Source of the DNA: Candidatus Tritonobacter lacicola
Lineage (GTDB): Bacteria; Auribacterota; Tritonobacteria; Tritonobacterales; Tritonobacteraceae
Reading direction: 5' to 3'
DNA: 45,261 bases
NCBI GenBank assembly: GCA_030765135.1
Contig: JAVCDC010000108.1
Location: 1 to 45,261, forward strand
The position numbers and the translations under genes were made by a program. The first letter of the stretch is position 1, and each line of letters starts with the position of its first letter. This document shows positions 1 through 45,261 of the stretch, in pieces. The notes under the pieces are model-generated. The model did no database searches, had not been told where the DNA came from, and worked only from the letters and a program-made list of their open reading frames with translations.

Positions 1-62
1 ACTCGTATCTCTTACAGGTTAAACAGGAACGAATAAGGGCATTAAAGCCCCCTCCCCTTAAT

Positions 63-84
63 CCCCTCCCCCGTTGGGGAGGGG
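63..84. repeat. GC-rich hairpin in an intergenic CCCCTCCCC element
   Basis: A perfect 9-bp stem (CCCCTCCCC, then CGTT, then GGGGAGGGG) lies in the first gap, preceded by a related CCCCCTCCCCTTAATCC word at 49-65. It is not followed by a T-run, so it does not look like an intrinsic terminator. Pyrimidine-rich hairpins of this kind are common dispersed intergenic elements in uncultured bacteria. Its function is unknown. Confidence 0.6.
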
Positions 85-111
85 AAATATGGTTATGGAA
101 TTTGCCGTAAC

Positions 112-153
112 TTTTGAACGTTACCAATGAGTTAAATGAGTTTATGACTCAAT
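112..153. repeat. GAGTTNNAT-type word repeat
   Basis: This short stretch contains GTTACCAAT followed by GAGTTAAAT, GAGTTTAT and GACTCA. The GAGTT words match the family at 6362-6447, 11935-11980 and 38422-38450. GTTACC is the reverse complement of the GGTAAC word, a variant of the AGTAACC family at 20680 and 25378. It has no coding potential. Confidence 0.5.
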
Positions 154-177
154 CAGGACTAAACCATAAAACTCAAG

Positions 178-262
178 CACCAAATTACAAATAAATCACA
201 AATCACAAGCTCCAAATCACAAACAAATCACAAATTCAAAATTACAATGACCGAAACAGGCG
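178..262. repeat. CAAAT/CACAAAT word-repeat element
   Basis: A low-complexity run of reiterated words (ACAAATAAATCAC, CACAAATCAC, CCAAATCAC, CACAAATTC, AAAATTACAATG) covers about 85 bases. At 283-300, a TTATTTGGGATTTATTC segment reads as the inverted form of the same word style, so the element may have inverted arms. The rest of the gap to 420 shows no gene and no convincing promoter for the permease downstream. Confidence 0.55.
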
Positions 263-420
263 CCCCGCCGCCTGCAATCGCTTATTTGGGATTTATTCAA
301 GTGGGCTAATTAAAATACTGTCACACACACGAAATGGAAGACAACCAAACTTATATACTTACTTAATCGCATAATCCCGTATTCTTTGCGACTTTTGGGT
401 AAACACCTGAATAGTTGCTG

Positions 421-2664
421 ATGATAGAAACCTCCACAAAAAAGCAGCTGACGAGGACGCTGGGTCTCCCCGCGGCCCTCGGAATAGGGATAGGGACGAT
501 GATCGGGGCCGGGATCTTCGTCCTTCCGGGCCTGGCTGCGGAAAAGGCCGGCGGCTCGGCGGTCATCTTCTCCTTCATGATCTGCGGCCTGGTCGCACTC
601 TTTACCGCCCTCTGCACGGCCGAGATCGCGACCGGCATGCCGAAGAGCGGCGGCGGATACTACTTCATTTCGCGGGCGTTCGGCCCCCTTGCCGCCGCCG
701 TCATAGGGTGGAGCCTGTGGGCGGGCCTGATATTCGCCACGGCCTTCTATCTCATGGGCTACATCGAGTATATCAGGGCCGTTCTTCCCTCCGGGGCACT
801 TGGCTGGGCGATATATATAGGCCTCGCGACCGCAGTCGCCCTTATCGTCGTAAATTACACGGGGGCGAAGAAGACGGGCGTGCTTCAAACATGGATTGTA
901 GTGGTGCTGCTGGTCATACTTTTCATATTCATCCTGCTGGGCTTTTTCAGGATAGATACGGCCAATTTCCGGCCCTTTGCGGCACGGGGGTTCGGTCCCG
1001 TAATGGGAACGTCGGCCATCCTTCTCATAACGTACTGCGGTTTCGCCCAGATCGCCTCCGTCGCCGGGGAGATCAAGGATCCGGGCAAGAACCTTCCGAG
1101 GGCGCTGATCGGCTCGGTCGTCTTCACGGCGGTTCTGTACTGTCTCATCATGCTGGTCATTTTGGGCATGACGAGGTTCGGAGAGAGGGGGAGCCCTCTC
1201 ATAATCGTCGAACTCGGGAGGTCCCTCCTCGGAGGGCCGGGAGGCCTGGCGATCGTCCTGGGAGGGATCCTGGCGACGCTCTCCTCTGCCAACGCCAGCG
1301 TGATGGCCGCTTCGAGGATATGCTACACGATGGGGCGGGACAGGATATTCTTCCGTTACTTCGAGACCGTCCATCCCAGGTACCTTACACCCGCCCCCGC
1401 GATAGTGCTGACCGGCGCCTTGATCATAGCGATACTCCTGGTCGGGGTCGTTATGGGAACGCTCTTCCTGGAGACGCTCGCCGCGGTGGCCGGCCTTTTT
1501 CACCTGATTATGTACGCTCTCATCAATCTCTCGTGTCTCGCCCTGAGGATCGCGGGCGTCGAGTGGTATAAACCTTCGTTCAGGACGCCGCTCTATCCGG
1601 CGATCCCGATACTCGGCCTCCTGGGGTGCGCCTCGGTCGCGGTGATGGCAGGCCTTCTCCAGTGGGCCATAGCGGTCGTTATAATCGGCGCCGCGCTCCT
1701 CTGGTACCTCCTGGTGACGAAGAGGACCCCGGCCATCAAGCACGCCCGCGCCGAGATCCTCGAGAAGACGCTGGACAGGGTCCAGGAAGGCGTCAAGCGC
1801 CACGTGGAGAGAACGAGGAAGGAAGCGGGTGAGATCAAGGGGCGCGTGCTCGTCACTGTCGCCAATCCGGACACGCTGAAGATGCTGATCGACGTGGCCT
1901 CCCCGCTGGCCAGCTTCATGGAGATTATCCACGTCTTCGAGGTATCGCCGGAGATTTCCCTGGTGGACGCCTCGCGCATCTGTCGGGAGAAGTATCCCGG
2001 CAGATGGAAGATTGTCGGTGATGCCTCCCGCTACTGCGAGGACAAGAACATACCTCACCGCGCCAGGGTGATGCCCAGCCACAACATGATACAGACGATA
2101 GCGCAGGAGGGGATGGATGCGACCTATATCCTCATAGGATGGCACGGGAAGCTCGACAGGGCCTCGCTGGCGCGGAGCAGGATGAGGGCGATAGCCAAGA
2201 ACGTAGGCGGGAACCTCCTTATCCTCAAGACGGACCCGGGCACGGGCCTCGGAAAAAAGAAGAAGATACTATTGCCGTACGCGGGCGGTATCCACGCCAG
2301 GCTTGGCCTGAACGTGGCCCAGCAGATAGCCCGCGCCTGGGGGGCCGAGCTCCAGGTGGCCAAAGTGGTCGTGGCCGGCAAGGAGAAGCTCAAGGAGGCT
2401 CTGGCGAGGCAGGAGGAGAAGCTCCTCTCCGGTCTCCTCGATGAGAAGAGCATCGAGGCCGGCGTGAGGGTTATCCATGCTAAAAGCGTCGAGGACGGGA
2501 TACTTGATGTATCGTCCGAGTACGATCTGGTGATAATCGGCGCGTCCGGAGAGTGGAAGATGAAGCGAAAGCTCTCCGGATCCATACCGGACAGGGTGAC
2601 GGAGAAGGCCGGGTGCTCGGTGCTTGTTGTGAGGACGGAGAGGGGGGACGAAGGGAAAGGGTAA
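421..2664 (+). CDS. APC-superfamily amino-acid permease with C-terminal universal-stress-protein domains
   Basis: Probable amino acid/polyamine/organocation transporter in the cytoplasmic membrane. Residues about 10-430 are hydrophobic, with roughly 12 membrane segments and the APC first-helix motif GIGIGTMIGAGIFVLPG. After about residue 440 the protein becomes soluble and carries two USP-like domains. The second has a full nucleotide-binding motif, GxxG-x9-GS (GASGEWKMKRKLSGS), followed by a typical C-terminal VLVV strand. The first USP domain (ILIGWHGKLD) lacks the intact motif. Permease-USP fusions are known in the family, and the USP part is thought to sense nucleotides. The substrate cannot be told from sequence. 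A TTG at 415 would add two residues; I prefer the ATG at 421, although no clear Shine-Dalgarno precedes either. Confidence 0.85.
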   Translation: MIETSTKKQLTRTLGLPAALGIGIGTMIGAGIFVLPGLAAEKAGGSAVIFSFMICGLVALFTALCTAEIATGMPKSGGGYYFISRAFGPLAAAVIGWSLWAGLIFATAFYLMGYIEYIRAVLPSGALGWAIYIGLATAVALIVVNYTGAKKTGVLQTWIVVVLLVILFIFILLGFFRIDTANFRPFAARGFGPVMGTSAILLITYCGFAQIASVAGEIKDPGKNLPRALIGSVVFTAVLYCLIMLVILGMTRFGERGSPLIIVELGRSLLGGPGGLAIVLGGILATLSSANASVMAASRICYTMGRDRIFFRYFETVHPRYLTPAPAIVLTGALIIAILLVGVVMGTLFLETLAAVAGLFHLIMYALINLSCLALRIAGVEWYKPSFRTPLYPAIPILGLLGCASVAVMAGLLQWAIAVVIIGAALLWYLLVTKRTPAIKHARAEILEKTLDRVQEGVKRHVERTRKEAGEIKGRVLVTVANPDTLKMLIDVASPLASFMEIIHVFEVSPEISLVDASRICREKYPGRWKIVGDASRYCEDKNIPHRARVMPSHNMIQTIAQEGMDATYILIGWHGKLDRASLARSRMRAIAKNVGGNLLILKTDPGTGLGKKKKILLPYAGGIHARLGLNVAQQIARAWGAELQVAKVVVAGKEKLKEALARQEEKLLSGLLDEKSIEAGVRVIHAKSVEDGILDVSSEYDLVIIGASGEWKMKRKLSGSIPDRVTEKAGCSVLVVRTERGDEGKG

Positions 2665-2719
2665 AGGTAAGGGTAAAGAGGCCAGTTTGGTAGTTGGGGA
2701 AGGGTAAGGTAAAAATGAA

Positions 2720-2941
2720 ATGAACCGCATCCGTGAATATATCGTAAATAATCCGGCGCAATGGCAATTCGACAGGAATAATCCCGATCAAATCATTGTA
2801 CGGGCGGGCATTGTAGGGGCAGGTTTTGTAAGGGCAGGTTTCAAACCTGCCCCTACAAAACCCGCCCCTACGGATGCGGGTTGGTGCGATACGGGTGTGA
2901 AAATGATGCGAGGCGTTTTCAATAAAATAAAAGGAGAATAA
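2720..2941 (+). pseudogene. 3' remnant of a REP-associated tyrosine transposase (RAYT) carrying a REP-like hairpin
   Basis: The reading frame starts with NRIREYIVNNPAQWQFD, which matches the C-terminal tail commonly seen in Y1/RAYT transposases. It then runs into GAGFVRAGFKPAPTKPAPT, the translation of a palindromic repeat (2813-2871). The N-terminal HUH domain and catalytic tyrosine are missing, so no active enzyme is possible. The fragment ends just upstream of the strong ribosome-binding site of the next gene. The family assignment rests on the short conserved tail and on the co-occurring repeat. Confidence 0.6.
2813..2871. repeat. 59-bp REP-like palindrome
   Basis: Two 29-base arms around a single central C are inverted repeats with only two mismatches. 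Each arm holds two copies of a (T/G)TA(G/A)GGGCAGGTTT word, so each arm is itself a tandem repeat. The words translate to the GAGFKPAPT-type string often found at the ends of RAYT proteins. On RNA it would form a very stable long hairpin between the permease and the DUF6485 gene. Confidence 0.85.
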
Positions 2942-2943
2942 AG

Positions 2944-3144
2944 ATGGCTACGGATTGTCAGAACAAGAGTGTTAATATGGAGGTGTGCAACTGCACCTAC
3001 GAGCCTTGCTCGAAGAAGGGTATCTGCTGCGAGTGCATCCGCTACCACAGGGAGATGGGTGAGCTACCGGCGTGCTACTTCACTCCGGAGCAGGAGAAGA
3101 CGTACGACAGGTCGATCGGCTACTTCGTCAGGTGCAATAAATAG
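2944..3144 (+). CDS. small cysteine-rich DUF6485-type protein
   Basis: A 66-aa protein with a dense cysteine cluster: [17 protein letters not shown] holds six cysteines, and a further Cys lies in PACYF and near the C-terminus. The pattern and the ending [13 protein letters not shown] match my recollection of the DUF6485 family of small cytosolic proteins, whose function is unknown. Metal binding is likely from the cysteines but is an inference. A strong AAAGGAGAA Shine-Dalgarno precedes the ATG. The stop codon abuts a long terminator-like hairpin, so the gene seems to be a single-gene unit. Confidence 0.8.
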
Positions 3145-3185
3145 AATTCCGCTCTCTCCGAATGGATAGAGCGGAATTATATTTA
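3145..3185 (+). terminator. terminator-like hairpin after the DUF6485 gene
   Basis: A 15-bp stem (AATTCCGCTCTCTCC / GGATAGAGCGGAATT, one mismatch) with a GAAT loop starts directly after the TAG stop. An AT-rich tail, ATATTTATT, follows. The tail is not a clean T-run, so termination strength is uncertain. Confidence 0.65.
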
Positions 3186-3209
3186 TTAATGATTGGCGCC
3201 GGGCTGATG

Positions 3210-3215
3210 TATAAT
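3210..3215 (+). promoter_or_regulatory. probable -10 box for nfeD-slipin
   Basis: A perfect TATAAT lies 16 bases upstream of the TTG start of nfeD and just after the preceding terminator-like hairpin. No good -35 is found at 16-18 bases, so only the -10 is proposed. The position between a terminator and an operon start supports it. Confidence 0.4.
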
Positions 3216-3231
3216 CAGGCAGGAAAAAGTT

Positions 3232-4665
3232 TTGAGAATTAATCCTTTATATATTTCTGCGATTGTTCTGAGCGGATTTCTTTCTGTCCGCCCTGCCCGA
3301 GCCTCGAGTGTGGACGTCGTCAAGGTTGACAACTACATCATCAATCCCATAACCGCCCAGTACATAATAGACGCGATATCCGACGCAGAGGCAGCGGGCC
3401 GCGAGTGCGTCATAATTGAGCTCGACACACCGGGCGGCCTTCTGGAGGCGACGAGGGACATAGTGAAAAAGCAGCTCAACGCGAAGGTTCCCGTCATCGT
3501 CTATATAGCGCCGAGCGGCTCAAGGGCCGGGTCGGCGGGCGTCTTCATAACGATGGCAAGCGACATAGCGGCGATGGCGCCGGGTACCCACATAGGTGCG
3601 GCGCACCCCGTATCTCCCGGCCAGGGGGGAGAGGGCTGCGGCAAGCTGTTCGAGGCGATGAAGGAGAAGGAGCAAGAGAAAGAGGAGAAGGAGGTCGGGG
3701 AGAAGAAGGGGGCGGCTGAAGAGGAAGCCGGGGTTAAGAAGCAAAAAGAAGTGAAGGAAGAAAAGAAGGCGGATCCGTCCGACATCATGAGCGAGAAGAT
3801 ACTGAACGACACGTCGGCGTGGATACGGACGATAGCTCTTTACAGGGGTAGGAACGTCGAGTGGGCCGTGAAGTCCGTGAGGGAGAGCGCGTCGATCGAT
3901 GCCGACGAGGCTTTGGAGGAGAACGTCGTGGACATGATATGCGGCAGCCTGGACGAGCTCCTGGAAAAGATAGACGGCCGGGAGGTCGTGACGGCCGCCG
4001 GGCCGAAGAAGCTTCACACGAAAGGGGCCTCGATCAACACGACCGACATGAACTACCGCCAGAGGGTACTGAGCGCTCTCTCCAATCCAAACATAATGTA
4101 TATTCTCTTCATGCTCGGCACAGCCGGCCTTTTCATAGAGTTTCGCACGCCGGGCATAGGTTTTCCGGGCATCGGCGGCGCAATCTGCCTTATACTCGCG
4201 TTCTTCGGTTCGCAGACGCTTCCCGTGAACTACGCGGGAGTCCTTCTTATCTTTCTGGCGTTCGCACTGTTCGTGGCGGAGACGATGATAGTGAGCTACG
4301 GTCTCCTGACACTGGGAGGCATGGTCTGTCTGTTTATCGGGTCCCTCATGTTGATAGAATCTCCGGAGGCTTTTATGGGTGTATCATTGAATATAATATT
4401 GCCGGTGGTTTTAGGCATAGGTCTTATCGTACTGTTTTTAATGAGCGTTGTGGTCAAATCGCAGCGCCGCACATCCGCCACCGGCATCGAAGGAATCGTC
4501 GGCCACGCGGGCGTGGCTGACAGCAGGATCGACCCCGAAGGAACTGTGTTTATCCACGGGGAGATATGGAGCGCTGAATCGAAGGAGGCCATCGAGAAAG
4601 GAGAGAAGGTCAGGGTGATCGGATCGGAGGGCTTGAAGCTCTTCGTTGAAAAGAAAAAGGAATAA
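3232..4665 (+). CDS. nfeD: NfeD family membrane-bound serine protease (ClpP class)
   Basis: Long-form NfeD: signal/TM segment at about 5-22, a periplasm-facing ClpP-like S49-type protease domain (about 28-260), four to five membrane helices (about 280-415) and a C-terminal OB-fold domain (about 425-475). The likely catalytic dyad is Ser101 in GSRAGSAGVF and Lys189 in IMSEKIL. Between them, residues about 141-182 form an unusually long Lys/Glu-rich, probably coiled or disordered insert. Family members cleave C-terminal hydrophobic tails of the partner stomatin, and the slipin gene lies 15 bases downstream in the same operon. The TTG start is supported by the promoter-proximal position and by the signal-like N-terminus. 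Confidence 0.9.
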   Translation: MRINPLYISAIVLSGFLSVRPARASSVDVVKVDNYIINPITAQYIIDAISDAEAAGRECVIIELDTPGGLLEATRDIVKKQLNAKVPVIVYIAPSGSRAGSAGVFITMASDIAAMAPGTHIGAAHPVSPGQGGEGCGKLFEAMKEKEQEKEEKEVGEKKGAAEEEAGVKKQKEVKEEKKADPSDIMSEKILNDTSAWIRTIALYRGRNVEWAVKSVRESASIDADEALEENVVDMICGSLDELLEKIDGREVVTAAGPKKLHTKGASINTTDMNYRQRVLSALSNPNIMYILFMLGTAGLFIEFRTPGIGFPGIGGAICLILAFFGSQTLPVNYAGVLLIFLAFALFVAETMIVSYGLLTLGGMVCLFIGSLMLIESPEAFMGVSLNIILPVVLGIGLIVLFLMSVVVKSQRRTSATGIEGIVGHAGVADSRIDPEGTVFIHGEIWSAESKEAIEKGEKVRVIGSEGLKLFVEKKKE

Positions 4666-4680
4666 CAAAAGGAGGAAGTT

Positions 4681-5463
4681 ATGTTACCGCCATTTGGAAT
4701 CGTGTTGATAGTTCTTGTGATATGGCTCGTAAACTGCATCAAGGTCATTATGGAGTACGAGCGCGGCGTGATCTTCAGGCTTGGTAAGGTCCAGCCCAAG
4801 CCGAAGCCTCCGGGGTTGAGGCTGATATTTTTTCCGGTGGACAGGATGGTGAAGATCAGCACCCGGATACAGGTAACCGACGTCCCGCCGCAGGACGTGA
4901 TCACGAAGGACAACGTGTCGCTCAAGGTGAACGCAGTCGTCTACTACCGAGTCATGGACCCGATAAAGTCCGTGGTCGAGGTACGGGATTACATGTACGC
5001 CACGTCCCAGCTCGCGCAGACCACACTCAGGTCGGTCCTCGGCGAGGCGGAGCTGGACGAGATCCTCTCGAACAGGGAAGAGATCAACCACAAGCTCCAG
5101 GGGATACTGGACAAGGCGACGGACCCGTGGGGTATAAAGGTGTCCAACGTGGAGGTAAAGCACGTTGACCTGCCCCAGGAGATGCAGCGGGCCATGGCCA
5201 AGCAGGCCGAGGCCGAGAGGGAGAGGCGGGCGAAGGTCATCGGCGCACAGGCCGAGTTCGAGGCCTCCACGAAGCTGGCCGAGGCGGCGGACATCATGTC
5301 CAATAACCCGATCACGCTCCAGCTCAGGTACCTCCAGACGCTGGCCGATATCGCGGTGGAGAACAACTCGACGACGATCTTTCCCATCCCCCTGGACCTC
5401 TTCAAGCCGTTTCTGGATATAAAATCGGGGATTTCAAAGATGATGGGGAGAGATACGGCCTAG
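4681..5463 (+). CDS. slipin (stomatin/prohibitin-like SPFH protein)
   Basis: A 260-aa SPFH-domain membrane scaffold protein. A single N-terminal membrane segment (about 3-20) is followed by [11 protein letters not shown], the conserved slipin entry to the SPFH domain, and by [18 protein letters not shown]-type strands. A charged coiled coil rich in Ala/Glu/Arg (about 170-205) comes next, then a hydrophobic C-terminus. Such proteins form oligomers in membrane microdomains and are the usual substrate or partner of NfeD, whose gene precedes it. A strong AAGGAGGAAG Shine-Dalgarno sits seven bases before the ATG. This pair probably ends the transcript, because a small hairpin follows. Confidence 0.93.
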
Positions 5464-5483
5464 GGTTGAGAGTTTGCACTTAT

Positions 5484-5496
5484 CCGGCTTCGCCGG
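5484..5496 (+). terminator. weak hairpin after slipin
   Basis: CCGGC-TTC-GCCGG forms a 5-bp GC stem 20 bases after the slipin stop. It is followed by GAACTTTTACC, so the T-run is short and displaced. It may be a weak terminator or simply the edge of the adjacent repeat. Confidence 0.35.
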
Positions 5497-5505
5497 GAAC
5501 TTTTA

Positions 5506-5636
5506 CCACTAAGACACTAAGGTTAAATACAGTTTCTGGTTTCTTGTTTCTGGTTTCTTGTACATAGCATTACTTATCAAGTAACTAGCAACTAGTAACC
5601 ATAAACCGCTTTCTGGTGTCTTCGTGCCTTTGTGGC
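5506..5636. repeat. inverted-arm element built from CACNAAGR octamers (copy 1)
   Basis: The left arm reads CCACTAAGACACTAAGG, two octamers of the form CACNAAGR. The right arm (5618-5635) is its inverted counterpart; its reverse complement contains CACAAAGG and CACGAAGA. The interior carries a directly repeated TTTCTGGTTTCTTG and an AGTAACTAGCAACTAGTAACC stretch. A second copy of the element with different interior sequence lies at 39726-39872. The remaining bases to 5700 include a perfect palindrome, GGAAAGCTTTCC, at 5683-5694. Confidence 0.7.
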
Positions 5637-5700
5637 TAGTCTAAATAACAAATTCCTATACTATTAAGTTATAAGGAAGAACGGAAAGCTTTCCTCTATT

Positions 5701-6339
5701 TTGAAAGGAAGATCCCGAAAGCTTGCCCTTGTAATAGTTTTGCTGGTCATCGCCGTGTGCTGTCTCTTCAGGCACTCTATCTGGAACGCCTATTGCTCGT
5801 TCCTCGTCGTGCAGGATGACCTGAAAAAGGCCGATGTGATAATCGTTCTCGGCGGTGCGAGCGGCGAGAGGACCCTCCAGGCGGTCGATCTCTACAAGAA
5901 GGGGTACGCGCCCCGTATCCTCATGTGCGGCGGGAAGGGCGTGTGGAGGTTCACGTGGGGCGAGGTAATGGGAGACCTGGCCGTGGAGCGGGGGGTCCCG
6001 CGCGATGCCGTTATCGCGGAGGGTTCCTCACGGACGACCATCGAGGAGGCCCTCAACGCTAAAAGGGTGATGGAGGAGAGGGGCTTTAAGTCCGCAATAG
6101 TTGTAAGTTCTCCCTACCACATGAGAAGGGTCTCCCTTCTCTTCGGAAAGGTCTTTAAGGGTTCGGGGATGTCCTTGATCTTCTATCCCGCACAGGAGGA
6201 GATCATGGAGGATCCTGAGCGCCAGAACCACCCGGAGTTGTACCATATGGAAGCCTGCAAGCTTCTCTACTCGTGGAAGTTTTTCCTCCCGTGGTCCAGG
6301 GCAGAAGACATGAGACAGGAGACAGAAGGCAGGAGATAG
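5701..6339 (+). CDS. YdcF/SanA-like DUF218 domain protein
   Basis: A 212-aa protein with one N-terminal membrane anchor (about 8-26) and a DUF218 fold. DUF218 hallmarks are visible: ADVIIVLGGASGERTLQA near residue 45, ILMCGGKG, EGSSRTTIEEALNAK and VVSSPYHMRR. The family includes SanA, YdcF and ElyC, linked to envelope integrity in enterobacteria; the biochemical role is unsettled. The TTG start has no convincing Shine-Dalgarno but lies directly before the basic, then hydrophobic N-terminus expected of the family. The gene stands alone between two intergenic repeat elements. Confidence 0.85.
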   Translation: MKGRSRKLALVIVLLVIAVCCLFRHSIWNAYCSFLVVQDDLKKADVIIVLGGASGERTLQAVDLYKKGYAPRILMCGGKGVWRFTWGEVMGDLAVERGVPRDAVIAEGSSRTTIEEALNAKRVMEERGFKSAIVVSSPYHMRRVSLLFGKVFKGSGMSLIFYPAQEEIMEDPERQNHPELYHMEACKLLYSWKFFLPWSRAEDMRQETEGRR

Positions 6340-6361
6340 GGGCCCCCCGGAGGCGGGGTAA

Positions 6362-6447
6362 GAGTTTTATGAGTTTAATGAGTTGTATGAGTTTAATTAT
6401 CAGATGCTGCAAATCATTTAACTCACGAACTCAGAAACTCATTTAAC
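6362..6447. repeat. inverted-arm element built from GAGTTNNAT nonamers
   Basis: The left arm has four tandem nonamers: GAGTTTTAT, GAGTTTAAT, GAGTTGTAT, GAGTTTAAT. After an 18-base interior, the right arm reads as the inverted form (GAGTTAAAT, GAGTTCGT and GAGTTTCT on the minus strand). RNA from this region could fold into a long AU-rich hairpin. Single-arm versions occur at 127, 11935 and 38422. Confidence 0.7.
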
Positions 6448-6510
6448 CGGAACACATATTCGCGGTGTATATTTAAAATTTCCAGCTCTATTAATAAGGT
6501 ACCTGATAAA

Positions 6511-6547
6511 GAGTACGAGTACGATTACGAGTAAAAGAACAGGGGGG
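6511..6547 (+). repeat. GAGTAC word element ending in AGAACAGGGGGG (leader of acyP)
   Basis: GAGTACGAGTACGATTACGAG is followed by TAAAAGAACAGGGGGG, which also supplies the purine-rich Shine-Dalgarno of acyP. A near-identical arrangement in the same orientation precedes murG at 19511-19566 (GAGTACGAGTACGAGTATGAG, then AATAGAACAGAGGGG, then the start codon). The two copies share both words and position relative to a start codon. Confidence 0.65.
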
Positions 6548-6555
6548 CGGTGAGC

Positions 6556-6837
6556 ATGGCGGAAACACGGGCCCGTGTTATCATCCACGGATTCGTCCAG
6601 GGTGTGTTCTTCCGTTACAGCACGCGGGAGAGGGCCGCGGCTTTCCGTCTCAAGGGGTGGGTCAAGAACAACTTCGACGGGACCGTTGAGGCTGTCTTCG
6701 AGGGGCCGGAAGAGGATGTCGGGAAGATGGTCAAATGGTGCGGGAGGGGGCCGTCGGGAGCCCGGGTGGACCGGGTCGAACTTGCGTGGGAGGAGCCTGC
6801 CGGCGAGTTCGACACATTCGAGATCAAGGGATGGTAG
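6556..6837 (+). CDS. acyP: acylphosphatase
   Basis: Small cytosolic enzyme that hydrolyses the carboxyl-phosphate bond of acyl phosphates. The 93-aa product has the full family signature: HGFVQGVFFRYSTRERA holds the catalytic/phosphate-binding arginine, and GWVKNNFDGTVEAVFEG holds the catalytic asparagine. Its length matches the usual 90-95 aa. The ATG at 6556 lies eight bases after AGGGGGG and is preferred over the in-frame GTG at 6550. The downstream pyrophosphohydrolase starts two bases after its stop codon, so the two are probably cotranscribed. Confidence 0.94.
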   Translation: MAETRARVIIHGFVQGVFFRYSTRERAAAFRLKGWVKNNFDGTVEAVFEGPEEDVGKMVKWCGRGPSGARVDRVELAWEEPAGEFDTFEIKGW

Positions 6838-6839
6838 AG

Positions 6840-7187
6840 ATGGCCGATAAGAATAAGACGGTGGCCGCGCTTAAAGAGAAGGTGGCGGCGTTCATCAACG
6901 AGAGGGACTGGGAGCAGTTTCACTCCCCCAAGAACCTGAGCATGGCCATCACCATAGAGGCGGCGGAGCTGATGGAGCTCTTCCAGTGGGCCACTCTCGA
7001 GGAGTCCCGCGCCATGTGCTCCGACCCGGAGAAGGCCAAGAGGGTGAGGGAGGAGATAGCCGATATCGTTATCTACTGCCTGAGCCTGTGCAACATTCTC
7101 GGGATCGACCTGGCCGCCGCGATCGAGTCGAAGATAGAGAAGAACGTGTCGAAATACCCGCGGGACCTGTACCGGGGCAAGTATTAA
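6840..7187 (+). CDS. MazG-like nucleotide pyrophosphohydrolase
   Basis: A 115-aa all-alpha NTP pyrophosphatase of the MazG/RS21-C6 (dCTPase-like) type. The metal-binding pattern is visible as ITIEAAELMELFQW (ExxE-type) and VREEIADIVIYCLSL (ExxxD). The early W-x-F-H-SPKNLSMAI motif is typical of the small MazG-like group. It would hydrolyse non-canonical or excess dNTPs to monophosphates. ATG 6840 is favoured, with purines AGGGATGGTAGAG upstream; ATG 6831 is also in frame and overlaps acyP. It differs from the two-domain MazG encoded on the minus strand at 26.7-27.5 kb. Confidence 0.88.
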   Translation: MADKNKTVAALKEKVAAFINERDWEQFHSPKNLSMAITIEAAELMELFQWATLEESRAMCSDPEKAKRVREEIADIVIYCLSLCNILGIDLAAAIESKIEKNVSKYPRDLYRGKY

Positions 7188-7419
7188 AGATTTACCGTTC
7201 GCAGCTTTCCCTGCCAGCCTGTTGTCCGGGAAGTAGTATCTCCGGGGGAGAGAACAACCCCTCATTTTACCCTCGCATCCTTCCTTTCTCTCTCGCCGTT
7301 TGGAAGTATTTTTCTCCATTTGCCTTGCCGGGATAAAGCTGTAACTGGTTCGCTCTGAAACAGTTGCTAAATTACTGATTACTTTTCCCCCCTCTCCCGA
7401 AATAAAATCATATTTTCGC

Positions 7420-7448
7420 TTGACAGGGTACCACCTATGGTGTACTTT
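7420..7448 (+). promoter_or_regulatory. sigma-70-type promoter of the mraZ/dcw operon
   Basis: A perfect -35 TTGACA is followed by a 17-base spacer and TACTTT as the -10 box. Transcription would start near 7455, exactly where the MraZ boxes begin. The bases from 7188 to 7419 between the pyrophosphohydrolase and this promoter contain no ORF or strong terminator that I can support. Confidence 0.75.
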
Positions 7449-7454
7449 TGCTGC

Positions 7455-7484
7455 AAAGTGGAGTAAAATGGTGTAAAGTGGAGG
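7455..7484 (+). promoter_or_regulatory. three tandem MraZ operator boxes
   Basis: Three contiguous decamers, AAAGTGGAGT, AAAATGGTGT and AAAGTGGAGG, have an exact 10-bp period. MraZ is known to bind tandem GTGG/AAAGTG-type repeats spaced one helical turn apart upstream of its own gene. The third box contains the Shine-Dalgarno GGAGG, seven bases before the GTG start, so MraZ binding would cover both early transcribed DNA and the translation signal. Confidence 0.85.
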
Positions 7485-7491
7485 AAAGGCC

Positions 7492-7944
7492 GTGTTTTAC
7501 GGGGAGTATCACCACACCATAGATATCAAGGGGCGCCTCATCATTCCCTCGAAGTTCCGCGCGCCCCTCAAGGACCAGTTCATAGACAGGTTCTTTATCA
7601 CCCAGGGGTTGGACAAATGCCTCTGGGTCTTTACGGAGAACGCGTGGAACGGCCTGGTTCAGAAGGCTAAGAGCTATCCGCTGACGAAAGCCGAACCTAG
7701 AAAGTTCCTGAGGATCCTCTACTCGGGCGCCTTTGAGATAGCATGTGACAAACAGGGGCGGATCAATATACCTGACAAGCTCGTGAAGTACGCGGGCATA
7801 ACCCGCGATGTCGCGATTATCGGCGTCTCGGACAGGTTCGAGATATGGGACATGGCCGCATGGGACGAGTTCAGGCGCGCGGCAGAAGAGCAGTACGAGG
7901 AGATCGCAGAGGGCCTTGGAGGTTACAGTGACCTCAGCCTATAG
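7492..7944 (+). CDS. mraZ: MraZ, transcriptional regulator of the dcw cluster
   Basis: A 150-aa DNA-binding protein of the AbrB/SpoVT fold that forms ring oligomers and represses or tunes the mra/dcw operon. Two MraZ half-domains are visible, each with the DxxGR core: DIKGRLIIPSKFR near the N-terminus and DKQGRINIPDKL near residue 83. It opens the cluster, as usual, with tandem MraZ boxes directly upstream. The GTG start follows GGAGG at good spacing and gives the typical FYGEYHHTIDIKGR N-terminus. Confidence 0.95.
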   Translation: MFYGEYHHTIDIKGRLIIPSKFRAPLKDQFIDRFFITQGLDKCLWVFTENAWNGLVQKAKSYPLTKAEPRKFLRILYSGAFEIACDKQGRINIPDKLVKYAGITRDVAIIGVSDRFEIWDMAAWDEFRRAAEEQYEEIAEGLGGYSDLSL

Positions 7945-7973
7945 CGGCGAAACTCTCAACAAGGGGAGGGAGT

Positions 7974-8126
7974 ATGAAAACTGCAGTCAGGAAGGAGAAC
8001 CTCGGGACTTTGCTCGAGATGAACGGTGCCTTGAACAAAGCAAGAAGGTTGAGAACAACGTACAGGTATTACATCAGGCCGGTAAGGAAGGAGAGCCCTG
8101 AAGGGGGGAAACCACGTACCAGCTGA
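7974..8126 (+). CDS. 50-aa basic small ORF between mraZ and rsmH
   Basis: This small ORF starts with ATG, five bases or so after a strong AAGGGGAGGG Shine-Dalgarno. Its TGA stop overlaps the ATG of rsmH by one base (TGATG), an arrangement typical of translational coupling. The product begins MKTAVRKENLGTLLEMNG, is rich in Arg/Lys with a YRYYIRP segment, and has no membrane helix. I do not recognise a family. A role as a leader peptide that controls rsmH translation, or as a small basic protein, is possible. The tight junctions and good ribosome-binding site are the evidence that it is translated. Confidence 0.6.
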   Translation: MKTAVRKENLGTLLEMNGALNKARRLRTTYRYYIRPVRKESPEGGKPRTS

Positions 8127-9070
8127 TGCCGGAGATCATGGAATTCAGCCACGCGCCGGTCCTCCTCGACGAGGTGCTGGATGGATTGAGTCTCACGGCC
8201 GGGGCCACCGTTGTGGACGGCACGGTCGGGCTGGGCGGGCACGCCGCGGCGATCCTCGATAGGACCGCCCCCGGCGGCAGGCTCATCGGTGTTGATGCCG
8301 ACCGGGAAGCGCTCTCCATGGCGCAAAGGCGGCTCGGCAATTTCGGTAAGCGTGTCACTCTTATCCACGGGAACTTCGCCGATCTGCGGGAGCTTTTGCA
8401 GGACAGGGAGGTTGGGCCGGTCGATGGGGTCCTTTTCGACCTGGGCCCCTCAAGCTACCAGCTTGAATCTCCGGGCAGGGGGTTCAGCTTCAGGCTCGAG
8501 GGCCCCCTTGACATGAGGATGGACCGCGGGACGCGAAAGCGCGCCGCCGACCTGGTCAACAGGCTGGACGGGAGGCGGCTCGAGGACCTGATAAGGGGAT
8601 ACGGCGAGGAGAGGTGGGCGGGGAGGATTTCGAGAGCCATAGTTAGGGAGCGGGAAGGCGGGCCTATCGAGACGACCGCGGAGCTTGCCGCTCTTATCGC
8701 CCGGTGCGTTCCTCGCCGGGGGAGGGCGAGAATCCACCCTGCCACGAGGACGTTTATGGCCCTGCGGATAGCGACGAATGACGAACTGGAAGTTCTCAAG
8801 AAGGGGATATGCTCCGCCGCTGCCGGCCTGCGCGCCGGCGGAAGGCTGTGCGTGATATCGTTTCACTCCCTGGAGGACCGGATCGTGAAGAACGAGTTCC
8901 GGAGGCTCTCCGGCAAATGCTGCTGCCCCCCGGATTTTCCCGTTTGCCGGTGCGGCGCGACGGCGCTTCTGAAAGTGGTGACGCCGAAACCGATAACGCC
9001 CACACGGGAGGAGGTCGCCGGCAACAGGAGAGCGAGGAGCGCGAAACTGCGGGTCGCGGAGGTGCTGTGA
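8126..9070 (+). CDS. rsmH: 16S rRNA (cytosine1402-N4)-methyltransferase RsmH (MraW)
   Basis: SAM-dependent methyltransferase that N4-methylates C1402 in the decoding centre of 16S rRNA. The 314-aa product has the family N-terminus FSHAPVLLDEVLDGL, the SAM-binding loop DGTVGLGGHAAAIL, the LFDLGPSSYQLE motif, the TRTFMALRIATNDEL segment and the ending FHSLEDRIVKNEFR. Length is normal. It is the standard second conserved gene of dcw clusters. The start overlaps the stop of the preceding 50-aa ORF, implying coupled translation. Confidence 0.96.
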   Translation: MPEIMEFSHAPVLLDEVLDGLSLTAGATVVDGTVGLGGHAAAILDRTAPGGRLIGVDADREALSMAQRRLGNFGKRVTLIHGNFADLRELLQDREVGPVDGVLFDLGPSSYQLESPGRGFSFRLEGPLDMRMDRGTRKRAADLVNRLDGRRLEDLIRGYGEERWAGRISRAIVREREGGPIETTAELAALIARCVPRRGRARIHPATRTFMALRIATNDELEVLKKGICSAAAGLRAGGRLCVISFHSLEDRIVKNEFRRLSGKCCCPPDFPVCRCGATALLKVVTPKPITPTREEVAGNRRARSAKLRVAEVL

Positions 9071-9072
9071 AT

Positions 9073-9420
9073 ATGAAGAAGAAGCTTCTGGTTGCCGAGG
9101 ACGAGGCGGTCATCCGCCTCCTGATAAAGAAGGCGGTCGGCGACCGTTTCCACATGGAGGAGGCGGATAACGGGGCGACCGCCCTAGCCAAGGCGAAATG
9201 CACAGAGTACGACTGCGTGCTGACCGATATCCAGATGCCGGGGATGAACGGCCTGGAGCTTCTAGTCAGCCTCAAGAAGGCCAGGCCGAGGGTGAAGGTC
9301 ATCGTCATGACGGCCTCCGGCGACGAGTTCCTCAACTTCGCCAGGGCGCGGGGGGCCCACTCGGTCCTTGAAAAGCCGTTCGGAGTGGATGAATTGATGG
9401 CTTCGTTAAGCGGAATTTAA
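9073..9420 (+). CDS. stand-alone response-regulator receiver domain (CheY-like)
   Basis: A 115-aa single receiver domain with all key residues: acidic pair Glu9/Asp10, phosphoacceptor Asp52 in VLTDIQMPGMNG, Thr80 in VIVMTAS and Lys101 in VLEKPF. No output domain is attached. It starts two bases after rsmH, behind GGAGG; a GTG at 9067 would overlap the rsmH stop. A phosphorylated receiver embedded between rsmH and ftsL is not part of the standard dcw cluster. No histidine kinase is present in the window, so the partner is unknown. It may act by protein-protein contact on a division or pilus component. Confidence 0.92.
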   Translation: MKKKLLVAEDEAVIRLLIKKAVGDRFHMEEADNGATALAKAKCTEYDCVLTDIQMPGMNGLELLVSLKKARPRVKVIVMTASGDEFLNFARARGAHSVLEKPFGVDELMASLSGI

Positions 9421-9463
9421 GTCGCCTTCGCGCTATTAAGGAAAGGCGGGACAGGGGGTAGGG

Positions 9464-9652
9464 TTGAAAACGATCAATGCCGAAAGGCTGAAGCTTGTGA
9501 GGACCCTGGGCGAGCGCGGAATCGGCTACGTCGATAAAATCGAGACGATGGGCATGATGGAAATAATGAAGATTCTCTGGCGCGGGTTCGCGTCCGCCTT
9601 GCCCGGGGTGGAAGGCAGGCTTCCGCCGAGAATCAGGGGTATCACGTTATAG
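9464..9652 (+). CDS. 62-aa hypothetical protein between the receiver gene and ftsL
   Basis: A small ORF starting with TTG behind GGGGGTAGGG. The N-terminal part (KTINAERLKLVRTLGERG) looks helical and charged, followed by a Met-rich segment (METMGMMEIMKI-like) and a Gly/Pro-rich end. No family is recognised and no membrane helix is clear. It lies in the same orientation as its neighbours with 43- and 62-base gaps. Coding status is supported only by position and the ribosome-binding site, so it could be spurious. Confidence 0.4.
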   Translation: MKTINAERLKLVRTLGERGIGYVDKIETMGMMEIMKILWRGFASALPGVEGRLPPRIRGITL

Positions 9653-9714
9653 GCTCGCGGTCCGCCGTTAAAACGGCGCTTCGGGGAATACAGGACGGGA
9701 TTGGAGAGGAGAGC

Positions 9715-10089
9715 ATGGCGCGTAAAAAGAGCAGGAGAAGGTCGAGCAAGCCCGGAAAGCGGTTTTTCGCCCGGTCCATCCGCCTGGGGGTTGTTATCGT
9801 CCTTGCCATCGTTGTCTCGTTCGCGTATGTCTGGCTCCACATCCAGACCGTGAGGCTGGGCTACGCCATTAAAAAGGAAGAGGGGCGGCTCAAGCTCTAC
9901 GGGGAGAGGAGCGATGCCCTGAAGCTCAAGGTAACCAGGCTGAAGGCCCCGAGGCGGATAGAGCGGCTGGTGGAAAAGGGGTCCTGTAATTTTGTTATAC
10001 CGGATGAACGGCGCATCGTAAGGATGAGCGGCAGGCGCCGTATCGGGCGTCTCGCTTTAACGAAGGGATCGATGAGGCACAATCTCTAA
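9715..10089 (+). CDS. ftsL: FtsL-like septum-formation protein
   Basis: A small bitopic division protein expected to form the FtsQ-FtsL-FtsB type complex that activates FtsW/FtsI. The 124-aa product has a very basic cytoplasmic N-terminus (about 1-22), one membrane helix (about 24-43) and a periplasmic heptad-like coiled coil (about 45-90), which is the FtsL plan. Sequence identity in this family is always low, so the call rests on topology plus position between rsmH and ftsI. GAGAGGAG precedes the ATG. Confidence 0.85.
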   Translation: MARKKSRRRSSKPGKRFFARSIRLGVVIVLAIVVSFAYVWLHIQTVRLGYAIKKEEGRLKLYGERSDALKLKVTRLKAPRRIERLVEKGSCNFVIPDERRIVRMSGRRRIGRLALTKGSMRHNL

Positions 10090-10199
10090 CGACCTTCCTC
10101 CGGTTTAAACCATAACATCCTTCACAGCGGTTCGGCATGCCGTCCCCGGAGCATGAACGACGGCATGACGAGCCCTGTAACGGAAAAAAGGCGAGTGAT

Positions 10200-11933
10200 A
10201 TGTCTGTAGCCATCTACAGGGGGCGGACGCTCTTTTTGTGTCTTGCCATCTTTTCTCTCTTCTTACTCCTTGCCTTCCAGCTGGTCTGTATCCAGATGAT
10301 GGAGAACCCGGTCCTCGACGATAAAGCCGAGGGGCAGCACTGTGTCAACATGAGGGTCGAGGCGAAGAGGGGCCGGATTTTCGACTGCAGTAAGAAGGTG
10401 CTCGCCATGAGCGTTCCGGTTAAATCAGTGTACGCCGATCCGAAGCTCGTGCCGGAGCCGGCGCTGGCCGCGAAGAAGCTCTCGGCTGTCCTCGGTGCGG
10501 GAGAGAGGGCCCTCGAGGAGAGACTCAGGAGAAAGAAGAGGTTCGTTTGGCTGGCGAGGAAAGTCGATGACGAGACGGCCGCGCGTGTGGACATGCTTTC
10601 GCTGGAGGGTATCTACCTGACCGACGAGATGAAGCGCTTTTACCCCAACGCCGAGCTTTTGAGCCACGTGCTGGGCTTCGTGGGCATAGATAACGATGGG
10701 CTCGAGGGCATGGAGCTCTACGCCGACGCGTTCCTGAGGGGGAAGCCGGGCTGGAGGGCCATCGTGAGGGACGGCAAACGCAGGGAGATACTCCCCTTCA
10801 GAAGCCAGGACATTCCCCCTGTCGACGGGCGCGACATCATACTCACGATCGATGCGGTTATTCAGAACATAGCCGAGGTGGAGCTTGACAAGGCCTTCAG
10901 GGAGTTCAACGCCAAAGGCGGCAGCTGCATCGTCATGAGGCCCGGTACCGGCGATATCCTGGCCATGGCGAACGTGCCGCCATACAACCCAAACGATGTC
11001 GGGGCGTCTCTGATGGAGAGCCGCCGGAACAGGGCGATGACGGACATGCTCGAGCCGGGCTCGACTTTCAAGGTTATAACGGGCGCCGCCGCTCTCGACA
11101 GGGGGGCGGTGGTGATGGACGACGTCTTTTTCTGCGAGAACGGCGCCTTCAGGACCCACGGCCGCACCCTCCACGATCACCATCCCTACGGGAACCTGAG
11201 CTTCCTGCAGGTCATACAGAAGTCGAGCAATATAGGCGCCGCGAAGGTGGGTATGCGGCTGGGCGAGGAGGGGCTCCATTCCTACATCAGGAGGTTCGGC
11301 TTCGGAGAGCCGACGGGCATAGACTTGCGCGGTGAAGCCGCGGGGATCGTGCATCCATTGAACAGGTGGTCGAAGCTTTCGATCTCGAGAATACCCATGG
11401 GGCACGAGATATCCGTTACCCCCCTTCAGATGATCTGCGCGGTGAGCGCGATCGCCAACGGCGGCTTCCTGATGAAGCCGAGGATAATAGACGGGATCGT
11501 CGATAGCGAGGGCAACGTGCTGAGGAGCTTCACTCCCAGGGTAAGGCGACAGGTCATCGGCGAAGAGTCATCCCGCTGCATGGTCGAGGTAATGAAAGCC
11601 GTTGTGAGCGATCAGGGGACCGCGAGGAGGGCCGTCCTGGAGGGGTACACGGCCGCAGGCAAGACCGGGACCGCCCAGAAAATAGAGGAGGACGGGAGGT
11701 ATTCACACCGATATTTCTTCGGCTCGTTCGTCGGCTTTGCGCCGGCAGATGATCCTGCCATCGCGGTCATCGTCGTCCTCGACGAGCCACGGCCCGTGTA
11801 CTACGGCGGGACGGTGGCGGCGCCTGTGTTCAGGAGCGTGAGCCAGAAAGTGTTGAGCTATCTCGGCGTGCCGCAGGAGGTTCCCGATGTCGAGTTGGCG
11901 GAAGGGGCCATTGCGGCCGGCAGCAGGATTTAA
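10200..11933 (+). CDS. ftsI: division-specific transpeptidase FtsI (class B penicillin-binding protein)
   Basis: A septal peptidoglycan transpeptidase that works with FtsW. From the start chosen here it has 577 aa: a membrane anchor (about 8-30), the PBP dimerisation/pedestal domain with the conserved RGRIFD motif near residue 57, and a transpeptidase domain. The catalytic motifs are intact: SxxK as S288-TFK in EPGSTFK, SxN at about 342-344 (SSN), and KTG at about 488 (AAGKTGTAQ). No PASTA domains are present. ATG 10200 gives the usual short cytoplasmic tail before the anchor. An in-frame ATG at 10137 would add 21 residues but has no ribosome-binding site. Confidence 0.95.
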   Translation: MSVAIYRGRTLFLCLAIFSLFLLLAFQLVCIQMMENPVLDDKAEGQHCVNMRVEAKRGRIFDCSKKVLAMSVPVKSVYADPKLVPEPALAAKKLSAVLGAGERALEERLRRKKRFVWLARKVDDETAARVDMLSLEGIYLTDEMKRFYPNAELLSHVLGFVGIDNDGLEGMELYADAFLRGKPGWRAIVRDGKRREILPFRSQDIPPVDGRDIILTIDAVIQNIAEVELDKAFREFNAKGGSCIVMRPGTGDILAMANVPPYNPNDVGASLMESRRNRAMTDMLEPGSTFKVITGAAALDRGAVVMDDVFFCENGAFRTHGRTLHDHHPYGNLSFLQVIQKSSNIGAAKVGMRLGEEGLHSYIRRFGFGEPTGIDLRGEAAGIVHPLNRWSKLSISRIPMGHEISVTPLQMICAVSAIANGGFLMKPRIIDGIVDSEGNVLRSFTPRVRRQVIGEESSRCMVEVMKAVVSDQGTARRAVLEGYTAAGKTGTAQKIEEDGRYSHRYFFGSFVGFAPADDPAIAVIVVLDEPRPVYYGGTVAAPVFRSVSQKVLSYLGVPQEVPDVELAEGAIAAGSRI

Positions 11934-11934
11934 G

Positions 11935-11980
11935 TTAGATGAGTTATATAAGTTATATGAGTTCAATGAGTTGGTGAGTT
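11935..11980. repeat. single-arm GAGTTNNAT repeat upstream of murE
   Basis: Tandem nonamers GAGTTATAT, AAGTTATAT, GAGTTCAAT, GAGTTGGT and GAGTTTG fill the short gap between ftsI and murE. Unlike the copy at 6362 there is no inverted partner arm. Transcription through it would leave an AU-rich leader just before the murE ribosome-binding site. Confidence 0.6.
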
Positions 11981-12004
11981 TGAAAGTTGGAAGGGAAAGA
12001 TAAA

Positions 12005-13477
12005 GTGCGGATTAATCTGCGGGAGTGCCTTGGTGAGATGAGCGGCCTCGAGATACGGGGCAGGGAGGAGCTCGATATTACCGGCGTGGCTTACGATTCG
12101 AGAATGGTAAGGGATGGGAACATCTTCTTCGCCCTCCCCGGTGCCAGCGACGACGGGGCCGGTTACGTGGATGAGGCTGTTTCACGGGGAGCGGCTGCCG
12201 TCGTCGCACGCGATAATGTCAGTGTCCCGGGCGGCGTCAGCGTTGTCCGCGTCGATAAACCCCGCCGCGCGATGGCGAGGCTCGCCTCCGTCTTTTTCGG
12301 CGCCCCTTCTGGAGATCTCCGCGTTACTGGAATAACCGGCACCAACGGCAAGACGACAACGGCATACCTCCTCTGCGCTGTTCTGGAGGCGGGCGGGCGA
12401 AGGTGCGGCCTTATAGGCTCGGTGGAGTACCGCCTGGGCGAGAGGGCTATTCCGGCGCGGCTCACGACGCCCCAGTCGTCGGACATCCAGTCTATGCTCC
12501 GGGAGATGGTCGGTTCAGGATGCCGCTGCGCCGTCATGGAGGTATCCTCGCACGGCCTTCACCAGGGGCGCACGGACTGCGTCGATTTCGATGCGGCCAT
12601 ATTCACCAATCTCGCCTCAGACCACCTCGACTATCACGGGAGCATGGATAATTACCGCGAGGCGAAGCTCGGTCTCTTTCGCTCTCTTCCCGCGGTGCCC
12701 GGCGCGTTCGCCGTTATTAACGGCGATGACCCGGCGGCCCCTGCCTTCATGGAAAGTGCCGGGTGCGGAAAGCTTACCTACGGCGTGGGCGGCGGCAACG
12801 ACGTCAGGGCCGTCGGGATGGTCCCGGCGGAGAGAGGCTCCGAGTTCCTGGCGGAAACGCCGTGGGGCAGTTTCAAGGTAGCGATAAACCTCCCGGGGCT
12901 TCACAACGTCTATAACGCGCTCGCGGCCCTGGCGGCCGGCCTCTGCCTGGGAACTGAGGCGGAAGCCGCCGTCTCCGGCCTCGGGAGTGTCCGGAGCGTG
13001 CCCGGCAGGTTTGAGCCGGTGGAGTGCGGCCAGCCTTTCCACGTTATCGTCGATTACGCGCACACGGAGGACGGCCTGAGAAAAGTCATGGAGACGGCCC
13101 GTGCCGTTTTCGGCGGTCGCGTTCTCCTGGTGTTCGGGTGCGGGGGCGACCGGGACAGGTCCAAGCGACCGGGAATGGGAAGGGTCGCCTCCGACCTTGC
13201 CGACGTGGCCATCATTACCTCCGATAATCCCCGCGGGGAGGATCCCCTCGCCATCATAGAAGAAATTAGAAGCGGGTTTAAGGGGGGAGAATACGAGGTC
13301 GTTCCCGACAGGAGGGAGGCGGTTGCCAGGACGCTCGAGCTGGCGGGTGAGGGGGATGCGGTTCTCATAGCGGGGAAGGGGCACGAGTCCTACCAGGAGT
13401 TTGCCGACTTTGTGGTTCCCTTCAACGACCGGGAGGTGGCGCAGCGGATACTGGCAGAGATGGGATACAAACAATGA
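12005..13477 (+). CDS. murE: UDP-MurNAc-tripeptide synthetase MurE (meso-diaminopimelate type)
   Basis: Cytosolic ATP-dependent ligase adding the third residue to UDP-MurNAc-L-Ala-D-Glu. The 490-aa protein has the Mur ligase domain order: N-terminal UDP-binding domain with YDSRMVRDGNIFFAL, the ATP loop GITGTNGKTTTAYLL near residue 110, the central ASDHLDYHGS motif, and the C-terminal domain. The DNPR motif (TSDNPRGEDP) is the known signature for meso-DAP rather than lysine, so this cell probably makes DAP-type peptidoglycan. GTG 12005 is preferred because GGAAGGGA lies eight to nine bases upstream; an in-frame TTG at 11987 lies upstream within the repeat. Confidence 0.95.
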   Translation: MRINLRECLGEMSGLEIRGREELDITGVAYDSRMVRDGNIFFALPGASDDGAGYVDEAVSRGAAAVVARDNVSVPGGVSVVRVDKPRRAMARLASVFFGAPSGDLRVTGITGTNGKTTTAYLLCAVLEAGGRRCGLIGSVEYRLGERAIPARLTTPQSSDIQSMLREMVGSGCRCAVMEVSSHGLHQGRTDCVDFDAAIFTNLASDHLDYHGSMDNYREAKLGLFRSLPAVPGAFAVINGDDPAAPAFMESAGCGKLTYGVGGGNDVRAVGMVPAERGSEFLAETPWGSFKVAINLPGLHNVYNALAALAAGLCLGTEAEAAVSGLGSVRSVPGRFEPVECGQPFHVIVDYAHTEDGLRKVMETARAVFGGRVLLVFGCGGDRDRSKRPGMGRVASDLADVAIITSDNPRGEDPLAIIEEIRSGFKGGEYEVVPDRREAVARTLELAGEGDAVLIAGKGHESYQEFADFVVPFNDREVAQRILAEMGYKQ

Positions 13478-13627
13478 CCAATGACCAATGTTCAATGGAA
13501 AAAAAAGATATACACGAATAGAACAATGAAAAATGCAAATTGCAAAGTGCAAATTGGAATGAAAAAATTTCAGGAAATAATGACCAGGCACTTTGATTTT
13601 TATACTTTGCACTCTTCACTTTGCATT
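13473..13627. repeat. murE-murF gap: ATTGGTC-type and TGCAAA-type word repeats
   Basis: The gap opens with AATGACCAATGACCAATG, tandem words whose reverse complement matches ATTGGATATTGGATATTGG at 45089-45134. A second element follows: left arm AATGCAAATTGCAAAGTGCAAA (here 13529-13550 approximately), and right arm TTTGCACTCTTCACTTTGCA as the inverted form, with about 55 unrelated bases between. Neither encodes protein. Confidence 0.65.
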
Positions 13628-13642
13628 GAATCGAGTGTGCCA

Positions 13643-13665
13643 ATGCCCCTTACAAGGGCATTTTT
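13643..13665 (+). terminator. terminator-like hairpin ahead of murF
   Basis: ATGCCC, loop CTTACAA, GGGCAT, then TTTT. The stem is 6 bp with a T-run, which fits a weak intrinsic terminator. It lies inside the dcw run, 34 bases before the murF start, so it may attenuate transcription into the downstream cluster. Confidence 0.5.
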
Positions 13666-13698
13666 AAGAATGGTGTGCATGGTATTGTGGAAGCGGTA

Positions 13699-15093
13699 AT
13701 GATCAAAGATATTTTGGAGTACACGGGGGGTGAGCTGGCGGCCGGCTCTCAGGATGCGGAGATAGGCTCCATCTCGACCGATTCGCGGACGATAAAGGAG
13801 GGCCAGCTCTTCATAGCGCTCAGGGGGGAGAACTTCGACGGCCATGAGTTCATAGGCGACGCACTTGCCGCAGGGTGCGGCGGTTTTGTGGCGTCGAGGG
13901 ACTCGCGGATCCCCAGGCGGCTGTCGGCCGGTGCCGCCGGCATTATTGTCGAAGATACAACGAAGGCCCTGGGAGATATAGCGGCGGGGTACCGGTCGAG
14001 GTTTAATGTGAGGGTTGTCGGCGTGACGGGAAGCAACGGGAAGACGACCACGAAGGAGATGATCGCGCGCATATCGTCAGGGAGGTACGGAACGCTGAAG
14101 AGCAGGGGGACGTTCAACAACCAGGTCGGTCTACCCCTCACGCTGCTGGAGCTTGACGGGCGCCACGAAGTCGCTGTCCTGGAGATGGGTGCCTCCAGAA
14201 GGGGTGACATCGCCTACCTCGCCGGCATCGCTGTTCCGAGCATCGGCGTGATCACGAACGTAAGCCCGGCGCATTACGGCTACTTCAAGTCGATCGAGGC
14301 CGTCGCCGCTACCAAAGAGGAGCTCCTGGCCGCTCTCGCGGGCGAGAGGATGGCCGTCTTAAACGGTGACGATGAGCTCCTCGCCGGGGCGGGAAAGAGG
14401 CACACGGGGCCGAAGCTGTTCTTCGGTGCCGGCGGCCGCTGCGACGTCAGGGCTGAGGACGTTCGCGTCGGCCCGGACGGCAGGCCCTGCTTCAGAATCG
14501 CGACCCGGGGAGGGGAACCGTCGCAGCCCATCCTTCTGGGCGCCGTGGGTCGCCACAATATCTTTAACGCCCTGGCCGCCGCCTGCGTCGGCCTGTTCCT
14601 CCGCCTGGACCTTGAGGATATAGCGGCTTCTCTGGATGGTTTCGGCGGGCTTCCGATGAGAATGCAGCGGTCCGTGGTGGCGGGCGTCACGATTATAAAC
14701 GACGCTTATAACGCAAACCCCGCCTCCGTGGAGGCGGCGCTGAGGACGTTCGCGTCGATGGATATTCACGGGAAAAGGTTCGTCCTGATGGGCGACATGC
14801 TGGAGCTGGGAGAGATCACACAATTAGCCCACAGGAGGGCGGGAATGCTGGCCGGCGAACTCGGGATGGACGGACTCGTCGGGGTGGGCCGGCTGGTGCA
14901 GGATGCAGTGCGGGGCTGCCGTGAGGTTTCAACCGCCTGCGCGTGCACGGCCTCCTCGAAGGAGGAGGCCGTCGATATCCTTGCCGGAAAGCTGGAGGAG
15001 GGGGACGCCCTGTTAATCAAGGGCTCGCGAAAGAACAGGCTCGAGGAGTGCGCTGAGCTTTTGGGAGCCCGCCTCGGCGGAGGTCCGGGATGA
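13699..15093 (+). CDS. murF: UDP-MurNAc-tripeptide-D-alanyl-D-alanine ligase MurF
   Basis: Adds the D-Ala-D-Ala dipeptide to complete the UDP-MurNAc-pentapeptide. The 464-aa protein has the SIGSISTDSRTIKEGQLF-like N-domain (here STDSRTIKEGQLFIAL), the ATP-binding VTGSNGKTTTKEM loop, the NNQVGLPLTLLEL motif specific to MurF, and INDAYNANPAS in the C-domain. Length is normal. ATG 13699 follows GGAAGCGG; an upstream ATG at 13675 would add eight residues. The stop overlaps the start of a 45-aa ORF (ATGA). The D-Ala-D-Ala ligase gene that supplies its substrate is not in this window. Confidence 0.95.
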   Translation: MIKDILEYTGGELAAGSQDAEIGSISTDSRTIKEGQLFIALRGENFDGHEFIGDALAAGCGGFVASRDSRIPRRLSAGAAGIIVEDTTKALGDIAAGYRSRFNVRVVGVTGSNGKTTTKEMIARISSGRYGTLKSRGTFNNQVGLPLTLLELDGRHEVAVLEMGASRRGDIAYLAGIAVPSIGVITNVSPAHYGYFKSIEAVAATKEELLAALAGERMAVLNGDDELLAGAGKRHTGPKLFFGAGGRCDVRAEDVRVGPDGRPCFRIATRGGEPSQPILLGAVGRHNIFNALAAACVGLFLRLDLEDIAASLDGFGGLPMRMQRSVVAGVTIINDAYNANPASVEAALRTFASMDIHGKRFVLMGDMLELGEITQLAHRRAGMLAGELGMDGLVGVGRLVQDAVRGCREVSTACACTASSKEEAVDILAGKLEEGDALLIKGSRKNRLEECAELLGARLGGGPG

Positions 15094-15227
15094 TCTTAAA
15101 ATTTCTCTGCAGGAAAAGGAACCCGTCCAGGGGCAAGCGGGCCCATTTCATAAGTGAGAACCCTCTCTTTTATAAAGTCATGAAGAAGGACAGGACGATT
15201 ATAAGGATAAAGAAACGGAAGAGATGA
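15090..15227 (+). CDS. 45-aa highly basic small ORF between murF and mraY
   Basis: An ATG overlaps the murF stop (ATGA) and has GGCGGAGG upstream; the TGA ends one base before the mraY ATG. The 45-aa product begins MILKFLCRKRNPSRGKRAHF, is about one-third Lys/Arg, and ends RTIIRIKKRKR. No family is recognised. Its start and stop make it fit exactly between two essential genes in one operon, which argues for real translation and coupling. It might be a small nucleic-acid- or membrane-surface-binding protein, or a coupling leader peptide. Confidence 0.65.
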   Translation: MILKFLCRKRNPSRGKRAHFISENPLFYKVMKKDRTIIRIKKRKR

Positions 15228-15228
15228 G

Positions 15229-16317
15229 ATGCTGTACTACATTTTCTATCCGCTGAGGGAATATTTTTTCGCCTTCAACGTATTCCGCTACATCACCTTC
15301 AGGGCGGTGTTCGCAGCCGTCACCGCTCTTCTTATCTCCCTGGTCATGGGCCCGCCCCTGATACGGGTGCTCGCCAGGCTGGGCGTCGGGCAGGAGGTGC
15401 GGGACGACGGACCGAGGTCACACCTCAGCAAGGCCGGGACGCCGACCATGGGGGGGGTGCTTATCCTGGCTTCGGTCATCATAGCCACGTTACTCTGGGC
15501 GGATATATTCAACCGCTTTGTGGTAATCGCGCTCGCTTCCACGGTTGTCCTTGGCGCCCTGGGCTTCTGCGACGACTTGAAGAAAGTGAGAAGGCGCAGG
15601 TCCCTCGGCCTGAGTGGGAAGTCGAAGCTCGTTGTTCAGACCCTGCTCGCCGCGGGCATAGCGGGCTACCTCATGTGGTGCCCTGCGACCCGGAGCTTTA
15701 TCACCGAGCTGACCGTGCCTTTCCTCAAGGTCCCGGTCGTCGCGAACCTGGGTCTCCTGTACGTTGTCCTTGCCTTCCTTGTCATAGTCGGCAGCTCTAA
15801 CGCGGTTAACCTCACCGATGGCCTCGACGGCCTGGCAATCGGGTGCGTCATCATAGCGGCCCTTTCCTACTCCGTCATGAGCTACGTCGTCGGGAACGTG
15901 AAGTTCGCGGCTTACCTCCAGCTGAGGTACGTTGCGGGCTCGGGCGAGCTGGCGATATTCTGCGCCGCCATAGTCGGGGCCGGCCTCGGTTTTCTCTGGT
16001 ACAATGCGCCGCCCGCGGAGGTTTTCATGGGGGACACGGGGTCCCTCGCCCTCGGCGGGGCCGTCGGCGTGGTCGCGCTCCTGATAAAGAAGGAGCTCGT
16101 CCTCCTGCTGGTCGGGGGCATTTTCGTCCTGGAGGCCCTCTCGGTTCTCATACAGGTTGCCTCGTTCAAACTCACCGGCAGGAGGGTCTTTCTGTGCGCG
16201 CCTCTGCACCACCACTTCGAGCTGCGCGGTTGGTCGGAGACGAAGGTGACGATCCGGTTCTGGATTGTGGCGATCATATTCGCCCTTTTCAGTCTGGCCA
16301 CATTAAAACTTCAATAA
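15229..16317 (+). CDS. mraY: phospho-N-acetylmuramoyl-pentapeptide transferase MraY
   Basis: An integral membrane enzyme that transfers phospho-MurNAc-pentapeptide to undecaprenyl phosphate, giving lipid I. The 362-aa protein has about ten helices and the conserved catalytic stretches: GFCDDLKK (Asp-Asp pair), NLTDGLDGLA, FMGDTGSLALGG and the cytosolic APLHHHFELRGW histidine loop. The early KAGTPTMGGVLI signature is also present. It starts one base after the 45-aa ORF stop. A long inverted repeat lies between its stop and murD. Confidence 0.97.
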   Translation: MLYYIFYPLREYFFAFNVFRYITFRAVFAAVTALLISLVMGPPLIRVLARLGVGQEVRDDGPRSHLSKAGTPTMGGVLILASVIIATLLWADIFNRFVVIALASTVVLGALGFCDDLKKVRRRRSLGLSGKSKLVVQTLLAAGIAGYLMWCPATRSFITELTVPFLKVPVVANLGLLYVVLAFLVIVGSSNAVNLTDGLDGLAIGCVIIAALSYSVMSYVVGNVKFAAYLQLRYVAGSGELAIFCAAIVGAGLGFLWYNAPPAEVFMGDTGSLALGGAVGVVALLIKKELVLLLVGGIFVLEALSVLIQVASFKLTGRRVFLCAPLHHHFELRGWSETKVTIRFWIVAIIFALFSLATLKLQ

Positions 16318-16325
16318 AGATAAAG

Positions 16326-16473
16326 ACCGCGGATTATACGGATTAGGCAGATTATTTTGAGGAAGCTTTTGAGTCTGGATTGGAAGTAAGGAATTTCTAT
16401 GCAAAGCGGTGGTTTTACTTTTAAGGAAAAATTAATTCAGTCATTAATCAGCATAATCCGCCAAATCCGCGGT
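16326..16473. repeat. inverted-arm element of GGATTA decamers between mraY and murD
   Basis: The 29-base left arm (16326-16354) and right arm (16445-16473) are inverted repeats matching at about 22 of 29 positions. Both start ACCGCGGATT when read inward. Each arm contains three GGATTA-like words at 10-bp spacing. The interior of about 90 bases is AT-rich and non-coding. The architecture parallels the elements at 5506, 6362, 13529 and 39726, with a different word. Confidence 0.75.
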
Positions 16474-16508
16474 TGCCTTAACTATTTTTTGCTCCCCGTG
16501 GTCGGTGG

Positions 16509-17861
16509 ATGAAACGAAGTGTTAAAGGGAAAAAAGTTATTGTGGCCGGGATGGGAAAGAGCGGCGCTGCCGCCGCGCTCCTGTTGAAGGAGATGGGGGC
16601 CGAGGTGAAAGCGAGCGATATACGGGATGATGACGCTGTGCGGGAAAGCACGCGCATCCTCCGCGCCGCCGGCGTCGAGTGCGAGGTAGGGGAGCAGGGA
16701 GGCGCACTTCTCGAGGGGGCGGACCTGCTTGTGGTTAGTCCCGGCGTGGGCGGGGACGCGGCCGTTGTCTCGGCCGCCCGCGAGAGGGGGGTGGAGGTCG
16801 CGGGGGAGATAGAGCTCGCTTACTGGTTCTGGCCCGGAGGGGTCATCGCGATCACGGGGACCAACGGTAAGACGACCACAGCGCATATGATCAAGGCGAT
16901 ACTGGATTCGGCCGGCATGAGGTCGGTCCTCTCCGGCAACATCGGATACCCGTTCTCCAGCGCCGTTCTTGAACACGGCGATGCCGGCCTAGCGATATTG
17001 GAGCTGAGCTCCTTCCAGCTCGAGCATATAAGCCTTTTTCATCCGGGCACGGCCCTGCTCCTGAACCTGGCGCCGGACCACCTGGACCGTTACGGGGACG
17101 TACGTGAATACTACGCCTTCAAGCTGGCCATTTTCTCTAACCTGGAGAGGGGAGACCGGGCGATCTTCAGGTTGGATGAGCGGGAGCTCGTAGAGCCCAT
17201 GCTTTCGAGAAATGGAGCAGCGGGACTGACCTTCGGCCTGGAAGGAGGCGGGCTCTCCATCTCCGGTGATGATGTGACCCTGGACGGTGAGAGGATATTC
17301 AGCCTGGGAGGTTTCGGCCTTCGCGGCAGGCACAATATCGAGAACGCGCTTGCGGCCGCGGCGGTCGCGGACGTATGCGGTGTGGAAAGAGACATTATAG
17401 AGACGTCGTTGCGCTCTTTCGAGGGCCTGCCCCACCGGCTCGAGCATGTGGGGACTTACGGCGGGATAGACTTCTACAACGACTCGAAGTCGACGAACCT
17501 CGACGCCATGCTCAAGGCACTGTCCTCGTTCTCCGGAAGGCTTATACTCATCGCGGGAGGCAAGGACAAGGGCGAGGACTACGGGGCCGTCAGGGAGGCT
17601 GTCGGGGCCCGCGCGAGAGCTGTTTTCCTGATAGGGGAGTCCCGGGACGCGATGAAGGAAGCTCTCTCCGGCTGTTGCGAGGCGGTTGCCTGCGGGAGCC
17701 TGGACGAGGCCGCGGCGGGCGCGTCGGCTCTGGCGGTAAAAGGCGATACCGTTCTGCTCAGCCCGGGCTGTTCGAGCCTGGATATGTACGGCGGCTTCGA
17801 GGAGCGCGGTGATCATTTCAAAAGAATCATAGGGAATCTGAGGGGTGTAGACGATGAATAA
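16509..17861 (+). CDS. murD: UDP-MurNAc-L-alanine:D-glutamate ligase MurD
   Basis: Adds D-glutamate to UDP-MurNAc-L-Ala in the cytosol. The 450-aa product has the Rossmann-like N-domain (VIVAGMGKSGAAAA), the ATP loop ITGTNGKTTTAHM near residue 117, the NLAPDHLDRYG metal/ATP motif, the HRLEHVG motif, FYNDSKSTN and LLSPGCSSLDMYGGFEERG at the C-terminus. Length is typical. The last eight bases overlap the LysM gene downstream, so the pair should be cotranscribed and translated together. Confidence 0.96.
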   Translation: MKRSVKGKKVIVAGMGKSGAAAALLLKEMGAEVKASDIRDDDAVRESTRILRAAGVECEVGEQGGALLEGADLLVVSPGVGGDAAVVSAARERGVEVAGEIELAYWFWPGGVIAITGTNGKTTTAHMIKAILDSAGMRSVLSGNIGYPFSSAVLEHGDAGLAILELSSFQLEHISLFHPGTALLLNLAPDHLDRYGDVREYYAFKLAIFSNLERGDRAIFRLDERELVEPMLSRNGAAGLTFGLEGGGLSISGDDVTLDGERIFSLGGFGLRGRHNIENALAAAAVADVCGVERDIIETSLRSFEGLPHRLEHVGTYGGIDFYNDSKSTNLDAMLKALSSFSGRLILIAGGKDKGEDYGAVREAVGARARAVFLIGESRDAMKEALSGCCEAVACGSLDEAAAGASALAVKGDTVLLSPGCSSLDMYGGFEERGDHFKRIIGNLRGVDDE

Positions 17862-18285
17862 GAAAGTTCTTTTCATACAGGTTGCGGCGATCCATTTGAT
17901 GGTTCTCGGGCTCTTGTTCAGCCTGATGAACTGCTGCGAGAGGGAAAAGACGGGCGATTATGGCCCGCCTCCCGTGGCGGTACCTCCATCGTCGGAGGAG
18001 CCCCGGGAGGTCGTGAAGAGGGCGGAGCCGAAAGAGATTATCGAAGAGGAAGAGCCCCTTGTCATCAAGGAGTACGGGAGACCGGGCGTCGTCAGGGGGT
18101 CCGAGATAAAGGAGGTCTTGAAAGAGGAGCGGGAGGAGAGGGTTCACAAGGTGAAGAAGGGGGAGACGCTTTCGGGGATAGCTCAGGATTGCGGCGTAAC
18201 GATGAAGGCCATCATGAAACTGAACAATATAAAGGATCCGGCGAAGATAATGGTTGGCCAGAAGATCAAGATACCCGGCGAGTAA
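17854..18285 (+). CDS. LysM-domain cell-envelope protein inserted between murD and ftsW
   Basis: A 143-aa protein: an N-terminal hydrophobic segment (about 5-26) ending in a Cys-Cys pair, a long Pro/Glu/Lys-rich linker (about 30-93), and one C-terminal LysM domain (HKVKKGETLSGIAQDCGVT to GQKIKIPG, about 96-142). LysM binds peptidoglycan glycan chains. The NCC after the hydrophobic segment is not a good lipobox, so it is more likely anchored by an uncleaved signal. The start overlaps murD by eight bases. A peptidoglycan-binding protein inside dcw suggests a role in septal wall synthesis or positioning; that is inference. Confidence 0.88.
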   Translation: MNKKVLFIQVAAIHLMVLGLLFSLMNCCEREKTGDYGPPPVAVPPSSEEPREVVKRAEPKEIIEEEEPLVIKEYGRPGVVRGSEIKEVLKEEREERVHKVKKGETLSGIAQDCGVTMKAIMKLNNIKDPAKIMVGQKIKIPGE

Positions 18286-18327
18286 CAACGGGGGGTACTT
18301 GATTTATTAAACCTATGGGACACAAAC

Positions 18328-19458
18328 GTGGATAGGTCGAAGATTGCGCTTATTATCGTCGTCAGTTTACTCCTGGGCATAGGGGTCGTGATGATCTACA
18401 GCACGAGCGCGATCTATGCCGGCGAGAATTACAATGACAGTTATTTCTACCTGAAAAAACAGGTGGCGTGGGCTCTTATCGGCGTTCTTCTCATGGCGGT
18501 GTTCGCTATGGTCGACTACCATTTCCTGCGCACGCTGAGTATCCCCCTGCTCTTTCTCAGCACGTTTCTGCTAATGCTCGTTTTCGTGCCGGGATTCGGC
18601 CGCGAGGCGGGCGGCGCAAAGAGGTGGCTGAGCATTGCCTCTTTCAGTTTTCAGCCCTCGGAGTTCACGAAGTTCGCCCTCATCGTCTACTTGGCTGACT
18701 TCCTCGCCAGGAATCAGGCCAGGATAAGGGAGCTATGGAAGGGGTTCTTCCTTCCCATTTCCATAGTGCTTCTGAACATGGTGCTGGTTGTAATACAGCC
18801 GGACCTGGGGACGACCGTTCTTCTGGGGCTCGTCATCTTTGTCCTTCTGTTCGTCGCGGGCATGAGGATTTCGTATCTCGTTACCGTTGCCCTCGCGTCC
18901 CTGCCGGTGCTTTACGCGGTTATTTTTAAGTCGGCTTACAGGAGGTCGAGGATCCTGATCTTCCTCGACCCGTGGAAGGACCCCCAGGGGACGGGCTTCC
19001 AGATAATACAGTCGTGGATCGCCCTCAGCTCGGGGGGGGTCTTCGGCCTGGGGCTTGCCCAGAGCAGGCAGAAGTTCTTCTATCTGCCGGAGGCGCACAC
19101 GGATTTCATATTCTCGATTATCGGGGAGGAGCTCGGGCTGATCGGCACCCTGGCAATCCTCGCGCTCTTCCTTGTACTTGTCATCGCCGGAATGAGGATA
19201 GCCTGGAAGGCCCCCGATCTTTACGGCAACCTGCTGGCGTCCGGCATCGTTGCCCTTATATCCTTCCAGGCGATCATCAACATCGGCGTCGTTACAGGCA
19301 CTTTCCCCACGAAGGGCCTCCCGCTGCCGTTCATAAGCTTCGGCGGCTCGAACCTTCTGGTCAACATAGTGGGGATAGGTGTGCTTCTCAACATAGCCAG
19401 GCACTCGACGTCCCGGAGGCTGAAAAAGAGAGAGGTGAGTGTGCTCGGTCCATTTTAA
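18328..19458 (+). CDS. ftsW: peptidoglycan glycosyltransferase FtsW (SEDS family)
   Basis: A multi-spanning SEDS polymerase that extends septal glycan strands from lipid II with FtsI. The 376-aa protein has about ten helices and the SEDS signatures FQPSEFTKFALIVYLADFL, IQPDLGTT, AHTDFIFSIIGEELGLIG and the C-terminal PTKGLPLPFISFGGSNLL. The start is GTG at 18328; the ribosome-binding site is weak. Only 42 bases separate it from the LysM gene. Placement before murG is standard. Confidence 0.95.
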   Translation: MDRSKIALIIVVSLLLGIGVVMIYSTSAIYAGENYNDSYFYLKKQVAWALIGVLLMAVFAMVDYHFLRTLSIPLLFLSTFLLMLVFVPGFGREAGGAKRWLSIASFSFQPSEFTKFALIVYLADFLARNQARIRELWKGFFLPISIVLLNMVLVVIQPDLGTTVLLGLVIFVLLFVAGMRISYLVTVALASLPVLYAVIFKSAYRRSRILIFLDPWKDPQGTGFQIIQSWIALSSGGVFGLGLAQSRQKFFYLPEAHTDFIFSIIGEELGLIGTLAILALFLVLVIAGMRIAWKAPDLYGNLLASGIVALISFQAIINIGVVTGTFPTKGLPLPFISFGGSNLLVNIVGIGVLLNIARHSTSRRLKKREVSVLGPF

Positions 19459-19510
19459 CAGGTCAGGTAATTATACTCGTGATCGATTGAGGTTTGGCCG
19501 GGCGGAAAGG

Positions 19511-19566
19511 GATTACGATTAAGAGTACGAGTACGAGTATGAGTTGAGCAATAGAACAGAGGGGAA
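19511..19566 (+). repeat. GAGTAC word element ending in AGAACAGAGGGG (leader of murG)
   Basis: GATTACGATTAAGAGTACGAG, GTACGAGTATGAG and then CAATAGAACAGAGGGG lead directly into the murG ATG. It matches the acyP leader at 6511-6547 in words, order, orientation and the use of its end as Shine-Dalgarno. The rest of the ftsW-murG gap is unremarkable. Confidence 0.65.
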
Positions 19567-20682
19567 ATGACTAAAGTGGCGATAGCTTGCGGAGGAACGG
19601 GAGGGCACATATACCCGGCCCTCGCTCTGAGCGAATGGATGGGGGAGTATTTTCCCGGCGTCGAGACGGGCTTCGTCGTCACGAGATCGGAACGCACCAG
19701 GAGAATGATGAGTAATTATACTGGAAAGGTCAGATGTATCGGCGCAAGGCCGATGCCCGCGAGGATCTCGCCGGCGATGCTGCTCTTCGCGTGCTCGTTT
19801 CTCGGCGGCCTCGTCACGGGGATGGCTTACCTGGCGAGAGAGCGGCCCGACGTCGTCCTTGGAATGGGCGGTTACGTGTCCGCCCCCCTCGTGCTGGCGG
19901 CGCGCCTCCTCGGTTTTCCTACGGTTATACACGAGCAGAACATCGTCCCGGGACGGGCGAACGCTTTCCTTGCCCGCTGGGTGGACCGCGTGGCCCTGAG
20001 CTTCCCCTCGATCCCCGGCCGGCTGGACAGGAAGAAGGCGGTGGTTACGGGCAATCCGGTGAGGAGGAAGGTCGGCGAGCTGTCCGCGGAAGAGGCGAGG
20101 ACCCGGCTGGGCCTTCGAGAAGACCGCTTCACTGTTCTGGTCATGGGCGGAAGCCGGGGGGCGCGTTTCCTGAACGAGTGCGGGCCGGCCACCGCCTCGA
20201 TGCTCCCGCCTGAAAGATTTCAGTGGGTCCACATAGCCGGCGAGGAGGATTACGGCCGGGTCGGCAGGAGGTACGGGGAGATCGGCGTCCCGCACTACTG
20301 CACGCCCTTCACCGGCGAGATCGAGGTCCCCTATGCCGCGTCGGATATGGCAGTGTGCCGGGCAGGGGCGACGACGATCGCGGAGCTGGCAACGTGCGGC
20401 CTCCCGGCCCTCTTTATCCCTTACCCGCACGCGGTCGGCTCGCACCAGAGCCTGAACGCGGGATACCTGGCGGAGAGGGGGGCGGCTCTCGTGCTGGAGC
20501 AGGACGCAGCGAGCCCGGACAGAATCGCTTCGATTATTTCAGGTCTTGAAGCCGGCGGGGATAAGCTCGACGGGATGGGTCGAAGGCTGAAGGGCATTTT
20601 CGAAGGCGATGCGTCGAGAAAGCTGGCCGAAGTAGTGCTGAGTCTCGCAAAGAAAGGAATCCGGCAAAATTACAATCATTAG
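19567..20682 (+). CDS. murG: UDP-GlcNAc:lipid I N-acetylglucosaminyltransferase MurG
   Basis: A peripheral membrane GT-B (GT28) enzyme that makes lipid II on the inner leaflet. The 371-aa product has the N-terminal GGTGGHIYPALAL glycine-rich loop, VLGMGGYVSAPLVLAA, the HEQNIVPGRANAFLA motif, GNPVRR, the second-domain MGGSRGARFLNE, and CRAGATTIAELA with IPYPHAVGSHQSLNA for UDP-GlcNAc binding. All are canonical. GAGGGG lies three to four bases before the ATG and comes from the repeat element upstream. Confidence 0.97.
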   Translation: MTKVAIACGGTGGHIYPALALSEWMGEYFPGVETGFVVTRSERTRRMMSNYTGKVRCIGARPMPARISPAMLLFACSFLGGLVTGMAYLARERPDVVLGMGGYVSAPLVLAARLLGFPTVIHEQNIVPGRANAFLARWVDRVALSFPSIPGRLDRKKAVVTGNPVRRKVGELSAEEARTRLGLREDRFTVLVMGGSRGARFLNECGPATASMLPPERFQWVHIAGEEDYGRVGRRYGEIGVPHYCTPFTGEIEVPYAASDMAVCRAGATTIAELATCGLPALFIPYPHAVGSHQSLNAGYLAERGAALVLEQDAASPDRIASIISGLEAGGDKLDGMGRRLKGIFEGDASRKLAEVVLSLAKKGIRQNYNH

Positions 20683-20722
20683 TAACCGTTAGTAACCTAT
20701 TTAGTAACCAACAGTAACCTGT
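20680..20722. repeat. AGTAACC word repeat after murG
   Basis: Four AGTAACC words at roughly 10-12-base spacing span the murG stop and the start of the gap to murC. The reverse-complement form (GGTTACT, AGTTACT) is repeated at 25378-25437 between ftsA and ftsZ, and isolated copies occur at 5578-5606. The remaining bases to 20791 hold no ORF. Confidence 0.6.
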
Positions 20723-20791
20723 ATTTGCAGACTTCGTAGAGTGCAGTTAAATCGAAAATATTAAAGCTGCTGTAAGGGTGATAAACGAAGG

Positions 20792-22153
20792 ATGAAGAAG
20801 GCCCATCTAATAGGCATAGGCGGTATCGGCATGAGCGGCCTTGCGCGGATGCTCGTCTCCCTCGGCTGGCGGGTCGAGGGGTCCGATTGCTCGGCGGGGC
20901 GGGAGGTGGACGACCTGCGGGAGAGAGGCGTGCGGGTCGCGATCGGACACGCCGCAAAGAACGTCGATGATCCCGACCTGATCATCTACTCCTCGGCGAT
21001 AGCTTCCGACAACCCGGAGCTGGGCGCGGGTGAGAGGAAGGGGGTCCGCTGCATCAGGAGGGGTGAGGCAGTCGCGATGCTGACCCGGTCGAAAAACGTG
21101 ATTGCGGTTACGGGGACCCACGGCAAGACGACCTCCTCCGCCATGCTCCTCTCAGTCCTCGAAGCAGCCGGCCGAATGCCGTCTTACCTTATCGGGGGAC
21201 ATATCCTCCCGGGCGGCTCCAACTTTGGTGAGGGGAATGGAAAGGATTTTGTCCTGGAGGCGGACGAGAGCGACGGCACCTTCCTGGATTATGAGCCGGT
21301 CCATGCCCTCATAACCAACATAGATTGCGAACACCTGGGGCACTACGGTTCGATGGGGGGGCTCATAGGTGCTTTCGGGCAGTTCGCGTCGTCGATCAGG
21401 GGTGATGGGGTGCTCGCCGCGTTCGCGGACGATCCTGCCATCGCGTCCATCCTGCCGCGCTGCGGGGCGAGGACCGTGACCTTCAACTTCGTGAACGGGG
21501 ACTACAGGTCCTCCGCCGTCAGGGAGAGGGAAGGGTGGCGCCTTACACTCTACAGCGGAGGCGACCCCGTCGGCTCCTGCCTTCTCCGGGTCTTCGGCAA
21601 GCACAACATACTGAACGCCACGGGAGTCGCGGCGCTCTCGCTGGAGATGGGGTGCCGGTGGGAGGATGTGGCCGCCGGCTTTGACGATTACAGGGGAGTG
21701 GCCAGGCGATTCGAGGTCAAGACGGACGGACCGGTGACGGTGGTGGATGACTACGCTCACCACCCCGCGGAGGTCAGGGCCACGCTCGCGGCGGCGCGGG
21801 CGCTCGCCCGGGGGCGGCTTATCGCCCTCTGGCAGCCGCACAGGCCGAGCAGGTGCCGTGACCTCTTCGATGCCTGGCGCGGGGCGTTCGGCCATGCCGA
21901 TGCGGTGTTCGTGACGGACATCTATATGGCGGGGGAGAGCGCCCTGCCGGGGATAACCGGGGAGGGAATGGCGGGGGCCATACTCTCCCCGGGCGCGAGG
22001 TTCGCCGGCAGTATCCACGAGGCGGCGGCGGCAGTGGCGGATGAAGTGCGGGAGGGTGACTTTGTAGTCGTGCTCGGCGCGGGCGATGTCACGAAGGCGG
22101 CGGATGCTCTTGCCTTATCCCTCCCGGACAACCGGAAAAAGGAGAGTGCTTGA
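20792..22153 (+). CDS. murC: UDP-N-acetylmuramate:L-alanine ligase MurC
   Basis: The first amino-acid-adding Mur ligase. The 453-aa protein has the N-terminal GIGGIGMSGLARML Rossmann loop, the VTGTHGKTTSSAML ATP loop, ADESDGTFLDYEP, the INIDCEH-like metal site (here NIDCEHLGHYG), the RRFEVK and DDYAHHPAEVRATL motifs and the WQPHRPSRCRDLF stretch in the C-domain. Length is normal. CGAAGG precedes the ATG closely. A 58-aa ORF begins three bases after the stop. Confidence 0.96.
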   Translation: MKKAHLIGIGGIGMSGLARMLVSLGWRVEGSDCSAGREVDDLRERGVRVAIGHAAKNVDDPDLIIYSSAIASDNPELGAGERKGVRCIRRGEAVAMLTRSKNVIAVTGTHGKTTSSAMLLSVLEAAGRMPSYLIGGHILPGGSNFGEGNGKDFVLEADESDGTFLDYEPVHALITNIDCEHLGHYGSMGGLIGAFGQFASSIRGDGVLAAFADDPAIASILPRCGARTVTFNFVNGDYRSSAVREREGWRLTLYSGGDPVGSCLLRVFGKHNILNATGVAALSLEMGCRWEDVAAGFDDYRGVARRFEVKTDGPVTVVDDYAHHPAEVRATLAAARALARGRLIALWQPHRPSRCRDLFDAWRGAFGHADAVFVTDIYMAGESALPGITGEGMAGAILSPGARFAGSIHEAAAAVADEVREGDFVVVLGAGDVTKAADALALSLPDNRKKESA

Positions 22154-22156
22154 AAG

Positions 22157-22333
22157 ATGAAAATTATAGAAAAAACCGGGACAATCGATGCTCCGGTTGA
22201 GGGGCGGGCAAGGAAAACGGCTGCCGTGGGAAAGGGGACCGGAAGGAAAACCGCTCCTCCGGACAGGGCCGTGATGGCGATGCGGAGCCTTCACAGCCTC
22301 CAGTGTCTTCAGCTTTTCAAGTTGAAGATGTAA
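22157..22333 (+). CDS. 58-aa small ORF between murC and murB
   Basis: An ATG three bases after the murC stop opens a 58-codon frame ending TAA at 22331-22333. GGAGAG lies about 10 bases upstream, inside the murC end. The product starts MKIIEKTGTIDAPVEGRARK, is basic and Gly/Ala-rich, and ends with a short hydrophobic LHSLQCLQLFKLKM. No family is recognised. It is 47 bases from murB. Evidence is position and a moderate ribosome-binding site only. Confidence 0.45.
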   Translation: MKIIEKTGTIDAPVEGRARKTAAVGKGTGRKTAPPDRAVMAMRSLHSLQCLQLFKLKM

Positions 22334-22380
22334 GGGGCTGTATTATTGCACGGGGCAAGCGGCTTGATTGAACGGGTCGG

Positions 22381-23295
22381 ATGGTGGAAGAGGATATTCT
22401 CAACGAGATCAAAGGCAGGGCGGGGGGAGAAGTCATGGTGAACGAGATGATGTTGCGCCACACGACGCTCCGCGTCGGCGGGCCCGCCGAGGTCTTCGTC
22501 GAACCCGTCGATCTGCCGGCTTTCAGGAAGCTGGTATCCTGGGCGCGGACGATGGGGATCGTCACCCGGGTTATCGGGTCCGGCTCCAATATCCTCGTCC
22601 CGGACGAGGGGATAAAGGGGATAACCATCCGCCTTTCATCGCCCAGTTTCAGGATGATCGGGGTCCGCGGGGATGAAATGCTCTGCGGCGCGGGGGCTAG
22701 GATATCCGATCTCGTGAAGTACTGCATAGAGAAGGGGATGGGAGGGCTTGAGTTCCTCGCCGCCATACCGGGGACTGTGGGAGGAGCCGTCGCGATGAAT
22801 GCGGGGGCCTGGGGGAGGGATATAGCCGGCGTGATAAGAGGCGTGACCGTCGTACACGCCGACGGTTCCGTCTCGAGAATCGGAAGGGACGGGCTCGCGT
22901 TCGGGTACAGGAAGTGTTCCATTCCCCGCGGAGAGTTCATCGTTTCGGCGACATTCGGCGTCAGCTGCCGCCGCTCCGGCGAGATTCGAGAGGAGGTTGC
23001 CGGGCACGCCGCGGAGCGCAGGAGAAGATTTCCGGAGGGTCCCAGCGCGGGCTCAATTTTCAAGAACCCCCCCGGCGATTACGCCGGGCGGATGATTGAG
23101 GCCGCAGGCCTCAAGGGGGAAACCTGCGGAAGGGCGCAGATTTCGACGGTGCATGCCAACTTCATCGTCAATCTCGGCGGGGCCCGGGCCGTGGACGTGC
23201 TCAGGCTGATCGAGATGGCCGGGGAGGCCGTACAGCGTATGTTCTCGGTCGAGCTCGAGCCGGAGATCGATATATTAAGCGAGGTGACTGCATGA
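22381..23295 (+). CDS. murB: UDP-N-acetylenolpyruvoylglucosamine reductase MurB
   Basis: An FAD-dependent reductase that turns UDP-GlcNAc-enolpyruvate into UDP-MurNAc. The 304-aa, short-type enzyme shows HTTLRVGGPAEVFVEP, the FAD loop VIGSGSNILV, the IPGTVGGAVAMNAGAWG segment, YRKCSIPRG, the catalytic-serine region GSIFKNPPGDYAGRMIE and the C-terminal EPEI with the active-site glutamate. The stop overlaps the ftsQ start (ATGA). In many bacteria ddl sits at this junction, but here it is absent. A second in-frame ATG at 22435 is possible but would cut into the normal N-terminus. Confidence 0.95.
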   Translation: MVEEDILNEIKGRAGGEVMVNEMMLRHTTLRVGGPAEVFVEPVDLPAFRKLVSWARTMGIVTRVIGSGSNILVPDEGIKGITIRLSSPSFRMIGVRGDEMLCGAGARISDLVKYCIEKGMGGLEFLAAIPGTVGGAVAMNAGAWGRDIAGVIRGVTVVHADGSVSRIGRDGLAFGYRKCSIPRGEFIVSATFGVSCRRSGEIREEVAGHAAERRRRFPEGPSAGSIFKNPPGDYAGRMIEAAGLKGETCGRAQISTVHANFIVNLGGARAVDVLRLIEMAGEAVQRMFSVELEPEIDILSEVTA

Positions 23296-24137
23296 AAAAG
23301 AGAAGGAACAGGCGCAGGAAGAAGAGGAAAATAGTCATGAACGTCCGGGTCTCATCGAAGGGCCGGGGCGGGGACCGGCAGGCGAAGAGGAGGACTCTTC
23401 TAGCTGCCTGTGCCGTGGCTGCGGTGACCGTTGTGGCGGGGGGCGGCTACCTGGTCCCGCGGGTAAGCGATTTTCTCTTTTCCGCCGCACGGTTCAAGGT
23501 CGGGAAGGTCGAGGTGCAGAACCACTATTCCTTTTCCGCTGCGGATATCATGAGACTTGCCGATATCGAGCTGGGGCAGGACCTTCTTCACCTCAACCTC
23601 GATTACCACAGGATGCTTCTTGAAAGACACCCCGATATAGAGGGGGCCGTTATCGAGCGCCTTATACCCAACAGGATACGCATAAGCGTGCACGAAAGGG
23701 CCCCGGTCGCCAGGATACTCCAGGGCAACGGCTATCTCATCGATGGCAGCGGTGTCGTGCTGTCGGCCAGAAAAAGGACGCAGGCGGCGGCGCTGCCCGT
23801 CATCCAGGGTATGGACGTCGGCAGGCTGTACGTCGGCCGGGTCCTCAACCGGGAAGACATCAGGGCCGCACTGGGTATCCTGAAGCACTATATGCGGAGC
23901 GAGCTGCCCAGGTACCTGCTCGTCACGGCCGTCGACCTCTCGGACAGGCAGAACATAGTGATCGTATCGAGAGAGATAGACGAGATCAGGCTGGGGCTGG
24001 GCGAGATGGAGTACAAGCTGTCGAAGCTTCTGAAGGTATTGAAGAGGAGGCACGAGCTGACGAGGGAGGCCGGTTCGTCCTACCTCGACCTGAGGTGGAC
24101 GGATGTCGCTGAGTTGCCCAGGGAGGGGAAGGTATGA
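23292..24137 (+). CDS. ftsQ: cell-division protein FtsQ/DivIB
   Basis: Bitopic division protein that bridges FtsK/FtsA-side and FtsL/FtsB-side partners. The 281-aa protein has a strongly basic cytoplasmic tail (about 1-35), one membrane helix (about 36-55), a POTRA domain beginning FKVGKVEVQNHYSFSAADI, and the FtsQ beta domain to the end (LIDGSGVVL, RYLLVTAVDLSD, LGLGEMEYKLSKLLKVL). It overlaps murB by four bases and ftsA by four bases, so the three form a tightly coupled unit. Confidence 0.93.
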   Translation: MKKRRNRRRKKRKIVMNVRVSSKGRGGDRQAKRRTLLAACAVAAVTVVAGGGYLVPRVSDFLFSAARFKVGKVEVQNHYSFSAADIMRLADIELGQDLLHLNLDYHRMLLERHPDIEGAVIERLIPNRIRISVHERAPVARILQGNGYLIDGSGVVLSARKRTQAAALPVIQGMDVGRLYVGRVLNREDIRAALGILKHYMRSELPRYLLVTAVDLSDRQNIVIVSREIDEIRLGLGEMEYKLSKLLKVLKRRHELTREAGSSYLDLRWTDVAELPREGKV

Positions 24138-25372
24138 GAAGAAAAGACGACCTTGTTATCGGGCTCGATGTCGGGACGACGAAGGTGTGCGCCATCGTGG
24201 CGGAGAAAGGAGATAACGGTGACGTCCGTATAATCGGCATGGGCATGAGCCCGTCGAACGGCCTCAGGAAGGGGGTCGTGGTTAACATGGAGAGCACGAT
24301 CGGCTCCATAGGCAGGGCCATCGAAAAAGCCGAGGAGATGTCGGACGTCGAGATTAATTCCGTGTTCGCGGGCATAGCGGGGGGGCACATCGACAGCTTC
24401 AACAGCAGGGCGTGTATCCCCATCACGAGATCGAGCGGCGAAATCCTGGAGAGCGATATCCAGAAGGCCCTCTCGGCCGCAAGGGCCACCTACATCCCCA
24501 TAGACCGGGAGGTCGTCCACGCGATTCCCCAGGGGTTTCTTGTCGACGGCCACGAGGTGGGCAAGGACCCGCGGGGGATGTCCGGCATGAGGCTGGAGGC
24601 GAAGGTCCATATCATAACGGGGGCCATAACCTCCGCGCAGAACATCATCCTGTGTATCAACCGGGCGGGGTTCGCGGTGGAGGACATCGTTCTCGAGCCC
24701 CTGGCTTCCGCGCTTGCCGTCCTGACGGAAGAGGAGAAGGAATCGGGCGTGCTCCTCATAGATATAGGCGGCGGCACGACCGACTACGTCGTGTTTACCG
24801 GCGGGGCCATCCGGCACTCCAACGTCCTCTCTCTCGGGGGCGACCACCTTACCAACGATATCGCCATCGTCCTGAAGATCCCGATGTCCAAGGCCGAAGA
24901 GATAAAGAAGGAATACGCCAGTGCCGGCAGGGAGAACGTTGGGGAGTCCGATGAGATAGCGGTGAGGTGCGGTGTCGGCCAGCCGAACAGGATTATTTCC
25001 AGGAAGGAGCTTTGCGATATCGCGCACTCGCGCATGGACGAGATATTCAGCCTGATCATGAGGGAGATTCATAAGAGCGGATACGAAAGGCGCATAAGCT
25101 CCGGCGTCGTTCTCACCGGCGGGGCTTCGCTCCTGCCGGGGTCTGTCCGGATGGCGGCGGATATATTCGACATGCCGGTCAGGATGGGTTCCCCGATGGG
25201 TGTGAGCGGGCTGGTGGAGGTGCTGGACAACCCCATATTCGCCACGGGTGTCGGGTTGTCCAAGTTCGGTTCCCACTGGCGCTCTTCGGCTATGGAGAGC
25301 CGTTTCAAGGGGCGGCACCTTTTCTCAAGGGTCCTGGAAAGGATGAGCGACTGGTTCGGTGAAAAGCTGTAG
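24134..25372 (+). CDS. ftsA: cell-division protein FtsA
   Basis: An actin-like ATPase that tethers FtsZ to the membrane. The 412-aa product has the first phosphate loop IGLDVGTTKVCAIV, the SHS2/1C region (GIAGGHIDSFNS), the second phosphate loop LLIDIGGGTTDYVVF and the adenosine motif VLTGGASLLPG. The C-terminal amphipathic helix, VLERMSDWFGEKL, is the usual membrane-targeting sequence. All key motifs look intact, in contrast to the partner FtsZ encoded 99 bases downstream. Confidence 0.96.
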   Translation: MRRKDDLVIGLDVGTTKVCAIVAEKGDNGDVRIIGMGMSPSNGLRKGVVVNMESTIGSIGRAIEKAEEMSDVEINSVFAGIAGGHIDSFNSRACIPITRSSGEILESDIQKALSAARATYIPIDREVVHAIPQGFLVDGHEVGKDPRGMSGMRLEAKVHIITGAITSAQNIILCINRAGFAVEDIVLEPLASALAVLTEEEKESGVLLIDIGGGTTDYVVFTGGAIRHSNVLSLGGDHLTNDIAIVLKIPMSKAEEIKKEYASAGRENVGESDEIAVRCGVGQPNRIISRKELCDIAHSRMDEIFSLIMREIHKSGYERRISSGVVLTGGASLLPGSVRMAADIFDMPVRMGSPMGVSGLVEVLDNPIFATGVGLSKFGSHWRSSAMESRFKGRHLFSRVLERMSDWFGEKL

Positions 25373-25377
25373 ATTAA

Positions 25378-25437
25378 AAGTTACCAATGAAGGTTACTAA
25401 TCCGGGTTACTAAAAAGTTACTAAGGAGTTGCCAATG
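25378..25437. repeat. GGTTACT word repeat between ftsA and ftsZ
   Basis: AGTTACCAATG, GGTTACTAAT, GGTTACTAAA, AGTTACTAAG and AGTTGCCAATG occur in tandem at about 12-base spacing. They are the reverse complement of the AGTAACC words after murG. An AAGGAG sequence at 25458 then supplies the ftsZ ribosome-binding site. Confidence 0.6.
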
Positions 25438-25471
25438 TTAGAAGCGAAATATTTAAGAAAGGAGTAGAGCG

Positions 25472-26608
25472 ATGATTCGTATGGTATCTGAGGATTCCGG
25501 TCGGCCCGGGATCGCCGCTGTCGGCGTCGGTGGGGCGGGGGCGGCCATTTTGAGCGGGCTGGCGGAAACGGGAATGAAAGGATTCGGGACCATCTCGGTG
25601 GCCGCGGACGCCGCCTCCCTTGAGAGATCGGGTGCCGTGGAGAGGATACTCATCGGGGGGGATATCACGGGAGGAAATGGGTGCGGCGGGGATCCGGAAC
25701 TCGGCAGGCGGGCCGTCCTGGAGGACATCGATCTCGTGAGGGAAGCGCTCGAGGAATACGACAGGGTCGTGCTCATTGCCGGGCTGGGCGGGGGTACGGG
25801 CACCGGCGCCCTTCCCGAGATCGCGTCTCTCGCAGGGGAGATGGGGATACGGTTGCTCTCGGTCGTGACTATGCCGCTCTCCTACGAGGGGAGGAGACGG
25901 CGCGAGATGGCCGGCAAGGGCCTCGCCTCACTGAGGTCCGCCGTGGAAGGCGTGGTTCCCATATCTAACGATTACCTGCTTTCACACGTGGACGAGGAGA
26001 CGTCCATGGCCGATGCCTTTTTCCGGCGCGTCAACAGCAGCGTTTGCCGGGTTGTCCAGGCGCTGGTCATGCTGATGGAGGGGGGAGGGCTTATCAACGC
26101 CGAGCTTTCGGATATACGCTCTGTGCTGTCCGCTGACGGCGTCGCCGCGGTGGGCTTCGGCGGGGGAGCGGGAGAAGGGCGCGCACTTGCCGCGGCGTCC
26201 GGGGCGCTCTCCAGCGCCATGCTCGAGAAAGCCCCATTCAATGAGGCCGGCGGGGCGCTCGTGAGCTTCGTGGGCAGCCCCGGCATGCCGTTTCACGACG
26301 TTGACCGGGCGTTGAAGCGCATCGCCGAATCGGCCGGCGCCGGGGCCGATATCGTTCTCGGGGCGTTCGTAGACGAGGCGATGGAGGACCGCTGCACCGT
26401 CACGATTATCGCCACCGGGCTGGGTGAGCGCCCTGCGCCGGGGAAGGGCGCTGAAGCGAAAGAGAAGGCCGTAACGTGGGAGGCCGAGAAGGTTGAGCAG
26501 ACGGTGATAGATTTTTCGGCTCCGGACAGGGGCCGTTTCGCCGACCTCGAGCCGTCTTTCTACGATGGGGAGGACCTGGATATACCGACCATATTGCGAA
26601 GGAAATAG
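25472..26608 (+). CDS. ftsZ: divergent FtsZ (tubulin-like division GTPase)
   Basis: A 378-aa tubulin-fold protein placed directly after ftsA. It keeps the T4 signature GGGTGTG (106-112), the T6 SNDYLL motif and a canonical C-terminal FtsA/ZipA-binding peptide LDIPTILRRK (369-378). Several nucleotide and catalytic loops are altered. The T1 Asn of GGxGxN is Ala (GGAGAA). The NTDAQ motif reads AADAA. GAGANPE is GCGGDPE. The T7 synergy loop NxDxxD is NAELSD, with Glu211 in place of the first catalytic Asp. These changes predict altered GTP binding and slower GTP hydrolysis. It could be the main FtsZ of this lineage or a specialised paralogue; position favours the former. AAGGAG precedes the ATG. 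Confidence 0.88.
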   Translation: MIRMVSEDSGRPGIAAVGVGGAGAAILSGLAETGMKGFGTISVAADAASLERSGAVERILIGGDITGGNGCGGDPELGRRAVLEDIDLVREALEEYDRVVLIAGLGGGTGTGALPEIASLAGEMGIRLLSVVTMPLSYEGRRRREMAGKGLASLRSAVEGVVPISNDYLLSHVDEETSMADAFFRRVNSSVCRVVQALVMLMEGGGLINAELSDIRSVLSADGVAAVGFGGGAGEGRALAAASGALSSAMLEKAPFNEAGGALVSFVGSPGMPFHDVDRALKRIAESAGAGADIVLGAFVDEAMEDRCTVTIIATGLGERPAPGKGAEAKEKAVTWEAEKVEQTVIDFSAPDRGRFADLEPSFYDGEDLDIPTILRRK

Positions 26609-26618
26609 AGATATATGG

Positions 26619-26709
26619 GCCGGCCGTCGCGACCAGCCAGTTTCGTCACCCTCAGGGTGCCACTCGCCTTCTGGCGGTCTGCGGCGGCCGGCCAAATATT
26701 TTTTTGGCC
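26619..26709. terminator. hairpins between convergent ftsZ and mazG
   Basis: Two nested structures lie in the convergent gap. One is a 12-base inverted repeat (26619-26630 against 26681-26692, one mismatch) enclosing CACCC-TCA-GGGTG. The other is GGCCAAA-TATTTT-TTTGGCC at 26690-26709. Neither is followed by a clean T-run on the ftsZ side. They are plausible bidirectional transcription stops, but not certain. Confidence 0.45.
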
Positions 26710-26728
26710 TGCAGCAAAAAAAAATATG

Positions 26729-27481
26729 TTACTTGAGGTTCTCCCAGGCGGAGTCCATCTCCTCCATGGAGGCGTCCTCAATGGGGATGCCTTTTCTCCC
26801 CAGCTCATCCTCCATGAGGGAGAACCTGCGGCAGAACCTCCGCGCGCAGGACATGAGCGCCATCTCGGCGCTCACGTGCAGGAAGCGCGAGAGGTTGACC
26901 ACGGAGAAAAGGAGGTCGCCGAGTTCGTGCTCGACATCACCTTCTCCGGAGAGAGCGCGCTTGAGCTCTGACAGCTCTTCCTCGACCTTTTTTACCACTC
27001 CCGCGGCATCCTTCCAGTCGAAGCCGAGGGCCGCCGCTTCCAGCTGGACCTTTTCGGCCTTCAGTAGAGCCGGAAGCGGCGCGGGAATTCCGGCAAACCG
27101 CTTCTTTCGGGCCTTATCGTTTTCCCTCTTCAGCCGGTACCACGTGGGGTAATCCGACGTGTCCGCTTCGCTCCCGCCTTCCGCGAAGACCGCCGGATGA
27201 CGGCAGACCATCTTACCGGATATCTCGCCCGCCACCTCTTCGACGCCGAAGCCGCGCGATTCCCCGCATATCACGCAGCAAAGCAGTACGAGGTACATGA
27301 GGTCGCCGAGCTCCTCTTTGATCTTGCCGCCCTCTCCGGACTTCATGGCGTCCACCAGCTCGTAGGCCTCCTCCAGTATGAACGGAGAGAGGGATTCAAG
27401 CGTCTGCACGCTGTCCCACGGGCAGCGTCTCCTCAGTTCCTTTGCGATTTCTATTAATTTGTCGACGGACGACTCGGGCAC
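26729..27481 (-). CDS. mazG: nucleoside triphosphate pyrophosphohydrolase MazG
   Basis: A housekeeping MazG that hydrolyses NTPs/dNTPs to monophosphates and pyrophosphate. The 250-aa protein has two tandem MazG domains. The first has CPWDSVQTLESL, ILEEAYELVDAM (EExxE) and KEELGDLMYLVL (EExxD). The second has ALGFDWKDAAGVVKKVEEELSELK and EHELGDLLFSVVNLSRF. The start is GTG with a strong AAAGGAGGAG Shine-Dalgarno. It is the first minus-strand gene and faces ftsZ. A 25-aa frame (27494-27571, minus) ends just before its ribosome-binding site. Confidence 0.93.
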   Translation of the reverse strand: MPESSVDKLIEIAKELRRRCPWDSVQTLESLSPFILEEAYELVDAMKSGEGGKIKEELGDLMYLVLLCCVICGESRGFGVEEVAGEISGKMVCRHPAVFAEGGSEADTSDYPTWYRLKRENDKARKKRFAGIPAPLPALLKAEKVQLEAAALGFDWKDAAGVVKKVEEELSELKRALSGEGDVEHELGDLLFSVVNLSRFLHVSAEMALMSCARRFCRRFSLMEDELGRKGIPIEDASMEEMDSAWENLK

Positions 27482-27706
27482 GCGCTCCTCCTTTCAAGCG
27501 GCTGTGAAAAATTCCCGCTCTTTCTTCAGCTTCTCCTGAAACCTCTGGCAGCTTTTGTCTATCCTACCCATCACTTGTGTTGCTTTCGCCAGTGAAATCG
27601 CTGTTTTGCAGAAGCCTTAGTTGAATTCATTGCTCAGCTATTTTATTAAATTTTTCCCGTTCTTGCTGTCTAAATAAATAGCCATCCTTCGCCGGCACAA
27701 ATAAAT
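27482..27706 (-). other. probable decayed minus-strand coding sequence upstream of mazG
   Basis: No intact gene is present. On the minus strand two short adjoining open frames have protein-like composition. One (about 27627-27752) contains PVDYLFVPAKDGYLF and ends KFNKIAEQ. The next, shifted by a frame (27494-27613), contains AISLAKATQVMGRIDKSCQR and ends EREFFTAA. Together they look like one small gene broken by a frameshift or stop, but I do not recognise a family. The GC content is lower than in the flanking genes. Confidence 0.3.
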
Positions 27707-27736
27707 AATCCACCGGCTTTTCACAACCGGTGGATT
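27707..27736 (-). terminator. hairpin downstream of the chimeric minus-strand ORF
   Basis: A perfect 10-bp inverted repeat (AATCCACCGG / CCGGTGGATT) with a 10-base loop lies 43 bases past the 3' end of the ORF at 27779-28108. On the minus strand it is followed by ATTTATTTGTG, an imperfect T-rich tail, so a minus-strand terminator is likely. Confidence 0.55.
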
Positions 27737-27778
27737 CCTCTTCGCGCTTATATCAATCAGCTCAAAATATCGATTGTA

Positions 27779-28108
27779 TTATTGGAAAGGTTTAACCCCT
27801 TTTTCATTTTCCGGCTCTATAAGAGCAAAGTCTTTATGCAAAGTCTCGCCGGCTTTTATATTAATTTCAGCTAATTCATATTTTTTCTCATCCAAAAACA
27901 TATATATCATGTTTCTCCCTGGGGGTATTGGACCAAGTTCGAAACTACCATCTTCTGATACTTTTCTTCCTATAGATAGAATGAAGTTAGGTTCAACGAT
28001 GAAGATGGAATAATCCTCTTCATCGTAGAATATCCTTCTGCGCTCGTTCCCGGGGTGGGTAACGTGATAATAGGCGCCCGGATACCGGGCTCTCGGGGGG
28101 CAGGCCAT
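27779..28108 (-). pseudogene. chimeric ORF: RAYT N-terminus joined to a carboxypeptidase-regulatory-like fragment
   Basis: Residues 1-35 (ARYPGAYYHVTHPGNERR, then IFYDEEDYSIF) are the conserved start of a Y1/REP-associated transposase. From residue 36 the sequence switches to VSEDGSFELGPIPPGRN and AEINIKAGETLHKDFAL, typical of beta-sandwich carboxypeptidase-regulatory/CnaB-like repeats in surface proteins. The transposase HUH motif and catalytic Tyr are absent. The frame is open through the junction, giving 109 aa. I read this as a deletion or recombination product that fused a truncated transposase to the tail of another gene. Whether it is expressed is unknown. Confidence 0.55.
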
Positions 28109-28136
28109 GCTATAACAATAGTGAAATGAAGCGTTT

Positions 28137-28163
28137 TGTCAAGAGTAAAGATTTGACCCCTTA
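28137..28163. repeat. REP-like GGGGTCAAATCTTTAC motif at the 3' end of the RAYT gene
   Basis: On the minus strand, GGGGTCAAATCTTTACTC-TTGAC directly follows the RAYT stop codon. GGGGTC-led words next to Y1 transposases are typical REP-like ends. A related GGGGTCTGACC lies on the other side of the gene at 28785-28795. Confidence 0.5.
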
Positions 28164-28676
28164 TCTTTGACTATGAAGCTCCAGTAGCTCTGCGGCCCGA
28201 TGCCGATCAATCACCTGGTATCGTTTTGACGGATTCTGAATGGCCGTATAACCACAGCATTCCCATTCCGAAGGATGACGGACAACTCCGGCTCTGACCA
28301 TATTAAAGTCGATATATACCATGCATTGTGCCAGGTGTTTCCCGGCTTGAACGGCCGTCGCATGGTATCTATCTTCCCAGAAAGCCCCCTTACGCTGCTT
28401 GCGTTGATTATACTCCTGAGCGATTCTTCCTGCTACCAGCTGCATTGAGCGGGGGATCGTCCAACCGTCTTCTCCATCCACGACCAGGAGATGAATGTGG
28501 TTGAATGTCACCATATGGTTGAGAATGCTCAGCCCATATCGTTTCTTCGCTTCAAAAAGCCAGCGTATCCATCGACGGCGATCCCTGGCGAATTTGAACA
28601 GGAAATCCTTCTTGTGGCATCGGTGGGTAATATGCCAAACACAACCGGGTATATGATATCTGTTCGCCCTGGGCAT
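28161..28676 (-). CDS. REP-associated tyrosine transposase (RAYT, Y1_Tnp), C-terminally short
   Basis: A 171-aa HUH single-strand nuclease of the IS200/IS605-related RAYT group. RAYTs are single-copy housekeeping-like transposases thought to mobilise REP palindromes. Visible are the N-terminal RANRYHIPGCVWHITHRCHKKD block, the HUH motif NHIHLLV (His60, His62) and the catalytic Tyr121 in VYIDFNMVRAGVV, with RKGAFWEDRYHAT between. Members of this subgroup usually continue for another hundred residues after the KRYQVIDRHR region; here the frame ends at LELHSQR. It may be a 3'-truncated copy with an intact catalytic core. GGGGTC-type REP-like words flank it. Confidence 0.8.
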   Translation of the reverse strand: MPRANRYHIPGCVWHITHRCHKKDFLFKFARDRRRWIRWLFEAKKRYGLSILNHMVTFNHIHLLVVDGEDGWTIPRSMQLVAGRIAQEYNQRKQRKGAFWEDRYHATAVQAGKHLAQCMVYIDFNMVRAGVVRHPSEWECCGYTAIQNPSKRYQVIDRHRAAELLELHSQR

Positions 28677-28784
28677 AAGAACCGCCTTTCGTTAGAATGC
28701 CATTTTTAACTGTAAAATTGAACCTCTAAAACCTTCACAAGCCTTTAAATATACACTACTTTTTCATCTTCAATTAGTTGCGTA

Positions 28785-28795
28785 GGTCAGACCCC
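28785..28795. repeat. REP-like GGTCAGACCCC motif
   Basis: GGTCAGACCCC is read as GGGGTCTGACC on the minus strand. It lies about 110 bases upstream of the RAYT start and matches the GGGGTC lead of the motif at the other end of the gene. The surrounding bases (28709-28820) contain no ORF. Confidence 0.4.
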
Positions 28796-28820
28796 AATTA
28801 ACCCCCCCTTCTCCAAGCTG

Positions 28821-28916
28821 ATGAAGTGCTGGAAATGCGGAAAGCCTTTCATGGTCCAACTCGGCACCAAGCGGGGAAAGTGCCCCCACTGCGGCGCCGA
28901 ATGGGCGCTTAAATAA
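28821..28916 (+). CDS. 31-aa zinc-ribbon microprotein
   Basis: A very short ORF encoding two CxxC knuckles: MKCWKCGKPF and GKCPHCGAEW, separated by 15 residues, the spacing of a complete zinc ribbon. The TAA stop is followed two bases later by a strong intrinsic terminator. No good Shine-Dalgarno is seen upstream, which weakens the case. Pro-rich in-frame codons run upstream without a clear start, so it may be the conserved C-terminus of a decayed longer protein. The terminator and intact Cys pattern favour a real gene end. Confidence 0.5.
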   Translation: MKCWKCGKPFMVQLGTKRGKCPHCGAEWALK

Positions 28917-28918
28917 AG

Positions 28919-28942
28919 ACTGAGGCCTTGGCCTCAGTTTTT
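28919..28942 (+). terminator. intrinsic terminator after the zinc-ribbon ORF
   Basis: A perfect 9-bp stem, ACTGAGGCC-TT-GGCCTCAGT, followed by TTTT. It is the cleanest intrinsic terminator in the window. It separates the zinc-ribbon ORF from the protease operon. Confidence 0.85.
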
Positions 28943-28965
28943 ATGGAGGCGGCGGAGTTTTACTA

Positions 28966-28994
28966 TTGTTGCCAAGCCTGTTCACACCTATAAT
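28966..28994 (+). promoter_or_regulatory. promoter of the M50-RlpA-lipoprotein operon
   Basis: TTGTTG and TATAAT are separated by 17 bases, just after the preceding terminator and 21 bases before the ATG of the protease gene. A Shine-Dalgarno GAAGG sits at 29005-29009. Confidence 0.6.
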
Positions 28995-29015
28995 CTTAAA
29001 TTCCGAAGGTTGAAT

Positions 29016-29714
29016 ATGAAACTGGTGACTTTTCTCATAAGGGCCGTTAAATTCGCGCTGGGGCTGCTGCTTATCCCGGCGTGCATCGGGGTGACGGTAT
29101 GCTTTTACGAGAGCCTGCTGCCTCTCCTGAGGGACAAACCGCCCTTCCTCTTCGGCTTCGCCGCGTACTGCATCATATTCGCTATATTCCAGCAGCCTAT
29201 AAGGAGCTACGTCTTCGGCCACGAGCTGACCCACGCCATCTGGGTTCTCCTCTTCCGCGGGGAGGTGACCGGGTTCTCGGCGTCGGCCGGGGGAGGAAGG
29301 GTCGAGGCCACGAAGTCGAATTTCCTGATAACGCTCGCCCCTTATTTTTTTCCCATCTACTCCATCCTGGTATTACTCGTCTTCTACGCCATGAGGCTGG
29401 TGAATTGTCTCCTGCCGGATTTCTTCGAGCTGGAGAAGTATTTTTTCATCTTCGTCTTCCTGGTGGGTTTCTCCTGGGCCTTTCACGTTGTTTTAACGGT
29501 CACCGTCATGCTGAAGGGGCAGGGAGACCTGAAGCGAACGGGGTTGCTCTTCTCCCTGGCAATCGTTTATTGTATGAACGTCGTGGCCCTGGGCCTGCTG
29601 GTTGTGTTTATGAGCAGGTACTCGGGCGACTACCTTGTGGGAGAGTACGTGGATGACATGAAGGTACCGGTGGCCAAAGCGTACGAATACTGGTGGGAGC
29701 GGCGCCCGCGGTGA
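29016..29714 (+). CDS. M50-like integral-membrane zinc metalloprotease homologue
   Basis: A 232-aa protein with about six membrane helices and one HExxH motif (FGHELTHAIW, about residue 69-78) at the edge of a helix, as in M50/site-2 or related membrane metalloproteases. A second metal ligand of the usual NxxPxxxxDG type is not seen; the helix LITLAPYFFPIYSI after the motif may take that position. The substrate is unknown. ATG 29016 follows GAAGG at six bases. Its stop overlaps the GTG of the RlpA-like gene (GTGA), so the products are probably made together. Confidence 0.65.
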   Translation: MKLVTFLIRAVKFALGLLLIPACIGVTVCFYESLLPLLRDKPPFLFGFAAYCIIFAIFQQPIRSYVFGHELTHAIWVLLFRGEVTGFSASAGGGRVEATKSNFLITLAPYFFPIYSILVLLVFYAMRLVNCLLPDFFELEKYFFIFVFLVGFSWAFHVVLTVTVMLKGQGDLKRTGLLFSLAIVYCMNVVALGLLVVFMSRYSGDYLVGEYVDDMKVPVAKAYEYWWERRPR

Positions 29715-30160
29715 AGAAGAGCGCGAGGTTAAAGCTTATATATGCCGCCCTCAGCGCGCTCGTAGTCGCTGCCGTTATTTGCGCGGTCATATTGAGCCGG
29801 GCCTGCGTGTGGGCCTCCTGGTACGGACCGCATTTCCAGGGGAAGCCGACGGCGAACGGCGAGGTCTTCAACATGTACGGGATGTCCGCCGCCAGCAGGT
29901 CCTTTCCGTTCGGGACCGTTATCGAGGTGACGAACTGCAGCAACGACAGGAAGGTGCAGGTGAGGATAAACGATCGCGGCCCGTATAAAATGGACTCTCG
30001 CGGAAATGCTGTTTATCCCCTGCGTCCCCACCCGTACAGGGACCTCGATCTATCATACGCGGCCGCCCGGAAGCTGGGGATTATTAAAAAGGGGGTCGCC
30101 AGGGTGAGAATCCAGGTGGTGAGCCGCCCCTCCGGCACAGAGAAGGAGAAACACACATGA
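29711..30160 (+). CDS. RlpA-like double-psi beta-barrel protein
   Basis: A 149-aa secreted or membrane-anchored protein with one N-terminal hydrophobic segment (about 6-28) and a double-psi beta-barrel domain. The family motifs are WASWYGPHFQGKPTANGEVF, the MSAASRSFPFGTVIEVTN block, VRINDRGPY and DLDLSYAAARKLGI. The catalytic-type Asp of RINDRGP is present. RlpA acts as a septal lytic transglycosylase on peptide-free glycan in some proteobacteria, while short forms without SPOR may be inactive or differently targeted. No SPOR domain is found here. An insert (about 13 residues, Arg/Pro-rich) precedes DLDLSY. It overlaps its neighbours by four bases on both sides. Confidence 0.85.
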   Translation: MKKSARLKLIYAALSALVVAAVICAVILSRACVWASWYGPHFQGKPTANGEVFNMYGMSAASRSFPFGTVIEVTNCSNDRKVQVRINDRGPYKMDSRGNAVYPLRPHPYRDLDLSYAAARKLGIIKKGVARVRIQVVSRPSGTEKEKHT

Positions 30161-30657
30161 AGCTATATCTTACAGCAGCAGCGCTTTTGCTGCTTTCCTC
30201 GTGCGCGGGAACAGGCCGCCGCGCGTCCCTCCCCCCGTCTTTCGATATCCTCGAGGTGAAAAGGGAAATACGGGAGTACATCATAGACGGTTCCCTCAGG
30301 GCGAGAAAGGGGGGCACTCATTTCGCGGGCAGGGGTAATGTGGACAAGTTCAGGTACGCGGACATCATGCTCGAGCCGGACCAGAGGGGAGAGGAGTATA
30401 TTGTCAGGTGGAAGTGCAAGGCTTCCAAGAGGCTGACGGACCCGGTAGTGCTGAGGTTTGAATACATGTACACAAACGCCGAGCCGCCGAGCACCACGGA
30501 GAAGGTTTACAGGGAGCTGAAGCCCGGAAAGTTTATATACTTCTGGCATAACATAGGGGATGACTACGTGAAGAACGGCCGGGTCGTCTCGTGGAAGTGC
30601 TCCCTGCTCTATAGAGGTGAGGAAGTTGACCATATCCAGTCCCCTCTCTGGCAGTAG
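30157..30657 (+). CDS. predicted lipoprotein of unknown function
   Basis: A 166-aa protein with a clear type II signal: MKLYLTAAALLLLSSC, lipobox LSSC, and Cys16 as the lipidated residue. The mature part is predicted mixed alpha/beta with strands such as VVLRFEYMYT and a Trp-rich end. No known domain is recognised. The start overlaps the RlpA-like gene (ATGA), and its end overlaps the acyl-CoA ligase gene. It would be processed by Lgt and LspA, encoded at 42.7-44.1 kb. Confidence 0.8.
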   Translation: MKLYLTAAALLLLSSCAGTGRRASLPPSFDILEVKREIREYIIDGSLRARKGGTHFAGRGNVDKFRYADIMLEPDQRGEEYIVRWKCKASKRLTDPVVLRFEYMYTNAEPPSTTEKVYRELKPGKFIYFWHNIGDDYVKNGRVVSWKCSLLYRGEEVDHIQSPLWQ

Positions 30658-32164
30658 TTCCTTCAAAAATATTCCAGCCATACTGGAGCGCGGCGCGCTG
30701 TTGCATCCGAGAAGGAAGGCCGTGATCTTCGAGGGGCGCTCCATTACCTATGCAGCTCTCAACCGTTCCGCCGACAGCATGGCCCGGCGTCTCGCCCGTA
30801 AGCACGGCGTGGCGCGCGGCGACAGGGTAGCATTGCTCCTTCATAACTCCCCGGATTTTATCACCTCGTTCTTCGGGGCCATGAAGACCGGCGCCGTAGT
30901 CGTGCCGCTTAACTATTTTCTCACGCCTTCCGAAATCCGGTATATAGCCGGCGACTGCGAGGTGAAGGTCCTCATCACATCGGTGGAGTTCAGGGGCCTC
31001 GTCTCGCAGATATTCGAGAAGCTCCCGGCCCTCAGGGATGTTATCTACGTGGACGAGGAGGGCGGGGATGAAGCGGCGCCCGCCGGCCCGGAGGGTATGG
31101 CCTTCCGGGGCGCCGGCCCCGGCGACATGGCGGCCATTATATACACGTCGGGCACGACGGGCCACCCCAAGGGGGCGATGCTCACGCACGGTAATCTGAT
31201 CGGCAACCTCGTGAGCTCGGCCGCGGCGGTGGAGGTCATGAAGGGGGACAGGTTTTTGCTCGTACTTCCGGTCTTCCACTCCTTCACCATAACGGCGTGC
31301 ATTCTCATGCCGTTGTCTGCGGGCGCCCGTATTGTTGTACTGAGAAGCGTGCGGCCCTTCGATGCTGTTATAAAGGCCCTCCTCTCCCGGAAGATCACCG
31401 TCTTCATCGGCATACCCGGCATATTCAACATATTCGCCGGCATGAAATTTTCATGGTGGAGCCGTTTCTTCATGAGGCTCAGGGTCTGCATCTCCGGCTC
31501 CGCTCCACTTCCTGGTTCAACCCTTGAAAAGTGGCGAAGCAGGTTCGCCTTCCCCCTCCTGGAGGGGTACGGCCTGAGCGAGGCTTCGCCCGTCGTCTCG
31601 ATCAACCCGTACAGGGGCAAGAGGAAGACAGGCTCGGTGGGCGTTCCCATCCCGGGCGTGAAAGTCAGGATATTGAGTGAGGGGGGAGGCGATGGGGATG
31701 AGGGAGAGATACTCGTCAAGGGTCCCAACATCATGAAGGGTTACTACAACCGGCCGGAGGATACGAAAAAAGCTTTCCACGAGGGCTGGCTGCGCACGGG
31801 CGACATGGGAAAGATAGACGATGACGGCTACATATTTATTGTCGGCCGTAAGAGCGAACTGCTCCTTGTCCACGGGATGAACGTCTACCCCAGGGAGATA
31901 GAGGAGGTCCTCTACAGCCACCCGAAGGTGCGCGAGGCTGCGGTCGTGGGACGGAATGTAGACAGGCTCGGCGAGATGCCCGTGGCTTTCCTGTCGCTGG
32001 TCGAGGGAGAGAACGCCACTTACCGGGAGATGAAGGAGCATTGCTCGCGGCAGCTCGCGCGGTACAAGGTCCCGAGGAAATTTGTTTTTCTCGATTCGCT
32101 GCCGAGGACGAGCACGGGAAAAATACTCAAGAGGGACCTCCATGAAATGGCGCGGGACATATGA
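30626..32164 (+). CDS. AMP-dependent acyl-CoA synthetase/ligase
   Basis: An adenylate-forming enzyme that activates a carboxylic acid, probably a fatty acid, as acyl-AMP and then acyl-CoA. The ~512-aa protein has the P-loop YTSGTTGHPKGAMLTHGNL near residue 175, the EGYGLSEASPV motif, the hinge GWLRTGDMGKIDDDGYIFIVGRK-type region (here TGDMGKIDDDGY) and the catalytic C-terminal lysine in PRTSTGKILKRDL. TTG 30626 follows AGAGGTGA at good distance; GTG 30617 is an alternative start. It overlaps the lipoprotein gene, so the acyl group may be linked to the envelope operon, but this is inference. Substrate length is not predictable. Confidence 0.9.
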   Translation: MTISSPLSGSSSFKNIPAILERGALLHPRRKAVIFEGRSITYAALNRSADSMARRLARKHGVARGDRVALLLHNSPDFITSFFGAMKTGAVVVPLNYFLTPSEIRYIAGDCEVKVLITSVEFRGLVSQIFEKLPALRDVIYVDEEGGDEAAPAGPEGMAFRGAGPGDMAAIIYTSGTTGHPKGAMLTHGNLIGNLVSSAAAVEVMKGDRFLLVLPVFHSFTITACILMPLSAGARIVVLRSVRPFDAVIKALLSRKITVFIGIPGIFNIFAGMKFSWWSRFFMRLRVCISGSAPLPGSTLEKWRSRFAFPLLEGYGLSEASPVVSINPYRGKRKTGSVGVPIPGVKVRILSEGGGDGDEGEILVKGPNIMKGYYNRPEDTKKAFHEGWLRTGDMGKIDDDGYIFIVGRKSELLLVHGMNVYPREIEEVLYSHPKVREAAVVGRNVDRLGEMPVAFLSLVEGENATYREMKEHCSRQLARYKVPRKFVFLDSLPRTSTGKILKRDLHEMARDI

Positions 32165-32238
32165 CAGGTCCGTATTTTACGGCTGCCGGCTTGACGAAGG
32201 GCGCGCCGCGTGCTAATAATATATAAAGTGAGCGAGTT

Positions 32239-32964
32239 ATGAAGATGGAAAAACGCAGGGCGCCGCGTGTCCGTGTCCGCGTACCGGTAAAGCTTGCCGC
32301 GAAGGGCGGCCGTGATCCCATAAGCGCCCGCACGCTCGATTTGAGTTACAGCGGCGCCTACTGCCGGGTCGGGCGCTTCATACCGCTGAACAGCGAGGTA
32401 GACGTGGAACTCGGCCTGCCGGGCTCCGACGTGCTCTGCAAGGGCATCGTCGTCAGGAACAAGAAGCGGTCCGGCGGGGACCAGTACGGCATCGCGCTGT
32501 TCTTCTCGGATATTTCGGATTCCGGCCAGCGCCACATCGTCGACTTTATCGACGGCAGGCTGCAATCGGCGGGAATCAAGCCCCGTTCCGCCCGGAAGAA
32601 GGTGAGGGATTTTATCGGGGAGAAGAGCTACGTGAGCAGGCGGAAGGGCCTGGAAGTGAACTCGGCCAAATTCCGGGTTTTGAAAGGCGACGTGGCGATA
32701 AGCAGCAACGGCCTATCGTGCCAGGTGGACAGGAAGGTGCCGCTATTCAAGGAGATCGCCGTGAATATCGTCCTTCCCTCCGAAAAGAGGCCGGGGACGG
32801 TAGAGGCTATTCAGTGCAGCGGGGTCGTGGTCAGCTGCGATAAGGTTCGCGGAAAGGATTGCTACGATTTAGCCATCTATTTCGAAGGCCTCCCCGGGAA
32901 AACCAGGGCGAGGATAGACTCGTTTACCCGGTCCGGCGAAAAGGCCGCCGTCACCGGCCGGTAA
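32239..32964 (+). CDS. tandem PilZ-domain protein
   Basis: A 241-aa protein with an N-terminal PilZ domain. It shows the c-di-GMP-binding RxxxR motif (EKRRAPRVRVRVPV) and the DLSYSGAYC stretch (DxSxxG). A second, degenerate PilZ-like half (about 130-230) has ISSNGLSCQV in place of the second motif and lacks RxxxR. The protein should bind c-di-GMP through the first domain only. It lies 22 bases before pilT, so it may control pilus retraction; PilZ proteins often act on pilus ATPases. Confidence 0.85.
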   Translation: MKMEKRRAPRVRVRVPVKLAAKGGRDPISARTLDLSYSGAYCRVGRFIPLNSEVDVELGLPGSDVLCKGIVVRNKKRSGGDQYGIALFFSDISDSGQRHIVDFIDGRLQSAGIKPRSARKKVRDFIGEKSYVSRRKGLEVNSAKFRVLKGDVAISSNGLSCQVDRKVPLFKEIAVNIVLPSEKRPGTVEAIQCSGVVVSCDKVRGKDCYDLAIYFEGLPGKTRARIDSFTRSGEKAAVTGR

Positions 32965-32986
32965 CAGGTTACCCCCATTCATAAAG

Positions 32987-34084
32987 ATGGAAAAGCTCGT
33001 CACGCTCTTGAGGAAGATGGTGGACGTGGATGCGTCCGACCTCCATCTCAAGGCGGGCGCCAGGCCCGTCGTGAGGGTGCGGACGGAGCTTATAGACCTT
33101 CCTTTCGACAGGCTGACTCCGGCTTCCATCGAGGAGATGGCTCATTTCATCATGAGCGATTCGACCCGGACGAACTTCAAGCACCGCGGTGAGGTGGATT
33201 TCGCCTACGAGCAGGATGACCTGGGCCGTTTCCGCGTGAACGTCTTCATGCAGAGGGGACGCTGCGGCGTGGTCATGAGGTTCGTCAAGAAGGATATCCC
33301 GACGTTCGCCGAACTGAACCTTCCCGGCGTGCTTAAGAATATCGTCTCTCTTCCATCGGGAATAGCGGTAGTGAGCGGGGCCACGGGGTGCGGCAAATCG
33401 ACGACCCTCGCGGCCATGGTCGGCTATATCAATTCCAACTTCAGGCGGCACATCGTGACGATCGAGGACCCGATAGAGTATCTTCACGAGGACGATAAGA
33501 GCATTATAGATCAAAGGGAGGTGGGGATAGATACCCATTCATTCGCGAATGCCCTCCGGGTCGTCCTGCGGCAGGACCCGGACATCATAATGATAGGGGA
33601 GGTGCGGGATGCGGACAGCCTGAGGGCGGCCATCGTGGCGGCGGAGACGGGCCATCTGGTCTTGACGACGCTGCACACGTCGACAGCCGTACAGGCCGTC
33701 AGCAGGGTCCTGGATTTTTTCTCCGTGAAGGAGAGGGACCAGGTAAGGATACAGCTCTCTCTGTGCCTCAGGGCGGTTATATGCCAGAAGCTCTTACCGA
33801 GGGTGGACATGGAGGGCCTTATCCCGGCGGTGGAGATCATGATAGCGTCAGGGACCGTGAGGAAGCTGATACGGGAGAACCTCATATCCAAGCTTTTCGG
33901 CGCAATACAGACGGGCGGCGATGAGGGAATGCAGACGATCAACCAGCACCTTGTCGACCTTGTCCGGAACGGCAGGGTCAGCGAGGAGGTCGCCCTGGCC
34001 GCCGCGCCCCAGCCCGAGGTCCTGAAGATGAACCTTCAGGGGATATTCCTCGACGAGGACAAGCGCATCCTCGACACGGATTGA
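32987..34084 (+). CDS. pilT: pilus retraction ATPase PilT
   Basis: A hexameric AAA-like ATPase that powers type IV pilus retraction. The 365-aa product has the N-terminal PAS-like domain (DASDLHLKAGARPVVR), Walker A at 131-139 (GATGCGKST), the Asp box IVTIEDPIEYLHE, Walker B with EVRD (DPDIIMIGEVRD), the His box TGHLVLTTLHT, and the C-terminal AIQTGGDEGMQT region close to the PilT AIRNLIRE-type motif. No other pilus gene lies in the window, so the machinery is encoded elsewhere. Confidence 0.95.
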   Translation: MEKLVTLLRKMVDVDASDLHLKAGARPVVRVRTELIDLPFDRLTPASIEEMAHFIMSDSTRTNFKHRGEVDFAYEQDDLGRFRVNVFMQRGRCGVVMRFVKKDIPTFAELNLPGVLKNIVSLPSGIAVVSGATGCGKSTTLAAMVGYINSNFRRHIVTIEDPIEYLHEDDKSIIDQREVGIDTHSFANALRVVLRQDPDIIMIGEVRDADSLRAAIVAAETGHLVLTTLHTSTAVQAVSRVLDFFSVKERDQVRIQLSLCLRAVICQKLLPRVDMEGLIPAVEIMIASGTVRKLIRENLISKLFGAIQTGGDEGMQTINQHLVDLVRNGRVSEEVALAAAPQPEVLKMNLQGIFLDEDKRILDTD

Positions 34085-34088
34085 TAAT

Positions 34089-34140
34089 ACCGGGGACGCC
34101 ATACTTAATTCCGGGTAATTCAGCGGACGCGATTATTAGT
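34089..34140. repeat. REP-like GGGGACGCCATACTTAATT element
   Basis: The short gap between pilT and the radical SAM gene holds GGGGACGCCATACTTAATTC, followed by GGGTAATTCAGCGGACGC. The GGGGAC-led word resembles REP/RAYT end sequences and the GGGGTC motifs around the RAYT gene at 28.2-28.8 kb. It is assigned by pattern only. Confidence 0.35.
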
Positions 34141-34145
34141 CAAGT

Positions 34146-35699
34146 ATGATGTCCTTTCTTCCCCGCAAACGCGATCTCATATCTTCCGAAACCGGCACGA
34201 TAATAAAGAAAGAGGCCCTGACGGAGGTCTCTCTCGTCTTCCCGAACAGCTACCGGGTCGGGATGAGCAACCTCGGCTTCCAGACCCTGTACGGTCTTAT
34301 CAACTCAAGGGAAGACGCGCTCTGCCACAGGGCGTTCCTGGACAGGGAGGGAGAGACCCGGACGGTCGAGACGGGGCGTCGGCTGTCCGGTTACGACATT
34401 GTGGCCTTTTCGATCCCCTTCGAGCTCGACTATCTCAATGTCGTCCGCATTCTCGGGCGCTCGGGAATAAGCTTTCCGGGGAAGGACAGGGCGGAGAAAG
34501 AGCCGCTTATCATTGCGGGAGGCGCAGCGGTTTCGCTCAATCCCGAGCCTCTCTCTCCTTTCATCGACGCGTTCGTCGCGGGAGAGGCCGAGGAGCTCAT
34601 CGGTGAGATCCTGGATCTCTACGCCGCGAGGAGGCGGCTTCACCGCACTCGTCTGCTGGAATATCTCTCTTCCATCCCGGGAGTGTATGTGCCTTCACTC
34701 TACGAATTCGATTATGGCTCCGGCTTCACAGCACCGGCGTCGCTGCCGCTGCCGGTCCGGTTGCGCCGTTCGGGCTCGTTTCTCAGCGAGGGGACGCGGA
34801 GCGTCATAGTCTCCCCGGGCGCCGCTTTTTCCAACATGTTTCTCATCGAAGTGAGCAGGGGCTGCTCGAGGGGGTGCCTCTTCTGCCCCTGCCCCGCGGT
34901 GTACGGCGCCGCCCGGCACAGGGGGGTGGAGGCCATCCTGGGCGATGTGCGGGAGGGGCTCGGCGTGACGGGGAGAATAGGCTTCGTCGGCGCCGCCGTC
35001 TCGGATTACCCGGAGATAGATAACCTTGTCGGTCTTTCCTGCGACATGGGTGGACGCGTCTCCACCTCCAGCCTGAGGGCCGATTCCATGACCGCGGGGT
35101 TGCTGTCCGCCCTTCGCCGCAGCGGGCAGCGGACGATCACGCTGGCGCCGGAGACGGGAAGCTATCGTCTGCGGCGGAAAATCGGAAAACCGATAAGCGA
35201 CGGTGAGGTGCTCTCCGCACTCGAGAAGGCGCGCAAGGCCGGTTTCAGGGGTGCGAAGCTGTACTTCATGATCGGGCTCCCCGGCGAAACGACGGGGGAT
35301 GTGGAGGCCATTGTCCGGCTCCTTAAGAAGGCGTCCGCGATTATCCCGGTCAGGGCCACTGTGGCGCCGTTCGTCCCCAAGGCGTGGACGCCTTTCTCGT
35401 GGTCTCCCATGGAATCGAAGGAGAAGTTGAAAGCGAAGGGCGGGCTGATAAGGAAAGGTGTCTCGGGGGAGAAGAGGATCAAAGTCGTTCTGGAGAGCTC
35501 GCGTACGGCCGTCGCGGAGGCCGCCCTTGCCAGGGGAGACAGGCTGTTGGGCCATCACCTCGCCCGGGGCACTGCCGATGAGAAGCTCTTCCGGGACTAC
35601 GCCGGGAGAAGCTTTACCCCGGACGATCACACGCCCTGGGAGATAATCGACCCCGGCTTCAGCAAGGAGGAGCTATGGAAAAGATGGATGGATTATTAG
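34146..35699 (+). CDS. radical SAM protein with B12-binding-like N-terminus
   Basis: A 517-aa protein in the BchE/P-methylase-like radical SAM group. The N-terminal part (VSLVFPNSYRVGMSNLGFQTLYGLIN) resembles a cobalamin-binding fold typical of TIGR03960-like proteins. The radical SAM domain has the cluster motif SRGCSRGCLFCPCP (CxxxCxxC, about residue 240), then ISTSSLRADS-like and LAPETGSYRLRRKIGK segments. The reaction is unknown; relatives act in methylation or thioether chemistry. Two adjacent ATG codons (34146, 34149) are possible starts, and no Shine-Dalgarno is clear. Confidence 0.85.
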   Translation: MMSFLPRKRDLISSETGTIIKKEALTEVSLVFPNSYRVGMSNLGFQTLYGLINSREDALCHRAFLDREGETRTVETGRRLSGYDIVAFSIPFELDYLNVVRILGRSGISFPGKDRAEKEPLIIAGGAAVSLNPEPLSPFIDAFVAGEAEELIGEILDLYAARRRLHRTRLLEYLSSIPGVYVPSLYEFDYGSGFTAPASLPLPVRLRRSGSFLSEGTRSVIVSPGAAFSNMFLIEVSRGCSRGCLFCPCPAVYGAARHRGVEAILGDVREGLGVTGRIGFVGAAVSDYPEIDNLVGLSCDMGGRVSTSSLRADSMTAGLLSALRRSGQRTITLAPETGSYRLRRKIGKPISDGEVLSALEKARKAGFRGAKLYFMIGLPGETTGDVEAIVRLLKKASAIIPVRATVAPFVPKAWTPFSWSPMESKEKLKAKGGLIRKGVSGEKRIKVVLESSRTAVAEAALARGDRLLGHHLARGTADEKLFRDYAGRSFTPDDHTPWEIIDPGFSKEELWKRWMDY

Positions 35700-35742
35700 T
35701 CTTTTCTTTGCGCCCATGGTTCAGAATAATACACCATAGACC

Positions 35743-35799
35743 TTGCCAGCCTATACGGATTGTGGTATATAATTACTAAATATTGGGTAATATTATACC
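35743..35799 (+). promoter_or_regulatory. promoter and inverted-repeat operator of the MNT/HEPN pair
   Basis: TTGCCA (35743-35748) and TATATAAT (35766-35773) make a plausible promoter. The -10 overlaps a 14-base imperfect inverted repeat, GGTATATAATTACT (35764-35777) against GGTAATATTATACC (35786-35799). The right arm ends three bases before the ATG, so no normal Shine-Dalgarno exists. The downstream protein has a winged-helix domain, which suggests autoregulation. Confidence 0.6.
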
Positions 35800-35802
35800 A
35801 AA

Positions 35803-36348
35803 ATGATAAAGCTTGATTCGAAAATTACCAAAAGTGTATTGGGCTATTTCTTCATGAACCCTGAGGCAGAGCTCTACTTAAGTGAAATTGCCTCATTACT
35901 TACGCTGGACCCCTCTAACCTCAGCAAGAAACTAAAGGAGTTTGAAAAGGAAGGCCTGTTTGTCAGCCAACTTCGGGGAAAGGAAAGATATTATAGAATC
36001 AATTGCGATTTCTCTCTTTACGATGCATATAAAAAGGTATTCGAGCAGTACTTTGGGATCGAAAAGGAGTTAAAAGATATTGCCGGATCCATGAAGGATA
36101 TAGACGAAGCTTATATATTTGGCTCCTATGCGAAGGAAAGGTTCGATGCCTCGAGCGATATTGACATATTGGTCATCGGGCGCGAGTCGGTCGTGAAGCT
36201 AAATGCGAGACTGCTTGAGCTTGAAAGAAAATTTCAGAGGGATATTAACTTCATTCTAATGACCGATAGCGAGCTTAAGGAGAAACGCAAATCCGGCGAT
36301 ATGCTCGTTAGAGATATATTTAGCAGTCCAACGATAAAATTGAAATAG
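35803..36348 (+). CDS. winged-helix-MNT nucleotidyltransferase (antitoxin candidate)
   Basis: A 181-aa fusion: an ArsR/Mar-like winged helix (about 5-68, with LSEIASLLTLDPSNLSKKL) and a minimal nucleotidyltransferase (about 100-165). Catalytic residues GS (107-108) and DxD (Asp119, Asp121) are intact in IFGSYAKERFDASSDIDIL. In MNT-HEPN systems the MNT protein can neutralise the HEPN toxin by adding AMP. The HEPN gene overlaps its stop (TAGTG). Both genes are far more AT-rich than their neighbours, which points to horizontal acquisition. The operator upstream fits the fused DNA-binding domain. Confidence 0.85.
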   Translation: MIKLDSKITKSVLGYFFMNPEAELYLSEIASLLTLDPSNLSKKLKEFEKEGLFVSQLRGKERYYRINCDFSLYDAYKKVFEQYFGIEKELKDIAGSMKDIDEAYIFGSYAKERFDASSDIDILVIGRESVVKLNARLLELERKFQRDINFILMTDSELKEKRKSGDMLVRDIFSSPTIKLK

Positions 36349-36764
36349 TGAAACTGGACCAAAGATTATTTCAGAAGAAGGACTTTACTAAAAACGACCT
36401 CGATAAGCTATTGGCTAACAGCTCGCGGGATCTGCATATCGCGAAGAAGAGCCGTATTCCCGAGGTTATTTTTAAGTTCAGCTACGATGCTTTCCTCAAG
36501 GCCTGCATAACGATCATCGCTTTTCAAGGTTACAGGGCCATGTCTAAACGAGGCCACCATAAGGCTATTATCTCTGCCACCAAGATAGTTTTAGGCAAAC
36601 AGTTCCGCGATATGCTTGATTACTGTGACACCATGAGAAGGAGGAGGAATATTGACCTGTATGGTGGTGGGGTGCTGGTTTCACTTTCAGAATCGAAGCA
36701 ATTCCTGGAAGTAGTTTTAATGGTTCATGCAGAAATAAAAAAGAGGGTCTCTTCCAAACAGTAA
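36348..36764 (+). CDS. HEPN-domain protein (toxin candidate)
   Basis: A 138-aa, mostly helical, HEPN-like protein with RRRRNIDLYGGG (Arg100-Asn101, Tyr105) at the end, similar to the RN-xxx-Y variant of the HEPN motif. The textbook Rx4-6H histidine is not seen, so RNase activity is uncertain. Its GTG start overlaps the stop of the MNT gene by one base, so both are made from one transcript. AT-rich composition is shared with the MNT gene. Confidence 0.75.
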   Translation: MKLDQRLFQKKDFTKNDLDKLLANSSRDLHIAKKSRIPEVIFKFSYDAFLKACITIIAFQGYRAMSKRGHHKAIISATKIVLGKQFRDMLDYCDTMRRRRNIDLYGGGVLVSLSESKQFLEVVLMVHAEIKKRVSSKQ

Positions 36765-36912
36765 ATCAAGGTGTTTTCTCTTTATCACCTGTTAAGTTTG
36801 AGAGAAATTAAATACAGCAAGCTCGACTTTTAAACAGACGTATATCAGTCATGAACATATTCGATACTTGTCCTTATTTCACCTATCCGTTGCGTTCGCA
36901 TTGCAAGAATCG

Positions 36913-37581
36913 ATGATAGAGAGGCGCACCCATTATATTTTCCCGTCTCTTTCGAAGGTTAAGGGAATCAGGCACGCGTTCATAGGGAAGGGGGCCCTGC
37001 CTTTCGCGTTTTCAAGGAGCGATATGGTACTGGCCGGTTTATTGGCCAGCGTCATTAATGCGAAGGGAATGGCGATAGTCCTGGCGGAGCAGGTTCACGG
37101 CGACGGCGTGGCCCGCGTGAGCGGCCGCGCGCCGGGCGGCGCCCGGATGGTGGCCGGCGCGGACGCGCTTTTGACCGGCACGGCAGGAATCCTGCTCGCG
37201 ATACGGTCCGCCGATTGTCTCCCCGTCTTCCTGGCGCACGCCGGGGGCGGTGCCGTGGGCCTGGTGCACGCGGGGCGGGAGGGGACGAGGAAGAAAATAA
37301 CGGAGAAGGCGGTTCGTGTCATGGCCGGCTCCTACGGCCTGGAACCCGCTGACATCACGGCCGCCATAGGGCCGTCCATCGGCCCGTGCTGTTACGAGGT
37401 CGACCTCTGGGAGGAGAACGAGAGGCAGCTTCGTGCCGCCGGTGTTGAGCGGATCTCCAACTGCGGGGTGTGCACGGCCTGTAATTCCGATAGGTTCTCC
37501 TCCTACAGGAAGGAGGGGAGTTCATCCGGCCTCATGCTCTCTTTCCTCTGCATTGCCGATGAAATGAATAAGAACTTATAA
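36913..37581 (+). CDS. pgeF: peptidoglycan editing factor / YfiH-LACC1 multicopper-type purine phosphorylase
   Basis: A 222-aa member of the DUF152 (YfiH, LACC1) family, which has been linked to peptidoglycan editing in bacteria and to adenosine/purine nucleoside cleavage in other members. The metal-binding motifs are visible: EQVHGDGVA (His), RSADCLPV (Cys) and GLVHAGREGT (His), then GPSIGPCCYEV. Start ATG 36913 is chosen for the normal family N-terminus; an in-frame TTG at 36868 would add 15 residues. The downstream genes yggS-proC often follow pgeF. Confidence 0.9.
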   Translation: MIERRTHYIFPSLSKVKGIRHAFIGKGALPFAFSRSDMVLAGLLASVINAKGMAIVLAEQVHGDGVARVSGRAPGGARMVAGADALLTGTAGILLAIRSADCLPVFLAHAGGGAVGLVHAGREGTRKKITEKAVRVMAGSYGLEPADITAAIGPSIGPCCYEVDLWEENERQLRAAGVERISNCGVCTACNSDRFSSYRKEGSSSGLMLSFLCIADEMNKNL

Positions 37582-37649
37582 AGTTGTGTTCTTAAAGTAT
37601 GAACAGGACCGGCGGGACCGAAGTGGCTGATATCGAAAAGTTCCCCATC

Positions 37650-37676
37650 TTCATCCTGTTTATCCTGTTATCCTGC
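37650..37676. repeat. TTNATCCTG word repeat
   Basis: Three near-tandem words, TTCATCCTG, TTTATCCTG and TTATCCTG, fall in the gap between pgeF and yggS. They resemble one arm of the inverted-arm elements seen elsewhere. No matching second arm is clear; GGACCGGCGGGACC at 37608-37621 is a different repeat. Confidence 0.5.
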
Positions 37677-37729
37677 CGAAAATTCTTTTATAAATAAGGG
37701 GGTCTGTTTACGTTAGTGATGGGAAAGAG

Positions 37730-38416
37730 ATGGAAACCGATATAGAAAAAAATCTTGTTTCGGTGAGGGAGCGGATCGAGAGGGCCGCCCTGAGGTCCGG
37801 GAGAGACCCTTCCGGGGTCCGGCTTGTCGCGGTGACCAAAACGGTAGGCGTCGATTTGATAAACAGGGCCATAGATGCCGGCGTCGGGATCATCGGCGAG
37901 AACAGGGTGAAGGACGCGAAGGAGAAGTTCGGTAAGATAGGGGCGAGAGCCGGGTGGCACATGATCGGCCATCTCCAGCGTAACAAGGTGAGGGACGCCC
38001 TGCGGATCTTCGAGATGATTCACTCCGTCGACAGCCTTCGCCTCGCGCGCGCAATAGACGGCGAGGCGTCCGGGCGGGACATCACCGTGCCGGTCATGGT
38101 CGAGGTCAACGTCTCCGGCGAGGAGACGAAGTACGGCGTGGTCCCCGGCGAGGTCCGCGAGATCGTTGAGGCGGCGGGGCGCTTCGGCAATATCCGCGTC
38201 TGCGGCTTGATGACGATGGCCCCCTTCGTACAGGACGCGGAGGAGGTGCGGCCGGTGTTCAGGGAGCTGAGACGCCTGAGGGACGCGCTTCGCCGCTCCG
38301 GCTTCGACGTGGAGTATCTCTCGATGGGGATGACCCAGGACTTCGAGGTGGCGATCGAGGAGGGTGCCACCCATGTCAGAATTGGTTCGGCCATTTTCGG
38401 ACCCCGTAAATATTGA
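37730..38416 (+). CDS. yggS: PLP homeostasis protein YggS/PLPBP
   Basis: A PLP-binding fold III protein involved in pyridoxal phosphate and amino/keto-acid balance, with no known enzyme activity. The 228-aa product has the PLP-lysine in RLVAVTKTV (about residue 38), GENRVKDAKEKF, the WHMIGHLQRNKV motif, GLMTMAPF, and SMGMTQDFEVAI with the final GSAIFGPR. It precedes proC, a common pairing. GGGAAAGAG precedes the ATG. Confidence 0.94.
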   Translation: METDIEKNLVSVRERIERAALRSGRDPSGVRLVAVTKTVGVDLINRAIDAGVGIIGENRVKDAKEKFGKIGARAGWHMIGHLQRNKVRDALRIFEMIHSVDSLRLARAIDGEASGRDITVPVMVEVNVSGEETKYGVVPGEVREIVEAAGRFGNIRVCGLMTMAPFVQDAEEVRPVFRELRRLRDALRRSGFDVEYLSMGMTQDFEVAIEEGATHVRIGSAIFGPRKY

Positions 38417-38421
38417 AAAAT

Positions 38422-38450
38422 CAGTTAAATGAGTTTTATGAGTTGAATTT
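38422..38450. repeat. single-arm GAGTTNNAT repeat between yggS and proC
   Basis: CAGTTAAAT, GAGTTTTAT and GAGTTGAAT occur in tandem after the yggS stop. The words match those at 127, 6362 and 11935. No second arm is found. Confidence 0.5.
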
Positions 38451-38509
38451 CTAGGGTTCTGCGGTCCACATACGGGATGTTTTTGATGGAAAAAAAAGGA
38501 AATAGAGAT

Positions 38510-39322
38510 ATGAGAGATAAAAAGGTGGCCTTCATCGGCTCGGGAAACATGGCGGAGGCCCTTATCAAGGGTATCCTCGGCTCCGGCCTCCTGCCGGCGG
38601 CTTCAATAACGGCCTGCGATACGGATCCGGCGCGCCTTGATTATTTCGAAAAGACTTACGGCGTGAAGACTTCCGGTGATAATGAAGAGGGCGCGCGGTC
38701 GTGCGATGTCCTGCTCCTCTCGGTCAAGCCCCGGGACATGGACAGGGTATTGACGGGCATACGGGGATCCGTGAAAGCCTCGCATCTGGTCATCTCGATC
38801 GCGGCAGGCGTCACTTTGAGAAGGCTGGAGTCCGCCCTGGGGGAGGGGGTCCCCGTCGTCAGGGCCATGCCCAACGGCCCCGCCCTCGTCGGCCGCGGCA
38901 TGACTGCCGTGTCGCGGGGCGCGTCCGTCGCCGATTCAGACATGGAGACGGCGCGCGAACTTCTCGGCGCCGCCGGAGAGGTAATGGAGATGGGTGAAGA
39001 GCTCATGGACGCTGTAACGGCTGTCAGCGGAAGCGGGCCGGCATACTTCTTTTACCTCGTGGAGGCCCTCGCGGCCGCTGCCCGGGCGGCGGGTTTCTCC
39101 GGGGAGGACGCGGACAGGCTGGCTGCCGTCACGGCGGTGGGAAGCATGAGGTGGCTGGATGAGACCGGTTCCAGCCCGGCCGGATTGAGAGACAAGGTGA
39201 CATCACCCGGCGGGACGACGGAGGCGGCGATCAGGACCCTCGAAGAAAAAGGGTTCCGCGAGCTGATTGCGGACGCCGTGGACGCCGCCATAAGGAGAAG
39301 CAGGGAGCTCGGCGGGGATTGA
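38510..39322 (+). CDS. proC: pyrroline-5-carboxylate reductase
   Basis: The last step of proline biosynthesis, using NAD(P)H. The 270-aa protein has the Rossmann loop IGSGNMAEAL, the VLLLSVKPRDM strand, VVRAMPNGPALVGRG, and the C-terminal TAVSGSGPAYFF and VTSPGGTTEAAIRTLEEKGF motifs that define ProC. ATG 38510 lies behind AAAGGAAATAG and gives the normal start; ATG 38477 is an in-frame alternative. The DUF167 gene overlaps the stop by four bases. Confidence 0.95.
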   Translation: MRDKKVAFIGSGNMAEALIKGILGSGLLPAASITACDTDPARLDYFEKTYGVKTSGDNEEGARSCDVLLLSVKPRDMDRVLTGIRGSVKASHLVISIAAGVTLRRLESALGEGVPVVRAMPNGPALVGRGMTAVSRGASVADSDMETARELLGAAGEVMEMGEELMDAVTAVSGSGPAYFFYLVEALAAAARAAGFSGEDADRLAAVTAVGSMRWLDETGSSPAGLRDKVTSPGGTTEAAIRTLEEKGFRELIADAVDAAIRRSRELGGD

Positions 39323-39675
39323 GGGGGGAAAACGAACGCCGCCCGGTGAAAAAATACACCGGTCCGTTGCCGGACATAAGAAGCTCCGGTGACGGCTCGC
39401 TCATCAGGATCAGGGTCCAGCCGCGCTCCTCGAAAAACGCCATCGTCGGAGTGCACGCCTCAGCCGTGAAAATCAAGGTCACGCCGCCGCCCGAGGGGGG
39501 GAGGGCTAACGTCGCCTGCCTGAAGCTCCTTGCCGGAGCGCTTTCCATCCCGAGGAGTTCACTTGAGATAATCCGCGGGGGCAGGGAGAGGGACAAGGTG
39601 GTCCTGGCAGCGGGCCTCTCTACCGGCGAGGCGCGCATGAAGCTGGCCCGTCTCCTTTCCCGACTTAGAGATTGA
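39319..39675 (+). CDS. DUF167 (YggU) family protein
   Basis: A 118-aa small protein of the YggU/UPF0235 family, with no established biochemical function. The signature region IRVQPRSSKNAIVGV, VKIKVTPPPEGGRANVACLKLLA and GRERDKVVLAAG is clear. A TTG start overlaps proC (TTGA); a GTG at 39346 is also possible and would remove nine residues. The neighbourhood yggS-proC-DUF167 is common. Confidence 0.88.
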   Translation: MRGENERRPVKKYTGPLPDIRSSGDGSLIRIRVQPRSSKNAIVGVHASAVKIKVTPPPEGGRANVACLKLLAGALSIPRSSLEIIRGGRERDKVVLAAGLSTGEARMKLARLLSRLRD

Positions 39676-39725
39676 CACCGGTTTGCCGTAAAAATATGAT
39701 ACATTCCCTTAAAGAAAATAATTGG

Positions 39726-39872
39726 CCACCAAGTCACAAAGGCACCAAGATACTAACTGCAATTCATGGTTTTAAGATCAGGACAAGAAGTTACTTGCTG
39801 TTACATGCCTCAAGGTTTCAACCTTTAACCTATTTTGTTGTTTTTGTCCTTTGTGTCTTAGTGCCTTAGTGG
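39726..39872. repeat. inverted-arm element built from CACNAAGR octamers (copy 2)
   Basis: The left arm has three tandem octamers (CACCAAGT, CACAAAGG, CACCAAGA). The right arm (39847-39872) is inverted, its reverse complement being CACTAAGG, CACTAAGA, CACAAAGG. The interior of about 95 bases is non-coding and unlike the interior of copy 1 at 5506-5636. The element fills the gap between DUF167 and ileS. Confidence 0.75.
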
Positions 39873-39914
39873 CTACATTGGCGGTTGTCACCAGGAAAGT
39901 CAATAAGTCAGAAA

Positions 39915-42707
39915 ATGGAATATAAAGATACGCTGAATCTGCCCAGGACGGATTTTCCCATGAGGGCGGGCCTCACGAAGAGGGAGCCCGAAATGCTCAG
40001 GCGCTGGGATGAGATGGGCCTCTACGAGAAGATCCGCGAATTGAGGCGGGGGAGGGACAAGTTCATCCTCCACGACGGCCCGCCTTACGCGAACGGGGAC
40101 GTTCACGTCGGGACGGCCATAAACAAGATACTGAAGGACGTCATCGTAAAATACAAGACGATGCGCGGTTACGACGCTCCCTTTGTTCCGGGCTGGGACT
40201 GCCACGGCCTGCCGATAGAGCACAATGTGATGAAAAAGCTCCGCGGCGAAGGGGCCGGGCTCGACGTCCCCGGTATACGGCAGAAGTGCAGGGAGTACGC
40301 GGAGAAGTTCATCGGGATCCAGCGTGAGCAGTTCAGGAGGCTTGGCGTCCTGGGCGACTGGGAGCGCCCGTACCTCACCATCGACCCGGCCTACGAGGCG
40401 CGGATTATCGACGCCTTCGGCAAGCTCGTCGAAGATGGGTACGTGTACAGGGGGCTAAAGCCCATCCACTGGTGCACGCATTGCGGCACGGCCCTGGCCG
40501 AAGCCGAGGTGGAGCACGCCGCCCACACCTCCCCGTCCATATACGTGAAGCTTCCGGTGGTTGAGGAAGACCTGGAGCGCCTCTCCCTGCCGGAGGGGTC
40601 AGGCGCCTTTATCCTCATCTGGACGACCACGCCCTGGACACTGCCCGCCAACCTTGCTGTGGCAGTTCACCCGCGCTATACGTATTGCCTGGTGAAGTTC
40701 CGGGGAGAGTACCTCGTTATCGTCGAGGATCTCGTCGAATCGGTCCTCTCGAAGGGCGAAGGCGGCGACCACGAAATCGTTTCCAGGCTCGCGGGCGAGG
40801 AGCTGGACGGCATAAGGTACCGGCATCCGTTGACGGGGAGGGTCAACCCGGTGATCGCGGGCGATAACGTTGCCCGGGATGAGGGCACGGGGTGCGTCCA
40901 CATAGCCCCGGGCCACGGTGAGGAGGATTACCACCTCGGCGTCAGGCACGGCCTCGAGGTGTTCGCCCCCGTCGATGAGAAGGGGCGGTTCACAGCCGAT
41001 GCCGGAGAGTTCGCGGGCCTCGGCGTCTTCGACGCCAATCCGCGGATAGTTGACAGGCTGAAGGAGACGGGCCATCTTCTCCACGGTGAAGAGATCACCC
41101 ACTCCTATCCCCATTGCTGGCGGTGCAAGGAGCCGGTGATATTCAGGGCCACGCGGCAGTGGTTCATAGCGGCTGACGCAAACGACCTGAGGGGAAGGGC
41201 GCTTGCGGAAATAGAGAAGGTCGCGTGGGTCCCGCAGTGGGGGAGGATCAGGATTACAAACATGGTCCAGGTGCGCCCGGATTGGTGCATATCGAGGCAG
41301 AGGTCGTGGGGCGTTCCGATCCCCGTCTTTTACTGCGAGGGGTGCTCCGCCCCACTCCTGGAAAGGTCCGCGATAGGGAGGATTGCCGATCTTGTCCGGC
41401 AGGAGGGGTCGGACGTCTGGTTCAAGAAGGGGCCGGCCGAGCTGCTTCCGGAGGGGCAGGCATGCGCAAGCTGCGGCGGGAAGACGTTCAGGAAGGAGAC
41501 GGACATACTCGACGTCTGGTTTGAGTCGGGGGTCAGCTATCACGCGGTGCTCAAGACAAACAGGGCCCTCTCCTATCCCGCCGACATGTATCTCGAGGGG
41601 AGCGATCAGCACAGGGGGTGGTTCCAGAGCTCACTTCTGACATCGGTAGGCACTGACGGGAGGGCGCCCTACAGGACCGTCCTCACGCACGGCTTCATGG
41701 TGGACGGGGAGGGCAAGAAGATGTCGAAGTCCCTGGGCAATCTTATATCCGCGAAGGAGGCCGTCGAACAAAACGGGGCCGATGTCATAAGGCTCTGGGT
41801 CATATCCGAGGATTATCGCCACGACATCGCGCTATCCGATGAAATAATGAAGAGGATGAAGGACGCCTACCGGCGGGTGCGCAATACGCTGAGGTTCATG
41901 CTCGGCAACCTACACGACTTCGATCCCGGCAGCGCCGCCGTCCCCTTCAGCGAGATGGACGAGATAGACCGGTGGGCCCTGTCGCGGGCGGCCGGCCTCC
42001 TGAAGAGGGCCGTCGCTTCTTACGAGGGATTCCAGTTCCACCGCCTGTACCACGACCTTCATAACTTCTGCTCGGTGGATATGGGCTCGTTTTACCTGGA
42101 TATTCTCAAGGACAGGCTCTACACATTCGCCGCGGATTCCGGGCAGAGGAGGTCCTCCCAGACGGCCCTCTACGAGCTGCTCCTTCTTCTCTCCCGCATC
42201 ATGGCGCCGGTCCTCTCTTTCACCGCGGACGAGGCGTGGCGCCACGTGCCTGCCGGGGAGAGCAGGCCTCCCAGTGTCCACCTGGCCGATTGGCCCGATC
42301 CGGTGGAGGCGTGGGCTGATGCGGAGCTTGAGGAGAGGTGGAGCGGGCTCATCGCCGTCCGGCAGGAGGTCCTGAAGTCCATAGAGCAGAAGAGAAAGGC
42401 GAAAGAGATCGGTAATTCCCTCGAGGCGAGGGTGGAGCTGCTGGTTTCCGATGACGGTTTATACGGGCTTCTCGATCGTTACCGCGACCGGCTGCCGGCC
42501 ATCCTGATAGTCTCGCAGGTGGATTTGAGAAAAGTCGATTGTGCCCCGCCCGGGCCTGGATCGGAGGTCGAGGGGCTTTCGGTCTTCGTGGGAAGGGCGG
42601 AGGGGATTAAATGCGCCCGCTGCTGGAATTACTCTCCCACGGTCGGGGAGGTTGAGGAGCACCCCGGGATATGCTCCAGGTGCGTTGCCGCTTTAGGGGG
42701 CAGATGA
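39915..42707 (+). CDS. ileS: isoleucyl-tRNA synthetase
   Basis: Class I synthetase charging tRNA-Ile. The ~930-aa bacterial-type enzyme has the HIGH-equivalent motif [12 protein letters not shown] after PYANGD, the CP1 editing domain ([33 protein letters not shown]), the class-defining [13 protein letters not shown], the KMSKS loop [10 protein letters not shown] and a C-terminal zinc finger (CARCWNYS and CSRCVAAL). The shape matches editing-competent bacterial IleRS, not the mupirocin-resistant eukaryote-like type. ATG 39915 gives the family start EYKDTLNLP; an in-frame TTG at 39885 would add ten residues. lspA overlaps the stop (ATGA). Confidence 0.95.
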
Positions 42708-43177
42708 GCAGGAGCGCCGGATCCGTTATACTGGTGTACGCCGTGGCCGGTGCCGTAGCCTGCCTGGATCAGCTGTCCAAGTTCCTCGTGAAGGGGAGCC
42801 TGGTGTTCGGTGAGGCCAGGCCGGTGATCGGCGGCATCTTCAACCTCACGCTGATCAGAAACGACGGCGCGGCGTTCGGGATGCTGCGCGGAAACAACTT
42901 TTTCTTTATCGCGCTCACACTCGTCGCAGTGGTCATCGTCGTCGTGTTCAGGGGCCGCTACAGGGCGGCCTCACCGGTCGTAAAGATCGCCGTCGGGCTG
43001 ATCCTGGGGGGCGCCCTCGGCAATCTCGTGGACAGGCTTCTTCTCGGGCACGTGATCGATTTTCTTGATTTTCACATCGGGTCCTGCCACTGGCCGGCGT
43101 TCAACCTGGCCGACAGCTCTATTTGCGTAGGTGCCGCCCTGCTCATCCTGTTCTCGGCGGGGAGGAAGGCGAAGTAG
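42704..43177 (+). CDS. lspA: lipoprotein signal peptidase (signal peptidase II)
   Basis: A membrane aspartyl protease that cleaves the signal peptide of diacylglyceryl prolipoproteins. The 157-aa protein has four helices. The catalytic aspartates are in GNLVDRL ([10 protein letters not shown]) and [20 protein letters not shown] near the start and NDGAAFGML are family motifs. It overlaps ileS by four bases, as often seen, and is followed at two bases by lgt. Confidence 0.95.
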
Positions 43178-43179
43178 GC

Positions 43180-44064
43180 ATGTGCTCGGTTTTCTTCAGG
43201 ATCGGACCTCTAACGATCTACTCGTACGGCTTCATGCTCGCTCTCGCTTTCCTTGCCGGGATAATGGTGGCCGGGAAGAGAGCGGAAAGGGCGGGCTGGC
43301 CCCGGGGGATGGTGTACGACGTCGGCTTCTACGCCCTGCTTGCCGCAATCCTCGGCTCGAGGCTCCTTTACGTGGTGGTCAACATCTCCGAGTTTTCGAG
43401 GAACCCCCTTGAGATCATCATGATACAGAAGGGCGGGCTTGTGTACTTCGGGGGCGTGATTTGCGCGATCCTCGTGACAGGCTTCTATCTCAGAGCGAAG
43501 GGTATCCCCGTTCTGGGGGGTTTTGACCTTCTCATACCATCGGTAGCCCTGGGTCATGCCATAGGGAGGGTGGGGTGCCTTCTCAACGGCTGCTGTTTCG
43601 GTAAGGTGACGAACGTTCCCTGGGCGATTACATTTCCCGCGTCGAGCCCCGCCTACTACTTCCAGGTCCACGTGACGCATCAGCTCGGCCGGCTTGCTTC
43701 GCGCTCCCTCCCCGTACACCCGACCCAGATCTACGAGATACTGGGCGAGCTCTTCATCTTCGCGGTGCTCATTATGCTTTACAGGAGGCGTTCTTTCCCG
43801 GGCCAGTGTTTCTTGATGTATCTCTTCCTTTATTCTTGGCTGCGGTTCGTGGTGGAGTATTATCGCGGAGACAATATGCCCCTTTCGAGCCTGCCCTTCC
43901 TGGCGGGCTCGCCTCTTGCCTCGCAACCGCTTTTCTCGTCGTTCCTCGACCTGACAAGGGGCCAGAACGTGAGCGTTCTGCTCGTCATCGGCAGCGGTCT
44001 TTGCATGCTTTATTTATTTTCTAACAAGAAGGAGGCGCGGACAGGTGCAGAAAAAAGTTCATAA
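43180..44064 (+). CDS. lgt: prolipoprotein diacylglyceryl transferase
   Basis: Transfers diacylglycerol from phosphatidylglycerol to the lipobox cysteine, the first step of lipoprotein maturation. The 294-aa membrane protein starts IGPLTIYSYGFMLALAFLAG and has the signature GHAIGRVGCLLNGCCFGK, the LVYFGG segment, and HPTQIYE with the catalytic-type residues. ATG 43180 follows AAGGCGAAGTAGG. It ends 20 bases inside the next gene. Confidence 0.94.
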   Translation: MCSVFFRIGPLTIYSYGFMLALAFLAGIMVAGKRAERAGWPRGMVYDVGFYALLAAILGSRLLYVVVNISEFSRNPLEIIMIQKGGLVYFGGVICAILVTGFYLRAKGIPVLGGFDLLIPSVALGHAIGRVGCLLNGCCFGKVTNVPWAITFPASSPAYYFQVHVTHQLGRLASRSLPVHPTQIYEILGELFIFAVLIMLYRRRSFPGQCFLMYLFLYSWLRFVVEYYRGDNMPLSSLPFLAGSPLASQPLFSSFLDLTRGQNVSVLLVIGSGLCMLYLFSNKKEARTGAEKSS

Positions 44065-44980
44065 GTACTTCGTGGATTCGGCCCACTCGGGCGCAAGGGT
44101 CGACAAGTACGTGGTGTCGATGCTTGACGGCTTTTCGCGCTCGCACGTTCAGAAGCTGATCGATAACGGACATGTCACTGTCGGGGGTGAGCGTGTGAGT
44201 GCCCATCATCGCGTTTATAAGGGGAACGAGGTCACGGTGTACGTTCCCGAGCTCAGGAAGGAGGGCGTGGTCCCGGAGGACATCCCCCTCGATATCCTCT
44301 ACGAGGATGAGCATATCATCGTTATTAACAAGCCCGCCGGACTGGTCGTGCATCCCGCCACGGGGAATTACAGCCACACGCTTGTGAACGCTTTATTGAA
44401 TCACACCGGGGACCTCTCGACGGTCGGCGGCGAGATGAAGAGGGGAATCGTCCACAGGCTCGACATGGGCACCTCCGGCTGCATGGTCGTCGCCAAAAAA
44501 GACGGCGCCCATCTTCGCCTGTCGGCACAGTTCAAGGACAGGGAGGTATTCAAGGAATACCTGGCTCTCGTGAAGGGAGTCTGCAGGCTGGATTTCGGGA
44601 GGGTGACGGTCTCTCTGGGGAGGCACCCGACGAGGAGGACGAAGATGTCGGTGCGGCGGCCGGAGTCGGGCAGGGACGCCGAGAGCGAGTACGAGGTTAT
44701 AAAGAGGTTCAAGGACGCCACGCTGATAAAGGTGGTAATGCGTTCCGGCAGGACACATCAGATACGGGTGCACATGGCCCACATCGGCTATCCGGTCGTT
44801 GGCGACTCCCAGTACGGGCACGGCGCGCGTGGTCTGGCGGCGAGGCTCGGCGTGGAGAGGCAGATGCTCCATGCACACAGGCTGGGGTTCCGGCATCCGG
44901 CCACGAACGAGTACGTTCAGTTTGAGGCGCCGATGCCGGAGGACATGAAGAAAGCGATAGCACAACTCGAGGCTGAGTAG
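44045..44980 (+). CDS. rluD: RluD-type 23S rRNA pseudouridine synthase
   Basis: A RluA-family enzyme isomerising uridines in 23S rRNA. The 311-aa protein has an N-terminal S4 RNA-binding domain (GARVDKYVV to NEVTVYVPE, about 13-78) and the catalytic domain with HRLDMGTSGCMVVAK (catalytic Asp of the HRLD motif), VLRSGRTHQIRVH-like (here MRSGRTHQIRVHMAHIG), and the GDSQYG motif. Domain order and length fit RluD or RluC; RluD is favoured by lineage context but not proved. The GTG start lies inside lgt behind GGAGGCGCGGACAG. The gap from 44981 to the window end has no ORF. Confidence 0.9.
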   Translation: MQKKVHKYFVDSAHSGARVDKYVVSMLDGFSRSHVQKLIDNGHVTVGGERVSAHHRVYKGNEVTVYVPELRKEGVVPEDIPLDILYEDEHIIVINKPAGLVVHPATGNYSHTLVNALLNHTGDLSTVGGEMKRGIVHRLDMGTSGCMVVAKKDGAHLRLSAQFKDREVFKEYLALVKGVCRLDFGRVTVSLGRHPTRRTKMSVRRPESGRDAESEYEVIKRFKDATLIKVVMRSGRTHQIRVHMAHIGYPVVGDSQYGHGARGLAARLGVERQMLHAHRLGFRHPATNEYVQFEAPMPEDMKKAIAQLEAE

Positions 44981-45088
44981 CCGGGGCAATTGCACATATA
45001 TCATCTCTGGTTATTTATTGAAGTTTTACCGGATTCTCCACCGCGGTTCATTTTGTTATTTTCCTCTGTGACCTCATTGGTTCTTTTC

Positions 45089-45134
45089 AATTGAACATTG
45101 GATATTGGATATTGGTTATTGAGCATTCGTTATT
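45089..45134. repeat. ATTGGAT word repeat near the window end
   Basis: GAACATTGGATATTGGATATT, then GGTTATTGAG and CATTCGTTATT: heptamer-like ATTGGAT/ATTGAG words in tandem. The reverse complement of the words at 13473-13500 matches (TTGAACATTGGTCATTGGTC). The remaining 3' bases, 45135-45261, show no gene or clear regulatory site. Confidence 0.6.
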
Positions 45135-45261
45135 TTAGCCCGACTTTCGCATTTTAGTTGAAAAAAACATTAAATTTAGAAGATAATTTGACGTAAGTCG
45201 TTGCAAATACTGGGAAGATCCCCGGAAAATGAAGTTTGTAGGGACTCAGCCACAAATTTGA

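Follow-up and report, generated by a model that had tools for sequence, protein, structure and literature searches.

A single-copy, dcw-encoded FtsZ of the Auribacterota with changes in its nucleotide and catalytic loops

FtsZ treadmilling driven by GTP hydrolysis is widely held to be central to bacterial division, and how bacteria lose FtsZ is an open question for the PVC superphylum. The ftsZ gene of Candidatus Tritonobacter lacicola raises the question of what the only FtsZ of a cell may do when residues of its nucleotide and catalytic loops are replaced. The Auribacterota, to which this organism belongs, are assigned to the PVC superphylum (PMC12057145). The window, the whole stretch of 45,261 nucleotides that was analyzed, is the entire contig C31 of a 3.2-Mb assembly that is 94% complete and consists of 148 contigs. 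Its FtsZ is a known type of protein changed at nucleotide and catalytic sites, unlike the canonical FtsZs of its class relatives. No mention of FtsZ together with Auribacterota was found in the literature searched.

Gene, cluster and predicted fold

A first-pass annotation had called the product a dcw-encoded FtsZ. This identification stands, because both FtsZ Pfam domains score above cut-off (PF00091, 106 bits; PF12327, 68 bits) and the ORF adjoins ftsA and ftsQ (Table 1). The dcw cluster looks complete, with mraW first and ftsZ last, after ftsQ and ftsA. GC content at third codon positions is 0.77 in ftsZ versus 0.76–0.81 in its dcw neighbors. The TIGR00065 score of 245–246 bits is below the 295.2-bit equivalog cut-off, which is a curated naming threshold; ftsA-adjacent FtsZs in relatives score under it too. 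The C-terminal segment of the ftsA product, HLFSRVLERMSDWFGEKL, looks like a membrane-targeting helix. An Rfam search of the window returned no matches.

Table 1. Features of the ftsZ locus, in positions of the window
Feature	Position	Strand	Description
Remaining dcw genes	8126..23295	+	mraW, ftsI-like PBP, mraY, LysM protein, ftsW, murG, murC, murB
Three Mur ligases	within 8126..23295	+	murE/murF/murD type, in the dcw cluster
ftsW	18328..19458	+	57–61% identity to class relatives
ftsQ	23292..24137	+	
ftsA	24134..25372	+	ordinary; 53–57% identity to nearest relatives
ftsZ	25472..26608	+	378 aa, intact ORF, ATG start, AAGGAG immediately 5′
T1 loop GGAGAAI	25529..25549	+	residues 20–26; Ala at canonical N25
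T2 loop AADAA	25601..25615	+	residues 44–48; canonical NTDAQ; D46 retained, N44/T45/Q48 gone
T3 loop GNGCGGDP	25673..25696	+	residues 68–75; glycines retained, Cys replaces usual Ala, rest ordinary
T4 GGGTGTG	25787..25807	+	residues 106–112; canonical
T7 loop NAELSD	26096..26113	+	residues 209–214; Glu211 for first Asp; N209, D214 retained
C-terminal tail QTVIDFSAPDRGRFADLEPSFYDGEDLDIPTILRRK	26498..26605	+	residues 343–378; Auribacterota-style extended, ends in putative FtsA-binding peptide
Terminator-like segment	26620..26730	+	directly 3′ of ftsZ; GC-rich inverted repeats then T runs (by eye)
IS200-like Y1 transposase	28161..28676	-	about 1.5 kb downstream of ftsZ

The predicted fold is that of FtsZ (pLDDT 87), and the nearest solved structures are B. 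subtilis and M. tuberculosis FtsZ (Foldseek; TM 0.85–0.90 by target length). The protein does not belong with CetZ, TubZ, PhuZ or BtubAB: its best PDB matches in sequence and fold are all FtsZ, and RepX is matched only at E 1.6e-5. The fold and the dcw position after ftsA are shared with canonical FtsZ (TIGR00065/PF00091+PF12327; B. subtilis, S. aureus, M. tuberculosis), as are the T3/T4/T5/T6 core, N209, D214 and the C-terminal FtsA-type peptide.

Altered and retained residues

Residues are numbered in the S. aureus style, the window protein running one residue ahead around T7 (E211 is S. aureus D210). It is about 31–38% identical to canonical relatives, and it differs from canonical FtsZ in its score under the TIGR00065 cut-off and in having A25, A44, A45, A48 and E211 for N25, N44, T45, Q48 and D210. 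D46, the T3 glycines, GGGTGTG, E139, R143, N166, N209, D214 and the LDIPT tail are unchanged. The T4 signature GGGTGT[GS] is present; Asn25 of T1 and NTD of T2 are replaced (A25, AAD), and the T7 motif NxDxxD is absent (NAELSD). The first-pass annotation had reported altered nucleotide and catalytic loops alongside a preserved T4 and LDIPTILRRK peptide, and the ORF contains every motif concerned (GVGGAGAA, VAADAAS, NGCGGDPE and NAELSD for the former; GLGGGTGTG and LDIPTILRRK for the latter).

In a reference set of 27 canonical FtsZs, 46 alignment columns carry one residue in at least 93% of the sequences. The window protein departs at eight of these columns (V16A, N25A, N44A, T45A, F100V, F136L, D211E, L250M). 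The nucleotide and catalytic loops account for four of them (N25, N44, T45, D211). All other rows of the alignment depart at 0–4 columns, except one row from family f4 with 13. It agrees with the consensus at 38 of the 46, yet at only 38% of the other columns. The altered sites had been described as normally very conserved. This is true of the four loop residues, which are near-invariant, but not of the T3 motif GCGGDPE, which is near-ordinary: GAGGDPE or GAGADPE can be seen in canonical proteins, Cys alone is unusual, and T3 was therefore rejected as a strong anomaly. Glu211 is likewise atypical against the near-invariant D211 of the reference set, but it also occurs in a genome of the same phylum (G010, NLEFAD) whose FtsZ is otherwise canonical, which indicates that E211 by itself is tolerated.

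The sample from outside the phylum comprised 13 genomes with low scores. Two of these have a changed N25 and three a changed N44, and wherever the T7 loop was read, neither a change of D211 nor Glu at 211 was found. Also outside the phylum, the FtsZs L190 (G204:C40), L191 (G075:C1) and L187 (G208:C91) score low and carry altered residues at the nucleotide site; L190 is without D46, T109, R143 and N209. The combination of changes in the window protein was found in no other FtsZ examined. A change in base specificity, caused by loss of the Asp that contacts the base (D187 in S. aureus), was considered and rejected, because the alignment, which has one extra residue there, is ambiguous at that point; class relatives have Asn at or beside this position. 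E. coli FtsZ also has Asn there.

The conserved C-terminal peptide of the FtsA type is recognizable by its sequence as EDLDIPTILRR. The whole tail, QTVIDF...RGRF...EPSFYDGEDLDIPTILRR, fits a pattern common to much of the phylum and absent from outgroups, and vertical descent of the gene is favored for this reason. Extended tails of Auribacterota FtsZs read roughly QTxIDF....RGxF....PT...GEDLDIPTFLR and exceed the usual FtsA-binding peptide in length; they may bind another partner as well. FtsK and FtsA were found in the genome, and because SepF was not, FtsA is the likely tether of FtsZ.

Copy number, descent and rate

A partner FtsZ encoded elsewhere had been suggested for this protein. Profile searches of the assembly with TIGR00065 and PF00091 (E up to 10) do not support it: one FtsZ/tubulin gene was found and no second, so that in this 94% complete genome the protein is a single copy and not a secondary paralogue beside a canonical FtsZ. 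That a canonical second FtsZ does the GTPase work from the unassembled part of the genome is very unlikely; about 6% of the genome is missing, but the present copy adjoins ftsA in the dcw cluster, and other FtsZ-bearing genomes of the phylum have one full-length copy, except G030. (G030 carries an f4-type FtsZ plus a fully canonical FtsZ at 448 bits [L002 G030:C55, L033 G030:C93], and the latter may be on a contaminant contig.) It is still harder to credit that the changes arose by sequencing, binning or assembly error. The assembly is fragmented into many contigs, but each Asn-to-Ala replacement takes two base changes per codon, the changes lie at separate sites and all are in frame, FtsA and FtsW from the same contig are 53–61% identical to those of class relatives, and the FtsZ tail is Auribacterota-like.

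FtsZ is 31% identical to that of the class relative G001, versus 53% for FtsA and 57% for FtsW. In trees without the longest-branched families, the terminal branch of the window lineage is 2.65 substitutions per site for FtsZ versus 0.55 for FtsA and 0.56 for FtsW; the acceleration is specific to FtsZ. In the full tree the FtsZ branch is 1.36 substitutions per site and joins the long-branched family f3, a grouping that was set aside as a likely long-branch artefact. f3 is a different case, since its FtsZ, FtsA and FtsW are all long-branched alike. The FtsZ tree leaves the placement of the window protein unsettled, and grouping with class f2 is not rejected (AU test, p 0.52). A foreign origin is disfavored by the Auribacterota-style tail.

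The six class relatives have canonical FtsZs, which places the changes in the window lineage alone. A contig-wide genome scan, which may omit the window's own genome, found no close homologues, and the sequence is carried by one genome only. The pattern proposed in advance as support for a modified GTPase cycle, identical changes across the lineage, was thus not seen; other branches of the phylum show erosion of the FtsZ core at different residues. Neutral decay nevertheless does not appear to account for the protein, because drift along a branch of 2.65 substitutions per site would have wiped out the conserved columns that it retains.

FtsZ in the phylum and the proposed GTPase cycle

Among genomes at least 90% complete, FtsZ is below the TIGR00065 cut-off in 7 of 19 FtsZ-bearing genomes of the phylum (including the window genome) versus 10 of 212 other sampled bacteria (Fisher p ~1e-4), a comparison that is descriptive only because the genomes are related. 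The strongest case is the five species of families f9/f12 (L043, L105, L115, L118 and L120, in G031, G013, G028, G021 and G033): T1 is GVGDWGIR-like, T4 ranges from GGGVGSG to GGAVSST, T6 is FSLDRL, and NxDxxD of T7 is lost. The tail GEDLDIPTF is retained with at most one residue change, and FtsA is normal. The f9/f12 stem is 2.53 substitutions per site in FtsZ versus 0.49 in FtsA, the predicted fold is FtsZ (pLDDT 84.6), and dN/dS in one species pair is 0.39 for FtsZ and 0.25 for FtsA. These FtsZs are probably without normal GTP hydrolysis but still under selection. They resemble the window protein in FtsZ-specific acceleration, normal FtsA and an intact tail, and differ in being far more eroded (T1, T4, T6, T7).

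The two genera of family f5 (94–95% complete) gave no FtsZ match, and the FtsA search gave weak actin-family matches only. In G016 (L157, G016:C61:24000-43000), the dcw cluster meets an opposite-strand two-component system after ftsQ; murC and murB are fused there in a single 741-aa ORF. G009 is likewise an f5 genome without detectable FtsZ or ordinary FtsA. Altered FtsZs are also seen in f4 (L112, L113, L116, L117), with GN or GD for GG in T1, variants of T2, an intact T6, and a T7 of IKLDFAD or IKIDFAD in which the Asn is lost; L112 departs at 13 of 52 near-invariant columns.

In filaments of S. aureus FtsZ, N44 and D46 hold Mg2+ waters, K+ is held across the interface by N208 together with Q48, N25 makes a bond to the nucleotide, and a swing of D210 positions water (PMC8936486). 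S. aureus Q48A assembles with a GTPase activity about 6-fold lower and stabilized polymers, and no assembly is left in D46A, N208L, D210N and D213N (PMC8936486). Against a functional window protein speaks that FtsZ mutants of E. coli, Q47K and D212G among them, do not complement without a suppressor (PMC5405962). The window protein shares with S. aureus Q48A the Ala48 at the T7/H2 contact, which is engineered in S. aureus but natural here and joined with changes at N25, N44, T45 and D210. A natural weak-GTPase FtsZ is that of Ca. Thiosymbion oneisti (PMC8953583), whose state is the one proposed here; it belongs to another lineage, and its low GTPase was measured whereas that of the window protein is predicted. 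The divergent and essential FtsZ of Verrucomicrobium spinosum (PMC12283558), also of the PVC superphylum, is unusual in a C-terminal extension, whereas the window protein is unusual in its nucleotide and catalytic loops.

The residues that tune hydrolysis (N44, Q48, N25) are lost in the window protein and the assembly-critical set is kept or changed from Asp to Glu, which suggests a working filament with slower turnover. Binding of guanine nucleotide and head-to-tail assembly would most likely be retained, and FtsA would tether the filament to the membrane through the intact C-terminal peptide. The Mg-water shell would be weaker without N44, as would the K+ lock that joins subunits without Q48; a hydrogen bond to the nucleotide would go with N25, and Glu would stand in for the swinging catalytic Asp. 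The expected outcome is slower GTP hydrolysis, longer-lived filaments and slower turnover. Judged from the published mutants, a modified GTPase cycle fits best among the interpretations left, and both assembly and slow GTPase would be expected; N44A, T45A, N25A and D210E combined could abolish assembly. On balance, we consider it reasonably probable that this is the sole FtsZ of the cell, a product of vertical descent that works in division, in which assembly and the FtsA tether are retained and GTP hydrolysis is slowed by the remodelled site.

Two other readings, both unlikely, bear on the extent of that change. The protein might polymerize with little or no GTP hydrolysis as a static scaffold turned over by FtsA or other factors, as the joint alteration of several hydrolysis-related positions might suggest, together with f9/f12, where residues of T4, T6 and T7 are lost and yet the FtsA-binding tail is nearly unchanged and FtsA is normal; retention of both T7 carboxylates (Glu211, D214), R143 and the T3 and T4 loops speaks against this. 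Alternatively, FtsZ might be in the course of being lost as division moves to FtsZ-independent machinery, the present copy being what is left of it, a scaffold or regulator on which constraint is relaxed. Division without FtsZ is known from both the Planctomycetota and the Chlamydiota (PMC12283558, PMC5147048), two f5 genomes are without an FtsZ match or ordinary FtsA, and the cluster of G016 ends after ftsQ. Such a loss accords poorly with the retention of 38 of the 46 near-invariant columns, the tail, D46, R143, N209 and D214, and with an FtsA that is intact and slow-evolving.

The pattern across the phylum is more interesting than the window gene alone. Tentatively, the Auribacterota may form a natural series in which FtsZ has repeatedly been freed from GTPase constraint while its link to FtsA was held. 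A possible order, put forward with the same reserve, runs from canonical FtsZ through the remodelled window protein and the seemingly catalytically dead FtsZs of f9/f12 to joint loss of ftsA and ftsZ in f5. In that case some bacteria would have a Z-ring that functions independently of GTP turnover by FtsZ, and loss of FtsZ would proceed via a GTPase-free scaffold stage. A lone remodelled FtsZ, seemingly non-catalytic relatives that keep the FtsA peptide, and relatives without both genes would then be natural intermediates, which would allow direct tests of the need for treadmilling and of how FtsZ is lost.
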